Assembly: GCA_021323635.1 (NCBI GenBank)
Contig: JAJPKQ010000017.1
Coordinates: 186,001 to 250,000 of the forward strand
Reading direction: 5' to 3'
Origin: a bacterium
Lineage (GTDB): Bacteria; Actinomycetota; Thermoleophilia; Solirubrobacterales; Solirubrobacteraceae
DNA: 64,000 nucleotides
Shown: positions 1 through 64,000 of the stretch, one piece after another
How positions within the stretch are numbered: the first letter of the stretch is position 1
Layout of the letters: each line of letters starts with the position of its first letter
Position numbers and translations under genes: made by a program
Notes under the pieces: generated by a model
Seen by the model: only the letters and a program-made list of their open reading frames with translations
Told to the model about the DNA's origin: nothing
Databases searched by the model: none

Positions 1-121
1 CACCTACATCTCGCCGGAGCGACCGGGCGAGGCGATCGAGCTGGCCTCCCCGCCCTCCTGGCGACGCGTCGCCTACCTGCCCACGCACTCGGGCCCGGGT
101 CACTCCGGCAGCAGCATCTGA
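1..121 (+). CDS. C-terminal end of an unidentified protein (cut by window edge)
   Basis: An open frame runs in from the left edge (first full codon at base 2) and ends with TGA at 119-121, giving the last 39 residues of a protein. They are rich in Pro, Ser and Gly and finish GHSGSSI. Nothing in the fragment is diagnostic of a family. It converges on the Rho-like gene on the other strand, 51 bases away. It may be the tail of a real gene or a chance open frame; too short to decide. Confidence 0.35.
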   Translation, partial: TYISPERPGEAIELASPPSWRRVAYLPTHSGPGHSGSSI

Positions 122-172
122 GCCGTCCGCCGTGCGGCCTGCGCCGCGGCCGCCGCGCCCAGCGCCGCCCCC

Positions 173-1456
173 TCAGCGGCCGAGCAGCCGCGATAGCAGC
201 GAGCGTCGGCGGCGCAGCCTCGCGGCGCGCTCGCGCGCAATCGCCGCCGCGCCCTGCTCGCCGACCAAAAGCTCGACCTTGAGCGTGCCGGAGGCCTGCG
301 GATCGATGCTGAAGGGCTGGCCGGGAGCGTGCTCGCCGCTGAGCGTCACCACCGAGGTCTCGCCGCCGAACGGCGCGCCTGCCGTGGCGATGATCGTGAG
401 CGAGCCCGCGCCGCGCTCGTTGCGAGCATGCGCCATCACGCGCCTGGCCTCCCCGGCCTCGAGGCCGTCCAAGGTGTCGATCAGCACCAGCGCGCGCCCG
501 CCCGATGCGCAGACGCGCTCGGCCTTCGCAAGCACCGGCTCGAGCGCCTGCAGACGCTCCTGCGCAGAGGCGGTGAAGGTGAGAGCGCTTACGGGAGCCG
601 GGGCACCCTCCGCGCGACTGCCGATCTCCTCTGGGCGCACCCCGGAGAGCACGAGCTGGCAGTCGAGATCGCCACGGCCTGCAAGCGCCTGCGCGATGTG
701 CGCCAAGAGCTCGCTCTTGCCTGCGCGCGTCGGCCCTGCGATCAGCGCCCGGGAGCCAAAGCCCAGCGGCGCCAGCGCCTCCAGCTCGCGCAGCGCCGGG
801 TCGCCGCCGAGCTCCAGGCGCTCTTCGGGGAAGGCCGGCCCTCCTGTGCGCGCCGCGCGCTCGCGCCGACCACGCTCGCGCGCCGGCGGCGGCGCCTGGA
901 CGGCAAGGTCGGCAGGAACGCCGTTGATCGTCTCCACCCGCACCAGCGCGGCGCTGCCCTGGGTGCGGCGGCGGCGGCGCACCGGTCCGCTCACGCGATC
1001 ACCATTCTTCAGCTCGCAGCGCTTGACCTGTGAGGGCGAGATCGCGACCTCCTCCTCGCCGCCGTCCGGCGCCTTGGCGCGCAGCACCGCCGCGCCACCC
1101 GCTCGCAGCTCGATCACGCCCTCCACCACTTCGCCGGTTCGGAAGCTGCTCTGCGCCGGCTCAGCCGCGGGCTCGGCCGCCGCACGACGCGGCGCGCGCC
1201 GGGGCGCCCGGCGCGACCTGCCGGCGCCCGTGCGCGTCCGCGCACCCTCGCCTTCGATCTCCGCGAGCTCGTCCTCCTTGACCGCTGCGGCGCGCTCGCG
1301 GAGATCGCGCGCGGTCACCGCGCCGCCCGCGAGGATCGCGGCGATCAGCTCCTCGCGACGCAGCAGGCGGTAGCCGTCGATGCCCATCTCGTTGGCGATC
1401 GCGTGCAGGTCGGCGAGCGGGCTTGCCTGCAGCTCGGTGCGGTCAAGGACTGTCAT
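173..1456 (-). CDS. Rho-like ATPase, shortened and divergent termination factor paralogue
   Basis: 427 residues. Residues about 5-45 resemble the Rho N-terminal helical domain, followed by an Arg/Ala/Glu-rich linker and an OB-fold-like segment (about 103-180). The ATPase core has a P-loop GPTRAGKS at 241-248, a region matching the Rho ERPEE motif but reading GVRPEEI (272-278), a Walker B-like LVLIDTL (323-329) and GSLTIIATA at 351-359. Canonical Rho has DERPEEV and LLDSITR followed by Q-loop and R-loop RNA translocation segments; here the acidic residues are changed and the stretch between Walker B and SLTIIA is too short to hold the Q-loop. It is therefore probably a Rho paralogue that binds nucleotide but may not translocate RNA. 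It lies 53 bases beyond glpD on the same strand. Family assignment is firm; function is inference. Confidence 0.8.
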   Translation of the reverse strand: MTVLDRTELQASPLADLHAIANEMGIDGYRLLRREELIAAILAGGAVTARDLRERAAAVKEDELAEIEGEGARTRTGAGRSRRAPRRAPRRAAAEPAAEPAQSSFRTGEVVEGVIELRAGGAAVLRAKAPDGGEEEVAISPSQVKRCELKNGDRVSGPVRRRRRTQGSAALVRVETINGVPADLAVQAPPPARERGRRERAARTGGPAFPEERLELGGDPALRELEALAPLGFGSRALIAGPTRAGKSELLAHIAQALAGRGDLDCQLVLSGVRPEEIGSRAEGAPAPVSALTFTASAQERLQALEPVLAKAERVCASGGRALVLIDTLDGLEAGEARRVMAHARNERGAGSLTIIATAGAPFGGETSVVTLSGEHAPGQPFSIDPQASGTLKVELLVGEQGAAAIARERAARLRRRRSLLSRLLGR

Positions 1457-1509
1457 AGCTTGGGATTGCTCCTTCCGGTCATGTTTGCGTCCGACATCCT
1501 ACGCGCTTC

Positions 1510-3363
1510 TTAGCGCTCCTCCGCGAGCAGACCCTCCGCGGCCGCCTCCGCGTAGAAGGCCTCCACCTCCTGCTCGCGCCGGCGCCTGCTCCAGGCAAGC
1601 TCGCTGCCGACGGCAAGCGCAAGGCCGCCCAACGCCGCCCGTCCGCTGCCGTGCTGGCGACGACGCAGGCCGAGCCTGCCCCTGCGCGCTGTCCGTGGCT
1701 CGCCGCGCGACTCCCCGTCCTCCTCCGGCGCCCCGCTGCGCGGCGCATCGAGCAGCTCACGCGCGGCGAGAAGGCCAAGGCGTGTGCGCCTCAGCAGCAC
1801 GTCTGCCAGCGAGTGCGCCTGCTCAGAGCGGGCCGCAAAGGTCGCCTCGACCAAGAGATCCGGATGGTCGGGCAGGATCGGCTCGGCAAGCTCCGGGCGC
1901 TCCCTGGCGATCGCGACCAGCTCGCGCGCAGCGCGGCCATAGCGGGAGGCGAGGTGAGCATAGGAGGCGTCCGAGAGCGCGGGATGCCGCGGCAGGGCGC
2001 TCGGCGCAACCGGGCGCCCGAGCGGGATCTCGTGGGTGCGGCAGGGCGCCTCGCGCCCTTCGCGTTCGACCAGCCGATCAACGGTCATCTTCGCCATGCG
2101 CCGCCAGGTGGTGAGCTTGCCGCCGGTGATCGTCAGCATCCCGCTCGAGGTCTCATAGAGCTCCGCCCGCCGCGAGATGTCAACCGAGCGCTTGGCGTCC
2201 GCGCTGGAGATCAGCGGCCGCACGCCGGCGTAGGCGCCGACTATGTCCTGCACCTCGAGGCTTGTCGCGAAGAACTCGTTGACCGCTTCGAGCAGATAGT
2301 CGATTTCCGTGACATCCGGAGCGACATGCTCGAGCGGCCCCTCATAGTCGTTGTCGGTGGTGCCGATCAGCGTCGCCCCCAGCCAGGGCAGGGCGAAGAT
2401 CGAGCGCCCGCCGCCCGCCGGCACGATCGCCCCGGCGATCAGCGGCAGGCGCGCGCGCTCGAAGATGATGTGCGTGCCCCGGCTCGGCCGGATGCTCGGC
2501 ACCTCCGCCTCGTCGCGCAGCTCCTGTGGCCGCAGACGGTCCGCCCAGACGCCGGTCGCGTTAACGACGTTTGCCGCGCGTATCTCGACCTCCGCACCGG
2601 TCAGCACGTCGCGTGCGCGCACGCCGCAGGCACGACCGGAGCGCTCGAGCAACCCGGTCGCCTCAAGTCGGTTTGCGATGATCGCCCCGAAGCGCTCGGC
2701 CTCGCCGAGGACCGTCAGCACCAGCCGCGCGTCATCGGTCTGGCAGTCGTAGAAGAGGTAGCCGCCGCTTGGGGCCCGCGCCGCCAGGGCGGGCAGCAGC
2801 TCACCCACCTCCTCGCCGCCGATCAGACGGTGCCGGGCGGGCCCGAAGGTGGCTTCCTCTTCGGCGCCGGCGCTCTCCGCAGCGGGCTCCGCGCTGCCCT
2901 GATCGAGAAGCGGCGAGGGTGGCGCTGTGCCGGCGCGCGCGCGCCGGCGTGCGCGCGCGCGCCTGGCGACTCGCAGCCGTGAGCGCTCGACGGCCATCAC
3001 GTCGTAGAGGTTCAGACCGACCCCCACCAGCCGATCCGGGCGCGCGCCGCCGAAGGAGGGCACGACGATCGGCAGCGGCTGGACGATGTGTGGCGCCAGG
3101 CGCACCATCAGGCGGCGCTCGAGCAGTGCCTCGCGCACCAGGCCCAGATCGAAGGACTGCAGGTAGCGCAGGCCGCCGTGCACGAGCTTGCTCGAGCGAC
3201 TGGACGTCCCGGCGGCAAAGTCCGAGCGCTCGATCAGCCCGACCGCATAGCCGCGCGCGGAGGCGTCGAAGGCGACGCCGGCTCCGGTGATGCCGCCGCC
3301 GACCACCAGCACGTCAAGCTCCTCGGCTGCCAGCGCCGCGAGCGCATCCTGACGTGCAATCAC
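1510..3363 (-). CDS. glpD: Aerobic glycerol-3-phosphate dehydrogenase
   Basis: 617 residues. Oxidises sn-glycerol 3-phosphate to dihydroxyacetone phosphate, passing electrons through FAD to the membrane quinone pool. The N-terminus has the FAD dinucleotide fold VVGGGITGAGVAFDASARG at about 20-38, the DFAAGTSSRSSKLVHGGLR signature near 48-66, and the C-terminal GlpD helical domain. Proteins of this family are usually 500-580 residues; the extra length is largely an Arg-rich then Glu/Ala-rich, low-complexity insert at about residues 128-170. It sits 23 bases after pntB, so it is probably the last or next-to-last gene of the transhydrogenase transcript, linking two membrane redox enzymes. The start is an ATG preceding the expected N-terminus. 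Confidence 0.93.
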   Translation of the reverse strand: MIARQDALAALAAEELDVLVVGGGITGAGVAFDASARGYAVGLIERSDFAAGTSSRSSKLVHGGLRYLQSFDLGLVREALLERRLMVRLAPHIVQPLPIVVPSFGGARPDRLVGVGLNLYDVMAVERSRLRVARRARARRRARAGTAPPSPLLDQGSAEPAAESAGAEEEATFGPARHRLIGGEEVGELLPALAARAPSGGYLFYDCQTDDARLVLTVLGEAERFGAIIANRLEATGLLERSGRACGVRARDVLTGAEVEIRAANVVNATGVWADRLRPQELRDEAEVPSIRPSRGTHIIFERARLPLIAGAIVPAGGGRSIFALPWLGATLIGTTDNDYEGPLEHVAPDVTEIDYLLEAVNEFFATSLEVQDIVGAYAGVRPLISSADAKRSVDISRRAELYETSSGMLTITGGKLTTWRRMAKMTVDRLVEREGREAPCRTHEIPLGRPVAPSALPRHPALSDASYAHLASRYGRAARELVAIARERPELAEPILPDHPDLLVEATFAARSEQAHSLADVLLRRTRLGLLAARELLDAPRSGAPEEDGESRGEPRTARRGRLGLRRRQHGSGRAALGGLALAVGSELAWSRRRREQEVEAFYAEAAAEGLLAEER

Positions 3364-3386
3364 GGCGTCAGCATAGAAGCCGCGCG

Positions 3387-4913
3387 CTAGATCTCGGCGA
3401 GGCCTGCGACGATCTCTGCGACCGCGCCCTTTGCGTCGCCGAAGAGCATCGAGGTCTTGGGGTCGTAATAGAGCTCGTTCTCAATCCCCGCAAAGCCCGG
3501 GTTCATCGAGCGCTTGATCACGATCACCGACCCCGCCTCGGAGACTTCGATGATCGGCATGCCGTAGATCGGCGAGGAGGGTGTGTTTTTAGCGGCGGGG
3601 TTGGTGACGTCGTTGGCCCCGATCACCAGGCAGACATCGGTGTGCGGCAGCTCCGGGTTGATCTCATCCATCTCCTTGAGCTGGTCGTAGGGGACGTCGG
3701 CCTCGGCAAGCAGGACGTTCATATGGCCGGGCATGCGACCGGCGACCGGATGGATCGCGTACTTGACGTCAACGCCGCGCTGTTCCAGCTCGGAGGCCAG
3801 CTCGCGCACGGCGTGCTGGGCCTGGGCGACCGCCATGCCGTACCCGGGGACGATCACCACGCGGCTGGCATATGCAAGCTGGATCGCGGCGTCCGCGGCG
3901 GATATCGAGCGCACCGAGCCGTGCTCTGCAGTGGCGCCGGAGGGGGCGACTTCGGCGCCACCGCCGAAGCCGCCGGCGATTATCGCGGGGATCGAGCGGT
4001 TCATCGCATCCGCCATCAGCTTCGTCAGGATCGAGCCTGAGGCGCCGACCATCATCCCGAAGACGATCAATGCGGGGTTGTTCAACGCCATGCCTGTCGC
4101 CGCTGCGGAGACGCCTGTGAAGGCGTTCAGGAGCGCGATCACGACCGGCATGTCCGCGCCGCCGATCGGCAGCACGATCAGGTTCCCAAGCAGCGCCGCG
4201 GCAACGAGCATGCCGATGAAGAGCAGTTCGGAGTGAACGCCGTCGATCAGCGCGATCCCCGCAGCGAGCGCCAGCGCCGCGAGCAGCAGGTTGACCGGCT
4301 GCTGGATGCGCCCGAGCGTGATCGGTCGTCCGGGGAGCACTTCCTGCAGCTTGCCGAAGGCGATGTTCGAGCCCCAGAAGGAGATCGAGCCGATGATCGC
4401 CGCTGCGACCGAGAAGATCGCTACGTATGTCGCCACGCCTGGCACCTGGACCTGCACGATCGCGCTCTGCACGATCGTGTGCGTGCCGTAGGAGGAGCCG
4501 TGGCTGCGGTAGTCGACCCAGGAGATCAGCGCGACCGCGCCGCCGCCGACGCCGTTGAAGAGCGCGACCATCTGCGGCATCGCCGTCATCCGCACCTTGC
4601 GCGCGGCGGGGATGCCGACGGCGGTGCCGATCACGACGCCCAGCACTATCAGCCCCCAGTTGCCCTCCTGGGGCTGAAGCAGCGTCGCGATCACCGCAAC
4701 CGCCATGCCGACCGCAGCGATGCGGTTGCCACGCACCGCCGTGCGCGGGCCCGCAAGCCCGCGCAGCCCCTGGATCATCAGCGTGAAGGCGATGATGTAG
4801 AGGACGTAGATGAAGGACTGCGACTGCAGGAAGATCGTCGCAGGCGCCGCCAGGCGCGAGAGGAGCAGGGCGACGTGCGCCGCCGCGGCGCCGCTGCCGG
4901 TGAGCGCGCTCAT
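3387..4913 (-). CDS. pntB: Proton-translocating NAD(P) transhydrogenase subunit beta
   Basis: 508 residues. Integral-membrane subunit that couples hydride transfer from NADH to NADP+ to inward proton movement. Many hydrophobic helices occupy the first two thirds, and the NADP(H)-binding domain III occupies the C-terminus, with VVIVPGYGMAVAQAQHAV, the downstream HPVAGRMPGHMNVLLAEA block and the VIGANDVTNPAA block. Length is normal for PntB when the alpha subunit is split. Its ATG overlaps the stop of the preceding pntAB by 4 bases, so the three subunits are translationally coupled. Function is secure from the conserved domain III motifs. Confidence 0.96.
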   Translation of the reverse strand: MSALTGSGAAAAHVALLLSRLAAPATIFLQSQSFIYVLYIIAFTLMIQGLRGLAGPRTAVRGNRIAAVGMAVAVIATLLQPQEGNWGLIVLGVVIGTAVGIPAARKVRMTAMPQMVALFNGVGGGAVALISWVDYRSHGSSYGTHTIVQSAIVQVQVPGVATYVAIFSVAAAIIGSISFWGSNIAFGKLQEVLPGRPITLGRIQQPVNLLLAALALAAGIALIDGVHSELLFIGMLVAAALLGNLIVLPIGGADMPVVIALLNAFTGVSAAATGMALNNPALIVFGMMVGASGSILTKLMADAMNRSIPAIIAGGFGGGAEVAPSGATAEHGSVRSISAADAAIQLAYASRVVIVPGYGMAVAQAQHAVRELASELEQRGVDVKYAIHPVAGRMPGHMNVLLAEADVPYDQLKEMDEINPELPHTDVCLVIGANDVTNPAAKNTPSSPIYGMPIIEVSEAGSVIVIKRSMNPGFAGIENELYYDPKTSMLFGDAKGAVAEIVAGLAEI

Positions 4914-5257
4914 CGCGAGCCTCCCTCCTGCTCCTTCTCCTCCTTGGTCTGAGGCTTGCGCTTGAACATCTCAAGCATGCGGTCGGTGACGAGAAAGCCG
5001 CCGACGACGTTGATCGTTCCGAAGGCGACCGCTATCACCAGCAGCGCCTTGCTGAGGGCATCGATTCCCACCAGGCCGCTCGCAGGCAGACCGATCAGGA
5101 GCAGCGCCCCGAGCAGGACGATCCCGTGGATGGCGTTCGTCCCCGACATCAGCGGCGTGTGCAGCGTGTTCGGGATCTTCGAGATCACGACGAAGCCCAG
5201 GAAGCCCGCGAGGACCAGGATCGCAAGGTTGGTCGTGAGGGTGCTTGCGAGGATCAT
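4910..5257 (-). CDS. pntAB: NAD(P) transhydrogenase alpha part 2 (membrane subunit)
   Basis: 115 residues, consisting of three to four hydrophobic helices followed by a charged Lys/Glu tail. The core NTLHTPLMSGTNAIHGIVLL is the hallmark of the membrane part of the PntA chain when it is encoded separately. With PntB it forms the proton channel. It overlaps pntAA upstream and pntB downstream by 4 bases each, the usual order for the three-gene form of the enzyme. Confidence 0.95.
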   Translation of the reverse strand: MILASTLTTNLAILVLAGFLGFVVISKIPNTLHTPLMSGTNAIHGIVLLGALLLIGLPASGLVGIDALSKALLVIAVAFGTINVVGGFLVTDRMLEMFKRKPQTKEEKEQEGGSR

Positions 5258-6384
5258 GCGGCCCCCTCGAGCGCCGCTCTGGCGCCGGCATGGACCACCT
5301 CGCCGGCGCGCACGATGCAGGCGCCCGCGACGATCTCGTCCTCGAAGTCAAGCTTGAGGCTGCCGTCCTTGTCGACGAGCAGCTCGATCAACGCGAGCAC
5401 GTTGCGCGCGAAGAGCGCGGAGGCGTGCTCTGCCATCGACGCGGGCAGGTTGAGCGGCGCTGCGATCTTCACGCCCTCGCGTACGACCGTCTCGCCGGGC
5501 TCCGAGAGCTCGCAGTTGCCACCGCTCTCGCCAGCAAGATCGACGATCACAGAGCCCGCTCGCATGCCCCTGACCGCCTCTGCGGTCACCAGCCGGGGCG
5601 CGGCGCGCCCTGGCACAAGGGCGGTGGTGATGACGACGTCAAAGCCCTTGATCGCCTCCGTCAGAGCCTGCTGCTGGGCCTCGCGCTCCTGCGCTGAGAG
5701 CTCGCGCGCGTAGCCGCCCTCGCCAGCTGCCTCCACTCCCAGGTCAAGCCAGTCGGCGCCCAGCGAGCGCACCTGCTCCGCCACCTCCGGGCGCACGTCG
5801 TAGCCGGTCGTGCGCGCGCCCAGGCGCTTGGCGGTGGCAAGCGCCTGCAGACCCGCGACGCCCGCGCCCAGCACCAGCACCTTCGCGGGCGGAACAGTCC
5901 CGGCGGCGGTGGTCATCATCGGAAAGAAGCGCCCAAGCGTCTGCGCCCCAAGCAGCGCCGCGCGATAGCCGCCGACGTTTGCCTGCGAGGAGAGCGCATC
6001 CATTGCCTGCGCGCGGGTGATGCGCGGGATCGCCTCCATTGCAAGCGCGGTGGCGCCCGCAGCGGCAAGCGCACGCGTGGTCTGCGGCGAGGTCAGTGGA
6101 GCAAGGAAGCCGATCAGCAGCGAGCCGGAGCGCAGCGCTTTGATCTCCTGCTCGCTGGGCGGGGCGATCTTGACGACGATGTCGCTGGCATAGGCCGCTG
6201 AGGGGTCGGCGGCGATCTCCGCGCCCGCCTCTCTGTAGAGGTCGTCAGGGATCAGCGCGCCCTCACCGGCACCGGCCTGCACGAGCACATCGATCGAGCG
6301 CGCCCTCAGGCGCCCGATCACCTCGGGCACAAGGGCAACGCGCAGCTCGCCCGGCGCGCTCTCCTTCGGGACTCCCACCTGCAT
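5254..6384 (-). CDS. pntAA: NAD(P) transhydrogenase alpha part 1 (NAD-binding subunit)
   Basis: 376 residues from the chosen ATG at 6384. The open frame continues 42 codons upstream, but MQVGVPKE is the expected N-terminus for the alanine dehydrogenase/PntA family and the upstream extension is not protein-like and would run towards the divergent pduO-type gene. The NAD-binding Rossmann segment VLVLGAGVAGLQALATAKRL and the family block LIGFLAPLTSPQ are present. This cytoplasmic domain I delivers hydride from NADH to PntB. First gene of pntAA-pntAB-pntB(-glpD). No strong Shine-Dalgarno is seen at the chosen start. Confidence 0.94.
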   Translation of the reverse strand: MQVGVPKESAPGELRVALVPEVIGRLRARSIDVLVQAGAGEGALIPDDLYREAGAEIAADPSAAYASDIVVKIAPPSEQEIKALRSGSLLIGFLAPLTSPQTTRALAAAGATALAMEAIPRITRAQAMDALSSQANVGGYRAALLGAQTLGRFFPMMTTAAGTVPPAKVLVLGAGVAGLQALATAKRLGARTTGYDVRPEVAEQVRSLGADWLDLGVEAAGEGGYARELSAQEREAQQQALTEAIKGFDVVITTALVPGRAAPRLVTAEAVRGMRAGSVIVDLAGESGGNCELSEPGETVVREGVKIAAPLNLPASMAEHASALFARNVLALIELLVDKDGSLKLDFEDEIVAGACIVRAGEVVHAGARAALEGAA

Positions 6385-6487
6385 GTGGGCGCGGAAGCTA
6401 CCCGATCGCGCGAAAAAGTGGCGTCCGGCCGCGCCACGCGCAGGCGCTCGCCGATCGCACGGGCCGCTCTGCGACACTTGAGGGGCG

Positions 6488-7087
6488 ATGACAGTCAACC
6501 TGACCCGCATCTACACCCGCCTTGGCGATCAGGGCGAGACGCACCTGGGCGACATGAGCCGGGTCGCCAAGACCGATCCGCGCGTGGAGGCCTACGGGAC
6601 TGTGGACGAGCTCAATGCGACGATCGGCCTGGCTCGCTCCTTAGGGGCGGCGCCCGAGCAGCTCGAGCGCTGGCTTGCGCGCATTCAGAACGACCTGTTT
6701 GACCTCGGCGCCGACCTCTGCGTTCCGGGCACCGCCGGCGCTAGCGAGCGCAAGGGTAAAGCGCGCACCCGCCTGCGGGTGGAGCCCTCCTACACGACCT
6801 GGCTGGAGCAGGCCTGCGACGAGGTCAACGCGAAGCTCGCCCCGCTGCGCTCCTTCATCCTGCCTGGCGGTGGCCCGCTTGCGGCGCATCTGCACCTCGC
6901 GCGAACGGTCTGCAGGCGCGCTGAGCGGCGCGCGCTGGCGATCGAGGAGGAAGTCAACCCGGAGGTGATCCGCTACCTCAACCGGCTCTCTGACCTGCTC
7001 TTCATCCTCGCCCGCGCCGCCGAGGAGCGGCCCGAGGAGCTCTGGCGGCCCGGAGCCCACAGCGAGGCCGCGCCGCCCGATGCCTAG
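6488..7087 (+). CDS. PduO-type ATP:cob(I)alamin adenosyltransferase
   Basis: 199 residues. Transfers the adenosyl group of ATP to cobalt of cob(I)alamin to make coenzyme B12. The N-terminal ATP-binding motif TRIYTRLGDQGETHLGD, the VEAYGTVDELNA block and the C-terminal RYLNRLSDLLFILAR block are all diagnostic for the PduO family and lie where expected; length is typical. It is divergent from pntAA across about 100 bases and convergent with the histidine kinase. No cobalamin riboswitch is visible in the leader. cobQ later in the window (47 kb) shows the organism also handles corrinoid assembly. Confidence 0.93.
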   Translation: MTVNLTRIYTRLGDQGETHLGDMSRVAKTDPRVEAYGTVDELNATIGLARSLGAAPEQLERWLARIQNDLFDLGADLCVPGTAGASERKGKARTRLRVEPSYTTWLEQACDEVNAKLAPLRSFILPGGGPLAAHLHLARTVCRRAERRALAIEEEVNPEVIRYLNRLSDLLFILARAAEERPEELWRPGAHSEAAPPDA

Positions 7088-7128
7088 AGCCTGAGCAGCC
7101 GCTCGGCGCTCGGCGCCAAGCTGATCAC

Positions 7129-8727
7129 CTATCTCCTACCGGCGGGCGCTGCGACCGCATTCTCCACAGTTGGCTGGCGTGCGCCCGCGCCCCGCGCGGG
7201 CGTTGGAGCCATCTGCGCGCCAGGCGCCGGTCGCACGTGCATGTCTGCGCCCGACAGCGGGATCGCTGCGCGCACGCTCGTCCCGTGGCTGCCGGAGCAA
7301 ATCGTGAGCGCGCCGCCGACCATGGCAACGCGCTCGCGCAGCCCTTCAAGGCCGAAACCGCCCCTCGGCGCCGTGCAGTCGAAGCCGACCCCGTCATCGC
7401 TCACCGCGACCATCAGCTCCTCGTCGCATGCGGCGATCTCGATCAGGGCGCTGCGCGCCTGCGCGTGCTTGACAACGTTCGTCAGCGCCTCCTGAGCGAT
7501 GCGGAAGACGACGCTCTTGAGCTGATCGCTGAGCACGTCAAGCCCGGGCGATAGGTCGCATCTGACCGACAGCCCGTTAGCGCTCTGGTGGTGCGACGCA
7601 AGCGCTTCGATCGCTGCCGGGAGGCCGTGTTTCGCAAGGATCGGCGGCTGCAGATCGGCGATGATCGCACGCAGGCTCGCCAAATCGCGCTCGAGCTGCG
7701 CAAGCAGGGTCGCGCCAAGCCTCTGCCAGGCAGCGAGGTCCGCCTGGCGCCGCGCCGACGCGAGGGTCATCCTGAGCGCGCCGAGCGCCTGTAGTGTCTC
7801 GTCATGGAGGTCACGTGCCCAGCGGCGCCGCTCGCTCTCGGTGGCCTCAAGCACAGCGCGCAGGCGCTCAGCGGCGATCAGCCTGGCGCCTGCGACCGCT
7901 GCCGCGGCCGTGGCCGCGAGCGAGCGAAGCGAATCTTCATCCTCAGGGCTGAAAGGGCGCTCTGCGTGATCGCGGGCGATCAGCAAGCCCAGACGCTCCT
8001 GACGGCAGAGCATCGGCACGACGAGTGGAGAATGAGCGCCCTCGAGCGCATGCTGGCCTGCGGCAACGCGTGCTGCACGCAGATCCTGCGCATCGCCTGC
8101 GCCCGCCGCGGCTACGAGCTCCGCGCCCTCGAACAGCATGATTGACACGCTGCGCGCGCCGACTAGGCGGCGCGCGCGCTCAGCCACCAGGCTCAGCGTT
8201 CGCGCCGGGTCGGCCTCGCCAACGAGCGCGAGCGTGATCTCCTGCATTGCCTGCAGGTTGGAGACTGCGCGCCCGAGCGCCTCCTGGCGCGCCCTCGCTG
8301 AAGCGTGCATGCGAGCCTGCTCGATCGCGATCGCCGCCCAGCTCGCCAGCAGGCCGAGCGCATCCGCATCGGAGTCATCAAGCTCGCCGTGCTCCTTGGC
8401 AACCAGGTGAATCCGGCCCCAGAGCCTCCCGCGCACCGAGATCGGGACGCTCAACGCGTGCTCGATCTCGATGCGGCCGGCGCAGGCGCCGCCACGATCG
8501 CCCACACGCCCCTCCCGTGCGCTCGCCGACCGACACTTGGGACCGTTGCAGCTGCCCTCAATCACCTCAAGTGCAGCGTGGCGGGCGCCGGTCAGGGTCT
8601 GCGCGGCTTCCAGCACGCGCTCGAGCACGCTCTCCTCCTCGAGCTCCGTGAGCACTGTGCTGCCGAGCTCGATCACCTGCCGAAGCCTCTCGACGCCAAG
8701 CGCGCGCGAGTGTCGCTGCAAAGTCAT
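7129..8727 (-). CDS. GAF-domain sensor histidine kinase (NarL/DesK-type)
   Basis: 532 residues, no membrane segments, so a cytoplasmic sensor. Two GAF-like domains occupy about residues 25-155 and 165-290; the first carries cysteines C60, C65 and C82 that could bind metal or respond to redox. The dimerisation/phosphoacceptor helix reads ERRRWARDLHDETLQALG, with His in the DLHDE motif, followed by a HATPase_c domain with FRIAQEALTNVVKHA (N-box) and DDGVGFD and GFGLEGLRERV (G-boxes). This is the HisKA_3 subclass that normally pairs with a LuxR-type response regulator. None is adjacent, so it is an orphan kinase here. The last 45 residues are disordered. Confidence 0.9.
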   Translation of the reverse strand: MTLQRHSRALGVERLRQVIELGSTVLTELEEESVLERVLEAAQTLTGARHAALEVIEGSCNGPKCRSASAREGRVGDRGGACAGRIEIEHALSVPISVRGRLWGRIHLVAKEHGELDDSDADALGLLASWAAIAIEQARMHASARARQEALGRAVSNLQAMQEITLALVGEADPARTLSLVAERARRLVGARSVSIMLFEGAELVAAAGAGDAQDLRAARVAAGQHALEGAHSPLVVPMLCRQERLGLLIARDHAERPFSPEDEDSLRSLAATAAAAVAGARLIAAERLRAVLEATESERRRWARDLHDETLQALGALRMTLASARRQADLAAWQRLGATLLAQLERDLASLRAIIADLQPPILAKHGLPAAIEALASHHQSANGLSVRCDLSPGLDVLSDQLKSVVFRIAQEALTNVVKHAQARSALIEIAACDEELMVAVSDDGVGFDCTAPRGGFGLEGLRERVAMVGGALTICSGSHGTSVRAAIPLSGADMHVRPAPGAQMAPTPARGAGARQPTVENAVAAPAGRR

Positions 8728-8900
8728 GGACCCACCTCACTGGCAATCGTCCTATGACCGACGGTCCGCATCGCGGCGGGAGCTGGCGCCGCGCGACGTC
8801 TCGCAGTTAAAGCCGGCGGGGCGACCGTTCAGGGGCCGACCAGCCGGGCAGGCAGTCTAGCGCACTCGCTCCTCGGCGCCAGCGATGCGGCGCGGGCGCT

Positions 8901-9317
8901 CTATCCACCGCCGCCGGCTGCGGATGCGGTCTCCTCACTGCGCTCGGCCGGTTCGCCTGGCAGCGGACGGTCCAGCACGAATATCTCGGCGGCCATATCG
9001 GGCGAGAGGTGGTTGTCGCTCATGAACGCGACCACCTTGCAGCGCGTCAGCTCCTCGACCACGGCGACGAGGTCGCGCTCCATCGTGCGCTGGAACTCGC
9101 GGCGCATGCGCAGAACGAGGTCTTTGCTGCCGGAGGCGATCAGCGAGTGCTCAGCCTTGGTGAGAGTCTCCTCCATGACCACTACAACCACGTTGTTGCG
9201 AAAGAAGGCGTGCCCTCTGCTCGGTCCGCGACCGACGTATTCATTGTGAATCTTCACAACGGCCTTGGCTAACGCCGCGTTCAATCTCCCGCCGCTCAGC
9301 TGTTCCATGCTTGCCAT
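8901..9317 (-). CDS. MpsC/DUF2294 family protein
   Basis: About 138 residues from ATG at 9317; a GTG at 9341 would add eight residues. The body matches the DUF2294 family, now often called MpsC (named for a sodium-translocating membrane potential system): AVVKIHNEYVGRGPSRGHAF near the start, VVVVMEETLTKAEHSL in the middle, and the final SDNHLSPDMAAEIFVLD. Members are small soluble proteins, often found without a clear partner. Here it is monocistronic between a kinase and a small basic protein. A run of G precedes the 9317 ATG. The biochemical role in actinobacteria is unknown to me. Confidence 0.85.
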   Translation of the reverse strand: MASMEQLSGGRLNAALAKAVVKIHNEYVGRGPSRGHAFFRNNVVVVVMEETLTKAEHSLIASGSKDLVLRMRREFQRTMERDLVAVVEELTRCKVVAFMSDNHLSPDMAAEIFVLDRPLPGEPAERSEETASAAGGGG

Positions 9318-9524
9318 GCCCCCAGCATCGACTGCAATCACGGCGCCTGCATCCGGCGCGAGCCGCGTCGCTTAGGGCCTCGCCCACGGAGCGCACCTAC
9401 GGCATTCCACGGATCTGCGCGCGCGAGCTCCGCGGGAGCGGCGCGATGCGCGCGTAGCGCCGTGCACCGCTCGCGCAGAGGGATTACCATGGAGTCGTCG
9501 CTTGAACCACGACGAGGAGGCTGC

Positions 9525-9704
9525 ATGGCACGTCGCAAATCCCTCACCTCTCAGCTCTATGCGCTTGCACGGCTCTCGGCTACCGGGCGGGCGATCAGGA
9601 CCGGACACGCCGGTCGGCGGGCAAAGAATATTCTGATCGGCCGCGCGCTTGGGCGCGCGGGGTTTTGGCGGCTGCTCTTCGGGCCGCCGCGCCGGCGGCG
9701 CTGA
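9525..9704 (+). CDS. Small very basic conserved protein
   Basis: 59 residues from ATG at 9525, preceded by a strong Shine-Dalgarno GACGAGGAGG at 9511-9520. The sequence begins MARRKSLTSQLYALARLS and ends with an Arg-rich tail; roughly a quarter of residues are Arg or Lys. Short proteins beginning like this are, as I recall, widespread in actinobacteria, with no assigned function. The excellent ribosome binding site and the family-like N-terminus support the start over the longer ATG at 9489. It converges on the flavoprotein gene, and GC-rich inverted repeats between the two (about 9697-9726) may terminate both. Confidence 0.7.
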   Translation: MARRKSLTSQLYALARLSATGRAIRTGHAGRRAKNILIGRALGRAGFWRLLFGPPRRRR

Positions 9705-9721
9705 GCGCCGCGGTCGACGGC

Positions 9722-10972
9722 TCAGTCGGCGCGCGTAAGCACGCTCAGATCGGCATCCTCGTCGCCGAGCAGGGCGCGCTGCTCGGGGTCCAGCTGCCGG
9801 CCGTCGGCAAGCAGCGCACGAGCGACATCGATGTCCTCTGAGCGCCCGAGCGCAAGCGCTCCGGCAACGCGTCCCTCCTTCAGGTACCAATGCGAGAAGG
9901 CGCCTGACGCCATCTGCCCGCGCGTGAGCTCCTCGTCCCACTCGCGCGCAGGGCCGACGTACTCGAGCGAAGCCCAATCGGCGAGGTCGGAGAAGAAGTA
10001 CGGGACCACCTCGTAGTCGCATGCGCGCCCCACCATGTTTTCAGCTGCCACAAGCCCCTGGTTGTGCGCGACATCCCAGTGCTCGATGCGCATCGCGGCG
10101 CCGTGAAGCTTGGAGTCGTACTCGCAGATGTCGCCTGCGGCGTAGATGCCCGGAGCCGATGTCTCAAGCTTGCAGCTGCAGCGCACGCCGCCGCTGCGCC
10201 CGAGCGCGAGGCCCGCGCTGCGGGCCAGGCGAGCTTCCGGGACAGCGCCCGCCCCGATCACCACGAGCTCCGCTGCGATCTCCTTGCCCGAGGCTGTCTG
10301 AACTGCCTGCACCCGCCCCTCGCCGAGAAAGCCTGAGAGCTGCTCGGCGCGATGGAGCTCGACCCCGTGATCTGCCAGCAGCTGCGCGAAGTGGGCACCG
10401 ACACGAGCGCCGAAGGTGCGCTCGAAGGGCACCTGCTCGAGCATCACGATCGCGCAGCGCTTGCCGAGCGAGCTCAGCGTTGCCGCCACCTCGCAGCCGA
10501 TGTAGGAGCCGCCGATCATCACCACCCGCTCGGCCTGCTCGAGCTCCGCGCGGATCGCCTCGGAGTTGCCGAGCGTGCGCAGGTAGTGAATGCCGTCGAG
10601 ATCATCCCCCGCGACGGGCAGACGGCGCACGTTCGCACCGGGCGCCAGCAGCGCCTTGCCGAATCTGATCTGCTCGCGCGTTGAGAGCGAGGCGCATTTG
10701 GCAGCGGCGTCAAGCGCGCTCACCGAGGTGCGCGTCAGCAGCTCGATGCCCTGCTGCGCATACCACTCCGGCTGCTGGACGTAGGTGGCCTCACGCCCTT
10801 CCTTGCCCGCCAGGAAGGACTTGGAGCAGGGCGGGCGGTGGTAGGGCGGATCGCTCTCGCGGCCGACGATCGTGATCGACGCATCAGGCTCAAGCTCGCG
10901 CAGCCGCTCGGCAGCGCTTGCGCTCGCCAGCCCGCCGCCGATCAGGAGGTAGTCGACATGGCGCTCGGGCAT
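9722..10972 (-). CDS. FAD-dependent NAD(P)H oxidoreductase (ferredoxin/rubredoxin reductase type)
   Basis: 416 residues. Two nucleotide-binding folds: FAD site YLLIGGGLASASAAERL near the N-terminus and NAD(P)H site VVMIGGSYIGCEVAATL in the middle, plus the FAD pyrophosphate motif GIYAAGDICEY. The PPYHRPPCSKSFLAGK segment and the C-terminal domain place it with the rubredoxin/putidaredoxin reductase and apoptosis-inducing-factor-like flavoproteins that pass electrons from NAD(P)H to a small iron-sulfur protein. No ferredoxin or oxygenase gene is adjacent, so the acceptor is unknown. It is 39 bases beyond the end of amt on the same strand and may be cotranscribed with the ammonium genes. Confidence 0.88.
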   Translation of the reverse strand: MPERHVDYLLIGGGLASASAAERLRELEPDASITIVGRESDPPYHRPPCSKSFLAGKEGREATYVQQPEWYAQQGIELLTRTSVSALDAAAKCASLSTREQIRFGKALLAPGANVRRLPVAGDDLDGIHYLRTLGNSEAIRAELEQAERVVMIGGSYIGCEVAATLSSLGKRCAIVMLEQVPFERTFGARVGAHFAQLLADHGVELHRAEQLSGFLGEGRVQAVQTASGKEIAAELVVIGAGAVPEARLARSAGLALGRSGGVRCSCKLETSAPGIYAAGDICEYDSKLHGAAMRIEHWDVAHNQGLVAAENMVGRACDYEVVPYFFSDLADWASLEYVGPAREWDEELTRGQMASGAFSHWYLKEGRVAGALALGRSEDIDVARALLADGRQLDPEQRALLGDEDADLSVLTRAD

Positions 10973-11011
10973 TGCCTCAAGCTAGCGCAGCGCGCCATTC
11001 GCTGCCTGCTG

Positions 11012-12328
11012 CTAGACGCCCGCTGCAACCTCGCCCGATGCGATCGCCTCGGAGCTGACCAGGATCGCCCCCTCCCCGGTCGTGTAGGCCTCCTCGCCGT
11101 GCTCGACCACGTCGAGCCCCAGCGCCTCCTCACGCTCGCTTGCGCGCAGCGGCAGCAGCCTCCCGAGGATGCGCATCAGGCCATAGGTCACCGTGAAGGC
11201 GTATGCGGGGCCGGCGAGGGCTGCGATCAGCTGCCAGAGCAGCTGCGAGGGATGACCGTAGAGAAGGCCGTTGGCGCGCCCGTTCCAGACCAGCTGGGCG
11301 AAGAAGCCGATGAAGAGGATGCCGGTCATGCCAGCGAGGCCGTGGGCGGCAAGCACGTCAAGCGTCTCATCCAGACGCGTGCGCGGGCGCAGCACGATCA
11401 GCGCGTAGCTTGGCAGCGCTGCAAGCGCGCCCAACAGCATCGCCCAGGTGGGGCTGATGTAGCCACAGGCGGGGGTGATGCCGACACAGCCCACCACGAT
11501 CGCGGTGGCTGCGCCGATCGCCGTCACCTTGCCGCCGAAGGTCAGATCGAGCAGGAACCAGACAACGAGCGTGCAGGCGGGCGCAAGCAGCGTGTTGGTG
11601 AAGGCAAGCGTTCCGGGATGACCGACGGTGAACCCTGAGCCGCCGTTGAAGCCGAACCAGCCAAACCACAGCAGGCCGGCGCCAAGCAGCGCATAGACCG
11701 CGTTGTGGGGCAGCAGCGCCTGGCGGCCGTAGTCCCTGCGGGCGCCCACCGCAACAGCTGCGGCCAGCGCGGAGAAGCCTGAGGCCATCTCGACGGGCAC
11801 GCCGCCCGCGAAGTCGAGCACGCCGTGCTGCTCCAGCCAGCCGCCGCCCCAGACCCAGTGCGCGAGCACCGGATAGACCGCAAGCGACCACACGACCATG
11901 AAGATCAGGAAGGTGGTGTAGCGCATGCGCTCAACGACCGCGCCGGAGACAAGCGCCGCGGTGATGATGCAGAAGGCGGCCTCGAAGGCAAAGAAGACCA
12001 GCTGCGGGATCGTCGTGCCGGAGCGCGGCGCAAAGCCGACGTCGTGCAGCGCCACAAAGGAGAGGCCGCCGATGAAGCCGTTGCCCTTGCCGAAGGCAAG
12101 CGAGTAGCCAAGCAGCGCCCAGGCGACCGTGACGACTCCGAGCGCGCCGGCGCTCATCATGAAGGTGTTGAGCGTGTTCTTGGAGCGCACGAGGCCGGCG
12201 TAGAAGAGGCCCAGAGCCGGGGTCATCATCAGCACAAGCGCGGTCGCGATCAGCATCCACGCGGTGTCGGCAGGGCTGATCGCAGCCGTGGGCGCCGCGA
12301 CCGCGACGCTCGCAAGGGAAGCGCTCAT
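11012..12328 (-). CDS. amt: Ammonium transporter
   Basis: 438 residues with about eleven membrane helices and a signal-like N-terminus. Carries ammonium into the cell. Amt/MEP/Rh hallmarks include TAWMLIATALVLMMTPALGL with FYAGLVR just after it, the pore motif region FEAAFCIITAALVSGAVVERM, and AHWVWGGGWL followed by DFAGG. The cytoplasmic C-terminal tail needed for P-II control is present (REEALGLDVVEHGEEAY). Its ATG overlaps the stop of the P-II gene by 4 bases (ATGA), so pump and regulator are made together, as in most bacteria. Confidence 0.96.
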   Translation of the reverse strand: MSASLASVAVAAPTAAISPADTAWMLIATALVLMMTPALGLFYAGLVRSKNTLNTFMMSAGALGVVTVAWALLGYSLAFGKGNGFIGGLSFVALHDVGFAPRSGTTIPQLVFFAFEAAFCIITAALVSGAVVERMRYTTFLIFMVVWSLAVYPVLAHWVWGGGWLEQHGVLDFAGGVPVEMASGFSALAAAVAVGARRDYGRQALLPHNAVYALLGAGLLWFGWFGFNGGSGFTVGHPGTLAFTNTLLAPACTLVVWFLLDLTFGGKVTAIGAATAIVVGCVGITPACGYISPTWAMLLGALAALPSYALIVLRPRTRLDETLDVLAAHGLAGMTGILFIGFFAQLVWNGRANGLLYGHPSQLLWQLIAALAGPAYAFTVTYGLMRILGRLLPLRASEREEALGLDVVEHGEEAYTTGEGAILVSSEAIASGEVAAGV

Positions 12329-12678
12329 CCGCCGAGCGGAGTGACCGCTTCCTCGTCCGCGTCGCCGGTCCTGATGCGCACAGCACGCTCGAGTGGAAGC
12401 ACGAAGATCTTCCCGTCGCCGACCTCACCCGTGTGCGCGCCCCTGCGCAGCGCCTCGATCGTCGGCTCGACGAAGGGGTCGGAGACAGCGATCTCGAAGC
12501 GAACCTTCTCGGCGAGCTCCATCTTGACGGTCGTGCCGCGGTAGGTCTCCACGCGATCAAGCTCGCCGCCGTGGCCCTGGACGCGGCTCATGGAGACGCC
12601 CCGAACCTCGGCGCGGTAGAGCGCTTCAAGGACATCGTTTGCCTTCTCCGGCCTGACTATGCCAATGATCAGCTTCAT
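12325..12678 (-). CDS. glnK: Nitrogen regulatory protein P-II
   Basis: 117 residues from ATG at 12678 (MKLIIGIVRPEKANDV is the family N-terminus; the open frame continues upstream but that part is not protein-like). Trimeric sensor of ATP/ADP and 2-oxoglutarate that plugs Amt when nitrogen is plentiful. The T-loop reads ETYRGTTVKMEL: Tyr46 and the YRG are kept but the residue at position 51, the Tyr that is uridylylated or adenylylated in many P-II proteins, is Val. The C-terminal signature TGEVGDGKIFVLPLERAVRI is intact. Control here is therefore probably by ligand binding alone. Whether to call it GlnB or GlnK follows only from amt linkage. Confidence 0.93.
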   Translation of the reverse strand: MKLIIGIVRPEKANDVLEALYRAEVRGVSMSRVQGHGGELDRVETYRGTTVKMELAEKVRFEIAVSDPFVEPTIEALRRGAHTGEVGDGKIFVLPLERAVRIRTGDADEEAVTPLGG

Positions 12679-13009
12679 CGCAAGCAGCGCGAGCGCGTCG
12701 CGAGGGCGCGCAGCGCGCCCAACCTTACACGCTCGCTGGCGCCCGGTGGTCGTCGCGAGGTCGCCCGGAGGTCGCTTGCGCAGCAGCATTGCGCTCGCCG
12801 ATCCAACCCCGCGATGCGCAGACCAGTGTCTGTCGGTCAGCCCTTTCGGGGGTGGAGGCGGGCAGATGCTCGACAGTGGCGAAATCGCCGCTTGGCTTGG
12901 TCACATCGAGCCTCGCGCGCCTGAGTGCGCCGCGCGTGAGGCTGTCCTCGCCAAAGCGGCGCGGGTCGGGTCGATCGGTCAAGCAGGCGCACAAGGAGGA
13001 GCAAATCTG
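12679..13009 (+). other. Divergent intergenic region between the P-II and lipase genes
   Basis: About 330 bases between two divergent genes; it must hold both promoters. Codons continue open for long distances on both strands but look like chance GC-rich frames. I see no recognisable riboswitch. The lipase ribosome binding site AAGGAGGA lies at 12993-13000, nine bases before its ATG. Confidence 0.5.
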
Positions 13010-13930
13010 ATGGTGTCACATCTGCGGATGCTGTGCATCTCACTCTGCTGCGCGGGAGGTCTGGCGCTCTCGTTGCCGCTTTCGGCAAGCGCTGCCTACC
13101 ATGTGCCCTACGGCAGCGAAGCGATCGGCGCGGGCCTGCTGGCAACGCTCTACTACCCAACCTACGTTCCGGTCACAGACAACGGCTGTCGGCCGAGCGC
13201 ACAGCACCCCTACCCGGTGGTCCTGGTCCAGACGACGCTTGCCAACGAGGGCTCAAACTGGGTGACGCTTGCGCCGCTGCTTGCCGACAACGGCTGTTGC
13301 GTCTATGCCTTCAACTATGGCGCAACCCAGCACTCACTCGGCGGTCGCATCGACGCGCTCGATCACATCGAGCGCCCGGCAGAAGAGCTCTCGACATTCC
13401 TCGATCGCATGCTTGCGCAAGCCGGAGCCAGGCAGATCGATCTGGTCGGCCACTCGCAGGGCGGGATGATGCCCAACCACTGCCTGGGGTTCCTCGGCGG
13501 CGCTCCCAAGGTTCACATGCTGATCGGGCTTGCGCCAAGCAACCACGGCACCATCTAGAAGGGCCTGGTCAACCTGCCGCACTCGCAGCCCTTCTCCCAG
13601 TACCTCGCCGACCTGGTCGAATACCTCGGCGCGCCGTCGCTGATCGAACAGGAGTACGACTCGCCTTTCATCGAGAAGCTGTTTGGCGTAGGCGAACCGC
13701 TTCTACCGGACGTCAAGTACGTTGTGATCGAGACCATTCACGACGAGGTCGTCACCCCGCACACCAATGCGCTCCTGCACGGTGGCAACGTCACAGACAT
13801 CATCGTGCAGGAACAGTGCCCGAACGAACCCGTCGGCCACATCGGCATGTTCGAGGACTCCCCTGCGCTACAGAGCGAGATGAACTGGCTCTCGTCGAGC
13901 CCCAGCCCCAAATTCCGGGCTCGTTGCTAA
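13010..13930 (+). pseudogene. Secreted lipase (LipA/EstA class 2 type) interrupted by an in-frame TAG
   Basis: Frame of 307 codons with strong ribosome binding site AAGGAGGA and a signal peptide (hydrophobic core at residues 8-25, likely cleavage after ASA). Alpha/beta-hydrolase fold: nucleophile motif GHSQGG with Ser149, followed by APSNHGT. Codon 183 (13556-13558) is TAG, yet the same frame continues without a break for 123 codons and contains the rest of the fold: the acid residue in TIHDEVVTPHTNA and the catalytic His in VGHIGMFED, ending TAA at 13928-13930. So a single base change separates the nucleophile from Asp and His. It is either a recent nonsense mutation or a sequence error. TAG is used as a normal stop by several neighbouring genes, so suppression is unlikely. 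Confidence 0.88.
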
Positions 13931-14005
13931 AACTACGGCCTTAGCCTGTAGGCGAAAGGCGAAGGGTGCCGCTTGAGCGCCCTCGGGCCACTTCAGAGGA
14001 CAACC

Positions 14006-14031
14006 GGCGGCCCTCCGCGCGGAGGGCCGCC
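14006..14031. terminator. GC-rich hairpin between convergent genes
   Basis: Perfect 11-bp inverted repeat with arms 14006-14016 and 14021-14031 around a GCGC loop, between the end of the lipase reading frame and the end of the VirB6-like gene. No T-run follows, which is common in high-GC actinobacteria. Probably a bidirectional terminator. Confidence 0.7.
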
Positions 14032-14045
14032 TGCGGGGCGCCTCG

Positions 14046-16712
14046 CTACTCGCGCTCAATATCGAGGCCGAGCTGACGGCGGACCTGCGCATCTTCCCCC
14101 TCGGCGTGCTGCGCAGCTGCTCGCATCTGTGCGCGCTGCGCAAGCGTCGGCGGCGGCCCGCCACCCGCTTCGCGCCGGCGTTCGCGCTGTAGCCACTCGG
14201 CCACCGAGCGCGGCGGCCCGCCGCGAGCTCGCTGCAGCTCTGCCTCGAAGCTGCGCTGCTCGCCCGGCGCAAGCACGCTCAGGGACTCGCGCAGCGCCTC
14301 CGCCTCCCCCGCGCGCGCATTGCGTCTGTCAAGCGCGCGATCGATGGTGAGGATCGCGCTGCGACGGCGCTGCGGGGAGAGACGCTCAAAATCCTCGACC
14401 GCGATGCCGGCGAGGGGCGCGAGGGCGGCGTAGTCGCGCCGCTGGGCCCCGCCGCTGCGCGCGTCGCCGAGGGCAGCCTGCGCATCGAGAAAGGCGCGGC
14501 GCTCCGCCAGCGCGCGGTGGTCATAGACCCTGCCCTCCAGGCGTCGGGAGCGCTCACCGGCGCCTGCGCGCGCCCGCGCATCGGCAAGCCGGCGCCGCTC
14601 CTGCTCGATCTCCGCGCTCACGCGCTGCCTGCGGCCGGCAAGCGAGAGCTGCCGTCGTCGCGCCCGCTCGGCACCCGCTGCGTCCCCCGCGTCCGCAAGC
14701 GCCTGCGCACGCTCGCCCGCGTGCGCGAGCGCCGCGTCGATGCGCTCCGCGCGCGTGTGCAAGGCGCCGATGCGCTCGTGCTGCGCAGGCTCCTCGCGCA
14801 GGACCTTCAGCGCGTCGCCATGCTCGCGCTCGAGCATCGCGCCGGCAAGCTCGCTGTGCTCCAGCTCAGCGCGCCGCTGCGCCTCGGCCGCAAAGCGCGA
14901 GCCGGCCTCCGGTGAGAGCCCCGGCGGCGCGATTGCCTCACGCAGCCGCCGCCCGCCACGCGCCACGCCGCGCGCAAGCGCCAAGGCACGCAGGCCCGCC
15001 GGGCGCCGGCCGCCCTCGGCCGCACCGGCAAAGGGCGCCTGTGCCCCCACGCGCAGCGCCGTGAGCAGCTCGCGGCGGCGCGCGAAGGCAACCCACCAGA
15101 CAGCCGAGATCAGCAGCCACTGCGCCCAGAAGCCAAGCGCAGATAGTCCGTAAAGGACGTGGTAGAGCAGCAGCACGATCCCCAACAGCAGCGAGAAGAG
15201 GAGCTTCGTCAATAGCGTGCAGAGGAGGCGGACCATGTAGCTGCGAAAGGTCGCCCTGCCGCTTGCGCCAAGAGCCGGCGCAAGCACCGCTGCGGGCAGC
15301 GCGAGCGTCATGATCAGCGCAAGCACCGCCGCGGTCAGCAGACGCAGCACGATCCAGCCCAGCAGCGCGAGCATGCCTGCCGCCCCGCACCAGATCAGCG
15401 CCAGCCCGATCAGACGCGCGGGCAGCGTGTGCTGGGTGCGAAACTGCGCCTGCGCCGCGGTCGGGCCACGGCAGGCGGTCGCGTCAAAAGAGCCCCCGCA
15501 GAGCACGTGCAAGAGCGAGCCTGCTTCGTTGATCGAGTTGCGCGCCGGCCCGTTGGCGGGCAGCGCGAGGAAGAGCGCGCCGTTGCTGTGCGCCCTTTCG
15601 AGGTTGGCCGCGATCGCCTCCAGCCGTTCATGCGCCGGACCGCTGCGGTAGCTCGATGCCGCGAGCGCGCGCGCCGAGCGCGCCAGCCTCCCCGCCGCCG
15701 CGACCAGCTGCCCGTCGAGCGCACGCTCGCTCTCGCACCAGCCAACAGCGCCAAACTCCAGGTAGCACCACGGCGAGCCGATCGCCGCCGAGAAGAGCGT
15801 TTCAACTGCTCCCGCAAGCGTCCCCACAGGATGTTCAGGGCTGCCGGAGGCAAAGGCGCCGAGCGTCCCGATCGCCGCGCGGTCTGAGAGCTTTGAGAGC
15901 TCGCCGATCGTAGCGGCGGGCGCGGCGATCATCGCCAGACCGAGGGCAATCTGCGCCAAAACCGCCGCGGCATCCCCGAGACTCTGGGCGATGCGCCGCC
16001 GAATCAGCCCGTGGTAGGCGAGCAGCGCGCCGGCGATCGCAAGGACCACCGCGAGCGCGGGCGTCGTGAACGTTCGCCTTGCCACCGCCAGGGTGTGGGC
16101 GACCCGCGCCAGCAGCGCACCGCTCAGCAGGCTGGTGCTGTAGCACCATTCCATCATCACCAGCAGGCCGCGCAGAAGCGCGACCAGCGCAAGCCATCCC
16201 CACTGCGCGACATCCTCGATCGCAGCGCTGAAGGTGTTGACGAATTCAAGCCCGCCCGTATTGATATGTACGTCAAACGCATAGTTTGAGAGCGGCACCT
16301 GAGCGCCGGTGAAGCCCGCCTCTGCGCAGTTGCGCCGTGCCGATTCAGAGAGCGCTGCGGGACGAGCACAGAACGGGCTGCGCAGACCGTTTTCGGTAAG
16401 GAAGTCGCCTTCGCCCGCAGCGATCATTGCCGCCTGCCCAGCCGTGCCTTCTTCTTCTTCTGCGCCGCCTGCTTCAGCCTGCGGCGAGGCTTCGCGCGGC
16501 GCGCCCTGCTGCGAGCGCCTTGCTCCCGCTGCTCTCTGGCCGCCCGTCCGCCTGCCGCCCCCCAGAGTGCCCGCCCCCCCGGTGGATGCGTGCCGGGCAG
16601 CGGACGCGCGGCGCAGGCTAGGCCCCTGGAGGGCGCCGGCGCCCGCGGGCAGCGCAAGCGCAGCCAGCGTCAGCGCGGAGATGAGCAGCGGCAGCGGAGC
16701 GCGCATCCTCAC
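14046..16712 (-). CDS. VirB6/TrbL-like polytopic membrane protein of a type IV secretion module
   Basis: 888 residues. A signal peptide (to about residue 27) is followed by a Gln/Ala/Glu-rich low-complexity stretch, then about six or more hydrophobic segments between residues 165 and 560, including two cysteine-containing loops likely outside the membrane. The final third (about 600-888) is soluble, packed with Arg, Ala and Glu in heptad-like patterns suggesting coiled coils. This arrangement is that of the inner-membrane channel protein of Gram-positive conjugation systems (TcpH/VirB6-like). It is the last gene of the cluster and overlaps the VirB4-like gene by 4 bases. The assignment rests on topology and context more than on motif identity. 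Confidence 0.72.
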   Translation of the reverse strand: MRMRAPLPLLISALTLAALALPAGAGALQGPSLRRASAARHASTGGAGTLGGGRRTGGQRAAGARRSQQGAPREASPQAEAGGAEEEEGTAGQAAMIAAGEGDFLTENGLRSPFCARPAALSESARRNCAEAGFTGAQVPLSNYAFDVHINTGGLEFVNTFSAAIEDVAQWGWLALVALLRGLLVMMEWCYSTSLLSGALLARVAHTLAVARRTFTTPALAVVLAIAGALLAYHGLIRRRIAQSLGDAAAVLAQIALGLAMIAAPAATIGELSKLSDRAAIGTLGAFASGSPEHPVGTLAGAVETLFSAAIGSPWCYLEFGAVGWCESERALDGQLVAAAGRLARSARALAASSYRSGPAHERLEAIAANLERAHSNGALFLALPANGPARNSINEAGSLLHVLCGGSFDATACRGPTAAQAQFRTQHTLPARLIGLALIWCGAAGMLALLGWIVLRLLTAAVLALIMTLALPAAVLAPALGASGRATFRSYMVRLLCTLLTKLLFSLLLGIVLLLYHVLYGLSALGFWAQWLLISAVWWVAFARRRELLTALRVGAQAPFAGAAEGGRRPAGLRALALARGVARGGRRLREAIAPPGLSPEAGSRFAAEAQRRAELEHSELAGAMLEREHGDALKVLREEPAQHERIGALHTRAERIDAALAHAGERAQALADAGDAAGAERARRRQLSLAGRRQRVSAEIEQERRRLADARARAGAGERSRRLEGRVYDHRALAERRAFLDAQAALGDARSGGAQRRDYAALAPLAGIAVEDFERLSPQRRRSAILTIDRALDRRNARAGEAEALRESLSVLAPGEQRSFEAELQRARGGPPRSVAEWLQRERRREAGGGPPPTLAQRAQMRAAAQHAEGEDAQVRRQLGLDIERE

Positions 16713-19183
16713 CGCTCTGGGGAGGGTGTCGAGCGCGCGCCGGGCGTTGTCGCAAGCGAGCGCAGCAGCCGCGGCACCAGCTCGATCTGGACGGCCTCGA
16801 TGCGGCCGCGATGATCGCGCAGCAGACAGCGGCCGGCGCTCATCTCAAGCAGCAGCCTGCGCAGCTGAGGCTCGCGGGCGTCGAGCCCAAGCAGGTGCAG
16901 AGCGCGCTCGGCCTCCTCCTCGGCGCGCAGCCCGAAGACGAAGGTAGCGCCGAGCAGGCCGGCCAGCGACTCTCGCTCGCCCAGCAGCGCGTCGGTCAGC
17001 AGCTGGGTGGAGATGATCGGCACCGCAAGCTCTGAGCGGCCCATCCGCTGCAGCGACATCAGCAGCGACCGTCCGGCCGGATCGCCGAGCAGTCGCCAGC
17101 CCTCATCGAAGGTGAAGACCTTCAGCCGCGAGCGCTCAGCGCTCATCAGCGCGCCCGCAAGCATCGCGATCAGCCGCAGCAGCTGCTCGCCGATGCGCTC
17201 GGACTGCGTGCGCTCCGAGCGGGCGATGCGCGGGTCAGGCGCGGGCAGGTCGCGGATGCGCAGATAGGTCACCTGCTTCTCACCGAAGGCGGGCGGGGGT
17301 TGATCGGCACGCGCAAAGGCAAGCTGGGTGAGCCCTCCCTCGGCATACACTGCAAGCGTCTCGGCGAGCGCTGCCTCTGCCTCATCGCCGCCCATCAAAG
17401 CGCTCAGCACCTCCGCACAGGTCGGGTTGGCGCAGTGTCGGAGCACGGCACCGACCGCGCGCACCAGCGCCGCCTCTGCAGCGGGCTCAAGCGTTGCCGG
17501 AAAGAGGTCGCGGAGGAACGAGACGGTCGCCTCCTGGCGCAGATCGGGCGGGGCGATGCGCAGCGGATCGAGCAGGCCACGCAGCGCCGGGTCGGCGCGC
17601 AGCGCGACGGTCTCGCAGTGCGGGGCGACCTCCTCGAGCAGGTGGAGGGCATGGTCGCCCTTGGGGTCGCAATCGACGATGCGGGCGCCCGCTAGGAAGG
17701 CCTCGTAGGCGAGCTTCTGGGCGAGCATCGTCTTGCCCGAGCCAAGCGCGCCGACGCAGAGGATCGCGGTGTTGCTGTCGCTCTCGGAGCCCTCACTGAG
17801 GTTGAACGTGACCGGCTCGGCGCCGCCGCTCAGGCAGTGGCCGAGATGAAAGCCATGGCGCGAGCCCACACGGGGCGCTCCTGTCGGCATCATCCCCGCA
17901 ACCTGCTCGCAGGTCAGCACGTCCTCATAGCCGCGGAGCGTGCGACCCCCTGCCGGCATGTGGAGGAGAAAGAGCGCAAGCTGCTCGCCGAAGGGCCGAA
18001 ACAGCCGTACCTCGCCGAAGGCGCGCCGGCAGTGCTCAACGCGCTCCTCAAGCTCCGCGGGCGAGCGCGCCGCCACGGCGATGGCGATGGTCACGCGCAG
18101 CAGCGGCGGGCGCGTGGCGGACTGCAGGTAGGAGAGCAGCTCGCGCGCCTGCTCGCTGCGCGCGTAGCCGCGGTCGCTTGCGCCCTGCTCGCCCTCTGCC
18201 TCCGCCGCAAGGATCTGGTCAGCATCCTGAATGCCGCGCCGCGCCAGGCGCAGGGCGAGGGTGTTGGGCAGATGGCGCGCGCTGAGGGCGATGTCGACGC
18301 CGAAGGGCAGGCTTTCGGACGCCCGCATCAGCAGCTCCGCACGGTGCGATGGAAAGCTCACGCGCTCCGGGAGCGCGCCGAGCACAAGCTGCGCCTGGTG
18401 GGAGACGCCAAGCTCCGATTCGATGCGCAGGGACTGCAGGCGATGCTCGACGATCCCCTCGCACCAGCGCACGACGTCGGCTTCGAGCGGAATCAGCGCC
18501 GCCTCGCCATTGCACTCGAACGCAAGCGCGCGCGGCTCATGGAGATCCTCGAGCAGCGGCTCGCCCAGCGCGCGGCAGAAGGCGCGGCGCACAAGCCACT
18601 GCAGCTCAAGCGCGCTTGTCGGGCGCACGCTCAGGTAGGCGGCAAGGCGGGCGTGCAGTCGGTCAGCGCGCCGGCGCAGATCCTCCAGCTCGGCCGCTCG
18701 TGGCACGCTGGGCGCAAGCGCGCTGCGCAGCGCCTCGAGGGGGTTGCGCTTGCGGCCGGCGGATTGCTCGCCGCGACGATCCGCGCCGAGCGCAGCGCCA
18801 AGCAGGCCTGAGACCCCCTGCTCGCCCTCGACAAGCCGGATCGCCAGAAATACCTCCGGGCGCCAGGGCAGGAGCGCTGAGAGCGATCGCGCCTGGCTTT
18901 CGAGATAGCGCTCGCCACACTCCCTGTGGCGTGCGCAGAGCAGCTGCTCGCCGGCGCGCACGTGGCGCTCACAGTCAAGGGCACGGCTGACGCGCAGCAG
19001 CTGAAAGTCGGCCTCGAGGGCCTCGATCGCGCCAAGCAGCGCCAGAAAGCGCTCGCGCTTGCCGGCCGCCGAGAGACAGCGGTAGGGGTGCGTGTCCACG
19101 GCAAACAGAGCCCAGCGCTCAGCGCGACCCCTGCCGAGCAGGATGTTCCCGTAGCTGAAGGCAAAGGGCAGCCTGGCGCTCAT
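16709..19183 (-). CDS. VirB4/TcpF-like conjugation ATPase
   Basis: 824 residues. P-loop GALGSGKT at 478-485, the following AGARIVDCDPKGDH block, Walker B KVFTFDEGWRLL around 688-699 and the LMSLQRMGRS region are classical for the VirB4/TraC family of type IV secretion ATPases. The N-terminal 450 residues form the family's structural half that docks on the inner-membrane complex. It powers assembly or substrate transport. Start overlaps the TcpE-like gene stop by 4 bases. The whole enzyme appears intact: no frameshift and all motifs present, so the module is probably functional. Confidence 0.9.
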   Translation of the reverse strand: MSARLPFAFSYGNILLGRGRAERWALFAVDTHPYRCLSAAGKRERFLALLGAIEALEADFQLLRVSRALDCERHVRAGEQLLCARHRECGERYLESQARSLSALLPWRPEVFLAIRLVEGEQGVSGLLGAALGADRRGEQSAGRKRNPLEALRSALAPSVPRAAELEDLRRRADRLHARLAAYLSVRPTSALELQWLVRRAFCRALGEPLLEDLHEPRALAFECNGEAALIPLEADVVRWCEGIVEHRLQSLRIESELGVSHQAQLVLGALPERVSFPSHRAELLMRASESLPFGVDIALSARHLPNTLALRLARRGIQDADQILAAEAEGEQGASDRGYARSEQARELLSYLQSATRPPLLRVTIAIAVAARSPAELEERVEHCRRAFGEVRLFRPFGEQLALFLLHMPAGGRTLRGYEDVLTCEQVAGMMPTGAPRVGSRHGFHLGHCLSGGAEPVTFNLSEGSESDSNTAILCVGALGSGKTMLAQKLAYEAFLAGARIVDCDPKGDHALHLLEEVAPHCETVALRADPALRGLLDPLRIAPPDLRQEATVSFLRDLFPATLEPAAEAALVRAVGAVLRHCANPTCAEVLSALMGGDEAEAALAETLAVYAEGGLTQLAFARADQPPPAFGEKQVTYLRIRDLPAPDPRIARSERTQSERIGEQLLRLIAMLAGALMSAERSRLKVFTFDEGWRLLGDPAGRSLLMSLQRMGRSELAVPIISTQLLTDALLGERESLAGLLGATFVFGLRAEEEAERALHLLGLDAREPQLRRLLLEMSAGRCLLRDHRGRIEAVQIELVPRLLRSLATTPGARSTPSPER

Positions 19184-19857
19184 CGCCCGCCGGGCTCGGC
19201 AACCACAAGCTGCGCGCCCTCACCGACCTCGATCACCTCCGGGGTGAGGCGCTCACCGCCGCCGTGCAGCGCGGCGGGGCGCTGTGCGCGACCCCACTGA
19301 CCACGTGTTGCGGGAAGCAGCAGCAGGCGGCGGTCGCCTCCGCGCGTGTGCAGTCGCGCCCCGACGGTCGGGCGTGCGTAGTGGTGAGCTTGACGGACCA
19401 GCGCGCGGCCGGGACCGCGATAGCGCAGGCGGCGCAGGCGCGGCTCCGATCCATCGCAGATGGCGACCAGCTCGCCTGGGCTCCAGCGGCGGCCGGGGGC
19501 GGGCGCGCTCGGCCGCGCAAGGCCGCAGAGCAGACGTGGGGAGACCACATGGCGCACCAACGCGAGCGCCGCGAGGTGAAATGTGCGCCCCTCGAGCCTG
19601 ATCACGCACAGCAGCGCGCCGCCGAGCGCAGGTGCCAGCAGCAGGCGCAAGTACCACGGCAGCAGCTGCAGCGGCCACCCCAGCGGTGAAATCCGCGTCA
19701 TCACCAGCGCCGCAACCGCAAGCGTGGCGGCGTAGAGGATCCCGCGCAGCGGCACACCGCCGGGGTTCAGGCGCAGCGTGTCGATCCGGTAGATGCGCCG
19801 CTCCAGGTCGAAGACGGAGCGGTAGGAGTGAATCACAATCTCCTCGCCGCCGGCCAT
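19180..19857 (-). CDS. TcpE-like conjugal transfer membrane protein
   Basis: 225 residues. Opens with an amphipathic segment SYRSVFDLERRIYRIDTLRL, then two membrane helices at about residues 37-55 and 67-85, then a soluble basic C-terminal domain. This N-terminal block followed by paired helices is typical of TcpE-family proteins (PF12648) of Tcp/Tn916-type conjugation modules, where TcpE sits next to the VirB4-like ATPase. Here it directly precedes that ATPase. The C-terminal 130 residues are longer than in the classical Clostridium TcpE and are rich in Arg and Gly. Confidence 0.75.
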   Translation of the reverse strand: MAGGEEIVIHSYRSVFDLERRIYRIDTLRLNPGGVPLRGILYAATLAVAALVMTRISPLGWPLQLLPWYLRLLLAPALGGALLCVIRLEGRTFHLAALALVRHVVSPRLLCGLARPSAPAPGRRWSPGELVAICDGSEPRLRRLRYRGPGRALVRQAHHYARPTVGARLHTRGGDRRLLLLPATRGQWGRAQRPAALHGGGERLTPEVIEVGEGAQLVVAEPGGR

Positions 19858-19861
19858 CGGC

Positions 19862-20281
19862 CTAGGCTCCGAAGAGCGAGCGAACCAGGTTTTCGATCAG
19901 CTTCACGCCTGCCGCCTGCGCAAAGAGGACAGCAACGACGCCGATCGCAAAGACCGCTACCGCCTCCTTGAAGTCGCGTCTGAAAGCAAGCACGACCGCA
20001 GCGATCGCAAAGCCCAGCGCGATCAGGCTCATCGCTACCTTGCGCCCCGTTTCGCCGGCCTTGCGCGCCGCACTTTCAAGCTGGTTGCCTTCACCACCTG
20101 CCGCGGCGGCGCTGCTCGCGCTCGCCGTGCGGCCTGCGGCGACCGCACCCGGCGCCGCCGTCGCGCTCGCAGGGGAGAGCGGAGTCGCGACTCCGAATAG
20201 ACAGAACGCTACGAGTATGCGCAGCACCCGGCGCCGCCAGACGCTCATCACCCTACAGCTGACACGTACACCTCTCATCAT
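19862..20281 (-). CDS. Small TcpD-like membrane protein
   Basis: 139 residues starting at ATG 20281 (or the next ATG at 20278), supported by AAAGGAG just upstream. A signal-like hydrophobic segment at about 19-42 is followed by a Ala/Gly-rich spacer and two more helices at about 83-101 and 108-124, ending in a short amphipathic tail. Proteins of this size and topology occur between the TcpC- and TcpE-like genes in Gram-positive conjugation clusters (TcpD position) and are VirB2/VirB3-like in placement. Sequence alone would not identify it; context does. Confidence 0.65.
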   Translation of the reverse strand: MMRGVRVSCRVMSVWRRRVLRILVAFCLFGVATPLSPASATAAPGAVAAGRTASASSAAAAGGEGNQLESAARKAGETGRKVAMSLIALGFAIAAVVLAFRRDFKEAVAVFAIGVVAVLFAQAAGVKLIENLVRSLFGA

Positions 20282-20304
20282 CGCTCCTTTCTTTTGGTTG
20301 CCGT

Positions 20305-21186
20305 CTATGGTTGATCCGGGCTCATCTGAATCGCCGCTATCTCCCAGCGCCCGCCGACATCGGCGACGTCAAGCTCATACGAGAGCGTGTAGCGGACGCC
20401 ATGCACATCGCGTGCCTGCACGAGCGCGATCACCGAGCCGCCGCCGGGAAGCCAGCGCAGCGACTGCAGCGACTGCAGCTGCAGGGGCTCAGGCGGCGTT
20501 GAGACGCGCGCGCCAGCGGTCAGATCCGCCTGCAGATCGAGCGTCGCGCCCGCCAGATAGTTGCGCAGCGCGCGGCGCACGACCGTCTGCAGCGCGCCAG
20601 CTTCGACGCTGGGAAAGGCTTCGCTCGGGTTGGCCCAGGGGGCGCTTTCCGGCGGGCCGACAAAGGCGGGATAGCCCGCCAGCGCCAGCGCCCCTGAGGG
20701 CTCGCGCAGAACGGCAACGCTCAGGTAGAGCGTCGGCCCCGCTGCCATCGCGCAGGCCAGGGTGTAGACGCGCTCGCCGGCGGGCCCGCTGCGTTCCTGG
20801 GCGACTTCGACGTCGAGCGCTTCCTGGGCGCCGGCGTCGGGAAGCTGGACGGCGGCGGCAGCCTGGTTGCCTTCGCTGCCGAGGTAGGGGGCGAGCGCTT
20901 CTGCGTAGGCCTGTGGGCTCTGCGCGTTGTAGGTCAGGTAGCGGCGGGCAAAGGCGACCGCGAAGGCTTCGGCCGCACGATCGGGAGCGGCGGCGGCCCG
21001 GTCGATGATCACCTTTGCCGGCGGCGGCGCAAAGAGCTGGCGCGCACTTGCCAGGATGCCGAGCGCCGCAACCGCCAGCAGCGCTGCGCGCGGCAGCTCG
21101 CGGCGCATGCGCAGCCGCCACAGCTGCTGCGGGCGCACGCTCACCGGCCGGATCACCTGATGCTCCTGGTGCGCGCCGGCAACCAA
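20305..21186 (-). CDS. TcpC-like (VirB8-like) conjugation channel protein
   Basis: 293 residues: a cytoplasmic basic N-terminus, one membrane helix at about residues 33-50 and a large outer domain. The outer part contains two similar halves (about 70-170 and 190-290), each of the NTF2/VirB8-type alpha+beta style, with AEAFAVAFARRYLTYN opening the first and the terminal RYTLSYELDVADVGGRWEI closing the second. TcpC in Gram-positive conjugation modules has exactly two such tandem domains. It starts six bases after the stop of the preceding gene. Role: scaffold of the transfer channel outside the membrane. Confidence 0.78.
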   Translation of the reverse strand: MVAGAHQEHQVIRPVSVRPQQLWRLRMRRELPRAALLAVAALGILASARQLFAPPPAKVIIDRAAAAPDRAAEAFAVAFARRYLTYNAQSPQAYAEALAPYLGSEGNQAAAAVQLPDAGAQEALDVEVAQERSGPAGERVYTLACAMAAGPTLYLSVAVLREPSGALALAGYPAFVGPPESAPWANPSEAFPSVEAGALQTVVRRALRNYLAGATLDLQADLTAGARVSTPPEPLQLQSLQSLRWLPGGGSVIALVQARDVHGVRYTLSYELDVADVGGRWEIAAIQMSPDQP

Positions 21187-21191
21187 CGCGA

Positions 21192-21905
21192 TCAGCCTTC
21201 AAAGCCAAACTCGGAGCCGGCTCCCCCCGCGCGTGCGCGCCGGCGCTGCAGCGGAGCTTGCGCGGGGCGCTGTGGCTGCGCAGGAGCGGCTTGGCTCACA
21301 TATGCGGCGGGGGCGCCCGTGCTCGCGCCGGCGCCGACAGGCGCCTCCTTGCGGCTGGAGCCCTCCGTCGATGCCAGAGCGAGCGCCGGTCCCTGAGGCG
21401 GTCTCATCGCGTGCGCCGAGGGATCGTGCATCAGCGCCTGCGGCCGATGCCAGCGCACCTGCGCGCGAGCTCCGGCGACGACGACAGTCAGGTGCTGCAG
21501 GCGAGGGGGCAAAGAGGGCGCGCGGCGCGGCGAGCGCGCCCGCACAGCGGCGATCGTGCCCCGCGATGCCGGGGGGCTTTGCGCAGCGCCGGCGCTGCGC
21601 GCGCCCGCGCGATCGGTGAGCGATCGCGACTCTGCGCGAAGCAGCGAGCCCGCAAGCACGCCAAGCGCAGCGGCCAAGAGCAACCGCTGGGTGCAGCAGA
21701 GCACCCTCGCAAGGCGCTTGGTCGCACGGCGCCCGAGCGGCGGCCTGCAGACCTGAGCGATCTCGGCGAGCGGGTCCACGGCGATCGCCGGCAGCGCCCC
21801 TGCCGCAAGCGGCGCGGCGGGCGCGCGCAGCGCATCGCCAAGCGCCCAGGCCGGGTAGACGGCAAAGTGCCCTCCGGCCTTGCTATGCCCGCGCAGCCTC
21901 GCCAC
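21192..21905 (-). CDS. Uncharacterised single-pass protein of the type IV secretion operon
   Basis: 237 residues with one hydrophobic segment at about 74-92. The N-terminal part is ordered (GDALRAPAAP, VDPLAEIAQVCRPP), the part outside the membrane is Ala/Pro/Arg/Gln-rich and probably disordered, and the chain ends with a distinct SEFGFEG. No family is recognised. It overlaps the sigma-like gene by 23 bases and stops six bases before the TcpC-like gene, so it belongs to the operon. Cysteines at the membrane boundary (VLCCTQ) could be lipidated or disulfide-linked. Confidence 0.6.
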   Translation of the reverse strand: MARLRGHSKAGGHFAVYPAWALGDALRAPAAPLAAGALPAIAVDPLAEIAQVCRPPLGRRATKRLARVLCCTQRLLLAAALGVLAGSLLRAESRSLTDRAGARSAGAAQSPPASRGTIAAVRARSPRRAPSLPPRLQHLTVVVAGARAQVRWHRPQALMHDPSAHAMRPPQGPALALASTEGSSRKEAPVGAGASTGAPAAYVSQAAPAQPQRPAQAPLQRRRARAGGAGSEFGFEG

Positions 21906-22590
21906 CCCTCTCCAGCTCGCCCGTCAACATGCGCAGCCTGATGCGAGCGCGCTGCAGCAGCTTGCGCTCCTTGTGGGTCGACCACCCGCGCAGCGCGCAG
22001 AGGGCTCGCGGATGCAGCTGAAGACCGACCCGACACGCGAGCGCAAAGCGCTGCTCCTCGCTGAGCTTGGGCGCCTGAATGACGACCTGCGCCAGGCGCA
22101 GTCGATTGATCACCAGCTCGTCGACCGCCGCGCTTGGGTCTGCGGCCTTCACATAGGCCTCCTGGCGGGCCGACCCCAGCGCCTGCTCAAGCGCCGCCGC
22201 CGCCGGGCTTCTGCCGGCGATCGCACGCCTGCGGTCGGCGATGCGCGAGCGCAGCTTCTGCTCGAGCGCGTTGGCGATGTGAGCACGGCTTGCAAACTGC
22301 CCGCGCTCGCGCATGCGCACAAGCAGCTCTAGCGCAGCCTGGCTGTAGCAGTCCTCGAGATCCTCTCGACGCAGGTGCGCGGCGTATGCGCGCAGCAGCG
22401 GCTCGCGCTTGGCGCGCAGCACCTCCGCGACCGCATCGAGCTGGCGGCTGCGCTGCGTGCCCTGCGCGGAGCCACGCGCCGTCAGCTGCAAGCCGCCGCC
22501 GCGGGCGCCGCGCTCACGTGCCGCCGCCTTGGCGCGCCTGACCGGCGCTCCTGGATCGCGGGCGCTTCCGCCTTGCGGTGGGGTAGACAT
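21883..22590 (-). CDS. Sigma factor-like protein heading the type IV secretion operon
   Basis: 235 residues from ATG at 22590. After a basic disordered N-terminus of about 50 residues, a region 2-like helix pair is seen (LRREDLEDCYSQAALELLV) and at the end a region 4-like helix-turn-helix (LSEEQRFALACRVGLQL ... LRGWSTHKERKLLQRARIRL). The two halves are separated by a normal linker. It could direct transcription of its own operon or act as a DNA-binding regulator. Its start is only six bases from the divergent YihY start, which is too little for both promoters, so one of the true starts may lie further in. It is the first gene of the seven-gene cluster. Confidence 0.65.
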   Translation of the reverse strand: MSTPPQGGSARDPGAPVRRAKAAARERGARGGGLQLTARGSAQGTQRSRQLDAVAEVLRAKREPLLRAYAAHLRREDLEDCYSQAALELLVRMRERGQFASRAHIANALEQKLRSRIADRRRAIAGRSPAAAALEQALGSARQEAYVKAADPSAAVDELVINRLRLAQVVIQAPKLSEEQRFALACRVGLQLHPRALCALRGWSTHKERKLLQRARIRLRMLTGELERGGEAARA

Positions 22591-22596
22591 GTCCTG

Positions 22597-23589
22597 ATGT
22601 CGAGCGCCAAGCGATCGAGACCCCCCTCCCACTTTGCGCAGCTGGTGCGCAGGCTCGACGGTGCCCAGCAACGCCACCGGCGCGTGGCATTTGCAGTTGC
22701 ACTGCTGCGCAAGTACGACGACGATCGCGGCGGCCAGCTGGCAGCGCTGATCGCATACTGGGGCTTCTTCTCGATCTTCCCGCTGCTGCTGACGTTCGTG
22801 ACGATCCTCGGCTTTGTCCTGCACGGCGACCCATCGGCACAACGCGCGGTCCTGCGCTCTGCGCTCTCCGAGTACCCGATCATCGGTCAGGAACTGGAGC
22901 GCAACATCCACTCCCTCAACGGCAGCCCGATCGCGCTTGCGATCGGGATCGGCGGGACGCTCTTTGCGGGGCTCGGTGTGACCGGGGCGATCCAGAACGC
23001 CTTCAGCGAGGTCTGGGCGGTGCCGCGCTACCGGCGACCCAACTTCATCGCCTGGCGCCTGCGCGGCCTGGCGCAGCTTGCGATCTTTGGGACGCTGCTG
23101 ATCGCATCAACGCTTGCCGCGGGCTATGTCACAGCGCAGGCGCCGAGCGGAGCGCTCGCAACCGCGCTTGCGGTGCTGATCGCCGTTGCGGCCAACATCG
23201 CGCTGTTCTTCCTCTCCTTTCGCGTCTACACGCCGGCGGAGATCCCCACGCGCGAGCTGTGGCCTGGGGTGATCGTGGGCGCGCTGGTCTGGCAGGCGCT
23301 TGAGCACGTAGGCGGTGTCTATGTCAGCGACGTCATCCGCCACGCCCGCGCGACATCCGGCCTCTTTGCGCTTGTCATCGGGCTGCTCGTATGGCTCTAT
23401 TTGGGTGGACGGGTCGCAGTCATCGCAACCGAGATCAATGCGGTGCGCTCCCGCAGGCTCTACCCGCGCAGCCTGCGCCGCGAGCAGCCGCTTGCGGCCG
23501 ACACGCGCGCGCTGAGCGAACGCGCGCGGGCCGAGCAGCTGACCGCGGGTGAGCGGATCGTGGTCGACCGCCACGATCCGGGTGGCTGA
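22597..23589 (+). CDS. YihY/BrkB family membrane protein
   Basis: 330 residues from ATG at 22597. About six membrane helices. Family motifs include ALIAYWGFFSIFPLLLTFVT in helix 1 and AIQNAFSEVWAVPRYRRPNF in the second loop, then the late KAxxAY-like region SGLFALVIGLLVWLYLGGRV. YihY proteins were first annotated as ribonuclease BN but are membrane proteins of unclear transport role. The basic/acidic C-terminal tail is cytoplasmic. The divergent sigma-like gene shares the promoter region. Confidence 0.9.
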   Translation: MSSAKRSRPPSHFAQLVRRLDGAQQRHRRVAFAVALLRKYDDDRGGQLAALIAYWGFFSIFPLLLTFVTILGFVLHGDPSAQRAVLRSALSEYPIIGQELERNIHSLNGSPIALAIGIGGTLFAGLGVTGAIQNAFSEVWAVPRYRRPNFIAWRLRGLAQLAIFGTLLIASTLAAGYVTAQAPSGALATALAVLIAVAANIALFFLSFRVYTPAEIPTRELWPGVIVGALVWQALEHVGGVYVSDVIRHARATSGLFALVIGLLVWLYLGGRVAVIATEINAVRSRRLYPRSLRREQPLAADTRALSERARAEQLTAGERIVVDRHDPGG

Positions 23590-23626
23590 TGTGAGCACCT
23601 GCGCCAATGCCGCGCTTGCCACACGC

Positions 23627-24013
23627 TCACGGCGTCTGAAATCCCCTCTCGGCCGCGGCCCGGCGCAGTCGGCAGTCGCGCGTGGCGATCGCGTCGGCGC
23701 TGATCGTGATCGCGGTGTACAGCACGCAGCTGTCGGGCGTCAGAAAGCCGGCCTCCGCTCGCAGCGCTGCGACTGCGGGGGCGCTGCCCGCCAAGGGCGG
23801 CACGGAGCGAATCCCGAGATCGCTAGGCGCCGCTTGCATCTTCTCCCCTTTGCCAATGCGGGTCGGGCCGACCAGGATCCGCGCAAGCGTGAGGGCCCAG
23901 GCCGCGAGAGCGTCCGCGTCGAGAAGGCTTGCCCGCGCCGTGCGACTGTGCGCATCAGAGCTATCGAAGGAGGCGATCAGGACACTGGCGTCCAGGACAG
24001 TGAGCCCGGCCAT
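23627..24013 (-). CDS. PIN-domain toxin (VapC-like)
   Basis: 128 residues from ATG at 24013. PIN nuclease fold: first acidic residue in TVLDASVLIASFDSSDAH, later acidic cluster in the LTPDSCVLYTAITISADAIATRD segment. VapC toxins cleave tRNA or rRNA unless held by their antitoxin. The gene starts inside the last 37 bases of the upstream antitoxin gene. All PIN positions look intact, so this pair may be active, unlike its two neighbours. Confidence 0.82.
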   Translation of the reverse strand: MAGLTVLDASVLIASFDSSDAHSRTARASLLDADALAAWALTLARILVGPTRIGKGEKMQAAPSDLGIRSVPPLAGSAPAVAALRAEAGFLTPDSCVLYTAITISADAIATRDCRLRRAAAERGFQTP

Positions 24014-24270
24014 CCGCGACGCAGCTCCTCGAGGCAGCCCGCCGCATAGGCGCCGGTGAGCTCGCCGTGGTGGCGCTCGACCGCCCGACGATGCCGCGCT
24101 CCTCGCCGCTCGCGCCAGGAGTCGATCGCCTCGCTGCCGGCGCTCACGAGCCGCAACAGCAGGCGGCTGGGGCGCTTGGCATCCGCGGGCCACCGCTCGG
24201 CTGCGCGCTTGAGCGCCGCGGCGATCTCATCGCTTGCGGTGACCTGATCGCGACGGCGCTGAGTCGGCAT
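23977..24270 (-). CDS. Antitoxin partner of the PIN toxin
   Basis: 97 residues from ATG at 24270. Helical, basic, with TASDEIAAALKRAAERWP at the start and SWRERRGARHRRAVERHH in the middle; no classic ribbon-helix-helix or AbrB signature is obvious. Small size, position directly upstream and a 37-base overlap with the PIN gene identify it as the antitoxin. The C-terminal dozen residues are encoded inside the toxin start region. Confidence 0.65.
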   Translation of the reverse strand: MPTQRRRDQVTASDEIAAALKRAAERWPADAKRPSRLLLRLVSAGSEAIDSWRERRGARHRRAVERHHGELTGAYAAGCLEELRRGWPGSLSWTPVS

Positions 24271-24470
24271 GCAGACTAGTGTGCCACCTTGGTATGCAGT
24301 GCAGCAGCACCTGCAGGATCGACCAAGCCAGGCGGAGCGCTGATGGGTCTGACCGGGCGCGGATGATTGGCTCGCCGACACGGGTGCGTTTCGCGATCGC
24401 TGCTCTCGGCTACCTGTGCGGCGCCATCTTCGGCAGACCAAACACGTCATCAAAGTAAGGCGATACAAAG

Positions 24471-24755
24471 ACGCACCGCGAGTCGGTCGGCATCCGCCAA
24501 ATCCGCCAGAACTTGAGTCGCTACGCCCGCAGGGCAAAGAGCGGCGAGTCTTTTGTGATAACCGATCGCGGGCAGGCGATCGCGCAGCTCGTGCCCGCGC
24601 CGGAGAGCGCCTCGGCGATCGACAGGCTTGTCGCCGAGCGCGGCGCGCAGCGGGGGCGGGGCAAGCTGCTGGATGTGCTCGGGAAGCTGCCCCAGCCGAT
24701 CCCAGGGCCGCCCTCAGCGCAGCTGCTCGACGAGCTGCGCTCCGAGCGCGCCTGA
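24471..24755 (+). pseudogene. Phd/YefM-type antitoxin with lost start codon
   Basis: The frame encodes VGIRQIRQNLSRYARRAKSG followed by ESFVITDRGQAIAQLVP, the diagnostic N-terminal DNA-binding half of a Phd/YefM antitoxin. But between the upstream stop (24456-24458) and the conserved VGIRQ block there is no ATG, GTG or TTG. The first usable start, TTG at 24513, falls after the first conserved helix. An ACG at 24471 sits where an ATG would be expected, about ten bases after a weak TAAGG. So the antitoxin either uses ACG, is shortened, or is dead. The paired toxin downstream is certainly broken. Confidence 0.7.
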
Positions 24756-24761
24756 GGGCTC

Positions 24762-25143
24762 ATGCCTGACTACCTGGACACCTCCGCGTTCATCAGCTCG
24801 TGCGCGCCGAGCCCGAGAGCCGGGCGCTGCGAGCGGAGCTGGCCGGCAGAGAGCTCTTGAGCAGCGTCCTTCTTTCGGTCGAGGGGTGCCGCGCCGCCCG
24901 CCGCTACGGCAGGCTGGCCCTATGCCGCGCGCGCCGCGCGCGCCACGATCACGCAGCTGCCGATCGACCAGCCGGTCGTGGACGCCGCTGGCGAGCTGGA
25001 GCCCTCTGAGCTGCGCTCGCTGGACGCCCTACACCTGGCAACGCTCATCAGCGCCGGCGAGGATGTCGAGCGCGCCTACTGCTATGACGCACGCCTCACC
25101 GACGCGGCGCGCGCTCGGGATCGATGTTGCAGGGCCATCCTGA
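24762..25143 (+). pseudogene. VapC-like PIN toxin broken by at least three frameshifts
   Basis: ATG at 24762, six bases after the antitoxin stop, begins MPDYLDTSAFI (the PIN start). The match then jumps frame near 24795 to LVRAEPESRALRAELAG and ...VEGCRAARRYG; jumps again near 24910 to YAARAARATITQLPID ... ELRSLDALHLATLI ... YCYDARLTDAAR; and a third time near 25110 to reach ALGIDVAGPS and TGA at 25141-25143. Pieced together this is a normal-length PIN toxin of the same type as the intact one at 54.4 kb (both contain DTSAF and RAEPE). It cannot make a functional protein. Confidence 0.85.
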
Positions 25144-25345
25144 GCGATCCAGCGATAGATGGTGGCTTGACAGACGCCGAGGTCCTGCGTGCGTCCGCAT
25201 GGGCTTGCCTCCGCACGGCACAGCTCGATCGCGCAGCGGCGGAGCTGCGGTGGGTATGACTTGGGCATGATGCCGGCTTTGGCCCATGCCGCTCAGCCTC
25301 TCGTATTGGCGGTCCAACTGTTGGGGTGCAGACCAGGTGGACCGA
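25137..25345 (-). mobile_element. IS3-family fragment: 5' end of transposase orfA plus possible left end
   Basis: On the minus strand from 25268 the translation MPKSYPPQLRRCAIELCRAE ... DLGVCQATIYRWIAQD is the N-terminal helix-turn-helix of an IS3-family OrfA. Homology ends near 25137, where the vapC remnant begins, so only about 44 codons remain. About 55 bases upstream, CACCCCAACAGTTGGACC (minus strand, around 25312-25329) resembles IS3-type terminal sequence, but no matching right end is present. This is a truncated insertion element. Confidence 0.68.
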
Positions 25346-25387
25346 TGATTGGGCGCTGGCCTATCCCCTGCGCCAGGGCGCCGACGC

Positions 25388-25873
25388 CTACGCCAGGACG
25401 AATCGGGCCTTCTCGCTGCGGAGCATCTCGAAGGGGCTCAGGAGCTTGACGCTCATCGCGATGCAGGAATTCGGGATCTTGATCTTTTTGACCGAATCCG
25501 AAAAGACCTCGTGCGTCGCCACATCAAACCTGCGAGCACGAGCTCGTGCCACAAGGTAGAAGTCCGCGACTTGCACAAACTGGTTGACCGCTGCGGCTTC
25601 GTAGCTGCCGCTCCGGGCCCAGATGCTGACATCGGCAAGGCTCGGGAGGTCAGCGCTGTCCGGGGGCAGGAAGAAAGCCTCACCCCGAGCCTTCGCCTAT
25701 TCGGCCAGCTCGTCATCTCCACCGATCAGCTTGTCCTTGACCTTCTCGATCGAAAAGACCCGACCGTTGGCATGCTCTCGGTCGATCCACTGCCAAAAGG
25801 CGGGGCAGAAGTCGAAGCTGTAATGCAAGTCCTTTGCCTGTATGAAGATGTTCGAATCGAGCAGGTAGGGCAT
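25388..25873 (-). pseudogene. DUF4411 (PIN-like) toxin with an in-frame TAG
   Basis: 162-codon frame beginning MPYLLDSNIFIQAKDLHYSF and ending SPFEMLRSEKARFVLA, the first and last blocks of the DUF4411 family of PIN-like toxins. Codon 59 (25697-25699) is TAG inside GDDELAE-stop-AKARGEAFFLPPD. From memory, family members have Trp at this position (ELAEWAKAR), so a TGG to TAG change explains the stop; that homolog comparison needs checking. Everything else is in frame. The ATG shares one base with the stop of the upstream XRE/ImmA gene (TGATG), its usual antitoxin partner. Confidence 0.85.
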
Positions 25874-27025
25874 CAGGCGACCCCCAGCCTCGCCGCCAGC
25901 TCCCTGAATGTGGAGACCTTCCTGACACCGAGCATCTGGAAAGCGTCTCGATAGAGGGTCTGCCCCTCAAGTGTGCTCTCAATTAGCGCGCGGGCAAACC
26001 GCTTGCCTACACGCACCGATAGCGTGCTGTAAAAGTTGCCGCCTGCGTCGCCGCCACGCTCGTGCACGAGTGCCCGAATGCGCTCCTGCTCGGCCGTGAG
26101 CTCCACGCGATACTGCGCCGCGGTGAGGTGGCTAGCCTCGAAAAGGCTTCGAAGGACAACAAGAGTGCTCACCTTGAAGCGTCGAGCAAGCTGCTCGAGC
26201 GCCTCCGTAATCCTGTCGCGCTCCAGCCGGTAGCTCCGAAGAGCGCACGCGGGCACGAGAAGCTCTGCCGCCACCTTATTGCACCAGCGCTCGACCGCAT
26301 GATGCGGTGTGGATGCCATATCGACATCCGAAACAGCGGATTCGCCGATCCAGATGTGTGCCAGCTCGGCAGCAAGCGTGAAAATCTGTGCCGCCTTCGC
26401 ATCAGCACCATTGACAAAGAGCAACGGCGCCAAGTCGTCAACGAGAGTGAACCCTCGAAACTCCTCAGGGTCCAGCCTTCGATGCGTGTTGCTCCCGACG
26501 ATACCGCTGACCATTACCAAGATGCCATTCCGGTCGGCGGCTTCGACAAGTTTATGAAACGCCTCGCTCCAACTGCTGCCTCGCTCCCCAGGGGAGAACT
26601 CCAGCACCTCGCGCATCCGGGCAGCGGCCTTCTCGACACCGGCGCCAACCGCGAGCGTACCGATGACTGGGCTCGGTGACTCGCGATGAAGCCGGGCGTA
26701 GTCCCTATACCACTCCTGCCGCTGCTGGCACTGGTGCACGGTGTCGAGGAGGTCCGGGCTGGCGAGCCCGATGGCTGCGTCCCCGATCGCCCGAAAGTCC
26801 GGAGCCGGCAGCGGCTCCTCGGGCGGCTCGGGAAGGAAGAGGTAGCCGATCGGCGCATGCGTCGCCCGTGCGAACTTCTCAAGCTGCTTCAGCGTCGGCT
26901 GCTTCGTCCCGTTCTCCCACTCTTCGAGCGCCGGGAAGCGAGCGAAGAGCTGCTCAGGGGGCTGTCGAGAGCGTTCACGAGGCCCAGGTCAGCATCGCTG
27001 GGCGAACCGGCACCCGGATGCTCAT
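25873..27025 (-). pseudogene. XRE/ImmA-IrrE (DUF955) antitoxin with N-terminal frameshift and altered HExxH
   Basis: The minus strand encodes, without a start codon, FARFPALEEWENG and TKQPTLKQLEKFARATHAPI then GYLFLPEP (the XRE helix-turn-helix part and its conserved exit), followed by a DUF955 domain. The likely true start is ATG at 27025 (MSIRVPVRPAMLTWA), which meets TGA four codons beyond MLT unless one base is removed near 26980; shifting frame there restores ARERSRQPPEQLFARF. In the ImmA domain the zinc-binding HELAH of the family reads AELAH (in LAAELAHIWIGES), so the first metal ligand is Ala. A GTG at 26739 could start a shortened protein without the HTH. Paired with the TAG-interrupted DUF4411 gene, the whole module looks dead. 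Confidence 0.8.
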
Positions 27026-27222
27026 CTCCCAACGCTCCGTGCCAGCGCGCGGGTCACGGCTTCGCCCGCGCAAAGAGAGAGGGCCATGCAAAGCACAGGC
27101 TGATGATACGGGCCGGCATCGTCGATGTCCCGCTTCTATCGCGGCAGCTGCAGTTGAAGCGCTCGGCGTGGCCGGACCGCGATCTGCCCGAGCGCAGGGC
27201 CTATCCCCCCGGCCGAAAGTGC

Positions 27223-27262
27223 TCGACCGCGCTGCTAAACTAGCTATACATTTGTTAGCAGC
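27223..27262 (+). promoter_or_regulatory. lon promoter with embedded palindrome (candidate operator)
   Basis: A -10 TATACA at 27245-27250 and a -35-like TCGACC at 27223-27228 are 16 bases apart. The -10 lies between the arms of an 8-bp inverted repeat, GCTGCTAA at 27231-27238 and TTAGCAGC at 27255-27262. A repressor bound there would block the polymerase. It does not match the HspR (HAIR) consensus known for heat-shock genes. The HxlR-type regulator encoded just after lon is a candidate ligand. Confidence 0.6.
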
Positions 27263-27279
27263 TATGGAAAGTGACCACC

Positions 27280-29670
27280 ATGCCAGATTCCAACAACAGC
27301 GAGCAGCGCCCCTCCCCGATGCCCACCTCTGAATCGCGCGCTCTTGGCCCGGTGCGCTCAGAGCGCCCGCTTCTGCGCCTGATCCCGCTCGACGACACGG
27401 TCGTCTTCCCGGGCATGGGCGTAACGCTGCCGATCGAAGTCGGCAATGACGAGCGCGTCGTGCTCGTCCCTCGCCACGAGAGCGAGTTCCTCGAGGTTGG
27501 GACCGTGGCCGAGGTCGCAGACCGAGTGCGCCTGCCCGGCGGCGGGCGCGCCGTGCTGCTCTCCGGCCAGCACCGGGCGCTGATCGGGGCCGCCCGCACC
27601 GGCCCTGAAGGCGAGCTGCGCGTCGAAGTCGACGAGCGCCCGGACGAGGAGAACGCGCCCGCGCGGCCGGGCCGTGTCCGCCAGCTTGAACGCGAATACC
27701 GCGCTGTGGTCGAGGAGATCCTCGAGCTGCGCGGCGATGACGGTCGCATCGCCGCCTTCATCCGCGCGATCGTCGACCCCGGACCGCTGGCGGACTCCGC
27801 CGGCTACTCCCCCAACCTCTCCTATGAGCAGAAGGTCGAGCTCCTGCGCACGCTGCCGATTGATGAGCGCCTCGAGCTCGCGATCAAGCTCCAGCGCGAA
27901 AGTCTCGCGGAGCTGCAGCTGCGCAAGCGCATTCGCGAGGACGTACAGGAGGGCGCCGAGCGCCAGCAGCGCGAGTACTTCCTACGCAAGCAGATGGAGT
28001 CGATCCGCAAGGAGCTCGGCGAGGACGAGGCCTCGGTCGTCGATGAGTACCGCGAGAAGATCGCAGCCGCCAAGATGCCTGAGGAAGCCGAGAAGCAAGC
28101 GCTCAAGGAGCTTGCGCGCCTGGAGCGCATGGGCGAGCAGACCGGCGAGTCCTCGATGATCCGCACCTACCTGGACTGGCTGGTCGCGATCCCCTGGTCC
28201 AAGCGCTCCGAGGAGCACCTCGACCCCGTGGCAGCGCGCAACATCTTGGATGAAGACCACGCCGGGCTCGACGACGTCAAGAGCCGCATAACCGAGTACC
28301 TGGCCGTGCGCAAGCTGCGCACAGAACGCGGCATCGAGGCTGACCCGAAGTCCGGCGCGATCCTCACCCTCGTCGGACCTCCCGGCACCGGCAAGACCTC
28401 GATCGGGCGCTCGATCGCCCGCGCGCTCGGGCGCGAGTACGTTCGCATCTCGCTCGGCGGGGTGCGCGACGAGGCGGAGATCCGCGGCCACCGCCGCACC
28501 TACATCGGCGCGCTTCCCGGACGGCTTGTGCGGGCGCTGCGCGACGCCGGCACGATGAACCCCGTGATCGTCTTAGACGAGGTCGACAAGGTCGGCTCGG
28601 ACTGGCGTGGCGACCCGGCCGCGGCGCTGCTGGAGGTGCTTGACCCTGCACAGAACCACTCCTTCCGCGACCACTACCTCGATGTCGAGCTCGACCTCTC
28701 CCAGGTGCTCTTCATCGCTACCGCAAACGTCACCGACACGATCCCGACGCCGCTGCTCGACCGCATGGAGGTGATCCGCTTCGACGGCTACACCTCGGCG
28801 GAGAAGCTTGCGATTGCAAAGGGCTACCTGTGGCCGCGCCAGCGCGAGCGCAACGGGCTGCTCCCCGAGGAGGTCTCGATCGCCGATGAGGTGCTCAAGC
28901 TGATCATCGCCGATTACACCCGCGAGGCGGGTGTGCGCAACCTCGAGCGCGAGCTTGGCTCGGTGCTGCGCAAGACCGCCACCAAGATCGCCGAGGGCGA
29001 GCTGCAGCCGCCGGTGGAGATCGACATCGAGCGCGTCCGCGATGCGCTCGGTCGCCAGCGCTACTTCCAGGAGTCAGCCGTGCGCACCGCCGTGCCGGGC
29101 GTCGCAACCGGCCTTTCGGTCACCGGGGCCGGCGGCGAGGTGCTGTTCATCGAGGCAACGGCGATGCGGCGCGAGCCGGGCTCCGGCGAGGACCTGGTGC
29201 TGACCGGGCAGCTCGGCGACGTGATGAAGGAGTCCGCGCGCATCGCCCTCTCCTACATCCGCGCCCACGGCGAGGAGCTGGGCATCCCCGAGAGCGCCTT
29301 CGAGGGTCGCCAGTTCCACCTGCACGTTCCCGCCGGCGCGATCCCCAAGGACGGCCCAAGTGCAGGGGTGACGATGGTCACCGCACTTGCCTCGCTGCTC
29401 TCCGGCCGGTCGGTCAAGCACACCGTCGGGATGACCGGTGAGGTCACCCTGCAGGGGCGCGTGCTGCCGATCGGCGGACTCAAGCAGAAGGTGCTGGCAG
29501 CGCACGCCGCTGGCCTCACAGACGTGATCCTGCCCGAGCGCAACCGCCCCGATCTCGATGAGATCCCTGAGGAAGTCAGGGAGCAGCTCTCCTTCCACCC
29601 TGTCATGGACGTGCGCGAAGTGCTCGAGATCGCGCTCGAGCCTGCACATGAAGTCACCGTGGCGAAGTAG
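27280..29670 (+). CDS. lon: ATP-dependent Lon protease
   Basis: 796 residues from ATG 27280 (GGAAAG about ten bases upstream; a GTG at 27271 would add three). Degrades misfolded and regulatory proteins in the cytoplasm. The N-terminal LON substrate domain (RLIPLDDTVVFPGMGVTLPI), AAA+ P-loop GPPGTGKT at 366-373, and protease domain with catalytic Ser694 in GPSAGVTM and Lys in the GGLKQKVLAAH segment are all present; length is normal. A palindrome lies across its promoter. It is followed within ten bases by an HxlR regulator, so the two are likely cotranscribed. Confidence 0.96.
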   Translation: MPDSNNSEQRPSPMPTSESRALGPVRSERPLLRLIPLDDTVVFPGMGVTLPIEVGNDERVVLVPRHESEFLEVGTVAEVADRVRLPGGGRAVLLSGQHRALIGAARTGPEGELRVEVDERPDEENAPARPGRVRQLEREYRAVVEEILELRGDDGRIAAFIRAIVDPGPLADSAGYSPNLSYEQKVELLRTLPIDERLELAIKLQRESLAELQLRKRIREDVQEGAERQQREYFLRKQMESIRKELGEDEASVVDEYREKIAAAKMPEEAEKQALKELARLERMGEQTGESSMIRTYLDWLVAIPWSKRSEEHLDPVAARNILDEDHAGLDDVKSRITEYLAVRKLRTERGIEADPKSGAILTLVGPPGTGKTSIGRSIARALGREYVRISLGGVRDEAEIRGHRRTYIGALPGRLVRALRDAGTMNPVIVLDEVDKVGSDWRGDPAAALLEVLDPAQNHSFRDHYLDVELDLSQVLFIATANVTDTIPTPLLDRMEVIRFDGYTSAEKLAIAKGYLWPRQRERNGLLPEEVSIADEVLKLIIADYTREAGVRNLERELGSVLRKTATKIAEGELQPPVEIDIERVRDALGRQRYFQESAVRTAVPGVATGLSVTGAGGEVLFIEATAMRREPGSGEDLVLTGQLGDVMKESARIALSYIRAHGEELGIPESAFEGRQFHLHVPAGAIPKDGPSAGVTMVTALASLLSGRSVKHTVGMTGEVTLQGRVLPIGGLKQKVLAAHAAGLTDVILPERNRPDLDEIPEEVREQLSFHPVMDVREVLEIALEPAHEVTVAK

Positions 29671-29679
29671 GGGATCACG

Positions 29680-30021
29680 GTGCGAGCATCGGTGCGCACA
29701 TCATCGCTGCGACGATGCAGCCCGGTTCCAAGCGAGATGCGCGAAGCAGCGCGCCTGCTCGAGCGCCGCTGGCAGCTCTCGATCATCTATGCCGCCCTCT
29801 CGGGCGCGCAGCGCTTCTCCGAGCTGAAGGAGGCGGTCGGCGGAATCTCTCCGCGCGTGCTCTCGGCGCGATTGCGCGAGCTCGAGGACGCAGGGCTGAT
29901 CAGGCGCCGCGTCCTGCCCACAAGCCCTCCGTCGGTGCAGTACCACCTGACGTCCCGCGGCCGCCGGCTCGCACCCGTGATCGAGGCGATGCTCGAGTAC
30001 GCGCGCCGGGCCAGCGCCTGA
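29680..30021 (+). CDS. HxlR-family transcriptional regulator
   Basis: 113 residues, GTG start at 29680. Winged-helix regulator with the family pattern AARLLERRWQLSIIYAALSG, RFSELKEAVGGISPRVLSAR, LRELEDAGLIRRRVLP and YHLTSRGRRLAPVIEAM. HxlR proteins usually repress or activate one neighbouring gene in response to small molecules or redox stress. It starts nine bases after lon, on the same strand, which makes lon and itself the obvious targets. Confidence 0.88.
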   Translation: MRASVRTSSLRRCSPVPSEMREAARLLERRWQLSIIYAALSGAQRFSELKEAVGGISPRVLSARLRELEDAGLIRRRVLPTSPPSVQYHLTSRGRRLAPVIEAMLEYARRASA

Positions 30022-30063
30022 GCATCCCGCTTCGCCACCTCTCAGCGGCGCGCTGGCGCGCGC

Positions 30064-30798
30064 TCAGTCCCCGCCGAAGCGCCGCCGGCGCCCTGCAAAC
30101 TCCGCCAAGCACTCTTCAAAGCAGGCGCGGTCAAAGTCCGGCCAGTACTCATCGCGGAAGACAAGCTCGGTGTATGCAAGCTGCCAGAGCATGAAGTTCG
30201 AGAGGCGCTTGTCGCCGCCGGTGCGGATCAAGAGGTCGGGGTCGTGCATCTCGGGTGCGTAGAGGTGCTCGCTGATGCTCTCCTCCTCGCGACCGCCCAG
30301 ACGAGCCGCAGCAGCCTCGATCTCCTGGCGCCCGCTGTAGTTGAAGGCAAGGTAGAGCATCAGGTCCGAGTTTGAAGCGGTCAGCTCTTCAGACCAGCTC
30401 ATCGCCTCGCGCAGCTCGCGCGAGAGGCTCGCGCGCTCGCCGATGAAGCGTATTCGAACTCCGTCTGCCGACAGTGAGTGGGTATCGGCGAGGATGCGCC
30501 TGCGAATGAGGGACATGAGCTCGTCGGTCTGCTCTTGCGGCCGCCGCCAGTTCTCGATGGAGAAGCAGAAAAGCGTGATCTCCTCGATGCCCAGATCGAT
30601 CGCGTCGCGCGCCCTTGCCCATGCAACATCCACGCCGCGGCTGTAGCAGACAGACAGCGACATGCCGTTAGCGCGCGCCCACCGCCTGTGGCCATCGGCA
30701 ATCACGGCGACGTTGCGCACCTTGGTCGCCGCAGCGACCGGTTCCCCGGTGACGTGCTCGCTCGACCTCTGCGACGTTGCCTGAGCCCTGATGGCCAA
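30064..30798 (-). CDS. uppS: cis-prenyl diphosphate synthase (UppS family)
   Basis: About 244 residues if the TTG at 30798 is used; the frame is open 58 codons further but without family sequence. Condenses isopentenyl diphosphate units onto an allylic primer to make the polyprenyl carrier for cell-wall synthesis. Motifs: VAVIADGHRRWARANG (catalytic Asp kept; most family members read DGNRRWA or DGNGRWA, so His replaces Asn), CFSIENWRRP, and the terminal DPDLLIRTGGDKRLSNFMLW. The start is uncertain: AAGGAGAGG lies almost against the TTG. The His substitution may alter primer choice. Confidence 0.85.
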   Translation of the reverse strand: MAIRAQATSQRSSEHVTGEPVAAATKVRNVAVIADGHRRWARANGMSLSVCYSRGVDVAWARARDAIDLGIEEITLFCFSIENWRRPQEQTDELMSLIRRRILADTHSLSADGVRIRFIGERASLSRELREAMSWSEELTASNSDLMLYLAFNYSGRQEIEAAAARLGGREEESISEHLYAPEMHDPDLLIRTGGDKRLSNFMLWQLAYTELVFRDEYWPDFDRACFEECLAEFAGRRRRFGGD

Positions 30799-30847
30799 CC
30801 TCTCCTTGCTTAGTGACGAGCGCCAGCGGTTCCAGCGTAGCGAGACG

Positions 30848-33466
30848 TTATTGGCCCTCAAGGGCGACCAGCATCGGCGCGCGCGAGACACGCCAAACCA
30901 TCGGTGCGGCCAGCAACAGCGCGACGCCGAGGACAAGTGCGAGGGTCTCGATTGGGAGAGCGGCATCGGCAAATCCCATCAGGGGGAAGCCCGTCACATG
31001 CTTGAGGTAGGCGTCAAGAATCGCCTGCGCGAAGAGCCCGCCAAGCACGCCCGCCAGGCCCCCCGAGCCCGCGGTGAGCGCGGCTCTCGTCAGCATGATC
31101 CGGCGCAGCCTGTAGGACGGGACGTTCGACAGCCGCAGGTCCGCAGCCCAAACTCGCTGGCGCCAGAGATCGGCGATCAGCGCGGCTGTCAGCGCCAAGA
31201 TCGCGGCAATCTCGAGCATCAGCGCGATCCACTGCAGCTCGCCGAGGCCCGCATTGGCCGCGCGCATGAACCGCTGATCGCCGGTCCGTGCCGTGATCAC
31301 TTCCAGCCCGCTGTCTGTGCCGAGCAAGCCGGCGATGCGACGGCGCACCAGCTGCACATTGGTTCCCCCGCGCAACCGCGCAACCAGGGCGGTCGGCGCC
31401 GAGGTCTGCCACAGCCTGCGAATCTCCGCTGCGCTCATCATCACACCGCCGCCTGGCCAGCCGAAGTCGGTAGTCAGGGCCGCAACCTGCAAACGCGCCG
31501 TGCCGCTGGGCGTCGGCAGCTTGAGCTCACCGCTGAGACTCAAATGCAGCTTTTCGGCAAGCTGCCTCGTTATCGCGATCGAGCCGCCTTCTGCCACCCT
31601 TTGCTCGGCCCTGGCGACATTGCCGGTCAGGATCTGCGAGGGGAGCAGTTCGCGCGCGGCGCGGCGCGGCCACGCGAGCACGACAATCCGCGAGCCGCCG
31701 AGGTTGGCGAAAGTGTCGTGCAGTGCCTGGACTTCACTTACGCCTGGTACACGTGCGATCCTTTCGGCAAGTTGCGCGGCGCGAAAGGTGTCTGTCACCT
31801 CCACGTCATCGGGCGTTATCAGCCACAGCTGCCCGACCGCGACGTTTGCCTGGCCGACTTGTTCCAACCCCCCCAGCAGATCCCCCCTCGCGCCGCCCAG
31901 CGCCACCGCCCCAAACAGCGCCACAGCCCCCGTCGAGAGCAGCGCCAGCGAGCGCAGCCTGGTGCGCTGCAGCGACATCACCGCCACCGGCAGCGCCGTC
32001 AGGCGCCTGGAGTGCCTCGACACCCACGCCGCGCTGCCCACGACAGCGCTGAAGAGCAGCGGCATCGCCGCCACGCAGGCGAGCGCCAGCGCCACGCAAC
32101 CAAGCAGCGCAAGCGCCGGATCGGCGGCGTAGATCGCGCCGGCCAGAGCGATCAGCAGCAGGGCGGCCGCGGCAAGGTGCGCAGCAAAGCGACCATCAAG
32201 GGCGTTGCCCGGCTCGCCCTCCTCGCGCAGGGGCGCATCGAGCGCGCGCCCGGGGCGCATGTCTGCCAGCGGCAGCAGCGAGGCAAGGCAGGTGGCAACG
32301 ATGCCCCCGGCAAGGCCAAGAAGCGCCGGCCCGGCGCCGACCTGGATGCCTTCGCCCAGCACGAAGGCCTGGGACAGATAGCCCGGGCGCTGGTGAAAGA
32401 CCGCGACCGCAAGCACGTAGCCGATGCCAAGGCCAACTAGCGAGGCTGCGATCCCCAGACAGAGCGCCTGGAAGATCAGAAGCTGGATCAATGCGCTGCT
32501 CCTGGCGCCGGCCAGGCGCAGGTCTGCGATCTGCGCGCGGCGCTCGGGCACCGTCAACAGCACAGCGTTGAAGGCAAGCAGAAAGCCAAGCAGCGCCGCG
32601 ACCGCCGCAAAGAAGGAGCTTGCAAGGTCGCTTGGCCCAAGCGCCTGGGAGAGCAGCGCGACGTCCTGATCTGCTGGAGCAACCTCGATGCGCCCTGCGG
32701 CCAGGCGACGCAGCTCACCCTGCACCTGCGCGCGCCTGCCTCGCTCAGACTGCACGAGGATGCGCGAGACCCTGCCCTTCAGCCCCGAGATGGCTTGAAG
32801 GTCTTCCAGGGGCATCGCCGCCGAGAGCACGCCTGAGAGCGCACCCACCGCTTCTGGGCCAAGCACCGTCGAGACCTTCAGCTGATAGGCGCGCCCGCGC
32901 ACCGCGACAGCGACATGCGCCCCGCCTGGGCTTTCAACGCCAGCCGGGGAGATGCCAAGCGCCCGTGCGCTTGCGGCCGAGAGCCCGATCGCGCGCTCTG
33001 AGAAGACCGCGCCGGGCACGGTGTGCGAGAGCCCGTCGAGCACGCCCAAGGCCACGTCTGCGCCAAGCAGCGTGACGTTCAGCTCTCGCCCGCCCTGCGT
33101 CCTGACGCTCGCGGGCACTTCCAGGAGCGGCGCTGCCGCCTTGATGCCCGGCAGCGCTTCCACAGAGGAGAGCAGATGTTCGCTGAAGCCTTCCGGGGAG
33201 ATCGAGCGCAGCTGCAGGTCGGCGCGCCCGACCACCTTCTTGACCACCTGGGCCGCGGAGCCCGCGATCGAGCCGCTGGCGATCAGCGTCGCAAAGACGA
33301 GCGCCACCGCGATCACGATGCCAAGCCCCGCAAAGAGCTCCTGGGCTGCGTGGTATTGCAGGCGTCGGCGGTAGAGGTAGTAGAGGCCGTAGGGGCGCAT
33401 CAGCGCCCGCGGGCGCACCTCCTGGCCAAGCAGCGGCTGGGCCCTCTCAGCGCCGATGCGCTCCAT
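30848..33466 (-). CDS. FtsX/MacB-type ABC transporter permease
   Basis: About 872 residues from ATG 33466, overlapping the ATPase gene by 20 bases. First helix just after YYLYRRRLQYHAAQELFAG (about residues 28-60), a large extracytoplasmic domain, then two FtsX-type membrane blocks of about three to four helices each, and a second large outer domain. Such fused permeases with double FtsX cores transport lipids, lipoproteins or antimicrobial peptides, or act as mechanotransmission machines. With the two ATPases and a PadR regulator it forms one operon. Substrate unknown. Confidence 0.86.
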   Translation of the reverse strand: MERIGAERAQPLLGQEVRPRALMRPYGLYYLYRRRLQYHAAQELFAGLGIVIAVALVFATLIASGSIAGSAAQVVKKVVGRADLQLRSISPEGFSEHLLSSVEALPGIKAAAPLLEVPASVRTQGGRELNVTLLGADVALGVLDGLSHTVPGAVFSERAIGLSAASARALGISPAGVESPGGAHVAVAVRGRAYQLKVSTVLGPEAVGALSGVLSAAMPLEDLQAISGLKGRVSRILVQSERGRRAQVQGELRRLAAGRIEVAPADQDVALLSQALGPSDLASSFFAAVAALLGFLLAFNAVLLTVPERRAQIADLRLAGARSSALIQLLIFQALCLGIAASLVGLGIGYVLAVAVFHQRPGYLSQAFVLGEGIQVGAGPALLGLAGGIVATCLASLLPLADMRPGRALDAPLREEGEPGNALDGRFAAHLAAAALLLIALAGAIYAADPALALLGCVALALACVAAMPLLFSAVVGSAAWVSRHSRRLTALPVAVMSLQRTRLRSLALLSTGAVALFGAVALGGARGDLLGGLEQVGQANVAVGQLWLITPDDVEVTDTFRAAQLAERIARVPGVSEVQALHDTFANLGGSRIVVLAWPRRAARELLPSQILTGNVARAEQRVAEGGSIAITRQLAEKLHLSLSGELKLPTPSGTARLQVAALTTDFGWPGGGVMMSAAEIRRLWQTSAPTALVARLRGGTNVQLVRRRIAGLLGTDSGLEVITARTGDQRFMRAANAGLGELQWIALMLEIAAILALTAALIADLWRQRVWAADLRLSNVPSYRLRRIMLTRAALTAGSGGLAGVLGGLFAQAILDAYLKHVTGFPLMGFADAALPIETLALVLGVALLLAAPMVWRVSRAPMLVALEGQ

Positions 33467-34235
33467 CGCGCTCTCCGGAGAGCAGGCCGCGCGCCTGCAC
33501 CTGGTCTGCGGCCTCAAGCAGGCGCCCGTCGCGCAGCACCATGCGTCGATCGGCGATCGCAGCTGCCTCAAGGTCGTGGGTGACAAGCAGCACGCCCGCG
33601 CCCTGCTCGCGTGCGATCGAGCTCAAAAGCTCGATGACCTCGGCGCTGCGCACGCTGTCCAAGTTGCCCGTTGGCTCATCGGCCAAGATCAGACGCGGTC
33701 CTCTGGCCAGCACGCGCGCGATCGCAACGCGCTGGCGCTCTCCGCCTGAGAGCTGCTCGGGGCGGTGCGAGAGCCGCTGACCAAGGCCCACGCGCTCAAG
33801 CCAGGGGATCGCCGCCGCAGTTGCCTCACGCAGGCTCATGCCGTCAAGGACCAGGTAGAGCGCCGCGTTCTCGACCACCTTGACGTGTGCCATCAGGTGA
33901 ATGCTCTGGTGGATGAAGCCGACCTCGCGCGAGAGGTAGCTGCAGCGCTCGCGCTCAGAGAGCGCTGCGATCTGCTGGCCGCGGTAGAGGACGCGCCCGC
34001 CCTCCGGACGGATGAAGCCGGCCACCGTCATCAGCAGCGTGCTCTTGCCAGAGCCGGATGGCCCGTGGATGGCAAGCATTTCGCCAGCCTGGAGGTCAAA
34101 GCTCACGCCATCGACGGCTCGCACCTCCTCGCCGAGTGAGTGGTAGTGCTTCTTTAGCTCGTGCACCTCAAGCAGCGTTGAGCGCTCGCGACCTGCTGTG
34201 CCCGGTGGCGGGGAGGCGGGCTTGGACGCTGCCAT
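33447..34235 (-). CDS. ABC transporter ATPase (LolD/MacB type)
   Basis: 262 residues. Walker A GPSGSGKST, signature LSGGERQRVAIARVLA, Walker B LILADEPTGNLDS and the H-loop VLLVTHDLEAA are all canonical. The TGNLDS form marks the MacB/LolD/FtsE subfamily that drives FtsX-type permeases. It shares one base with the upstream ATPase stop region and overlaps the permease by 20 bases, consistent with a stoichiometric complex. Confidence 0.93.
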   Translation of the reverse strand: MAASKPASPPPGTAGRERSTLLEVHELKKHYHSLGEEVRAVDGVSFDLQAGEMLAIHGPSGSGKSTLLMTVAGFIRPEGGRVLYRGQQIAALSERERCSYLSREVGFIHQSIHLMAHVKVVENAALYLVLDGMSLREATAAAIPWLERVGLGQRLSHRPEQLSGGERQRVAIARVLARGPRLILADEPTGNLDSVRSAEVIELLSSIAREQGAGVLLVTHDLEAAAIADRRMVLRDGRLLEAADQVQARGLLSGERDGAHRR

Positions 34236-34933
34236 CAGGCGGGCCTGCGCAGCTCAAGCACCTCGGCCATGGCGGGCGCGGTCTGCCCGCGCAGCTGCCC
34301 ACGGTCGAGGATCAGCGTGCGCCCCACCGTCGTGGCGAAGGCGTCTGACTCAGCGGTTGCAAAGAGCACCCCCATGCCCCGCCCGGCAAGGGCATCCAGC
34401 AGCCCAAGCGCAGCTTCCTGGCGCAGGCCGGGCAGGCCAAGCAGGGGCTCGTCGAGCAGCAGCACCTTAGGGGCGCAGAGCAGGGCGCGCGCCACCATCG
34501 CGCGCAGGCGCTGCTCTGCGGAGAGCTCGCAGATTGAAAGCGCGCCGATCTCGCCGGCGTCTGCCTGCGCGAGGGCACGTGTCGCAAGCTGCTCTGCGCG
34601 ATCCTGGCGAAGGCCGAAGGCCATCAGGTCTGAGACAAGCAGCGAGCAGACATCGGCGACGGGCGTCGCCAGGGAGAGCTCACGGCAGAGGACAACCTGA
34701 GAGCGGGCGGGGTGCCCGGCCAGCGGGCGCCCTTCAAGGAGCACCTCGCCCTGATCGGCGCGCTCGACCCCGGCAAGGATGCGAAGCAGCGTGCTCTTGC
34801 CCGAGCGTCGCCCTCCCCACAGCGCAACCAGCTCGCCCACTTCAAGCTCCATCGAAACCTGCTCCAAGATCGGCCCTCCGCGCGGCGCGCAGCGACGGGA
34901 GCACGATAGCCCCCGGCACTCAAGCAGGCTCAT
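34235..34933 (-). CDS. Second ABC ATPase with degenerate signature motif
   Basis: 232 residues. Walker A GGRRSGKSTLL and Walker B KVLLLDEPLLGL are good, but the signature that should read LSGGQ is LSAEQ (in ICELSAEQRLRAMVARALL), and the residue of the H-loop (normally His) falls in FATAESDAF without His. It may bind ATP with low or no turnover and form a heterodimer with the canonical ATPase next door, giving one working site. Overlaps the PadR gene by 4 bases and abuts the canonical ATPase gene. Confidence 0.85.
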   Translation of the reverse strand: MSLLECRGLSCSRRCAPRGGPILEQVSMELEVGELVALWGGRRSGKSTLLRILAGVERADQGEVLLEGRPLAGHPARSQVVLCRELSLATPVADVCSLLVSDLMAFGLRQDRAEQLATRALAQADAGEIGALSICELSAEQRLRAMVARALLCAPKVLLLDEPLLGLPGLRQEAALGLLDALAGRGMGVLFATAESDAFATTVGRTLILDRGQLRGQTAPAMAEVLELRRPA

Positions 34934-35589
34934 CGCCGAGCGTCTCCCGGGACCTCTCTTGCTGCCCGTGCCTGCCGCTCGAACTGCGCCCGTGCCAGCG
35001 CCAGGAAGCGCACCACCTCGGCGAGGGCGATCTCGCGCAGCTTGGCAAGCAGATGGGCTTCCACCGCCCCTGCCGGGCTTCCTTCCGCGTGGCGCACAGG
35101 CGCCTTGGCGCTGCTTGCGCGGCGCTTCAGGCAGGCGTGCTCTGCCTCCTCAATCAGCTTCAAGGCATCCTCCTGCTGGCTGGTGAGCAGCCCGCAGGTC
35201 TGGCGCAGCAGCAACGAGGCACTGCGCTCCAGGTCCCCAAACTCCACGCGCAGGTGCTGCGCGTAAGCGGCGAGGCCCTGCTCGGTTGCGCGGAAGGGCG
35301 TCTTTTGAATGCCGCGCGCCGAGCTCCCGGCGGGCTCGGGGGGCAGCGCTTCGATCAGACCACGACGCTCGAGCGAGGTGAGTGCCTTGTAGACGTAGGA
35401 GGGGTCGTTCAGCGCGAGCAGGCCGTCGTAGTGGGCATCGAAGCGCTTGATGAGGTCATAGCCGTGCCCTGACCTCTCGATCACCAGCCCCAGCAGCGCC
35501 CACGTGAGCGCGGATTGGATCGGGGCAAGGCGCTCTTCGACCTCTTGGGGAGAAGCCAAGCGCCGGTTGCCTGCTCGCCTGCTCTGCAT
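34930..35589 (-). CDS. PadR-family transcriptional regulator
   Basis: 219 residues. Winged helix LTWALLGLVIERSGHGYDLI, DPSYVYKALTSLERRGLIEA, then a C-terminal dimerisation helix region rich in Leu and Glu. First gene of the padR-ABC-ABC-FtsX operon, with ribosome binding site AGGAGG at 35595-35600. PadR regulators of this arrangement usually repress their own transporter operon and release on binding the exported compound. The start ATG at 35589 is well supported. Confidence 0.9.
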   Translation of the reverse strand: MQSRRAGNRRLASPQEVEERLAPIQSALTWALLGLVIERSGHGYDLIKRFDAHYDGLLALNDPSYVYKALTSLERRGLIEALPPEPAGSSARGIQKTPFRATEQGLAAYAQHLRVEFGDLERSASLLLRQTCGLLTSQQEDALKLIEEAEHACLKRRASSAKAPVRHAEGSPAGAVEAHLLAKLREIALAEVVRFLALARAQFERQARAAREVPGDARR

Positions 35590-35682
35590 CGCATCCTCCT
35601 ATGTGATCTGCGAACCGCCTGTGCGTGATCCTGCCCACCGACCCTGCCGCCTGCTGGCCGGCACACGTGCCAGAGAAGCTAC

Positions 35683-35711
35683 ACCCTAGCCCGCCACATT
35701 TCATCTGTCAA
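35683..35711 (-). promoter_or_regulatory. Promoter of the padR-ABC-FtsX operon
   Basis: On the minus strand, perfect -35 TTGACA (35706-35711) and -10-like TAGGGT (35683-35688) separated by 17 bases. Between the promoter and the padR start a near-palindrome GGCACGTGTGCC (35660-35671) is a candidate PadR operator. Confidence 0.55.
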
Positions 35712-35855
35712 TAAGGGACGCCGACCACTATGCATCGTCGACCACTGTGCACAGACAGACGGCAGCAGGGCAGCGCGCATGGCGGGCTCACCTGGCGCCT
35801 AGGACAGGCGCAGCTTGACCGCAGAGCAGCTGTGCGGCGCGGCGATGGCAAGGTC

Positions 35856-36380
35856 TCACAGCCACTCGATGCGCCCGGCCAGCTCATCTGCGCCAAGCTC
35901 GATCAGGGCGCTGCGGCGGATTGCCAGGTACTCGCCGCCTTGGAGCGAGAGCCAATGTACCTGGCGCTCCTGGGGATCGACGATCAGCAGCTCCTCGACG
36001 CCGTGGGCGGCATAGAAGGGTAGCTTCGCCCAGGTCTCATCATCCGGGGAGACGATCTCAATCGCCAGCGCAACGGTCCTGTGCAGCGCCGTCGAGCCAT
36101 CCACCGGCGGGCGCAGCAGCGCGCAGTCGGGCACGCGGTAGTCTTCCGCAGTCCCGATGCCGACCTCCTGCACAATCGCACGCAGACCGGCCGCTCGAGC
36201 CGGCGCGTCAAGCAGGACGGCAAGCTGCTGCGCGAGCTCCTGATGGCCGTAGGCGGGCGGAGGGTTCATGTGCAGCACACCCTCCCACAGCTCGTCGCGG
36301 CGATCGAGCCCAAGGCGACGCCGGCGCTCGCGCAGGCGGGCCAGCTCGACGGGCTCGGGATCACGGATCAGCGTGGTCAT
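35856..36380 (-). CDS. Uma2/DUF820 family putative nuclease
   Basis: 174 residues. Restriction-endonuclease-like fold: DELWEGVLHMNPPPAYGHQE near the N-terminus, PDCALLRP and the ALAIEIVSPDD segment carry the acidic residues of the PD-(D/E)XK site, and YAAHGVEELLIVDPQ follows. The family is common in cyanobacteria and actinobacteria, and its function is not established. Single gene; about 265 bases upstream of the padR promoter region are otherwise empty. Confidence 0.85.
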   Translation of the reverse strand: MTTLIRDPEPVELARLRERRRRLGLDRRDELWEGVLHMNPPPAYGHQELAQQLAVLLDAPARAAGLRAIVQEVGIGTAEDYRVPDCALLRPPVDGSTALHRTVALAIEIVSPDDETWAKLPFYAAHGVEELLIVDPQERQVHWLSLQGGEYLAIRRSALIELGADELAGRIEWL

Positions 36381-36432
36381 CTACAGCAGAGGCTAGCGAC
36401 GAGCGCCAGGCGCCCGGCACGGCGTCGCTCGA

Positions 36433-36885
36433 TCAGGGCGCGACGGCGCTCCGGCGCAGCGCATCAGCGACGATCAGCGCGTGATCAAAGGCCAGCGCGG
36501 GCAGTCGATCGACCGGCCACCAGCGTGCTCGGCTGGCGTCATCGCCACCACGCACTTCCGGCTCGCCCTCGAGCCGGGCGAGATAGACGATCGAGACCGT
36601 CCAGCCGCGCGGGTCGCGCCCGGGGGTGTCGTAGACGCCAAGCAGCGCCAGCGGCGCGCCGGCGCTATCCCAGCGCAGGTCAAGGGCGGTCTCCTCCGCG
36701 AGCTCACGCAGCGCCGCCGCGGAGACCCTCTCGCCTTCCTCGACAAAGCCGCCCGGCAGCGCCCAGGCGCCCACATAGGGATCATGCGCGCGCTGCACGA
36801 GCAGCAGCGAGGCTCCAGAGGCCCCGCTGCCGAGCGCCACGACATCGACAGTCAGCGCCGGGCGGGGATGGGCGTGGAGCTCCAC
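36433..36885 (-). CDS. NUDIX hydrolase
   Basis: About 150 residues from GTG at 36885 (VELHAHPRPALTVDVVAL). The Nudix box reads GGFVEEGERVSAAALRELAE then ETAL, with all metal-binding Glu residues. These enzymes cleave nucleoside diphosphates linked to another moiety (ADP-ribose, NADH or damaged nucleotides). The box ends EETAL instead of EETGL. The ORF is open 39 codons upstream but that part is Arg/Ser-rich and unlike the family. Divergent from the acyl-CoA dehydrogenase. Confidence 0.86.
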   Translation of the reverse strand: MELHAHPRPALTVDVVALGSGASGASLLLVQRAHDPYVGAWALPGGFVEEGERVSAAALRELAEETALDLRWDSAGAPLALLGVYDTPGRDPRGWTVSIVYLARLEGEPEVRGGDDASRARWWPVDRLPALAFDHALIVADALRRSAVAP

Positions 36886-37013
36886 AGCAGCGAGTCTATG
36901 CCCCGCTGGCGGCGACCGGCTCCCGTGCGCCGGCGCCCAGACACCGCGAGCGCGCGCCGCATGCGAGGATTGGGTGCTTCGGCTACCCGTAGCGCCCTTC
37001 AAAGGAGGTAACG

Positions 37014-38240
37014 ATGGACTTCGAGCTCTCTGAGCGTGGCAAGGACTACCGCGAGCGCCTGCTCGCCTTCATGGAGGAGCGCGTCTACCCGGCCGAGCAG
37101 GAGTGGATCGATGCGATGCGCTCCGCCTCCTCCCCCTACATCCACCCTCCGATCATCGAGGAGCTCAAGGTCGAGGCCAGGCGCCGCGGGCTGTGGAACC
37201 TCTTCCTTCCCGATGCCGAGGAGGGCGCCGGCCTCACCAACCTCGAGTACGCCCCGTTGGCGGAGATCATGGGCCGCACCAAGATCGCCTCCGAGGTCTG
37301 CAACTGCTCCGCACCGGACACGGGCAACATGGAGGTGCTCCATCAGTTCGGATCGCCCGAGCAGAAGCAGCGCTGGCTGCGTCCGCTGCTCGACGGCGAG
37401 ATCCGCTCCGCGTTCGCGATGACCGAGCCCGACGTCGCCTCCTCGGACGCGACCAACATCGGCATGCGCATCGTCCGTGACGGTGACCACTACGTCCTCA
37501 ACGGCCGCAAGTGGTGGACCTCAAACGCCATGCACCCACACCTGAAGATCCTGATCGTGATGGGCAAGACCGATCCCGATGCGCCCACCTACCAGCAGCA
37601 GTCGATGATCCTGGTGCCGATCGACACCCCGGGTGTGCGGATCGTGCGCGACCTGCCCGTCTTCGGCTACCGCGACAGCGAGGGCCATGGCGAACTGGAG
37701 TTCAAAGACGTCCGCGTGCCGGCCGAGAACATCATCGCCGGCGAGGGGATGGGCTTTCTGATCGCCCAGGCACGCCTCGGGCCCGGGCGCATCCACCACT
37801 GCATGCGCGCCATCGGCGCCGCCGAGCGCGCGCTCGAGATGATGTGCGAGCGCGCCGACCAGCGCGAGGCCTTCGGCAATCCGGTCTCCCACTACGGCAA
37901 CATCCGCGACTGGATCGCCGAGAGCCGCATCGAGCTGGAGATGGCGCGGCTGCTGGTGCTCAAGACAGCATGGCTGATGGACACCGTCGGCAACCAGCAC
38001 GCGCGCATCGAGATCTCTGGGATCAAGTTCGCCATCCCCAAAGTCGTCCTGAAGATCATCGACCGTGCCATCCAGGTTCACGGCGGCGGTGGCGTCTGCG
38101 ACGACTTCCCGCTCGCGGCGATGTACGCGCACATCCGCACGCTGCGCCTGGCCGACGGCCCAGACGAGGTGCACAAGCTCTCGCTGGCGCGCCAGGAGCT
38201 GCGCCGCCAGCGCGAGCGCCGGGGGGACCTGAGGCGGTGA
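37014..38240 (+). CDS. Acyl-CoA dehydrogenase
   Basis: 408 residues, strong ribosome binding site AAAGGAGGT just before ATG. FAD-dependent alpha,beta-dehydrogenation of acyl-CoA. Conserved [19 protein letters not shown]-binding segment, [20 protein letters not shown], and the terminal [17 protein letters not shown]. The active-site base in most family members is Glu; at the matching place, near [13 protein letters not shown], this family version (ACAD10/11-like) uses another acidic residue, so subfamily is uncertain. It overlaps the carboxyltransferase gene by 4 bases, suggesting a shared branched-chain or propionyl-CoA route. Confidence 0.92.
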
Positions 38241-39802
38241 GCGCGCCCGGCGCGGAGGACACGAGCGACTCGTCCGCTGCGCTTCAGGAGCTCATGGAGC
38301 GCGCCGCGCTGCTTGCCGACGAGGAGCGCCCGCAGGCGATCGCCCGCCGCCATCAAAGCGGCGCACGCAGCGCGCGCGAGAACATCGCCGATCTGCTCGA
38401 CGAGGGCAGCTTCGTCGAGTACGGGCGCTTTGCGATCGCGGCCCAGCGTGCCCGGCGCCCGCTACAAGAGCTGATCGAGCGCACGCCGGCCGACGGCCTG
38501 ATCGCGGGGATCGGGACGGTCAACGGCAAGCACTTCGGCGAGCGCGCGCGCTGCGCGGTCTTAGCCTACGACTACACCGTCCTTGCGGGCACGCAGGGCG
38601 CGATCGGCCATCGCAAGAAGGATCGCCTCTTTGAGCTGATCGCGCGCATGCGGCTGCCAACCGTCTTCTTTACAGAGGGCGGCGGTGGGCGCCCCGGGGA
38701 CACCGACTTCGCTGTCGTCTCCGCGCTCGATGTCCGTGCCTTTGCGCTCTGGGCTCGCCTTGCGGGCGTGGCGCCCCGGATCGCAATCGTCGCGGGCCAC
38801 TGCTTTGCCGGCAACGCGGTCATAGCCGGCTGCTCAGACCTGATCATCGCGACGCAGAGCAGCCATCTCGGCATGGGCGGGCCGGCGATGATCGCCGGCG
38901 GCGGCCTCGGCGAGGTGGCGCCGGAGCAGATCGGTCCACTCGCCGTGCAGAGCGCCAACGGCGTCGTCGATGTCGCGGTTGAGGATGAGCGCGAGGCGGT
39001 CGCGGCGGCCAAGCGCCTGCTCTCCTACTTCCAGGGCACCATGCCCGCCGGCGAGGAGCCCCCGCAGGAGACGCTGCGTGCGGCGGTCCCCGAGCGTGAG
39101 CGACGCGCCTACGAGGTTGCGCCCATCATCGAGACGATCTGCGACCCTCGCTCGGTCACCTTCCTGCAGGAGCGCTACGCGCCTGAGCTTGCAATCGCGC
39201 TGGGTCGCGTGCGGGGGCGCGCGATCGGCCTGATCGCCAACAACACCATGCATATGGCTGGCGCCCTCACCAGCAACGCATCGCTTAAGGGCGCGCGCTT
39301 CCTAGAGCTCTGCAACAACTTCGGCATCCCGGTGCTCTCGCTGATCGACACCCCCGGCTTCATGGTCGGGCCGGCAGCCGAGCAAGGCGGTCTCGTACGC
39401 CACGCCTCCCGTCTGCTGCTCGCCGGCGCCGCGCTGCAGGTGCCCTTGATCGCGGTCATCCTGCGACGCGGCTACGGCCTGGGCGCCCAGGCGATGGCGG
39501 GCGGCTCGCTGCATGAGCCCCTGCTCACGCTCGCCTGGCCTGGCGCGCACCTCGGGCCGATGGGCCTCGAGGGCGCCGTGCGTCTTGCCCTGCGCAAGGA
39601 GCTTGGAGCGATCGAGCAGGAGGGAGAGCGCGAGCAGCGCGTGCGCGCCCTGACCCAAGCCGCGCGCGAGAACGCCAAGGCGCTCAACGCAGCGGCGCTG
39701 TTTGAGATCGATGATGTGATCGACCCGGCCCAGACGCGCTCCCTGATAGCCCAGACGCTCGAGGCGGCCTCCGCGGGCATAGGCACCCGCGCAACACCGT
39801 GA
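38237..39802 (+). CDS. Acyl-CoA carboxylase carboxyltransferase subunit
   Basis: 521 residues from GTG at 38237, overlapping the dehydrogenase stop by 4 bases (GTGA). Carboxyltransferase of the acetyl/propionyl/methylcrotonyl-CoA type: both N and C crotonase halves are present ([20 protein letters not shown]; then [20 protein letters not shown] and [15 protein letters not shown]). It moves CO2 from carboxybiotin to acyl-CoA. The biotin carboxylase/carrier chain it needs is not in the window. Linkage to acyl-CoA dehydrogenase suggests leucine or branched-chain breakdown, as inference. Confidence 0.9.
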
Positions 39803-39904
39803 CACCCTCCGTCCGGCTGTTCGTTTAGGCTGCCTTTATCGGCCTGTCGCGGCGATCGGGTCGACCTCCGCGGCAGCATCAACATCAAGACAGGAGGAAG
39901 TCAG

Positions 39905-40681
39905 ATGCTCAAGCGCTCACGCGCGATCGCGCCCGCGCTGCTGGTCGCCTTGCTGCTGCTGCCGGCGGCAAACGCGCTCGCTGCCCCCCAATACGTCGCC
40001 CTCGGCGACTCCTACTCGGCAGGGGTGGGGTCGCGGGTCTTCTATGAAGAAACCTGCTTCCGCTCGCCCGACGCCTACCCGCCGCTGATCGCCTCCGCGC
40101 GCGGCTACGCGCTCTCCTTCGAGGCCTGCTCGGGCGCGACAACGAAGGAAGTGAACGAAAAGCAGCTCGGCCCGCTGAGCTCCTCGACAAGCCTCGTGAC
40201 GATCACCATCGGCGGCAACGACGCTGGCTTCTCGGAAGTGATGCTGAGCTGCGCGCTCTACTACTTCACCTGCCAGGAATCGATCGAAGAAGCCGACTAC
40301 TTCATCCGCTACAGCCTGCCGGGGCTGCTGAACACCACCTACAGCGACATCCGCGCCCGCGCCGGCAATGCGCGCGTGGTGGTGCTCGGCTACCCGCACC
40401 TCTTCACCTCGAGCGGAACGACGTGCAACTTCAACCTGCTCACTTCAGAACACGAGAAGGAGCTGAACAGCACCGCGAACATCCTCGATCAGGTGATCTC
40501 TGAACGCGCCGCCGCCCACGGCTTCACCTTTGTCGATCCGCGCAAGGACTTTGAAGCGCACGAGGTCTGCTCCTCCTCGGAATGGCTCAATGGCCAGTCC
40601 TGGCCATTGCGCGAAAGCTACCATCCAAACCAGGCTGGCTATCGCGTCTTCCAGTCGCTGATCGAAGCGGCGCTGCCCTAG
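39905..40681 (+). CDS. Secreted GDSL/SGNH esterase
   Basis: 258 residues with a signal peptide (hydrophobic core about 8-25, likely cut after ALA). SGNH motifs: GDSYSAG with nucleophile Ser36, the TITIGGNDAGF block (Gly and Asn), and ESYHPNQAGY with His and Asp-equivalent near the C-terminus. Several Cys pairs suggest disulfides. This resembles secreted lipase/esterases of Streptomyces (SCO lipase type). Good ribosome binding site CAGGAGGAAG. A strong hairpin follows the stop. Confidence 0.92.
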   Translation: MLKRSRAIAPALLVALLLLPAANALAAPQYVALGDSYSAGVGSRVFYEETCFRSPDAYPPLIASARGYALSFEACSGATTKEVNEKQLGPLSSSTSLVTITIGGNDAGFSEVMLSCALYYFTCQESIEEADYFIRYSLPGLLNTTYSDIRARAGNARVVVLGYPHLFTSSGTTCNFNLLTSEHEKELNSTANILDQVISERAAAHGFTFVDPRKDFEAHEVCSSSEWLNGQSWPLRESYHPNQAGYRVFQSLIEAALP

Positions 40682-40692
40682 CGCCATCCACG

Positions 40693-40725
40693 GGCCGCCC
40701 GGGCGCGCGACGCGCCCGGGCGGCC
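40693..40725. terminator. Strong hairpin after the esterase gene
   Basis: Inverted repeat with 15-bp arms (40693-40707 and 40711-40725) around CGA, immediately after the esterase stop and two bases before the end of the convergent DUF190 gene, so it probably ends both transcripts. Confidence 0.78.
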
Positions 40726-40727
40726 GC

Positions 40728-41798
40728 TCAGCGCACGGGCAGCGAGGGCGCTGAGCCTGAGCCTGGCAGGCCGGGCAGGTGCAGCACCGGCACCAGCTCG
40801 CTCGTCACCAGGCCATGATCGCGCGTGATGCGATCGATCAGCCTTAGCTCCTCCCCCGCTCGCTCGGGCGGTGCGATCGCGATCGTCAGCGCCGGCGCGT
40901 GGCGGCGGATGCCAAAGTGCCGCTCGCCATGGGGAGGGCGCGCGCCATGGAATCCATAGACGCCGCCGAGCATCGTCGCGCCTGGCGCACCGGAGCTGCG
41001 CAGCGCCGCGATCAGCGCCCGGTGCAGCGGGCGCGAGTCGCCTCGGGCCGCGCGTGAGGCATAGACGGTGAGCTTCCGCCACAGCGCCCTCCCCCGCTCG
41101 TCGCGCTCAGGGCGCCGGTCGGGGTCTTCAAGCAGCAGCCCCTCGCGCTTGCAGATCCGCACGCGCTCGAGAGTCATCAGCGGGTTCGCCAAGCACGCCC
41201 GCAGCGTCGCTGCCGCCGCAGCGATGCTCTCGACCCCCCCGACGGAGATCAGCATCATCGGCACGGAGGCGTTGCGAGCTACCAGGCGCGCCCGCGACCT
41301 GCGCCCGTGCAGCGTCCCGTCCACGCCCAGCAGCGCGCTCGCCCCGTCGGCGCCTGAGCGCTGCAGTGCTTCGCTGAGCGCGCGGTATGCGGGCACCGAC
41401 CCGCAGCGCTCGCGCCGCCCGAAGTAGACGGTCAGCTTAACCTCCTCACCGAGCGCCGCCTCCAGCTCGCGCTGCGTGATCGCCTCATCGAGCAGCTGCG
41501 CGCGCTCGAGCGTCAGGATGCCGTTGCCCATCAGCGCCGCTGCATCATCTGCAAGCGCCTCGATGCGCTCTTTGCGATCGAGCGCGAGGGCGACCACCGG
41601 CAGATCTTCGGAGAGCGTGAGCGAGCGCTCGCTGTGAGCGCTGCGCATGCGGCCAAAGCCATCGCTGCCGCGCAGGAGCACGCTTGCGGCAGCCCCGTGC
41701 TCGGCAAAGAGCTCAAGCAGCACGTCGCCCAGCAGCCGCCTGCCGCAGCGATCGCGCTCGCTGAAGTAGGCGCTGAGCTTGAGCGCAGGCACGCTCAC
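40728..41798 (-). CDS. Protein of three tandem DUF190 domains
   Basis: 356 residues from GTG at 41798. Three similar units each open with a (V/K)LxxY(F/A) strand and an RxRxG-type turn: LKLSAYFSERDRCGRRLLGD at the start, VKLTVYFGRRERCGSVPAYR in the middle and RKLTVYASRAARGDSRPLHR in the last third; each unit continues with a GA(A/S)xLxGxxG(F/L)xG loop. DUF190 is a P-II-like fold seen beside fluoride exporters and as a cystathionine-linked regulator. It overlaps the second crcB by 4 bases, in the fluoride-riboswitch operon, so it is likely fluoride-related. Confidence 0.82.
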   Translation of the reverse strand: MSVPALKLSAYFSERDRCGRRLLGDVLLELFAEHGAAASVLLRGSDGFGRMRSAHSERSLTLSEDLPVVALALDRKERIEALADDAAALMGNGILTLERAQLLDEAITQRELEAALGEEVKLTVYFGRRERCGSVPAYRALSEALQRSGADGASALLGVDGTLHGRRSRARLVARNASVPMMLISVGGVESIAAAAATLRACLANPLMTLERVRICKREGLLLEDPDRRPERDERGRALWRKLTVYASRAARGDSRPLHRALIAALRSSGAPGATMLGGVYGFHGARPPHGERHFGIRRHAPALTIAIAPPERAGEELRLIDRITRDHGLVTSELVPVLHLPGLPGSGSAPSLPVR

Positions 41799-42154
41799 AG
41801 CGCCGCTCCGAACACGCGGCCGAGCGCAGCCGCCCCAAGACCGCCAAGCATGCTGATCGTGAGGCTCGCAGCGGCGAGCGCAAGCTCGCCGTCCTCCGCC
41901 GAGCGGTAGGTCTCGAGCATCCAGGTCGAGAATGTGGTGTAGGAGCCGAGCGCGGCCGTGCCGGCCAGCAGCAGCGCATCGCCGCTCAGCGAGGCGCCGA
42001 GCAGCAGCCCGAGCAGAAGCGACCCGCTGAGGTTGATCGCAAGCGTGCCCAGCGGCAGGGCGCACCCGCGAGCGATGCGCCAGTCAAGCGCAAAGCGCGC
42101 AAGCGCGCCGCAGCCGCCGAGCAGCGCGACGGCAAGCCACATGAGCGCGCTCAT
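41795..42154 (-). CDS. crcB: Fluoride channel CrcB/Fluc, second copy
   Basis: 119 residues, four helices. Exports fluoride. Motifs GCGALARFALDWR, GTLAINLSGSLLLGLL and GSYTTFSTWMLET, the last being the Phe-box channel segment. The Fluc channel is a dual-topology dimer; many high-GC Gram-positives instead carry two genes that make a heterodimer, as here. Overlaps both neighbours by 4 bases. Confidence 0.93.
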   Translation of the reverse strand: MSALMWLAVALLGGCGALARFALDWRIARGCALPLGTLAINLSGSLLLGLLLGASLSGDALLLAGTAALGSYTTFSTWMLETYRSAEDGELALAAASLTISMLGGLGAAALGRVFGAAL

Positions 42155-42663
42155 CGCAGCGACCCACCCGAGCGCGCCAGGCCGACGGCCAGCCAGATCG
42201 CAAGCAGACCGGCGGTGATGCTCGCAAGCGCGTAGCTGACACCAAGCGCCCAGCGGTGGGCTTCAAGCAGCGCGAGCACCTCCACCTGGAAGGTGGAGAA
42301 GGTGGTGTAGGCGCCGCAGAAGCCTGTCGCGATCAGCGGTCGCGGGTAGGTCGAGAGCGGCAGGCGCTCCTGCAGGCGGGTGGCGATGTAGGCGAGGAGA
42401 AAGGAGCCGGAAGCGTTGATGGCAAAGATCGCCCACGGCCATGACGTTGCTGGTGAAGGAAGCGCGCGGGCTATCCACACCCGTGCAAGCGACCCTGCTG
42501 CGCCGCCTGCGAAAATCGCCGCGACCTCGCGCAGATCAACGGTCGCCGCCGGGCGCCCACCGCGGACGCCCACTGTTCCACGCAGATCCGAACCAGCGCC
42601 CGGCGGGTTCCCCGAGCCCGACCGTTGCTCCCTGCCGCTGTCCATGCTTTCCATCGCTCCCAT
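42151..42663 (-). CDS. crcB: Fluoride channel CrcB/Fluc, first copy
   Basis: 170 residues from ATG 42663, but the first 45 or so residues are Gly/Ser/Arg-rich with no family similarity, so the true start may be nearer VDLREVAAIFAGGAAGSLAR. Family segments: IFAINASGSFLLAYIATRL and FCGAYTTFSTFQVEVLALL. Heterodimer partner of the next gene. It lies 24 bases after the fluoride riboswitch. Confidence 0.92.
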   Translation of the reverse strand: MGAMESMDSGREQRSGSGNPPGAGSDLRGTVGVRGGRPAATVDLREVAAIFAGGAAGSLARVWIARALPSPATSWPWAIFAINASGSFLLAYIATRLQERLPLSTYPRPLIATGFCGAYTTFSTFQVEVLALLEAHRWALGVSYALASITAGLLAIWLAVGLARSGGSLR

Positions 42664-42687
42664 CGCGTCGAGGCTTTACATTCGCGA

Positions 42688-42773
42688 CAGGAGCCATCAG
42701 CCCTTGCGCAGCTTGGGCGGTTTGCCGCCCGCCGTCCGGCGGATCGGGAGCGGACGCCAGGACTCCATCTGGC
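42688..42773 (-). promoter_or_regulatory. Fluoride riboswitch (crcB RNA)
   Basis: On the minus strand, a hairpin GCCAGATGGAGTCCTGGC (42756-42773) carries the GATGGAG-type loop; after a long GC-rich insert comes AAACCGCC, and then GGCTGATGGCTCCTG (42688-42702), the conserved 3' element of crcB RNAs. The loop GGAG can pair with CTCC of the 3' element as the known pseudoknot. It stands right before the tandem crcB genes, the normal target. The central insert is longer than in the compact Thermotoga form. Confidence 0.75.
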
Positions 42774-42860
42774 TTGCGCGATCATAGCCCGTCACTCAAC
42801 ACTCCTCTGCTGGCGCGCCGCGCGTGATCCGCACGTGCAGCGCGCAGCGATCGGGCAGCG

Positions 42861-44050
42861 ATGGCCACCAAGCCAGACAACACACGAGGCCGAGGCTGCT
42901 GGACCGTCGTCGTCGCCTACGCCCTGCTCTGCGCCGCAACGCAGCTCTGTGGCTCTCAAACGCTGCGATCACCGACGCGAGCGCGAGGCATCACGGAGTC
43001 TCAGTGAGCGCGATCGGCTGGCTCGTGGCGGTCCTCCCGCTGCTCTACGTCGTGCTTGCGATGCCCGCAGGCGTGCTCCCTGACCGCTGGTTTCGCCGCT
43101 CGCTTGCAGCGGGTGGGCTGCTGCGACTCTGCGGTGACACCTTCGCCTGTGCGATGAGCCGCCAGCTGGTGTTTGCCGTCGCGCAGCCGCTGGTGCTGAG
43201 CGCGGTGGGCAAGCTTGCGGACGAGTACCTGCCGGTCGCGGAGAGGTCGAACGGGATCGCTGCGGCCTCAGCGGGCTGCTTTGTTGGAATGCTGCGCGCG
43301 CTGCTGCTCGGGCCCACCCTCGGCGCTCGCGGCGCGATCGCGCGGCCGCTGCTTGATCGAGGCGCTGATGGCGCTGGCAGCGGCGCTCGGATTGCTTGTG
43401 GCGCTGCGTCGCCGCGCGCTTCCCGGTAGCAGGCGCGCGACGATCGCACGCGACGTGGCAAGGGCGCTGTGGCGGATGGGAGCGATGCGAGCGCTCAACG
43501 GCGTCGCCTTCCTGGACTTCGGCGTCTTTGTGGCGATCGCGACCTGGCTGCAGACGCTGCAGCAGCCCGCGGGCGTCTCGGAAGCAGCATCGGGCGGCAT
43601 CCTGGTCGCTATGAGCGTGGTCGGCACCGTCGGCTGTGGGGCGCTTGCCCCGCTGATCATGGAGCGTGCGGCAGAGCGGCGCTTTCTCGCCGCCACGGTG
43701 ATCAGCGCGGCGGCGGGCTCGCTGCTGCTTGCGCTTGCGCCCTGGCCGGCACTGCGAGCTATCGCGGTCGTAGTGATCGGCCGCTTTGTGCTCAGCGCGC
43801 TGCCGATCATCCTCACCCTCTCCGAGCAGCTTGCCGGGCCCACGGCCGGCACCGCCGGCGCAACGGGCTGGATGGCCGGCAACCTCGGCGGGCTGGTAGT
43901 CGCGCTGCCAGTGCAAGCGCTCGCTCACCATCCAGCCGCGGCCTTTCTGGCGATGGGAGCAGTCGCGCTGCTCGGCATCCCGCTCCTGCTGCGCTTTCGC
44001 CCGCAGGCGGCCGCGCGTGCACGAGCGCACACAGCGCCTCAACGCTCAGA
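42861..44050 (+). pseudogene. MFS transporter broken by two frameshifts
   Basis: From ATG 42861 the reading begins MATKPDNTRGRGCWTVVVAY and continues to ATQL near 42946; the match then moves to another frame (LWLSNAAITDASARHHGVSV ... LLYVVLAMPAGVLPDRWF ... GKLADEYLPVAERSNGIAAA) up to about 43340, and to a third frame (LIEALMALAAALGLL ... GWMAGNLGGLVVALPVQAL) to about 44050. Together this is a 12-helix major facilitator of about 400 residues. At least two single-base indels abolish it. Its end runs into the convergent GT87 gene. The end coordinate is approximate. Confidence 0.8.
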
Positions 44051-44065
44051 GGAGCGCGATCAGCG

Positions 44066-45316
44066 TCATCTTCGAGCCCGCCTCAGAGCCGCGCTCGGCA
44101 ACGTAAGGATAGGCTCCGCCTGCGCCTCGACAAGCTGCGTTCCGCACGTGCCCGCTGCCGGAGCGCCGGGACTTTGGACCTCCATGCCGCGCCCCGGGGC
44201 CCGCGCACGACGCGAGAGGGCATATGCGCAGACCACAAGCGCCCCGATCAGCGTCAGCCAGGCGCCATGCGCGGGCACCGCCTTGCTCGGCGGAAACGGG
44301 ATCGTGATGCCATGCGGCGGCGAGATCACCCAGCTTGCCAGCGCCAGCGCAACGAACCATCGCCGTGGCGCGCCGTTGACGAGAAGAATCGCTGCAAGCA
44401 GCGCCAGGTAGTGGCTCCAGAGAATGGGGGTGGCAAGCAGCGAAGCGATGATGCCGCCGGAGAACAGCATCGCCTCCTCGCCGCAGCGGCGGTAGCTCAG
44501 ATAGGAGTAGCCGAGCACCATCGCCGCGCACCCCACGACAGCGGACTCGGCCGAGAGCGAGCCCATCCCGAGCATCTTCAGCGCTCCCATCAGGCTGAAA
44601 CCCGAGCCTGACTCATGACGCCCCAGCGCGACAAGCAGGTGCAGATAGCCGCCCGGGCCCAGCGGGCCGACCAGAAAGCCGGCGAGGATGATTGCTGCGC
44701 TCAGGCTGCAGGCCCATGCAAACGCCCGGCGACGCCAGGCAAGCAACGGCCACAGCAGCAGCGACGCCAGGAACAGCTTCGACGCGACCACCAGCGCAGC
44801 TGTGATGCCGAAGGCTCGCGGGCGCTCCCGCAAGGCCCAGAGCAGCACAGCGCCCGCAAACAGCAGCGGGCTCAGCGCTCCGAGCTGCAGGCCGGTGATC
44901 GTGAAGGCGGTCGCCAGCACGAGCACCGTCACGATCGCGTCGCGCCGTCCTGCGATCAGAGTGGCCGCGACCACCGCAAGTGCGCCAAGCAGGAAGAACA
45001 GCAGCCGCGCCGCCCAGCCTGGCAGCAGCGCAAGCGCTGCAAAGGGCCAGGAGATCAGGTATGGGTAGACGAAAGACGATCCGGAGTAGACGGCGGGCGA
45101 GCGCGGATTCGGGTAGACCGAGAGCCCGCGCAGCAACACCCTTCCCGCGTGCAGGAAGACGTTGAAGTCATACATCGGCGTGAGCGGCAGAAAGCAGAGC
45201 GCTATGACAAGCACGCAGGCACCGACAAGCGCCATCGACTGCGGCGAAGGCAGCGCGCGCAGAGGCACCAGCGCTGCTGCGGAGCCGCCTGCATCCCGGA
45301 GGCGGGCTTGAGCCAT
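44066..45316 (-). CDS. GT87-type polytopic glycosyltransferase (DUF2029)
   Basis: 416 residues, about ten membrane helices. The first outer loop has the PMYDFNVFLHAGR motif with the acidic residue needed for polyprenyl-phosphate-sugar donors, then VYPNPRSPAVYSGSSFVYPY, matching glycosyltransferase family 87 (mannosyl- and arabinosyl-type enzymes of actinobacteria). Adds sugars to extracytoplasmic lipids or polysaccharide from a polyprenyl-linked donor. The C-terminal tail is Ala/Pro/Arg-rich. Single gene. Confidence 0.87.
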   Translation of the reverse strand: MAQARLRDAGGSAAALVPLRALPSPQSMALVGACVLVIALCFLPLTPMYDFNVFLHAGRVLLRGLSVYPNPRSPAVYSGSSFVYPYLISWPFAALALLPGWAARLLFFLLGALAVVAATLIAGRRDAIVTVLVLATAFTITGLQLGALSPLLFAGAVLLWALRERPRAFGITAALVVASKLFLASLLLWPLLAWRRRAFAWACSLSAAIILAGFLVGPLGPGGYLHLLVALGRHESGSGFSLMGALKMLGMGSLSAESAVVGCAAMVLGYSYLSYRRCGEEAMLFSGGIIASLLATPILWSHYLALLAAILLVNGAPRRWFVALALASWVISPPHGITIPFPPSKAVPAHGAWLTLIGALVVCAYALSRRARAPGRGMEVQSPGAPAAGTCGTQLVEAQAEPILTLPSAALRRARR

Positions 45317-45384
45317 GCACGAATCCTAAAGCGGCCCTGGCGACGGCGTTGCAAGCACGCCCGATCGGACTGCGTGCGAAGCCT

Positions 45385-46242
45385 TCAGGCGCGCCGGTCG
45401 CCAACCCGGGCGGAAGCGACATGCGCCAGCGAGGCGCCGGCTGCGACCCTGGCCTGCCGCGGTGAGATCAGCGCTGGGGCGGGAACGACCGACGCCTCGG
45501 TGAAGCCGGCCTCTCGCAGCGCGCGCTCAGCCTCTGCTGCATCGTGAAAGTGGTGAAGTGCCACCCTGCCGCCGACGAACACGCTCAAGAGCGCGCGAAA
45601 GAGCGCCACGCTCTGACCGGCTCCGCCGCCAAGCTGCAGGTCTGAGAGATAGACGGCCGCGCCAAACGCGCTCATGCTGCGCGCAAGCGTCCGCCACATG
45701 CCAAGCAGCGCCTCCGTCTCAAGGTACCCGACAAGCCCCTCGACGATCACTGCCAGGCCCTCCTCAGCGCGCAGGCGCCCGAGCAGGCCAGGGATGCTGC
45801 CCGGCCCGCCCGCCCGCAGGACGTCCACATCGGCCACGAAGTGGTGCGCGCCGAGCGACCCCATCCGCTTTAGCGTGCGGCGCTTGAGGGCCGCCATCGC
45901 GGGGAGGTCAGCCTCGATGTATGTGAGCCGGCTGCCATAGCGGCGAGCGAAGCGCCATCCCCGGGGCGAGAGCCCACATGCCAGCTCGAGCACCTGGGTG
46001 ACGCCCGCTTCGCTGATCGCCCGCTCGAGCAGGACGTCAAGCGCGCGGTGACGCGCGAGCAGGTAGGACTCGAGCGTCGGCCCTCCGAGCGCGCCGCTCA
46101 GCAGCATCGCCGGACGCAGCGCCTCGTAGAGAAGCCTCCCCTTGGCGGTGGCAAGCTGCGGATCTGAGAGCCCGTTGCGTGCCCACACGTAGCCCGTGTA
46201 GTGGGCTGTGGGGCTGATCGCCTCAGGCCTGGCGGCGTCCAT
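45385..46242 (-). CDS. Class I methyltransferase of the LCM/Ppm type
   Basis: About 285 residues from ATG 46242, which has AGAGGAG twelve bases upstream; the frame is open 20 codons more. SAM-binding motif I VLELACGLSPRGWRFARRYG, later EGLVGYLETEALLGMW. Resembles leucine carboxyl methyltransferase-like enzymes that work on small acids in secondary metabolism. Tandem with cobQ but not overlapping it (69 bases), so a role in cobamide metabolism is not implied. Confidence 0.82.
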   Translation of the reverse strand: MDAARPEAISPTAHYTGYVWARNGLSDPQLATAKGRLLYEALRPAMLLSGALGGPTLESYLLARHRALDVLLERAISEAGVTQVLELACGLSPRGWRFARRYGSRLTYIEADLPAMAALKRRTLKRMGSLGAHHFVADVDVLRAGGPGSIPGLLGRLRAEEGLAVIVEGLVGYLETEALLGMWRTLARSMSAFGAAVYLSDLQLGGGAGQSVALFRALLSVFVGGRVALHHFHDAAEAERALREAGFTEASVVPAPALISPRQARVAAGASLAHVASARVGDRRA

Positions 46243-46311
46243 CCGCCCGCGATCTCCTCTGCGCTTCGCCACCGCAAGCAGCGCCGGCGCGCCCGCGCTC
46301 AACGGCGTCCT

Positions 46312-47730
46312 TCATCTCACACCGGCCGGCGCGCCCGCGGCTGCGCTTGCCCGCAGCAGCGCCTCGACGTCGACATGCGCCTCGAGGGCATCCGCGAGCG
46401 CATCAAAGGTTGCCTCAAGCGCCTGCGGCGGCCGCCTGCCAAAGAGCGCTTCGAGCACCTCGGGCTGCTCGAAGAGGCCATGCGCATAGATGCCGAGCAC
46501 CGGACCGGCGACGTAGCCCAGGCCGTCGCAGATCGCCGCGGCGAGAGCTCTCGTGGGAGCGCTGCTGCCCTGGCGGATCTCGTAGCCCTCGAACGCCAGC
46601 CCGCTGAGCGCAGACCAGGGCTCCGGGAGCTCGCCGAAGCGCACCGTCCCCCTGCGCAGCCGCTTGTGCGGCGCAAAGCAGGTGCTGATCGGCAGGAGCC
46701 CCAGGCCCTGTGCCGAGCCCTCGCCCGCGCCCTCCGCGCCGATGTCCTGACCGAGCATCTGCATCCCGCCGCAGATGCCGAGCACCGCGCCCCCCTGATC
46801 CACGCGCCGCATCAGCGCGGCCGCCAGCCCGCTCTGCTCAAGCCAGCGAAGGTCCGCCGCAACATGCTTTGAGCCCGGCAGCACAACCAGCTCTGCGTCA
46901 TCGAGATGCTCGGGCGAGGTCGCCCAACGCACCGCCGTGACCTGCTCCAGCGCCTTGAGCTCGTCGAGGTTTGATGCCGTCGGATAGCGCGCCACTGCGA
47001 CCGTTTGGCGCCCCGCACTGCCCGCCGCGGGCGCCGCCGCTCCGTCCTCGTCGGGCAGAGCGTGCTCCAGCCACGGCAACACGCCGAGCGTCGGCACGCC
47101 GGTCAGCTCCTGCAGCTGCGCGGGCGCCGGGTCAAGCAGCGCCGGATCACCGCGGAACTTGTTCAGCAGGAAGCCGGCCAGACGCTCACGGTCAGCTGCC
47201 TCCATCAGCGCCCAGGTGCCGTAGAGATGAGCAAAGGCGCCTCCCCTGTCGATGTCCGCGACCAGCACGACCGCCGCTCGCGCGAGCCGCGCCACGTGCA
47301 TGTTGGCCAGGTCGATGTCGCAGAGGTTGATCTCAGCGGGGCTGCCGGCGCCCTCGATCACCAGCAGCTCGTGCTCCGACAGCAGCTCGCGCAGCGAGGA
47401 GTCGATCACGCTGCGCAGGCGAGGTGCACGCTCGCGCCAGTGCATCGCGCTCAGCTCGTGGTCAACTTCTCCGAGCACCACCACCTGACTGCGTGCATCG
47501 CTTTCCGGCTTGACGAGAACCGGGTTCATGCGCACCTCCGGCTGGACATCGGCTGCCAGCGCCTGCAGGTACTGCGCGGCGCCGATCTCTCCGCCGCGCG
47601 CAACGCGCGCATTGTTGGACATATTCTGGGCCTTGAACGGCGCCACGCGGATGCCGCGGCGATGCAGCGCTCGCGCCAGCGCGGTGCTGACCAGGCTCTT
47701 GCCCGCCCAGCTGCTGGTGCCCTGAACCAT
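46312..47730 (-). CDS. cobQ: Cobyric acid synthase
   Basis: 472 residues from ATG 47730 (MVQGTSSWAGKSLV); a TTG at 47772 would add 14. Amidates four side chains of adenosylcobyrinic diamide with glutamine as nitrogen donor. N-terminal P-loop-like dethiobiotin synthase fold (GTSSWAGKS, PFKAQNMSNNARVARGGEIG), and glutaminase half with nucleophile Cys in VLGICGGMQMLG and the terminal His in GIYAHGLFE. Length normal. Other cob genes are not adjacent; the PduO adenosyltransferase is 40 kb away. Confidence 0.93.
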   Translation of the reverse strand: MVQGTSSWAGKSLVSTALARALHRRGIRVAPFKAQNMSNNARVARGGEIGAAQYLQALAADVQPEVRMNPVLVKPESDARSQVVVLGEVDHELSAMHWRERAPRLRSVIDSSLRELLSEHELLVIEGAGSPAEINLCDIDLANMHVARLARAAVVLVADIDRGGAFAHLYGTWALMEAADRERLAGFLLNKFRGDPALLDPAPAQLQELTGVPTLGVLPWLEHALPDEDGAAAPAAGSAGRQTVAVARYPTASNLDELKALEQVTAVRWATSPEHLDDAELVVLPGSKHVAADLRWLEQSGLAAALMRRVDQGGAVLGICGGMQMLGQDIGAEGAGEGSAQGLGLLPISTCFAPHKRLRRGTVRFGELPEPWSALSGLAFEGYEIRQGSSAPTRALAAAICDGLGYVAGPVLGIYAHGLFEQPEVLEALFGRRPPQALEATFDALADALEAHVDVEALLRASAAAGAPAGVR

Positions 47731-47870
47731 CAGCGCGCGCGTTCTTGACCCCCCGTGCGTGCAGGGCCGCAAGCGCCGTCGCTTGCACGGGGCGTTGGGC
47801 TATGCGGCCGCATCGCCGCGGAATGTAGCGGCTTGCTGGTGTGCGCGTGCCCACCGGCGTGACGGCGGTC

Positions 47871-48215
47871 TCAGGGCAGCGCCCTGATGATCTCCAGCAG
47901 CTCCTCGCGCCGATAGCCGTTGCGCCGCGCGAAGCACAGCAGCTCGCCGGCCTTGGCGAGCACTGCGCCGCGCTCGGCGCTGCCGCTGACGCGCACGCCG
48001 TGGCCGCGGCGGAACTCCAGCAGCCCCTCCTCGCGCAGCTGCCGCAGCGCCCGCAGCACGGTGTTGGTGTTCACGCCAAGCACAGCGGCGATGTCGCGAG
48101 CCGGCGGCAAGCGATCGCCAGGGGCAGCCTCCCCTTCTGCGATCGCGCGACGGATCTCACCGGCAACCTGCTCGTGCAGGAGCGTCGGGTCTGAGCGGTC
48201 TACCTTGATCTTCAC
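47871..48215 (-). CDS. GntR/YtrA-subfamily transcriptional regulator
   Basis: About 114 residues from GTG 48215. Winged helix VKIKVDRSDPTLLHEQVAGE, IRRAIAEGEAAPGDRLPPAR, VLGVNTNTVLRALRQLREEG then LLEFRRGHGVRV, with a short C-terminal helix and no ligand-binding domain: the YtrA subfamily that controls transporter genes. An upstream start ATG at 48251 would overlap the divergent gene. It faces a large surface protein across 25 bases, with a TGCTAG direct repeat between, so it probably controls both. Confidence 0.88.
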   Translation of the reverse strand: MKIKVDRSDPTLLHEQVAGEIRRAIAEGEAAPGDRLPPARDIAAVLGVNTNTVLRALRQLREEGLLEFRRGHGVRVSGSAERGAVLAKAGELLCFARRNGYRREELLEIIRALP

Positions 48216-48220
48216 GATAG

Positions 48221-48236
48221 TGCTAGTCTTGCTAGC
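48221..48236. promoter_or_regulatory. TGCTAG direct repeat between divergent genes (candidate GntR operator)
   Basis: TGCTAG occurs at 48221-48226 and 48230-48235, nine bases apart, and with the following C forms GCTAGC, itself palindromic. It fills the 25 bases between the GTG of the GntR gene and the ATG of the divergent gene, so both transcripts must start here. Confidence 0.5.
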
Positions 48237-48240
48237 TTCA

Positions 48241-50265
48241 ATGTCATCCATTAAAGATATCCAAGCGCGCGCCGCGCCTTCAGCTCCCAGCGACGAGGCT
48301 GCGCAGCCGCCCACCTGGCCCGACCCCCAGCAGGGCGTGATCGAAGAGGCGCGAAGGCGCCAGCGCAGGCGGCGCCGGCGCCTGAGCCAGATCGTGCTCG
48401 CGACGCCGGCCCTGATCGTGCTTGCGCTCGCGCTGATCGAAGGGGCGACCGCCACCCACCCACGCACGCACAGCGACGAAGGCGGAGCAGGCGCAGCGCT
48501 CAGCTCCGCAGGCGCGGCCAGCTTCAACGTCAGGCTCGCGCCATCGCTTGAAGTCGGTCAGGCGGGCTGGCAGGTCTTCTACGAAGACCACGGGGCCCAG
48601 CTGGGAGGAGAGGGCATCGGCCCGGCGCTTCAATCAACCCCGATCATCGCAAGCTGGGGTGGCAGCAGCGGCGGCTCGCATCAGTGGACCACGATGCTTT
48701 TGACCACGCCAAACGTCGCCGCGATCCTCGTTGAAGGCAAAAGCCGCGTGCCGACGGTGGCGCTGCCCGGGCTCCCCTACGGCTACCGCGCGGCGCGCAT
48801 CCTGACCGCGATATCGCCCGCCGAAGGGCTTATCGGGCGGGGACTCGCCAGCGGGCCCCAAGGGCCCCGCTCGCTGGTGGCGCTCGACGCCAAGGGGGAG
48901 CCGATCCGCGGCAAGGCGAGCAACAGAACGCCCCTTCAGGGCGCCGTGCATGTCTGGGAATACCCGGACCGCACCGCTGAGGGCTCCTGCGGGCTGCGCG
49001 CGAGCGGCCTTGCGGGGCTGAGCGCCCAGGGAGGCAGGGTGCTCAGCGGCGTGCGACCCTACCCCGCCCGCGAGATCGGCGCCCAGATCGTGGGGCACGC
49101 CTTTCTGCCGTGCGTCTCCGTCACCTACCACCTCCGCGGCATGCCGCTGCGCGCGCTGATCCTGCTGGACGCCGCGCATCCGGGTGCGCGCGCCGCTGCT
49201 CTGCCGGACTTCAAGCCCGTGAGCGGAGCGCCGGGCTTCGTGCAGCAGGGAGGCCTGACCGCCAGGCGCGAAGGCGCTGCCTGGCTGCTGGTCGGACAGG
49301 GGAGCTCCAGCAGCGAGCGCCTGGCGCTGCTGCGCCACCTGCGGGCAATCGTCAGGCTCGGCTCGCTGGTCCCCGCCTCCTCCGGCGTCCCTGAGATCGG
49401 AGGGGCCGACGCGCCCCCGCCGCCCAGCCAGCCGGTGGCGCTGCGCGTAGCACCTGCGCTCGAAGCTGGCGCCCTGGGCTGGGAATACATCGCATCCGAA
49501 GGCGATCGTGGCGCCAGCGGATCGTGCTGCAGCCTCCTCACGCACGCTGCCCAGCTTGCGAGCGACAGCAAGGTCCTGGGTCCTGCGTCCGGGCCGTGGT
49601 GGTGGGCCATGGTGATCACGGCCCCGCAGGTGGCGGCGGTGTCGGTCGAAGGTCGCGTCCCGGTCCCCACCCACGCCGGCGGGCTCCCCTACGGCATGCG
49701 CCAGGCGCGCGTGGTCGTCAAGCACCTCACAGCCGCGCTCATCGCCTTCAACTCCCACGGACGGCGCATAACAAAGGCCGGCTTTGAAACGCTGCCCAAG
49801 CGCCGCATCTTCGAAGGCCCCTATGCGCCCCGCAGCTGGAGCGCAGGATCGGCGCCTCCCGCAGCGGCCGCCTGCCGGCTGAGCGCATCGGGCCTCAGCG
49901 GGCTGAGCGCGCTCGGTGGCGCAGTCGTGTTGCACCTCAAGGGCTACCAGGTCTTTGAAAGCAGGGCCTTCCAGTCCTGCGCAGACACCTACTACAGCCT
50001 CGGCGGCTCAACTCTGCAGGCGGCGGTTCTGCTGGACGCGCAGCACCCCGGCAGCAGACCCGCGGCCCTTCCCGGGATGAAGCCCGTCGCGGAGGTGCCC
50101 GGGGTCTTTGAAGCGCCGGGGGGCATCATGCACAATCCCGGTCTGGCTCGCCGGCAGCTTGCCGCCAAGCGCCTGCCGGGAGCCTGGCTTCTGGTCGCCG
50201 GCGGCCGCGACCGCGCTCAGCAGCTGCAGCTGCTTGCGCATCTGAGCGCGTCGATCCGGCTCTGA
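48241..50265 (+). CDS. Membrane-anchored protein with two tandem repeats, unknown function
   Basis: 674 residues: a basic cytoplasmic stretch with RRRRRRR, one membrane helix at about residues 58-76, then two outer repeats of roughly 260 residues (about 95-360 and 400-674). Aligned pairs show the repeat: NVRLAPSLEVGQAGWQVFYE with ALRVAPALEAGALGWEYIAS; GLPYGYRAARILTA with GLPYGMRQARVVVK; LLDAAHPGARAAALPDFKPV with LLDAQHPGSRPAALPGMKPV; and GAWLLVGQG-like ends. Four or more conserved Cys per repeat suggest disulfides. No family recognised. The start ATG has no Shine-Dalgarno and is immediately after the operator, so the transcript may be leaderless. Controlled by the adjacent GntR. Confidence 0.7.
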   Translation: MSSIKDIQARAAPSAPSDEAAQPPTWPDPQQGVIEEARRRQRRRRRRLSQIVLATPALIVLALALIEGATATHPRTHSDEGGAGAALSSAGAASFNVRLAPSLEVGQAGWQVFYEDHGAQLGGEGIGPALQSTPIIASWGGSSGGSHQWTTMLLTTPNVAAILVEGKSRVPTVALPGLPYGYRAARILTAISPAEGLIGRGLASGPQGPRSLVALDAKGEPIRGKASNRTPLQGAVHVWEYPDRTAEGSCGLRASGLAGLSAQGGRVLSGVRPYPAREIGAQIVGHAFLPCVSVTYHLRGMPLRALILLDAAHPGARAAALPDFKPVSGAPGFVQQGGLTARREGAAWLLVGQGSSSSERLALLRHLRAIVRLGSLVPASSGVPEIGGADAPPPPSQPVALRVAPALEAGALGWEYIASEGDRGASGSCCSLLTHAAQLASDSKVLGPASGPWWWAMVITAPQVAAVSVEGRVPVPTHAGGLPYGMRQARVVVKHLTAALIAFNSHGRRITKAGFETLPKRRIFEGPYAPRSWSAGSAPPAAAACRLSASGLSGLSALGGAVVLHLKGYQVFESRAFQSCADTYYSLGGSTLQAAVLLDAQHPGSRPAALPGMKPVAEVPGVFEAPGGIMHNPGLARRQLAAKRLPGAWLLVAGGRDRAQQLQLLAHLSASIRL

Positions 50266-50286
50266 GGCTCCTGGCGCTCAGGCACA

Positions 50287-52419
50287 TCACGTCGGCGGCG
50301 AGGAGAGGCGACCGTCAGCGGCGCTCCGCTGCTCGGCGCGCACGCTCCTGCCCGGGCGCGAGCGCTTGACTCTGTACATCGTCGCGTCGGCTTCGCGCAG
50401 CAGCCCCTCGACGTCGGTGGCATCGAGCGGCCAGATCGCGCGGCCGATGCTCGCCTGCACCGCCAGCCGCAGCTCGCCGATCACGAACGGAGATTGAAAT
50501 GCGCGCTCAAAGCGCTGCGCGATCGCCTCCAGCGCGGAGGGATCCTCGATCGCGTCGACGATCACCGCGAACTCATCGCCGCCGAGCCTTGCGACCGTGT
50601 CCTCGGGACGCGCGCAGTTGCGCAGGCGCCCGGCAACCGCACGCAGCAGCTGGTCGCCCGCCTCATGTCCGAACTCGTCGTTGATCGGCTTGAAGCGGTC
50701 AAGGTCGATATAGAAGAGGGCAAAGGGCTTGGTGGCGTCTGAGCCTCGCTCGGCTGCCTGTGCGATGCGCTCGCCGAAGGCAAGGCGATTGGCCAGGCCG
50801 GTAAGCTGGTCATGGTGGGCCTGGTGGGTGATGTGGTCCACCAGGCGCCCGTTTTCAAGCGCGATCACCGCATGGGCCGCTACGCCCGCGAGCCGGTCGG
50901 AGAGCTCGGGGCTGCGTGCGAGGCGCTCGGGATCGCTGCGCACCGACACCTGCAGCACGCCGATGAAGCGCCGCGCGGTGGCGATCGGCACCGCAACGGA
51001 GGCCACAGCTCCGATTTCCCGGAAGGTGCCCTTGATCGGAGAGCTCTCGATGTCGATGAAGTGCGGCTCGGGGTCGGGCCGCTTCAGCCATGCGGCAAGC
51101 TGGGGGAACTGCTCTGGGCTCAAGACCTCAGCACCGGCCTGCTCGTCGCGCCAGCCGGTGGAGTTGACCGCCTGGCGCCTGAGCACTCCGGCCTGCTCGT
51201 CCCACAGGGAGACCGTGACGCGATCACAGTCGATGACCGCCGGGATCGCCTCGACGAGACGACTTGCGATCTGCGCGGTTGAGCCTGCTGAGGCCAGCTG
51301 ACGCGCGAGCTCCAGCAGCGCGCTCGCCTCCTGGTGGCGGCGCTGTGCCTCGTCACGATTGCTCTGCGCCTCCAGCAGCGCGGTCGCGCTGTCCAGCGCT
51401 GTTGCCGCATAGCGCGAGTAGAGCTCAAGCAGCTCGCGCTCCTGCGGAAAGAACTGCGCCCCCTCCTGGTACATCGCCACCAGCCGCCCGTAATCGCGGT
51501 GACGGGAGCGAATCTCGGCGACCGCCCAGTTCGAGGGCGGCACGCAGCCCTCGTAGAGGCGGCGCGCAACCTGCTCGGCCTCCTCCTCGTCCATGCCCTT
51601 CGCCTGCACGATCATCTGCCCCTCCGTCGAGGGTCGCACGGCAAGCACGTACTTGGGCGCACGCACCTGCTGCGCGGCGCGATCGGCGATGCGCGCGAGC
51701 GTGTCGTTCAGATCACCCGCCGAGATCAGGTCCGCAGCCGTTGCGAAAATCCCTTCCAGCCGCCGTGAGAGGGCGCTCAGCTGCTCGCGCAGCATCCGCA
51801 CCTGGGCGCCCTCGTCGCTGCCAGCGCCGCTTGCGTCCCAGCGCACCAGATAGCGGCAATAGGGCGCGCCGAGCGCCTGACAGGATGTGTGCTCGACCTG
51901 AGCCGGCGCAAGGCCGAAGAGCACAGTCGCCTGTCGCAGCAGCCCGATAGTCCAGTCGCAGTGCTGGGACGTCCGCGTGAGCCCGGGCGCCATCACGGCA
52001 TGTATCTCGGCGTAGCCGGGGCGCACCTCCACGGCGTCAAGCTCGGCGGTCGTGCTGTAGCGCTGTGCTGAGACCTTCAGCTGGCGCATGTGCTCCTCGA
52101 CGCTGCCCAGCGAGCGCAGCACGGTGGCGGTGGCAGAGCTGCCCAGCAGCCGGATCGACTCATCGCCCGCGTGCATCGCGAAGTGTCGGTCCTGAGTTAT
52201 CGCTTCGCCGGCGCGCAGCAGCGCGATCGCCTCATCGAAGCTGATCCAGTTGCCGACGTCGGTCAGGTACGATGCGTCGTGGCTGCTCTGCGCCTCTGAT
52301 AGCAGCCTCGCCACGCCCTCCTCCCCCAGCTTGCGGCGCACGTGTGAGATGGCCATCGCGCTCAGCGCGCAGGAGAAGGAGTGCACGACCGACTTCGGAC
52401 TCGTCGCGGGCTCATTCAT
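50287..52419 (-). CDS. Diguanylate cyclase with sensor and GAF domains
   Basis: 710 residues. N-terminal about 190 residues form a helical ligand domain with a V4R-like end (HTSCQALGAPYCRYLVRWD, which has two Cys). Two GAF-like regions follow at about 220-350 and 370-520, and the last 165 residues are GGDEF: RLGGDEFAVI gives the active half-site and the downstream FRRGKxxP-like inhibitory site is not obvious. Makes cyclic di-GMP in response to an unknown signal. No EAL domain. Single gene converging on the two-repeat protein. Confidence 0.88.
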   Translation of the reverse strand: MNEPATSPKSVVHSFSCALSAMAISHVRRKLGEEGVARLLSEAQSSHDASYLTDVGNWISFDEAIALLRAGEAITQDRHFAMHAGDESIRLLGSSATATVLRSLGSVEEHMRQLKVSAQRYSTTAELDAVEVRPGYAEIHAVMAPGLTRTSQHCDWTIGLLRQATVLFGLAPAQVEHTSCQALGAPYCRYLVRWDASGAGSDEGAQVRMLREQLSALSRRLEGIFATAADLISAGDLNDTLARIADRAAQQVRAPKYVLAVRPSTEGQMIVQAKGMDEEEAEQVARRLYEGCVPPSNWAVAEIRSRHRDYGRLVAMYQEGAQFFPQERELLELYSRYAATALDSATALLEAQSNRDEAQRRHQEASALLELARQLASAGSTAQIASRLVEAIPAVIDCDRVTVSLWDEQAGVLRRQAVNSTGWRDEQAGAEVLSPEQFPQLAAWLKRPDPEPHFIDIESSPIKGTFREIGAVASVAVPIATARRFIGVLQVSVRSDPERLARSPELSDRLAGVAAHAVIALENGRLVDHITHQAHHDQLTGLANRLAFGERIAQAAERGSDATKPFALFYIDLDRFKPINDEFGHEAGDQLLRAVAGRLRNCARPEDTVARLGGDEFAVIVDAIEDPSALEAIAQRFERAFQSPFVIGELRLAVQASIGRAIWPLDATDVEGLLREADATMYRVKRSRPGRSVRAEQRSAADGRLSSPPT

Positions 52420-52560
52420 TTGGCATGTATCGGCCGCTTCGAATGAGCGTCCACGGCGCGACCTGGCATTTGGACGTTTGCCCTAGCCGTTACAAGCCAT
52501 TTTGCAAGCCTAGCTGGACGGCTGTTTCAGCCACGTCGCGACCGCCGGCGGGCGACCTGC

Positions 52561-52983
52561 TCAGCGAGGAGATCGAGCGGCGCGTTGGTCGGGCGTGCGC
52601 GCGACCTCCCCTGTGGAGCTACCGAGCTCGCGCTGCATCGCCTCAGCCAGGGCAAGTGCCGCAGTGAGCGGCCTCACTATCACCATCAGCTCATCGATCA
52701 AGCCGGCGGCGTTCGTATGAAGAAAGTCGCAGCCCTGAAGCTCGCGATCGCCGACACGCGCCTCAAAGAGCAGCGCATGGTCGCTTGTGCCAGGCGCACC
52801 AAGCTCACGCACATAGCGAAAGCCCTCAAAGACGCGTGAGACGGCAATCAGCAACGGGGCGACCGACCCGCGACCGCGATAGGGCTTGAAGACTACGGGG
52901 CTGCGGAACAGAACATCATCGGCCAGGAGCGAGATCGCAGCATCGATGTCTCTTGCCTCCACGGCAGCGCGAAATGGATGCAT
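52561..52983 (-). CDS. SnoaL/NTF2-like small protein
   Basis: 140 residues. NTF2-like fold typical of polyketide cyclase SnoaL and nuclear transport factor 2-type proteins: HPFRAAVEARDIDAAISLLA, then FRSPVVFKPYRGRGSVAPLL and GCDFLHTNAAGLIDELMVIV. Usually binds a small ligand; substrate unknown. C-terminal 35 residues are not part of the fold. Confidence 0.83.
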   Translation of the reverse strand: MHPFRAAVEARDIDAAISLLADDVLFRSPVVFKPYRGRGSVAPLLIAVSRVFEGFRYVRELGAPGTSDHALLFEARVGDRELQGCDFLHTNAAGLIDELMVIVRPLTAALALAEAMQRELGSSTGEVARTPDQRAARSPR

Positions 52984-53088
52984 GGCCTTCGCGCAGCTTA
53001 GTCAACACGCGCTGCCCCGGCGAATGGCGGGTGCAGGGGCAGCGCTGCAACGGCGCTTGAGCCGATCGGACATGATGGGCAGCGAAAG

Positions 53089-53961
53089 ATGTGTCGACTG
53101 TTTGCGATGAGCTCCGGCACGGCGGCCGCCAAGGCGACCTTCTGGCTGCTCGACGCCCCCGACAGCATCGCCGCGCAGAGCCACCGCGAGCCCGACGGCA
53201 CGGGCGTTGGCTGGTTTGACGCACAAGGCAGGCCGCACATGCGCAAGCAGGCGATTGCCGCCTATGAGGATGCGGCCTTCGCGCGCGAGGCGCGCGAGCT
53301 CTGCTCACGCACCTTCATCGCACACATCTGCTTTGCCTCCACAGGCGCCCTGAAGCCCGATAACACGCATCCGTTCGAGCAAGAGGGTCGGCTCTTTGCC
53401 CACAACGGGGTGATCGAGGGCCTGGAGAGCCTAGATGCGAAGCTGGGCGAGGCGCTCGCGGTGGTCAAGGGCGATACCGACTCCGAGCGCTTCTTTGCCC
53501 TGATCAGCCGCGAAGCTGCCGCGCACGGGGGTGATCTGGAGGCCGGGATCGCCGCCGCCTGCAACTGGGTCGCGGCGAGCCTGCCTTTGCTGTCGATCAA
53601 CTTCGTGCTGATAGAGGCCGACGAGCTGTGGGCGCTGCGCTACCCCGAGACCCACGAGCTGCACATCCTCGAGCGCGAGCCCGGGAGGAGGCTCGAGCAC
53701 GCCAGCAGCCTCGGCGCGCGCATCCTCAGCGAGCATGGCGCCGAGCACCCGCTGGTGGTCATCGCGAGCGAGCGGCTCGACGGGGATCCGGGCTGGCGAG
53801 CGCTGCGCTCCGGTGAGCTGGTGCACGTCTCCGCGAGCCTTGCCGTGCGCTCGCGGCAGCTGCTCAGCGGTCCCCCGGCGCACCCGCTGACGCTGGCCGA
53901 TCTGGGCGAGCGAGCGCGCGCCTCGCAGGCTGGCGCTGAAGCTGCCGCAGGCGGAGCCTGA
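53089..53961 (+). CDS. Class II glutamine amidotransferase
   Basis: 290 residues. Ntn-type glutaminase: catalytic Cys2 in MCRLFAMSSG, then QSHREPDGTGVGWFD, AHICFASTGAL with THPFEQEGRLFAHNGVIEGL, and the WALRYPETHEL strand. Resembles the YafJ/DUG3-type enzymes, which may cleave glutamine or gamma-glutamyl compounds. It stands alone, so no ammonia-accepting partner is seen. Length matches the family. Confidence 0.9.
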   Translation: MCRLFAMSSGTAAAKATFWLLDAPDSIAAQSHREPDGTGVGWFDAQGRPHMRKQAIAAYEDAAFAREARELCSRTFIAHICFASTGALKPDNTHPFEQEGRLFAHNGVIEGLESLDAKLGEALAVVKGDTDSERFFALISREAAAHGGDLEAGIAAACNWVAASLPLLSINFVLIEADELWALRYPETHELHILEREPGRRLEHASSLGARILSEHGAEHPLVVIASERLDGDPGWRALRSGELVHVSASLAVRSRQLLSGPPAHPLTLADLGERARASQAGAEAAAGGA

Positions 53962-54071
53962 TCGGGCCATCGGCAGATCGTGCGCGAGCCGCGCGAGGTG
54001 CGCAGACCCGATCGACGGCGGGCGCTGGCTCGCTCTGCGCTCCGGTGCAATAGCTGTGCTACGCCTCGATC

Positions 54072-54578
54072 GTGCCGACGACTCACCCACGACTCGCGCT
54101 CACGCGCGATCCCGAGCTCCTCGCCGCGCTCGAGCGCGGCGAGGAGCTGATCGGCGATGGAGGTCCGACGTCGGCGATCGCACGCGAGCTGATCCTGCGT
54201 GGCGCGGCGGCCTTCGCGGCAAGCTCTGGGTCTGATCTGGACCGCTGGCTGAGCGCGCGCGGCTTTGAGCAGGCCTCGCGCTCGAGCGCTGAGGTGCTGG
54301 CCGCTGCAGCGCAGCTCGGTCCGCCGAGGTCCCGCAAGGCTCGTGCAATCTCGGAGGCGGTGAGCGAGCTGCGCGCCGAGCGCATGCAGGCGGGCATCAC
54401 GTGGCTGCTGGGCGCTTGGTCTACCTCGACACATCGGCGTTCGTCAAGCTGGTGCGCGCCGAGCCCGAAACGACCGCGCTGGTGGCCTCGCTCAGAGGCG
54501 CTGAGCGCCTCGTCGCCTCGGAGATCCTCGAGGTTGAGGCCCTGTGCGCTGTGCGTCGCGCGCGCGCTTCGCTGCTGA
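54072..54578 (+). CDS. Antitoxin of the second PIN pair, reading far into the toxin gene
   Basis: GTG start at 54072. The first about 115 residues are helical with an Arg/Glu-rich repeat pattern (PTSAIARELILRGAAAFAAS, then RKARAISEAVSELRAERM) and look like a DNA-binding antitoxin; no standard family matched. The remaining 55 residues, Ser/Trp/Arg-rich, are encoded in the toxin's 5' half in another frame. Overlap is about 178 bases. Either the stop was lost by a small indel or the overlap is real. Confidence 0.62.
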   Translation: MPTTHPRLALTRDPELLAALERGEELIGDGGPTSAIARELILRGAAAFAASSGSDLDRWLSARGFEQASRSSAEVLAAAAQLGPPRSRKARAISEAVSELRAERMQAGITWLLGAWSTSTHRRSSSWCAPSPKRPRWWPRSEALSASSPRRSSRLRPCALCVARALRC

Positions 54579-54799
54579 GAGCTCGCGCCCAGCTCGCGGG
54601 CGTCCGTCTCCTGCCGCTGAGCGCCGAGCTCCGCGCTCGCTCTTTAGCGCTTGACCCGCCCGGCCTTCGCTCGCTCGATGCCATCCGCCTCGCCGCCGCG
54701 CTCAGCATTGCCGAGCGGCTGCACTGCCTCTACACCTACGACGAGCGCCTTGGCGCCGCGGCGCGCAAGGCGGGCTTGATGGTGCAGACGCCTGCGTAG
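54401..54799 (+). CDS. PIN-domain toxin (VapC-like), intact copy
   Basis: 132 residues from GTG 54401, or 127 from TTG 54416. PIN fold: LVYLDTSAFVKLVRAEPETT gives the first Asp, VASEILEVEALCAVRRARAS the second acidic residue, and RSLDAIRLAAALS with YTYDERLGAAARKAG the C-terminal half. All acidic positions are present. Its 3' third and the following 50 bases are duplicated at 59.97-60.15 kb. Expected RNase held by the upstream antitoxin. Confidence 0.84.
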   Translation: MAAGRLVYLDTSAFVKLVRAEPETTALVASLRGAERLVASEILEVEALCAVRRARASLLRARAQLAGVRLLPLSAELRARSLALDPPGLRSLDAIRLAAALSIAERLHCLYTYDERLGAAARKAGLMVQTPA

Positions 54800-54975
54800 G
54801 GTCGGCGTCGCCGAGCAGCAGCCTCTGCTCTGCCCCACGGATCGCTCGAGGAGCACCGCGTGCGCTTCGGGGTGACGGTCGAGCTCGCGCTGCAGATCGT
54901 CCGACATCGAGGCTCTCAGTTGCCCTTTGTCGGCAGCGTTCCTGTGCCCGTCGGACGCTGGCGAGCGCTGCCCGC
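54669..54975 (+). repeat. Copy A of the vapC 3'-ydeI segment
   Basis: 54669-54857 matches 59966-60154 with few differences (offset 5297), including the vapC stop and 50 bases beyond. 54863-54975 then matches 60426-60538 (offset 5563), the middle of the ydeI-like gene, encoding on the minus strand LQRELDRHPEA preceded by DKGQLRASM (DDLQRELDRHPEAHAV compared with EDLQRELDRHPEARAA). About 266 bases, holding the ydeI 3' end, are missing between. This is a second, deleted copy. Confidence 0.85.
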
Positions 54976-55081
54976 TTTTGCAATGCGTAGGAGAGTGAAC
55001 GGCACCAACGACGTGCGTCGGCACTGCAAGGGGTACACGCCCGCGCGGCACTCGAGCTACGCGGTGTAGGATGCGATTGCA

Positions 55082-55912
55082 ATGAAGCTCTTTGCTCGCC
55101 GCAGAGCCGCGGATCGGGCAGATAGCGCCCGTACGCGACCAGCCGCCATCGGTGCAAGCTGGCTGGCATGGCCGACCCTCGCGGAACGCAGCGTAGCGGT
55201 GAAGGTTGCCGGCACAAACCACTACCGCAACTCTGCGCAAGCGATCTTTGACCGGTACGGTGACCTGGTGATGGCGGCGCTGACGATCGAAGCGCGCGGA
55301 ACCTACGCCGGCGCTGTTCGAGTCGAGGTTGCAGGTGCAGTGCTCGGGCACGTACCTCACGGCGCAGCGGATGAATACCGCAACGTAGTGGAAGCGCTAG
55401 CTAAATCAACCTTACCGTGCACATGCCGTGCGGAGCTGGAAGTTGGCGACTACGCTGACGTATGGCTACACGGTCGCCCCGAGCCGCGGTCGACAGATGA
55501 ACCATTTCTGCCGCCGATCGATTCCGAAGTCGCTGTCGATCTCGACGAGGGACAGGCGCGCAGCCTAGACGAGTCCCTTTGCAGTCGCGCGAAGTCAAAA
55601 ACTGCTGATCGGCTTGCCGAGCTGCGACAGGCAGGCAGCATATGGCGGGTAGTGCTGGCCGGAAGTGACATTGGCTCGCTCGCCCCGGGCAATTACGACA
55701 GGGTCGTGCAAGGACGCACCGCAGGATTCCCTCTGACCTGCTGGTTGCGAATCGCCAGGCGACCGCAAAAGCCGCTGCGCGTGACGGTCGCGATCCCGCG
55801 CGACGCTCCGGAGCCCGCGTCGCCGGCGCATACGCCAACGCTGGTGGTCGTGAATGGCCGGCTCATGCTTCGAGACCCGGGGCATGGCTTCAGCCCACCA
55901 GCCGATCGATAG
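55082..55912 (+). CDS. HIRAN-like domain protein
   Basis: 276 residues. Residues about 38-110 resemble a HIRAN fold: VKVAGTNHYRNSAQAI, then LTIEARGTYAGAVRVEV and VLGHVPHGAADEYRN, the pattern of VxGxxHY...NAVRVEVxGxxVGYLPR...Y found in restriction and replication-repair proteins. A second similar unit may cover about 160-250. No nuclease or helicase domain is attached. It lies within the duplicated accessory region and has lower GC third positions than neighbours, suggesting transfer. Assignment is by pattern and tentative. Confidence 0.55.
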   Translation: MKLFARRRAADRADSARTRPAAIGASWLAWPTLAERSVAVKVAGTNHYRNSAQAIFDRYGDLVMAALTIEARGTYAGAVRVEVAGAVLGHVPHGAADEYRNVVEALAKSTLPCTCRAELEVGDYADVWLHGRPEPRSTDEPFLPPIDSEVAVDLDEGQARSLDESLCSRAKSKTADRLAELRQAGSIWRVVLAGSDIGSLAPGNYDRVVQGRTAGFPLTCWLRIARRPQKPLRVTVAIPRDAPEPASPAHTPTLVVVNGRLMLRDPGHGFSPPADR

Positions 55913-56527
55913 CGCGAATCGCGGCTCATGACTTCCCCTAGGCGCTGAGCCAACGGGCGCACGCAGACGCGATCAGCGCTATCGGCCGGCGCGCAACCCG
56001 CACGGCTAAAGTTGTTTCGCGCGCCTGACCCAGCCAACCGGCCCTGCTTCAGGGGCAATCAGGTCTGGGGTTGCTCCCGGCCTGGGCGACATTAGCCACC
56101 AAACGGCGACAAGATCCGAAGAGTCGTTCATCGTCGTTCACCGGGCGTCCGAGCCTGGCTTGCAATCGCCCTCCAGAAGCCGTATTGCGGCTCTCGGAGG
56201 CAAGCGGGGGACCGAAGAGTCGAACCTCGCGATGCGGATTTGGAGATCACAACGTAATGTGCCGCTTTCGGCTCTGCAGAGCAATCCCCGCCCCCATGGC
56301 TGCAGTTTTGGTTGCGGTTTTCGGCTCGCCCAGCGGTCTAGACGCTCCCATCGCATTCCACTCCGAACTCCAGAGCTCCCGTTTGGCTTTCGGCCACGCG
56401 CGACGCACGCTCCAGCATCGGCGCGCATGATCGGCGCTGGCGCGCCTTAGGCCGAGGATCATATTTGGGCGCCCGGTCGAGCCTGGACCTCGCCACGACG
56501 CGTCGTCCCGCCGCATTGCGTTCGCAC
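55913..56527 (+). other. Gene-poor stretch with a tRNA remnant
   Basis: Over 600 bases with no convincing gene. Open frames here are antisense or low-quality. It holds the tRNA-Trp 3' remnant at 56204-56250, and ends in the promoter of the next gene. Confidence 0.6.
56204..56250 (-). repeat. Degenerate copy of the 3' half of the tRNA-Trp gene
   Basis: 43 of 47 bases match 60940-60986, covering the acceptor 3' strand, T-arm and anticodon loop of the tRNA-Trp at 60.94 kb, same orientation. The T-arm and acceptor strand are kept, but the anticodon stem is mispaired and the D-arm and 5' acceptor strand are not recognisable. It is a direct repeat 4,736 bases away, as expected for an attachment-site copy or a duplicated, dead tRNA. 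Confidence 0.8.
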
Positions 56528-56533
56528 TATAAT
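56528..56533 (+). promoter_or_regulatory. Consensus -10 just before a GTG start
   Basis: TATAAT at 56528-56533 ends five bases before GTG 56538 and eight before GTG 56541. Transcription would begin at about the start codon, so the message is probably leaderless. No clear -35 is seen. Confidence 0.55.
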
Positions 56534-56537
56534 CACC

Positions 56538-57152
56538 GTGGTGCTTCAGTTTCGGAAGGCTTCGCTTGAGGACATCACGTGGGTCTGCGAACTCGACCGG
56601 AAGACCTTTAGAGCAGCGGATCTCATCGACCACACGGTGTTCGAGGCTTGGCAGAATCACAACGACGAGAGCTTCTGGGTTGCTGGCAGCTACGCCGAGC
56701 CGAGGGCCGTTCACGCCTACTTCGCCATGCTCTACCTTGGGAAATGCGCGTTCGCCGCCTTCAAGGCCGGGAGGGTCGCGGAGGGCGAACTCGCTGCGGC
56801 TGACCTGCTGGCAAAGTCGGAAGTACGCGATGCACGGGAGGCCTACCTGTTCTCGGTGGTCTCGGACGCGCCCAAGGGGTCGGCCGAACGGCGTGACCTC
56901 AAGATCGCCGTGATCGAACATATCCTCGCGGCGGCCAATCACGGTGCGCTCGCCACGGTGTACGTGACGACCGGCACCACCGATGGCCGCAACGTGCTGC
57001 TGAGAGCCGTGCAAGAAGGGTTGGCGAGCAAGGTCCAGGACGCGCGTGAGCGAGCGGATGGGCACTCGTTGTATCGCTTCGACCTCGACCCCCACGCCGC
57101 GAAGGCTTGGGCCGCGCTCGCGTGGCGCGCGAAGGCCACCCCCTTGCCGTAA
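56538..57152 (+). CDS. GNAT-like protein, function unknown
   Basis: 204 residues. Begins VVLQFRKASLEDITWVCELD, reminiscent of the N-terminus of GNAT acetyltransferases, followed by WVAGSYAEPRAVHAYFAML, then a later helix IAVIEHILAAANHGALATVY and VYVTTGTTDGRNVLLRAVQ. The acetyl-CoA P-loop typical of GNAT is not evident, so this is a weak call. The next gene starts 23 bases later and may be cotranscribed. Confidence 0.5.
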   Translation: MVLQFRKASLEDITWVCELDRKTFRAADLIDHTVFEAWQNHNDESFWVAGSYAEPRAVHAYFAMLYLGKCAFAAFKAGRVAEGELAAADLLAKSEVRDAREAYLFSVVSDAPKGSAERRDLKIAVIEHILAAANHGALATVYVTTGTTDGRNVLLRAVQEGLASKVQDARERADGHSLYRFDLDPHAAKAWAALAWRAKATPLP

Positions 57153-57175
57153 AGGACGTCACGCGGGAGGCTACG

Positions 57176-58159
57176 ATGCTCGGCGTGCGGTGGCGAGGGG
57201 CAGTGGCAAGCGGACAAGGCGAGCATCGGCGGTCGTGGCCGGACGGTCCGCGGTCGGCAATCCTATTGCTCGCCGCGTGCGCCGGGGCTTACCTGGCTAC
57301 TAGGGCCCGCGCGGGCTCCGGCGATGACCGTGGGGACCCGACGCACAAAGAGTCTGACGGACACCTCGGCTCCGCTTCGGACGGAAACGACGGGTACTAC
57401 GACATCCGCAAGGGCGCCAGCGGATACGTGCACATCCTTGCCGGCTTGGGTGGTGTCGTTGTCGCCGGGTTAGTGTTCGTCTTTACCTTCTCTTCCCAGG
57501 GTGGTCCCGGAACCACCCATCCGGCGGAGCTCACCTTCGCCGCCGGGCTGCTGGCGCTGGGCTTCATCGGCTGCACCGTCGGTGCGTTCGGGTTTGCGGC
57601 CCTCGCGGGCGAGCAGAAACTGACGCCCAACTTGCCCGCTGCCGGAACGCTGATCGGCGTTGGTGTCATCATCGGAATCGCATCGATCCTCGGTGCCTTT
57701 GAGATACTTGCCAGCGTCTACCTCCGGCCGTCGCGCATCCTGTTCGCTTGGCTCGTCGCCGGTGGCGGGGTGGCTGGCAGTGTCTACAACGCCTTCACGG
57801 TGGTCGACGAGTATGAGATCCGCACCGGCTCCTCCGGCCTGGGGCCGTCCGTGTGGCTCAAGACGCGCTCGCAAGCCCACAGCTGGGCGAAGATCTTGGC
57901 AGTAGTCGGCGCCGTGCCAGTGGCAGCCGGGATCGTTGGATACCAGCTCGGGCTAGGACCGGCGCAGTCGTCGACCCGCGCGAGCCTGTTCGTCGCCGTC
58001 GGCCTCGCGGTGACCATTGCTGCCGTCCTCATTGGCGCGATTCGCACGGCGCACTCCACCAAAGGGGAGGACAGCGGCATCGACCGGAAGACTGCGCTCG
58101 CAGCACAGATCGTCGTGGGCGGCTACGTCTGCGCGCTCTTGTTCTTCCTTCCGCGCTAG
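57176..58159 (+). CDS. Polytopic membrane protein, function unknown
   Basis: 327 residues from ATG 57176, with ribosome binding site GGGAGG five bases upstream. A helix at about residues 27-42 is followed by a Gly/Asp-rich stretch, then seven or so helices. No transporter motif recognised. The stop overlaps the convergent PIN gene by 3 bases. Codon use is less GC-saturated than in the surrounding core genes, in keeping with an acquired segment. Confidence 0.7.
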   Translation: MLGVRWRGAVASGQGEHRRSWPDGPRSAILLLAACAGAYLATRARAGSGDDRGDPTHKESDGHLGSASDGNDGYYDIRKGASGYVHILAGLGGVVVAGLVFVFTFSSQGGPGTTHPAELTFAAGLLALGFIGCTVGAFGFAALAGEQKLTPNLPAAGTLIGVGVIIGIASILGAFEILASVYLRPSRILFAWLVAGGGVAGSVYNAFTVVDEYEIRTGSSGLGPSVWLKTRSQAHSWAKILAVVGAVPVAAGIVGYQLGLGPAQSSTRASLFVAVGLAVTIAAVLIGAIRTAHSTKGEDSGIDRKTALAAQIVVGGYVCALLFFLPR

Positions 58160-58761
58160 GCGCTTCGCCGCACCTGCGCCGGCAAGACGGATTGCTCGAT
58201 CAGGCCAAGCTCCGCAGCCAGGACCGCCGGCCGGACGATCCGCACCGGCCCCACGGGATCGAGGCCAAGCAGCCGTCGGTCGCTGCTGCAGATCATGTCG
58301 GCATGGTTCTCGAGCGCGCCGGCGATGACGTGCAGGTCGGCCACGTCCACCGACTCGAAGGTCACCGGCACCGCCGAAGAGACCGAGGAGAGCAACGCGG
58401 CGCGGTCGGTGCCCGTGACGGCGTGGAGGAAGCCTCCGAGCGGCACCCCGACCAGACCGGCAAAGCGGCCCAGCGTCCGCCCGATCGAGGCTCGCTCCAT
58501 TCCGGCCGGCTCGAAGAGAACCTCGAAGGCCTCGAGAAATGGCGCGAGCTCCTGCTCGGAGTAGGTGCGCGCGACGCGCTGTCCCGCACCCTTGACTCCC
58601 TGCTGCGTCGCACGCCACCAGAACTCGGCGCCGATCACGTCGGTTATGAACCCATCCAGAACCGGCGCGCGCTGCGCGGCGAGCGCAAGCAGCGAGAAGC
58701 AGAGACCGCCGGGCTTGTGAAAGGCGCTCCACAGGACGGTCGTGTCGAACTCGACCCGCAT
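58156..58761 (-). CDS. PIN-like toxin, larger type
   Basis: 201 residues from ATG 58761. PIN-like start MRVEFDTTVLWSAFHKPGGL and end FESVDVADLHVIAGALENHA with DMICSSDRRLLGLDPVGPV, giving Asp at the expected first and last acidic positions. The middle is helical. Paired upstream with an HTH protein, 16 bases away. Larger than VapC (about 130), resembling PIN toxins that pair with excisionase-type antitoxins. Confidence 0.75.
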   Translation of the reverse strand: MRVEFDTTVLWSAFHKPGGLCFSLLALAAQRAPVLDGFITDVIGAEFWWRATQQGVKGAGQRVARTYSEQELAPFLEAFEVLFEPAGMERASIGRTLGRFAGLVGVPLGGFLHAVTGTDRAALLSSVSSAVPVTFESVDVADLHVIAGALENHADMICSSDRRLLGLDPVGPVRIVRPAVLAAELGLIEQSVLPAQVRRSA

Positions 58762-58777
58762 CCTGTGCAGGCTCGGC

Positions 58778-59440
58778 CTAAGCCTGTGCTCGCATCTCGG
58801 CTCCGAGCTCTTCCTCGGAGGGAAGCTCAGCATCCTCCTGCACGGCGATCAGATGGCGCGCAAGCTCGTCCAGACGCTCGCGCCGCGTGGACGGGCGCGC
58901 ATCCTGCTCGAACTGCGCGGCCGGAATTCGCCAGGAGCCGCCCGGGCCGCGCGTGCCCTCGATGCGCCCCTTCTGAAGCCACTTGTAGACGGCCTGGGTG
59001 CTGACGCCGTAGCGGGCGGAGAGGTCTCCGACGCTGATGTATGCCGGCTCGGGCCGCGGGCGACCGAGCACATGCTCGCGCCACTCCGAAGCCATCTCGA
59101 CGGCTCGGATGCGCCGCTCGACTCCCAGGCTCTCGACGCCGGCGGCCTCGCGCAGCAACGCGGCGACCTCTCCGGCGAGCAGGTCGACGCCACCGCCGGC
59201 CTCGTGCAGAGTCTCGAGGCCGCGGCGCAGGCTGTCGCGGGCAAACAGCCCCGCGTCATCGAGCGTCTTGAGGCTCTCGACCGTCAGCTGCGCGTACTCG
59301 TCGGCGTGCAGGTCCAGTGCGCCGAGGCTCTCCACAACGTCCTTGGCAATTGCATGGATCAGCGCCTCGCGCTGGGCTCCCTGCGCGTCGACGGCGGCGC
59401 GCCACAGCGCGACGCGGTCCTTTGGGGTCAAGATCTCCAT
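58778..59440 (-). CDS. HTH (excisionase/MerR-like) antitoxin
   Basis: 220 residues from ATG 59440. N-terminal about 120 helical residues, then a winged helix-turn-helix, YISVGDLSARYGVSTQAVYK followed by WLQKGRIEGTRGPGGSWRIP, then a charged C-terminal helix. This excisionase-type DNA-binding domain with a following PIN gene fits an antitoxin that also represses its promoter. A triple 9-bp direct repeat lies across the promoter. Confidence 0.75.
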   Translation of the reverse strand: MEILTPKDRVALWRAAVDAQGAQREALIHAIAKDVVESLGALDLHADEYAQLTVESLKTLDDAGLFARDSLRRGLETLHEAGGGVDLLAGEVAALLREAAGVESLGVERRIRAVEMASEWREHVLGRPRPEPAYISVGDLSARYGVSTQAVYKWLQKGRIEGTRGPGGSWRIPAAQFEQDARPSTRRERLDELARHLIAVQEDAELPSEEELGAEMRAQA

Positions 59441-59446
59441 GGGCCC

Positions 59447-59484
59447 AGCATAGCTCGTAGACCAACTTATGCAACTTCTGCAAC
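59447..59484 (-). promoter_or_regulatory. Promoter with three 9-bp direct repeats (candidate antitoxin operator)
   Basis: Minus strand: GTTGCAGAA, GTTGCATAA and GTTGGTCTA follow one another (59476-59484, 59467-59475, 59458-59466). The second supplies -35 TTGCAT (59469-59474), with -10 TATGCT (59447-59452) 16 bases on. The short gap to ATG 59440 suggests a near-leaderless message. Repressor binding to the repeats would autoregulate the pair. Confidence 0.6.
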
Positions 59485-59965
59485 CGTATCGACCAATTCG
59501 GCCGCTGGCTTGAGATGCCAGAGAAAGGTGGCCCCGGCTCCGGATCCGACTCCGCGCCGCATGCAAGCACGAAGGGTCACGCCTTGGCGCGATGGCGTTT
59601 GCGCGCCACCGCAGCCGATGACCAGCGCCGTCGCCAGCGGCTCACCCCGTGCCTTCGGCCTACGGAAAGTCCAAGCGCCCGCGGTCTCGAGCGGGTTCGC
59701 GCGTGGGCCGGGGCGGAGATGACACGGTGCGATCCTCGGCGGCCTTACGGTCCAGAACGCTATGCAGCGCCTTGGGCGGAACGCCGGCCGCGGGTGGCGC
59801 CAATCCTGTCCGCGTCCACCTCCGCGTACCCGGCGCTCTGCTCGCCGGGCGCTCGACGCCGTCCCAACCGAGCAACCATCGGGGCCGCGTCCAGCACGTC
59901 TCAAGCGTAACTTGTTTCCCGTTTGTTCCCCGTGACGCCTACTTGCACCGATCAGCACTTGCTAT
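59485..59965 (+). other. Gap without a recognised gene
   Basis: About 480 bases between the HTH promoter and the copy B repeat. Several open frames exist on both strands but none has coherent sequence; they look like remnants or chance frames. A stretch at about 59911-59935 with GTTTCCCGTTTGTTCCCCG has an AT-richer look than its surroundings. No promoter or RNA was recognised. Confidence 0.5.
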
Positions 59966-60154
59966 GCTCGCTCGATGCCATCCACCTCGCCGCCGCGCTC
60001 AGCATTGCCGAGCGGTTGCACTGCCTCTACACCTACGACGAGCGCCTTGGCGCCGCGGCGCGCAAGGCGGGCTTGATGGTGCAGACGCCCGCGTAGGGTC
60101 GGCGTCGCCGAGCAGCAGCTTTTGCTCCGCTCCAGAAATCGCTCGAAGAGCGCC
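59966..60154 (+). repeat. Copy B: vapC 3' fragment
   Basis: Repeats 54669-54857 with few differences. It encodes the last 43 codons of a PIN toxin (SLDAIHLAAALSIAERLHC ... GLMVQTPA) ending TAG at 60094-60096. The 5' part of the toxin is absent and the match begins abruptly at 59966, which marks a breakpoint. Not functional. Confidence 0.88.
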
Positions 60155-60280
60155 GCGCGCGCGGCGAGCCATTTGCGCGGTAGGTCTGGGGACGACATCT
60201 GAGAGCCGAGGCGACCTCGCGACCGCGTAGGGCGTCTCCAGGCCCGGGCCAGGCGGGCAGGTGGCAGCTCGACGGCGGGC

Positions 60281-60877
60281 TCAGTCGCGGATGCGCTCGC
60301 CACGGCGCAGCATCTCGATGTACTTTGCGATGCGTCGTTGGCGGGTCTCGGGGCGTTTGGCATCGTTGATGCGCCAGATGACCGAGTATCGGTTGCGGGC
60401 GTCGAGCGCGGCGAATGCCGCGCGCGCTTCGGGATGGCGGTCTAGCTCGCGCTGCAGATCCTCCGGCATCGAGGCTGTGCGTTGCCCTTTGTAGGCAGCA
60501 CCCCAGCGTCCGTCGGCCTTGGCGCGCTCGACCTCGGCGATACCGGCTGATCGCATCCGCCCGAGAGCGATGAGCTCTTCGACCTTGTCGCGGTTGATCT
60601 CAGACCAGCGGCTGCGGGCCGATCTCGGCGTGAAGCGCTGCAGCCAATGTTGATCGTCGTGGCGCGCCTTCTGTCCGTCGATCCATCCGAAGCAGAGCGC
60701 AACTTCGATGGCCTCGGCGTAGGTGATCGATCGGGCTTTCGAGCCCTTCTTGGCGATCATCAGCCAGATTCCCGGGCACTGCTCGTGATTGGCGTCCAGC
60801 CAAGCCTCGAAATCGGCGCGAGTGGCGAACCTGACGGCGTCGTCTGGCGCAGAAGATGGATCGATCGAGTCATTCAT
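60281..60877 (-). CDS. YdeI/OmpD-associated family protein
   Basis: 198 residues from ATG 60877. Motifs: RFATRADFEAWLDANHEQCP, GIWLMIAKKGSKARSITYAE then AIEVALCFGWIDGQKARHDD and YSVIWRINDAKRPETRQRRI. Bacteriocin-protection-like YdeI proteins; role not established. An internal piece of the same gene is duplicated at 54.86-54.98 kb. It lies downstream of tRNA-Trp on the same strand, separated by a hairpin. Confidence 0.83.
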   Translation of the reverse strand: MNDSIDPSSAPDDAVRFATRADFEAWLDANHEQCPGIWLMIAKKGSKARSITYAEAIEVALCFGWIDGQKARHDDQHWLQRFTPRSARSRWSEINRDKVEELIALGRMRSAGIAEVERAKADGRWGAAYKGQRTASMPEDLQRELDRHPEARAAFAALDARNRYSVIWRINDAKRPETRQRRIAKYIEMLRRGERIRD

Positions 60878-60898
60878 CGGCGTCCGGACATCAATTGC

Positions 60899-60922
60899 GA
60901 GCCCGCTCCAAGGAGCGGGCTC
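60899..60922 (-). terminator. Hairpin downstream of tRNA-Trp
   Basis: Perfect 11-bp arms (60899-60909 and 60912-60922) with a 2-base centre, 18 bases beyond the tRNA 3' end on the minus strand. Likely ends the tRNA transcript; no T-run follows. Confidence 0.65.
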
Positions 60923-60940
60923 GTGGCTCCCAGTGCGTAG

Positions 60941-61011
60941 CGGGGGACCGAGGAGTCGAACCTCGCGTTGCGGTTTTGGAGACCACCGTGTTACCGATAC
61001 ACCAGTCCCCC
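60941..61011 (-). tRNA. tRNA-Trp (anticodon CCA)
   Basis: 71-nt cloverleaf on the minus strand: acceptor GGGGGAC pairs with GTCCCCC, D-stem GTGT/ACAC with GG in the loop, anticodon stem GTGGT/ACCGC around CTCCAAA (CCA), 4-base variable loop, T-stem CGAGG/CCTCG with TTCGACT. Discriminator is G; CCA is not encoded. The body differs from the usual actinobacterial tRNA-Trp as I recall it, and its D-arm resembles that of tRNA-Gln. The 3' half is duplicated at 56.2 kb. Confidence 0.88.
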
Positions 61012-61132
61012 ACATGATCGCCGGCAACCGACAATAGCGGCCGCCGGCACCTCTCGTCAGCTGCTACTTTACCGCGCCCGACACTCACGCCGCCGACGCT
61101 CACGCCGCCACCCCTGTCGCGACCGTGGCCCT

Positions 61133-61933
61133 TCACCGCGCCAGTCGCAGCGCGTAGAGGACGGCAGCTACGCTCGTGGCAAGGTTGAGGCTTGAGACTC
61201 CCGCGCGCATCGGCAGCGCACAGGTCGCCTGGGCGATCGCGCGCGCCTGCGCGCTCAGCCCCGCCCGCTCCGAGCCGAAGAGCAGCACCGCGCCCGCGGG
61301 CACCGCGGCGGGCTGCAGCGGCTCGCCCTCCGGGTCGAGCGCGACGACGGGGCGACCACTCGCCTGCAGCTGACCGAGCGTCGCCGAGGCGACCGGCAGC
61401 GCAAAGTGCAGCCCCGCTGCGGCGCGGACCGTCGTCGGATGCCAGGGTTCGACGCCACCGATGCCAAGCACGCCGGCGGCCTCAGCCGCTGCCGCGACAC
61501 GCACAGCCGCCCCGAAGTTGCCCCGATGGCGCGGATCCTCCAGCGCGACCACTGGCCCGCGGAGATCGCCTGAAAGCAGTGCTGCCGCGTCGTAGCGCGG
61601 ACGACGTGCAACCGAGACGACGCCCGTGTGGGGCTCGTAGGGCCCCATCCGCTTGAAGTCCGCCCGCGCAATCCTCACAGTCAGGGCATCGATCTGAGCG
61701 GCGAGCTCGGGCGCATGCGCGGCGGTCAGCGCATCGAGCTCGCCATCCTGCACCGCAGCGACGATCTCAACCGGAGCTTGAAAGCGCAGCGCGTGCTTGA
61801 GCGCATGGAAGCCCTCAAGCACGACCAGCGCGCTGTCGTTGCGCGCCGCAAGCACGCGCTGGATCAGCGCGTTCGCCTCCCTGCGCCCCCTGTGCGCGCC
61901 GGGCGCGCTGCTGCTCTCGGGCTGCTCGCTCAC
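61133..61933 (-). CDS. SpoU/TrmH-family RNA 2'-O-methyltransferase
   Basis: 266 residues. N-terminal substrate-binding part (VLEGFHALKHAL) and SpoU knot: GPVVALEDPRHRGNFGAAVR (motif 1), LLFGSERAGLSAQARAIAQA (motif 2) and ALPMRAGVSSLNLATSVAAV (motif 3). Methylates ribose 2'-OH in rRNA or tRNA; the exact target is unknown. 62 bases from the divergent phosphofructokinase. Confidence 0.92.
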   Translation of the reverse strand: MSEQPESSSAPGAHRGRREANALIQRVLAARNDSALVVLEGFHALKHALRFQAPVEIVAAVQDGELDALTAAHAPELAAQIDALTVRIARADFKRMGPYEPHTGVVSVARRPRYDAAALLSGDLRGPVVALEDPRHRGNFGAAVRVAAAAEAAGVLGIGGVEPWHPTTVRAAAGLHFALPVASATLGQLQASGRPVVALDPEGEPLQPAAVPAGAVLLFGSERAGLSAQARAIAQATCALPMRAGVSSLNLATSVAAVLYALRLAR

Positions 61934-61995
61934 CGCTGCGGCAGTCTAGGCGTCTGGCGACCTCGCGCTCCGCTTCCAGGCACAATGGGCAAGCA

Positions 61996-63030
61996 ATGCG
62001 CATTGGCATCCTGACCGGCGGCGGCGACTGCCCGGGCCTCAACGCCGCGATCCGCGCGATCGTGCGGCGTGCGGTGGTGCGCGGCGACCAGACTATTGGC
62101 TTTGCCAACGGCTGGGCGGGGATGCTGGAGGACCAGGCCCGGCCGCTCTCGATCGAGAGCACCGCCGGCATCCTTGCTCGCGGCGGCACGATCCTCGGCA
62201 CCTCGCGGACCAACCCCTTCGCGCAAGAGGTCGAGGATGGGCTGGGGCGAATCCGTGCGACGTTTGCCGCGCACGCCCTCGACGGTCTGATCGCAATCGG
62301 CGGCGAGGACACGCTGGGAGTCGCGCTCAAGCTCGCAGAGGCCGAGCTCCCGGTCGTCGGCATCCCCAAGACGATCGACAACGACATCAGCGAGACCGAC
62401 TACACGATCGGCTTCCAGACCGCGGTCGCGATCGTCGCCGAGGCAATCGACCGCCTGCACTCGACCGCCGAGTCCCACCACCGCGTGATGGTCGTCGAGG
62501 TGATGGGGCGTCACGCCGGCTGGATCGCAACCCACGCCGGCATCGCCGGCGGCGCGGACGCGATCCTGATCCCCGAGCAGCCCTTCGACATCGAGTCGGT
62601 CTGCCGCCACCTGCGCACCCGCCGCGAGCGCGGTCGGTCCTTCTCGATCGTGGTTGCCGCAGAGGGCGCGATCCCCCGCGCAGGAAACCTTCAGGTGCGC
62701 TCAGGGGGCGGACGCGACTCCTTCGGGCACGTCCGCCTGGGCGGCATCGGCATCACGCTCGAAGAGGCAATCGAGCAGCGCACAGGCTTTGAGACGCGCG
62801 CCACGATTCTCGGGCACGTTCAGCGGGGCGGGACGCCAAGCGCCTTCGACCGGGTGCTTGCCACCCGCCTTGGCGTCGCCGCCGTCGACGCGATTGCCGC
62901 CGGCGAAAGCGGCGTGATGGTTGCGCTTCAGGGCACCGCAATCCGCACCGTATCGCTGCAGCGGGCCCTGAGCGCGCCCAAGCTCGTCGACCCCGACCTC
63001 TACGCCACCGCAGAGGTCTTCTTCGGATAG
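61996..63030 (+). CDS. pfp: Phosphofructokinase with pyrophosphate-type active-site residues
   Basis: 344 residues. Phosphorylates fructose 6-phosphate. ILTGGGDCPGLNAAIRAIVR opens the fold; GGEDTLGVAL gives Asp105 and GIPKTIDNDI gives Lys125, the two residues that in this family mark PPi-dependent enzymes (ATP enzymes have Gly at both). MGRHAGWIA and the later GHVQRGGTPSAFDR blocks are intact. So it probably uses pyrophosphate and works reversibly, as in Amycolatopsis. Good family length. Ends before a small membrane protein on the other strand. Confidence 0.88.
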   Translation: MRIGILTGGGDCPGLNAAIRAIVRRAVVRGDQTIGFANGWAGMLEDQARPLSIESTAGILARGGTILGTSRTNPFAQEVEDGLGRIRATFAAHALDGLIAIGGEDTLGVALKLAEAELPVVGIPKTIDNDISETDYTIGFQTAVAIVAEAIDRLHSTAESHHRVMVVEVMGRHAGWIATHAGIAGGADAILIPEQPFDIESVCRHLRTRRERGRSFSIVVAAEGAIPRAGNLQVRSGGGRDSFGHVRLGGIGITLEEAIEQRTGFETRATILGHVQRGGTPSAFDRVLATRLGVAAVDAIAAGESGVMVALQGTAIRTVSLQRALSAPKLVDPDLYATAEVFFG

Positions 63031-63078
63031 GGATGCCCGGAGCCGATCGGGCCGCAGCCCCGACCGCTCAGCGCGCTC

Positions 63079-63465
63079 TCAGCTCCAGCCGTTCGCCAGA
63101 TAGAGCCCAAGCCAGACGATCGCCAGCGACGCGAGGAAGACCGCCGCGTCGATCGCGTGCGCTTCGGGCTTGCGCATGTGCGCGAAGATGAGCGCCGCGA
63201 GCAAGACGACCAGGCCGAGCTTCGCCTGAAAGGTCGCGTTACCCCAAAGGCTCAGATGGAAGGCCATTGGGATGCCGGTGGCAACCAGCAGCGCAAAGGC
63301 GATCAGCGTGCCGATCCCAAAGCGGCGGGCAATCGCCCGCAGCGCGACGCGGTCGCCGCCGCGCAGCACCGGCACGATCACCGCGGCCAGCATCAGCTGG
63401 CCGCCGAGGAAGAACATCGCCGCCAGCACGTGCAGCCAGCGCGCCACAAACCAGACCTTGTCCAC
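63079..63465 (-). CDS. Small CopD/DUF2269-like membrane protein
   Basis: 128 residues from GTG 63465 (VDKVWFVARWLHVLAAMFFL). Four helices: ARWLHVLAAMFFLGGQLMLA, IGTLIAFALLVATGIPMAF, KLGLVVLLAALIFAHM and AVFLASLAIVWLGLYLANG. His residues near the first helix (RWLHVLAAM) and AHM could bind heme or copper, as in CopD-related proteins. Function unknown. Confidence 0.7.
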   Translation of the reverse strand: MDKVWFVARWLHVLAAMFFLGGQLMLAAVIVPVLRGGDRVALRAIARRFGIGTLIAFALLVATGIPMAFHLSLWGNATFQAKLGLVVLLAALIFAHMRKPEAHAIDAAVFLASLAIVWLGLYLANGWS

Positions 63466-63560
63466 GCTCGCGGTAGCGTATCGGCGTGCGCCAAGCGCAC
63501 AGCCGGGGCCTCGCTCCACGGCGCGGCTGCTCTGCGCCCATCTCTATCCGCACGCAGCGC

Positions 63561-63956
63561 CTAGCCCTCCGCCGCTTGCCAAAGCACTTCCACGCCGTAG
63601 TGTTTGAGCCTAGCGTCGGCGCTGACCAGCGCCATCCGCTCCGTCTTTGCTTGGGCGATCAGCAGGCGGTCGAAGGGATCCCGATGATGCAACGGCAGGC
63701 GCTCGACCTCGGCAGCGTGCAGCGCGGTGATCGGCAGATGGTCAAGGTCCAGGCGCAGCAGCGCGGCGCACCAGTGCGACGGCAGCTCGAGCTTCCCGAG
63801 CGATCGCTTGATCGCGATCTCCCAGACGCTTGCCGCGCTGACGCTCACCGCGTTGCCCGGCGCTTCAAGCTCCGCAGCGGTTGCGCCGGGGACCTTCGAA
63901 CGCTGCCCGAGCAGCAGCCAAAGCACAACGTTGGTGTCGAGCAGGAGGCGCCGCAC
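63561..63956 (-). CDS. PIN-domain toxin (VapC-like) of an edge-truncated pair
   Basis: 131 residues, GTG start at 63956. LLLDTNVVLWLLLGQRSKVP, AVSVSAASVWEIAIKRSLGK, LHHRDPFDRLLIAQAKTERM and ALVSADARLKHYGV: complete PIN set of Asp/Glu residues, of the type that pairs with a Phd/YefM or AbrB antitoxin. The partner begins beyond the window edge. Confidence 0.88.
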   Translation of the reverse strand: MRRLLLDTNVVLWLLLGQRSKVPGATAAELEAPGNAVSVSAASVWEIAIKRSLGKLELPSHWCAALLRLDLDHLPITALHAAEVERLPLHHRDPFDRLLIAQAKTERMALVSADARLKHYGVEVLWQAAEG

Positions 63957-63972
63957 CGCAGGCCATCACTTG

Positions 63973-64000
63973 CTATGCGTAATCGGCGAACGCCTCTGGT
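63973..64000 (-). CDS. C-terminal tail of the antitoxin (cut by window edge)
   Basis: Minus-strand frame PEAFADYA followed by TAG at 63973-63975, 16 bases before the PIN toxin start. Position and spacing fit the end of an antitoxin gene. Only nine codons are visible, so the call is from context. Confidence 0.5.

What the first reader, a model, noticed from the sequence alone, without database searches (positions are those of the whole stretch)
14046..22590. Complete-looking Tcp-type secretion operon with no relaxase, headed by a sigma-like gene
Seven minus-strand genes with 4-23 base overlaps or tiny gaps encode VirB6-like, VirB4-like, TcpE-, TcpD-, TcpC-like proteins, an unknown single-pass protein with a terminal SEFGFEG, and a sigma-like protein first. 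No coupling ATPase, relaxase, NlpC hydrolase or integrase is in the window. This fits a domesticated or stand-alone channel, perhaps for protein or DNA export or uptake, with its own regulator. The VirB4-like ATPase has intact Walker motifs. Seen: gene order and motifs. Inferred: domestication.
Basis: partly seen in the sequence, partly recalled or inferred. Interest (0 to 1): 0.75.

Follow-up and report, generated by a model that had tools for sequence, protein, structure and literature searches.

The report
Domesticated two-locus DNA-transfer-type channel
An uncultured group of soil bacteria appears to have turned a mobile element's DNA-transfer machine into a permanent part of its own chromosome, with the channel (and its own regulator) at one site and the DNA-handling motors at another, which may mean these bacteria move DNA as a built-in trait.

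Summary
In detail: seven minus-strand genes at 14046-22590 encode CD3337/VirB6-like, TcpF/VirB4, TcpE-like, TcpD-like, TcpC, a single-pass protein ending EFGFE, and a divergent ECF-sigma-like protein. No relaxase, coupling ATPase or integrase was recognised beside it. 'Stand-alone channel' does not hold. The same genome carries a second locus, on another contig, with two TraD-like coupling ATPases (one fused to a Replication-relaxation domain), an SSB, a CHAP hydrolase and a conserved DNA-binding-like protein. In a 24-genome genus of uncultured Solirubrobacteraceae (named from MAG titles as the palsa_744 group), both loci sit at fixed, unlinked sites: locus 1 between brkB/lon and a ferredoxin reductase, locus 2 beside hrcA-dnaJ. 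Most genomes have both. The genes form one clade, evolve with housekeeping neighbours, keep their Walker motifs and are under purifying selection; ICE copies in the same genomes are separate lineages. Two genomes show deletion scars. This is therefore a domesticated, vertically inherited Tcp/MPF-FATA-type T4SS split over two loci. Most likely it moves DNA; the genus also lacks detectable ComEC. Substrate and direction are untested. Domestication as such is known (Patescibacteria, archaeal Ced). I know of no report of this split, sigma-headed actinobacterial version.

The parts
14046..16712 (-). VirB6-like polytopic membrane channel protein (CD3337/EF1877 family, 888 aa)
   Evidence: NCBIfam NF046089 2.5e-10; orthologs 36-48% identical at the same place in the genus
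16709..19183 (-). VirB4/TcpF-like ATPase; Walker A about 17729-17752, Walker B DE about 17102-17107
   Evidence: AAA_10 8e-44, TcpF 2.5e-41; 57-62% identical orthologs in the genus (19 of 24 genomes counting this one); motifs conserved in orthologs
19180..19857 (-). TcpE-like membrane protein
   Evidence: PF12648 0.0026, sub-threshold; syntenic orthologs 41-53%
19862..20281 (-). TcpD-like / VirB2-like small hydrophobic protein with N-terminal hydrophobic segment
   Evidence: weak TrbC/VirB2 hit 0.017; syntenic orthologs 45-79%
20305..21186 (-). TcpC (VirB8-like) protein
   Evidence: PF12642 4.8e-7, above cut-off; syntenic orthologs 43-59%
21192..21905 (-). orf6: single-pass membrane protein, Pro/Ala-rich tail, C-terminal EFGFE motif (codons at 21192-21212)
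   Evidence: no family; same motif at the end of the positional ortholog in many genus genomes
21883..22590 (-). divergent ECF-sigma-like regulator heading the operon
   Evidence: ortholog profile vs PDB: CnrH 0.0043, ECF sigma 0.0097; AlphaFold model matches sigma factors; syntenic orthologs 44-54%
22597..23589 (+). conserved flank: BrkB/YihY-family gene, divergent (not part of the machine)
   Evidence: PF03631 4.2e-35; same neighbour in the genus
27280..29670 (+). conserved flank: Lon protease, followed by HxlR regulator 29737-30021
   Evidence: same neighbour in the genus
9722..10972 (-). conserved flank on the other side: ferredoxin-reductase-like FAD protein
   Evidence: PF07992 7e-56 and Reductase_C; same neighbour after virB6 (or SLT) in the genus

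Best explanation
This is the channel half of a domesticated, vertically inherited Tcp/MPF-FATA-type type IV secretion system split over two fixed chromosomal loci. Locus 1 (window) makes the envelope channel (VirB6, TcpC/VirB8, TcpD, TcpE), its VirB4 motor, in many sister species an SLT peptidoglycan hydrolase, and an ECF-like sigma factor with a membrane partner (orf6) that probably controls it. Locus 2 (contig C32, beside hrcA-dnaJ) makes the substrate side: a TraD/TrwB-like coupling ATPase, a second TcpA-like ATPase fused to a Replication-relaxation domain, an SSB, a DNA-binding-like protein and here a CHAP hydrolase. Proposed working: the sigma factor switches the channel on; locus-2 ATPases bring DNA, kept single-stranded by SSB, to the VirB4/VirB6 channel; the hydrolase opens the wall. 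Shown: genes, motifs, two-locus synteny, vertical inheritance, purifying selection. Inferred: assembly into one machine, DNA as substrate, regulation by the sigma factor. Direction (export to siblings or import) is unknown; export of chromosomal ssDNA is my slight preference because TraD-type couplers normally export.
For: Families: (TraD-like 4.9e-24 and 3.7e-30 for the 586-aa coupler and its ortholog; 1.6e-8 for the 1233-aa ATPase; SSB 7e-30; CHAP 1.6e-11; Replic_Relax 1.9e-9). Profile comparison: about 655 columns of the 1233-aa protein align with the TcpA-like protein of ICEs (E 1.4e-6) and its C-terminus with the adjacent ICE Replic_Relax protein (1.2e-5). Locus 1 synteny; locus 2 synteny, also in sister genera g13 and g16. 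Distribution in 24 genus genomes: VirB4 in 19, coupler in 20, 1233-aa type in about 19. Tree: 20 chromosomal VirB4s (own, 18 genus members, one sister genus) form one clade (100*), ICE copies of the same genomes lie elsewhere. Distances: VirB4 vs lon r=0.85, VirB4 vs the 1233-aa ATPase r=0.95; dN/dS 0.09-0.21 for VirB4, 0.12-0.19 for SSB. One relative (L049) holds coupler, SSB, ECF sigma, Tcp channel and SLT in one cluster. No ComEC in 24 of 24 genomes, while 10 of 14 controls ring.
Against: No experiment. All genus genomes are draft MAGs. Co-occurrence of the loci is not strict: G305 has locus 1 only; G307 has locus 2 but only sig+orf6 of locus 1; G121 (sister genus) has locus 2 without VirB4; the Fisher test is p=0.008 on 24 genomes but 0.18 without the two fragmentary ones. 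No nicking enzyme is identified at either locus, so how ssDNA would arise is unexplained. Physical interaction between the products of the two loci is not shown. dS is high for many pairs. The coupler's Walker B reads DD instead of DE in this subclade.
Confidence: 0.62

Rival explanations
1. A relaxase-less T4SS repurposed to deliver proteins (toxins or signals) to neighbouring bacteria or eukaryotes, as proposed for many MOBless T4SSs and for Patescibacteria; the locus-2 ATPases act as effector couplers.
For: No relaxase at either locus; chromosomal, vertical. MOBless T4SSs are often protein secretion systems (PMC3158045); the Patescibacterial chromosomal MPF-FATA T4SS mostly lacks a relaxase (PMC12102498).
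Against: SSB and a Replication-relaxation domain are co-conserved with the couplers at locus 2, and SSB travels with Tcp clusters in relatives (L048, L049, L050). No effector or immunity genes were recognised at either locus.
Confidence: 0.2
2. A DNA importer that replaces ComEC-type transformation, analogous to the archaeal Ced system.
For: ComEC absent in 24/24 genomes; Ced is a domesticated conjugation machine that imports DNA (PMC9905601); weak CedB/CedD hits of the sister-species coupler (1.8e-5, 3.9e-4); SSB would protect incoming ssDNA.
Against: The same coupler matches TraD far better (3.7e-30). Whether ComEC is missing from the whole class was not tested. No DNA receptor identified.
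Confidence: 0.2
3. A resident channel used in trans by mobilizable elements: MobF relaxase + TraG elements lacking their own channel borrow the chromosomal Tcp system.
For: Own contig C44 has MobF (7e-67) and a T4SS-DNA_transf coupler (9e-30); this genome has a single VirB4 hit, the window's; MobF hits are multiple and patchy in the genus; actinobacteria were noted to have many MOB but few T4SS (PMC3158045).
Against: MobF undetected in nine genomes, several with intact loci (G214, G306, G311); does not explain why the host keeps the channel. Could be a side use.
Confidence: 0.15
4. A decaying ICE remnant on its way out.
For: G288 keeps only an SLT remnant at the site, G307 only sig+orf6; no integrase, att repeat or relaxase recognised.
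Against: Open reading frames, Walker motifs and gene order kept across about 20 species at 57-62% VirB4 identity; dN/dS about 0.1-0.2 for VirB4.
Confidence: 0.06

Closest known systems
Tcp/MPF-FATA conjugation systems (pCW3/Tn916-type) and the ICE-like clusters of Solirubrobacterales (L051-L054, L099-L103)
   Same: TcpC, TcpD-like, TcpE, VirB4/TcpF, CD3337/VirB6, hydrolase, TcpA-like ATPase; in the ICE-like clusters a Replic_Relax gene lies next to the TcpA-like gene.
   Different: Here split over two chromosomal sites, vertical, TcpA-like part fused to Replic_Relax, extra TraD-like coupler and SSB, ECF-like sigma at the head; no relaxase or integrase recognised.
Patescibacterial chromosomal T4SS (PMC12102498)
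   Same: Chromosomal MPF-FATA system, mostly without relaxase; coupling genes often far from virB4.
   Different: Different host phylum; the paper's main text does not mention SSB or sigma genes. Tree relation not tested.
Archaeal Ced DNA-import system (PMC9905601)
   Same: Domesticated conjugation machinery on the chromosome with a VirB4/HerA-like ATPase.
   Different: Ced has four proteins, with no SSB/coupler locus described there, and is archaeal; direction here unknown.
Gonococcal genetic island T4SS with SsbB (PMC3334931)
   Same: T4SS plus SSB and TraD; secretes ssDNA.
   Different: Diderm, a genetic island with TraI, ParA and ParB; SsbB had no effect on secretion or uptake there.
ECF sigma / anti-sigma pairs
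   Same: Two-domain sigma-like fold; the next gene encodes a single-pass membrane protein.
   Different: Very divergent; no anti-sigma domain recognised in orf6.

Membership tests
Tcp / MPF-FATA type IV secretion system | VirB4/TcpF ATPase with Walker motifs | tested here: met
   TcpF 2.5e-41; Walker A/B conserved
Tcp / MPF-FATA type IV secretion system | TcpC (VirB8-like) and VirB6-like channel proteins | tested here: met
   PF12642 4.8e-7 above cut-off; NF046089 2.5e-10 below its cut-off
Tcp / MPF-FATA type IV secretion system | TcpE and TcpD-like proteins | tested here: inconclusive
   TcpE 0.0026 sub-threshold; TcpD by position and hydrophobic segments only
Tcp / MPF-FATA type IV secretion system | Coupling ATPase (TcpA/VirD4) | tested here: met
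   At a second locus: TraD-like 4.9e-24; TcpA-like by profile 1.4e-6
Tcp / MPF-FATA type IV secretion system | Cell-wall hydrolase | tested here: met
   CHAP at locus 2 in G000 and G315; SLT after virB6 in many sisters
Integrative and conjugative element | Relaxase linked to the T4SS | tested here: not met
   None recognised at either locus; MobF only on contig C44. Other MOB classes were not searched genome-wide; Replic_Relax function unknown
Integrative and conjugative element | Integrase / attachment site, tRNA target | tested here: not met
   No integrase recognised among neighbours, only tRNA 38 kb away, no convincing flanking repeats
Integrative and conjugative element | Horizontal distribution | tested here: not met
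   Fixed site, monophyly, congruence with lon
Domesticated chromosomal T4SS | Vertical inheritance at a fixed site under purifying selection | tested here: met
Domesticated chromosomal T4SS | Host function demonstrated | not testable with these tools
   No cultured member among the near-relative records found (MAGs)
ECF sigma factor | Sigma region 2 and region 4 domains | tested here: met
   Sigma4 domain Z about 9 at 0.7-2.2 A; sigma2-sigma4 topology; profile hits ECF sigmas. Sequence hits individually weak
GGI-type ssDNA secretion system | T4SS with TraI relaxase and ParA/ParB | tested here: not met
   TcpF-type VirB4; no relaxase recognised at either locus; ParA/ParB not specifically searched
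Ced DNA importer | CedA/CedA1 channel and pilin | not tested
   Only weak CedB/CedD hits of the coupler

The most novel reading that the evidence does not exclude
A monoderm bacterial genus without detectable ComEC uses a domesticated, sigma-controlled, two-locus conjugation machine as its own chromosomal DNA-exchange system (export to siblings or Ced-like import), with a TcpA-Replication-relaxation fusion standing in for the relaxase.
Probability: 0.3. Interest if true: 0.85.

Novelty: new variant of a known kind. Interest (0 to 1): 0.62.

Why it matters
Conjugation machines normally belong to mobile elements. Here one seems to have been fixed in a chromosome for a whole genus and its sister genera, split into a channel locus and a DNA-handling locus that evolve together, while ICEs of the same type still circulate in the same species. 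That makes the question 'what is a conjugation machine for when the cell owns it' testable in Gram-positive bacteria, next to archaeal Ced and Patescibacteria. The TcpA-Replication-relaxation fusion and the adjacent SSB also give clues to how such systems may process DNA without a known relaxase.

Tried and rejected
Recent ICE: rejected by synteny, tree and the absence of recognised ICE genes. Chance ORFs for orf6 and sigma: rejected by syntenic orthologs; orf6 has little overall blast similarity and was recognised by position and its end motifs. EFGFE as a general sorting tag: not supported in the genus, where the motif before a stop occurs about once per genome, mostly in orf6. MobF relaxase as the system's own relaxase: not supported, patchy and multi-copy. 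ICE TcpA (868 aa) and the 1233-aa protein looked unrelated by blastp but are related by profile. The 240-330 aa gene beside the coupler (38_230) as a Replic_Relax homolog: not supported (prob 2.5). The locus-2 unknown (207-347 aa) gave no family and no significant Foldseek hit; a C-terminal lambda-repressor/Xre-like HTH is only suggested (Z 6.7). PDB sequence searches with the TcpC and 1233-aa profiles found nothing. Promoter scan empty. Composition unremarkable: locus 70-74% GC against 65-70% around it. A paper search for Thermoleophilia with type IV secretion found none.
Full report
1. What is there. The window holds seven tightly packed minus-strand genes at 14046-22590 (spacings -4, -4, +4, +23, +5, -23). 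Products in transcription order: a sigma-like protein, orf6 (single pass, ending SEFGFEG), TcpC, a TcpD-like protein, a TcpE-like protein, a VirB4/TcpF ATPase and a CD3337/VirB6-like channel protein. VirB4 keeps its Walker motifs. The sigma-like protein is too divergent for single-sequence HMMs (0.037). With 12 orthologs its profile hits ECF sigma structures first, and the AlphaFold model (mean pLDDT 79.6) finds sigma factors or sigma-containing transcription complexes throughout the Foldseek list, with the sigma4 domain superposing at 0.7-2.2 A.

2. Where it sits. The window is contig C33:186001-250000 of a 2.64 Mb draft genome, 97.5% complete. The named records of near relatives are MAGs, mostly titled Solirubrobacterales or Solirubrobacteraceae, one titled palsa_744; I infer the GTDB genus Palsa-744 from that title. 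In related genomes locus 1 sits at one place: HxlR - lon - brkB diverging from sig - orf6 - tcpC - tcpD - tcpE - virB4 - virB6 - (SLT hydrolase) - ferredoxin reductase. G000, G316 and G186 lack the SLT gene there. In G369 of sister genus g13 the channel part lies near cobO, which is also near locus 1 in G000.

3. The missing half. A search of the own genome for TraG-D_C found two hits outside the window. One, on C44, is a T4SS-DNA_transf coupler beside a MobF relaxase, probably a separate element. The other, on C32, is a 586-aa TraD/TrwB-like coupler beside an SSB gene. Upstream in the same direction lie a 207-aa protein with orthologs up to 347 aa, a CHAP hydrolase and a 1233-aa protein. The latter's N-terminal part is a TraD/TcpA-like ATPase and its C-terminus is a Replication-relaxation domain. 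In ICE-like clusters of the order these two are separate, overlapping genes (L051). Locus 2 is also syntenic: next to two MaoC genes, hrcA and dnaJ in nearly all genus genomes with the contig, and in sister genera g13 and g16.

4. Domesticated, not mobile. In the 24-genome genus search VirB4 of the chromosomal type (57-62%) is in 19 genomes, this one included, the coupler in 20 and the 1233-aa type in about 19. Twenty chromosomal VirB4s form one clade with full support, while the extra ICE-type copies in G186, G151 and G288 fall elsewhere. Pairwise distances track housekeeping neighbours: VirB4 vs lon r=0.85 (0.66 without the divergent own genome), coupler vs hrcA r=0.84, VirB4 vs the 1233-aa ATPase r=0.95; VirB4 vs dnaJ is weaker without the own genome (0.41, p=0.054). 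dN/dS is 0.09-0.21 for VirB4 and 0.12-0.19 for SSB. Losses exist and look like deletions in place: G288 keeps only an SLT remnant between brkB and the reductase, G307 only sig and orf6. No tRNA, integrase or flanking repeat suggests an element.

5. One machine? Co-occurrence of the two loci is strong but not strict: G305 has locus 1 only, G307 essentially locus 2 only, and the sister-genus genome G121 has locus 2 without VirB4. The best link is L049, a related cluster in which a coupler (33% to ours), an SSB, an ECF sigma-zinc-finger-membrane protein, the Tcp channel genes and an SLT hydrolase lie side by side. SSB genes also lie beside the Tcp clusters of L048 and L050.

6. How it may work. 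Inference: the ECF-like sigma, perhaps with the membrane protein orf6, switches on the channel operon; a hydrolase (SLT or CHAP) opens the wall; the TraD-like coupler and the TcpA-Replic_Relax ATPase feed DNA, bound by SSB, to the VirB4/VirB6/TcpC channel. DNA rather than protein is preferred because SSB and the Replic_Relax domain are co-conserved with the couplers. ComEC was not found in any of 24 genomes while 10 of 14 controls rang, so these bacteria seem to lack the usual uptake channel; whether that holds for the whole class is untested. No nicking enzyme was identified, which is the main hole.

7. Compared with the known. Chromosomal relaxase-less T4SSs are known as MOBless systems (PMC3158045), in Patescibacteria (PMC12102498) and as archaeal Ced (PMC9905601). 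An SSB with a DNA-secreting T4SS is known from the gonococcal island (PMC3334931), where it had no measurable effect on secretion or uptake. The differences here are the fixed split into two loci, the ATPase-Replic_Relax fusion, the ECF-like sigma head and the setting in Solirubrobacteraceae. I rate it a new variant of a known kind.

8. Limits. Draft MAGs throughout; gene calls by a home-made caller checked by homology; E-values of short families weak; 12 of 12 genome searches used, so other relaxase classes and ComEC outside the genus were not searched; no experiment.

Noticed in passing
L099, L101, L103 (ICE copies in G288, G151, G186) and hits in G254 C6, G220 C75, G272 C83: VirB4 is encoded by two consecutive ORFs: at residue about 411 in three ICE copies, and at about 630, between Walker A and Walker B, in three order-level relatives. 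Recurrent positions suggest split genes or programmed frameshifting rather than errors.
   Followed up: no
window 21192-21212; L048, L050, L045, L046, L049, L119: C-terminal EFGFE/EFGP-like motifs recur on two protein kinds in Solirubrobacterales: orf6 (before tcpC) and ECF sigma proteins with a membrane segment and Ser/Gly-rich tail (for example L119 ends SEFGFE; L049 has EFGFEG inside). A common partner is possible.
   Followed up: partly
G000 contig C44 (L035, L036): 23 kb contig with MobF relaxase and TraG-type coupler but no VirB4, next to paralogs (38-63%) of window genes 30064-35589 in the same order: a duplicated segment, a mobilizable element, or a contaminating contig of a relative.
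   Followed up: partly
24 genomes of the genus: ComEC (PF03772) not detected in any genome of the genus although 10 of 14 control genomes ring.
   Followed up: partly
L045, L054, L101, L099 (also L046, L048, L050 by gene order): Upstream of many Tcp clusters of the order: ECF sigma with membrane tail, then a large secreted-looking protein of 540-740 aa (Ig-like domains in L045) and often a short secreted-looking protein; possible surface partner of the channel.
   Followed up: partly
window 13010-13930: Lipase/alpha-beta hydrolase gene apparently broken into two ORFs between glnB/amtB and virB6; a homolog lies between brkB and lon in L183 (G308).
   Followed up: no
window 23627-26739: A PIN-domain toxin-like gene and an IrrE/M78 peptidase-like gene beside a DUF4411 gene lie between brkB and lon; toxin-antitoxin-like genes seem to occur at this spot in L091 and L171 too.
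   Followed up: no
G000 C32 54534-55319 (L037 18534-19319): A DAPG-hydrolase-family gene (PF18089, 1.9e-62) lies in locus 2 between the unknown protein and the coupler; it was not noticed there in the other genomes.
   Followed up: no
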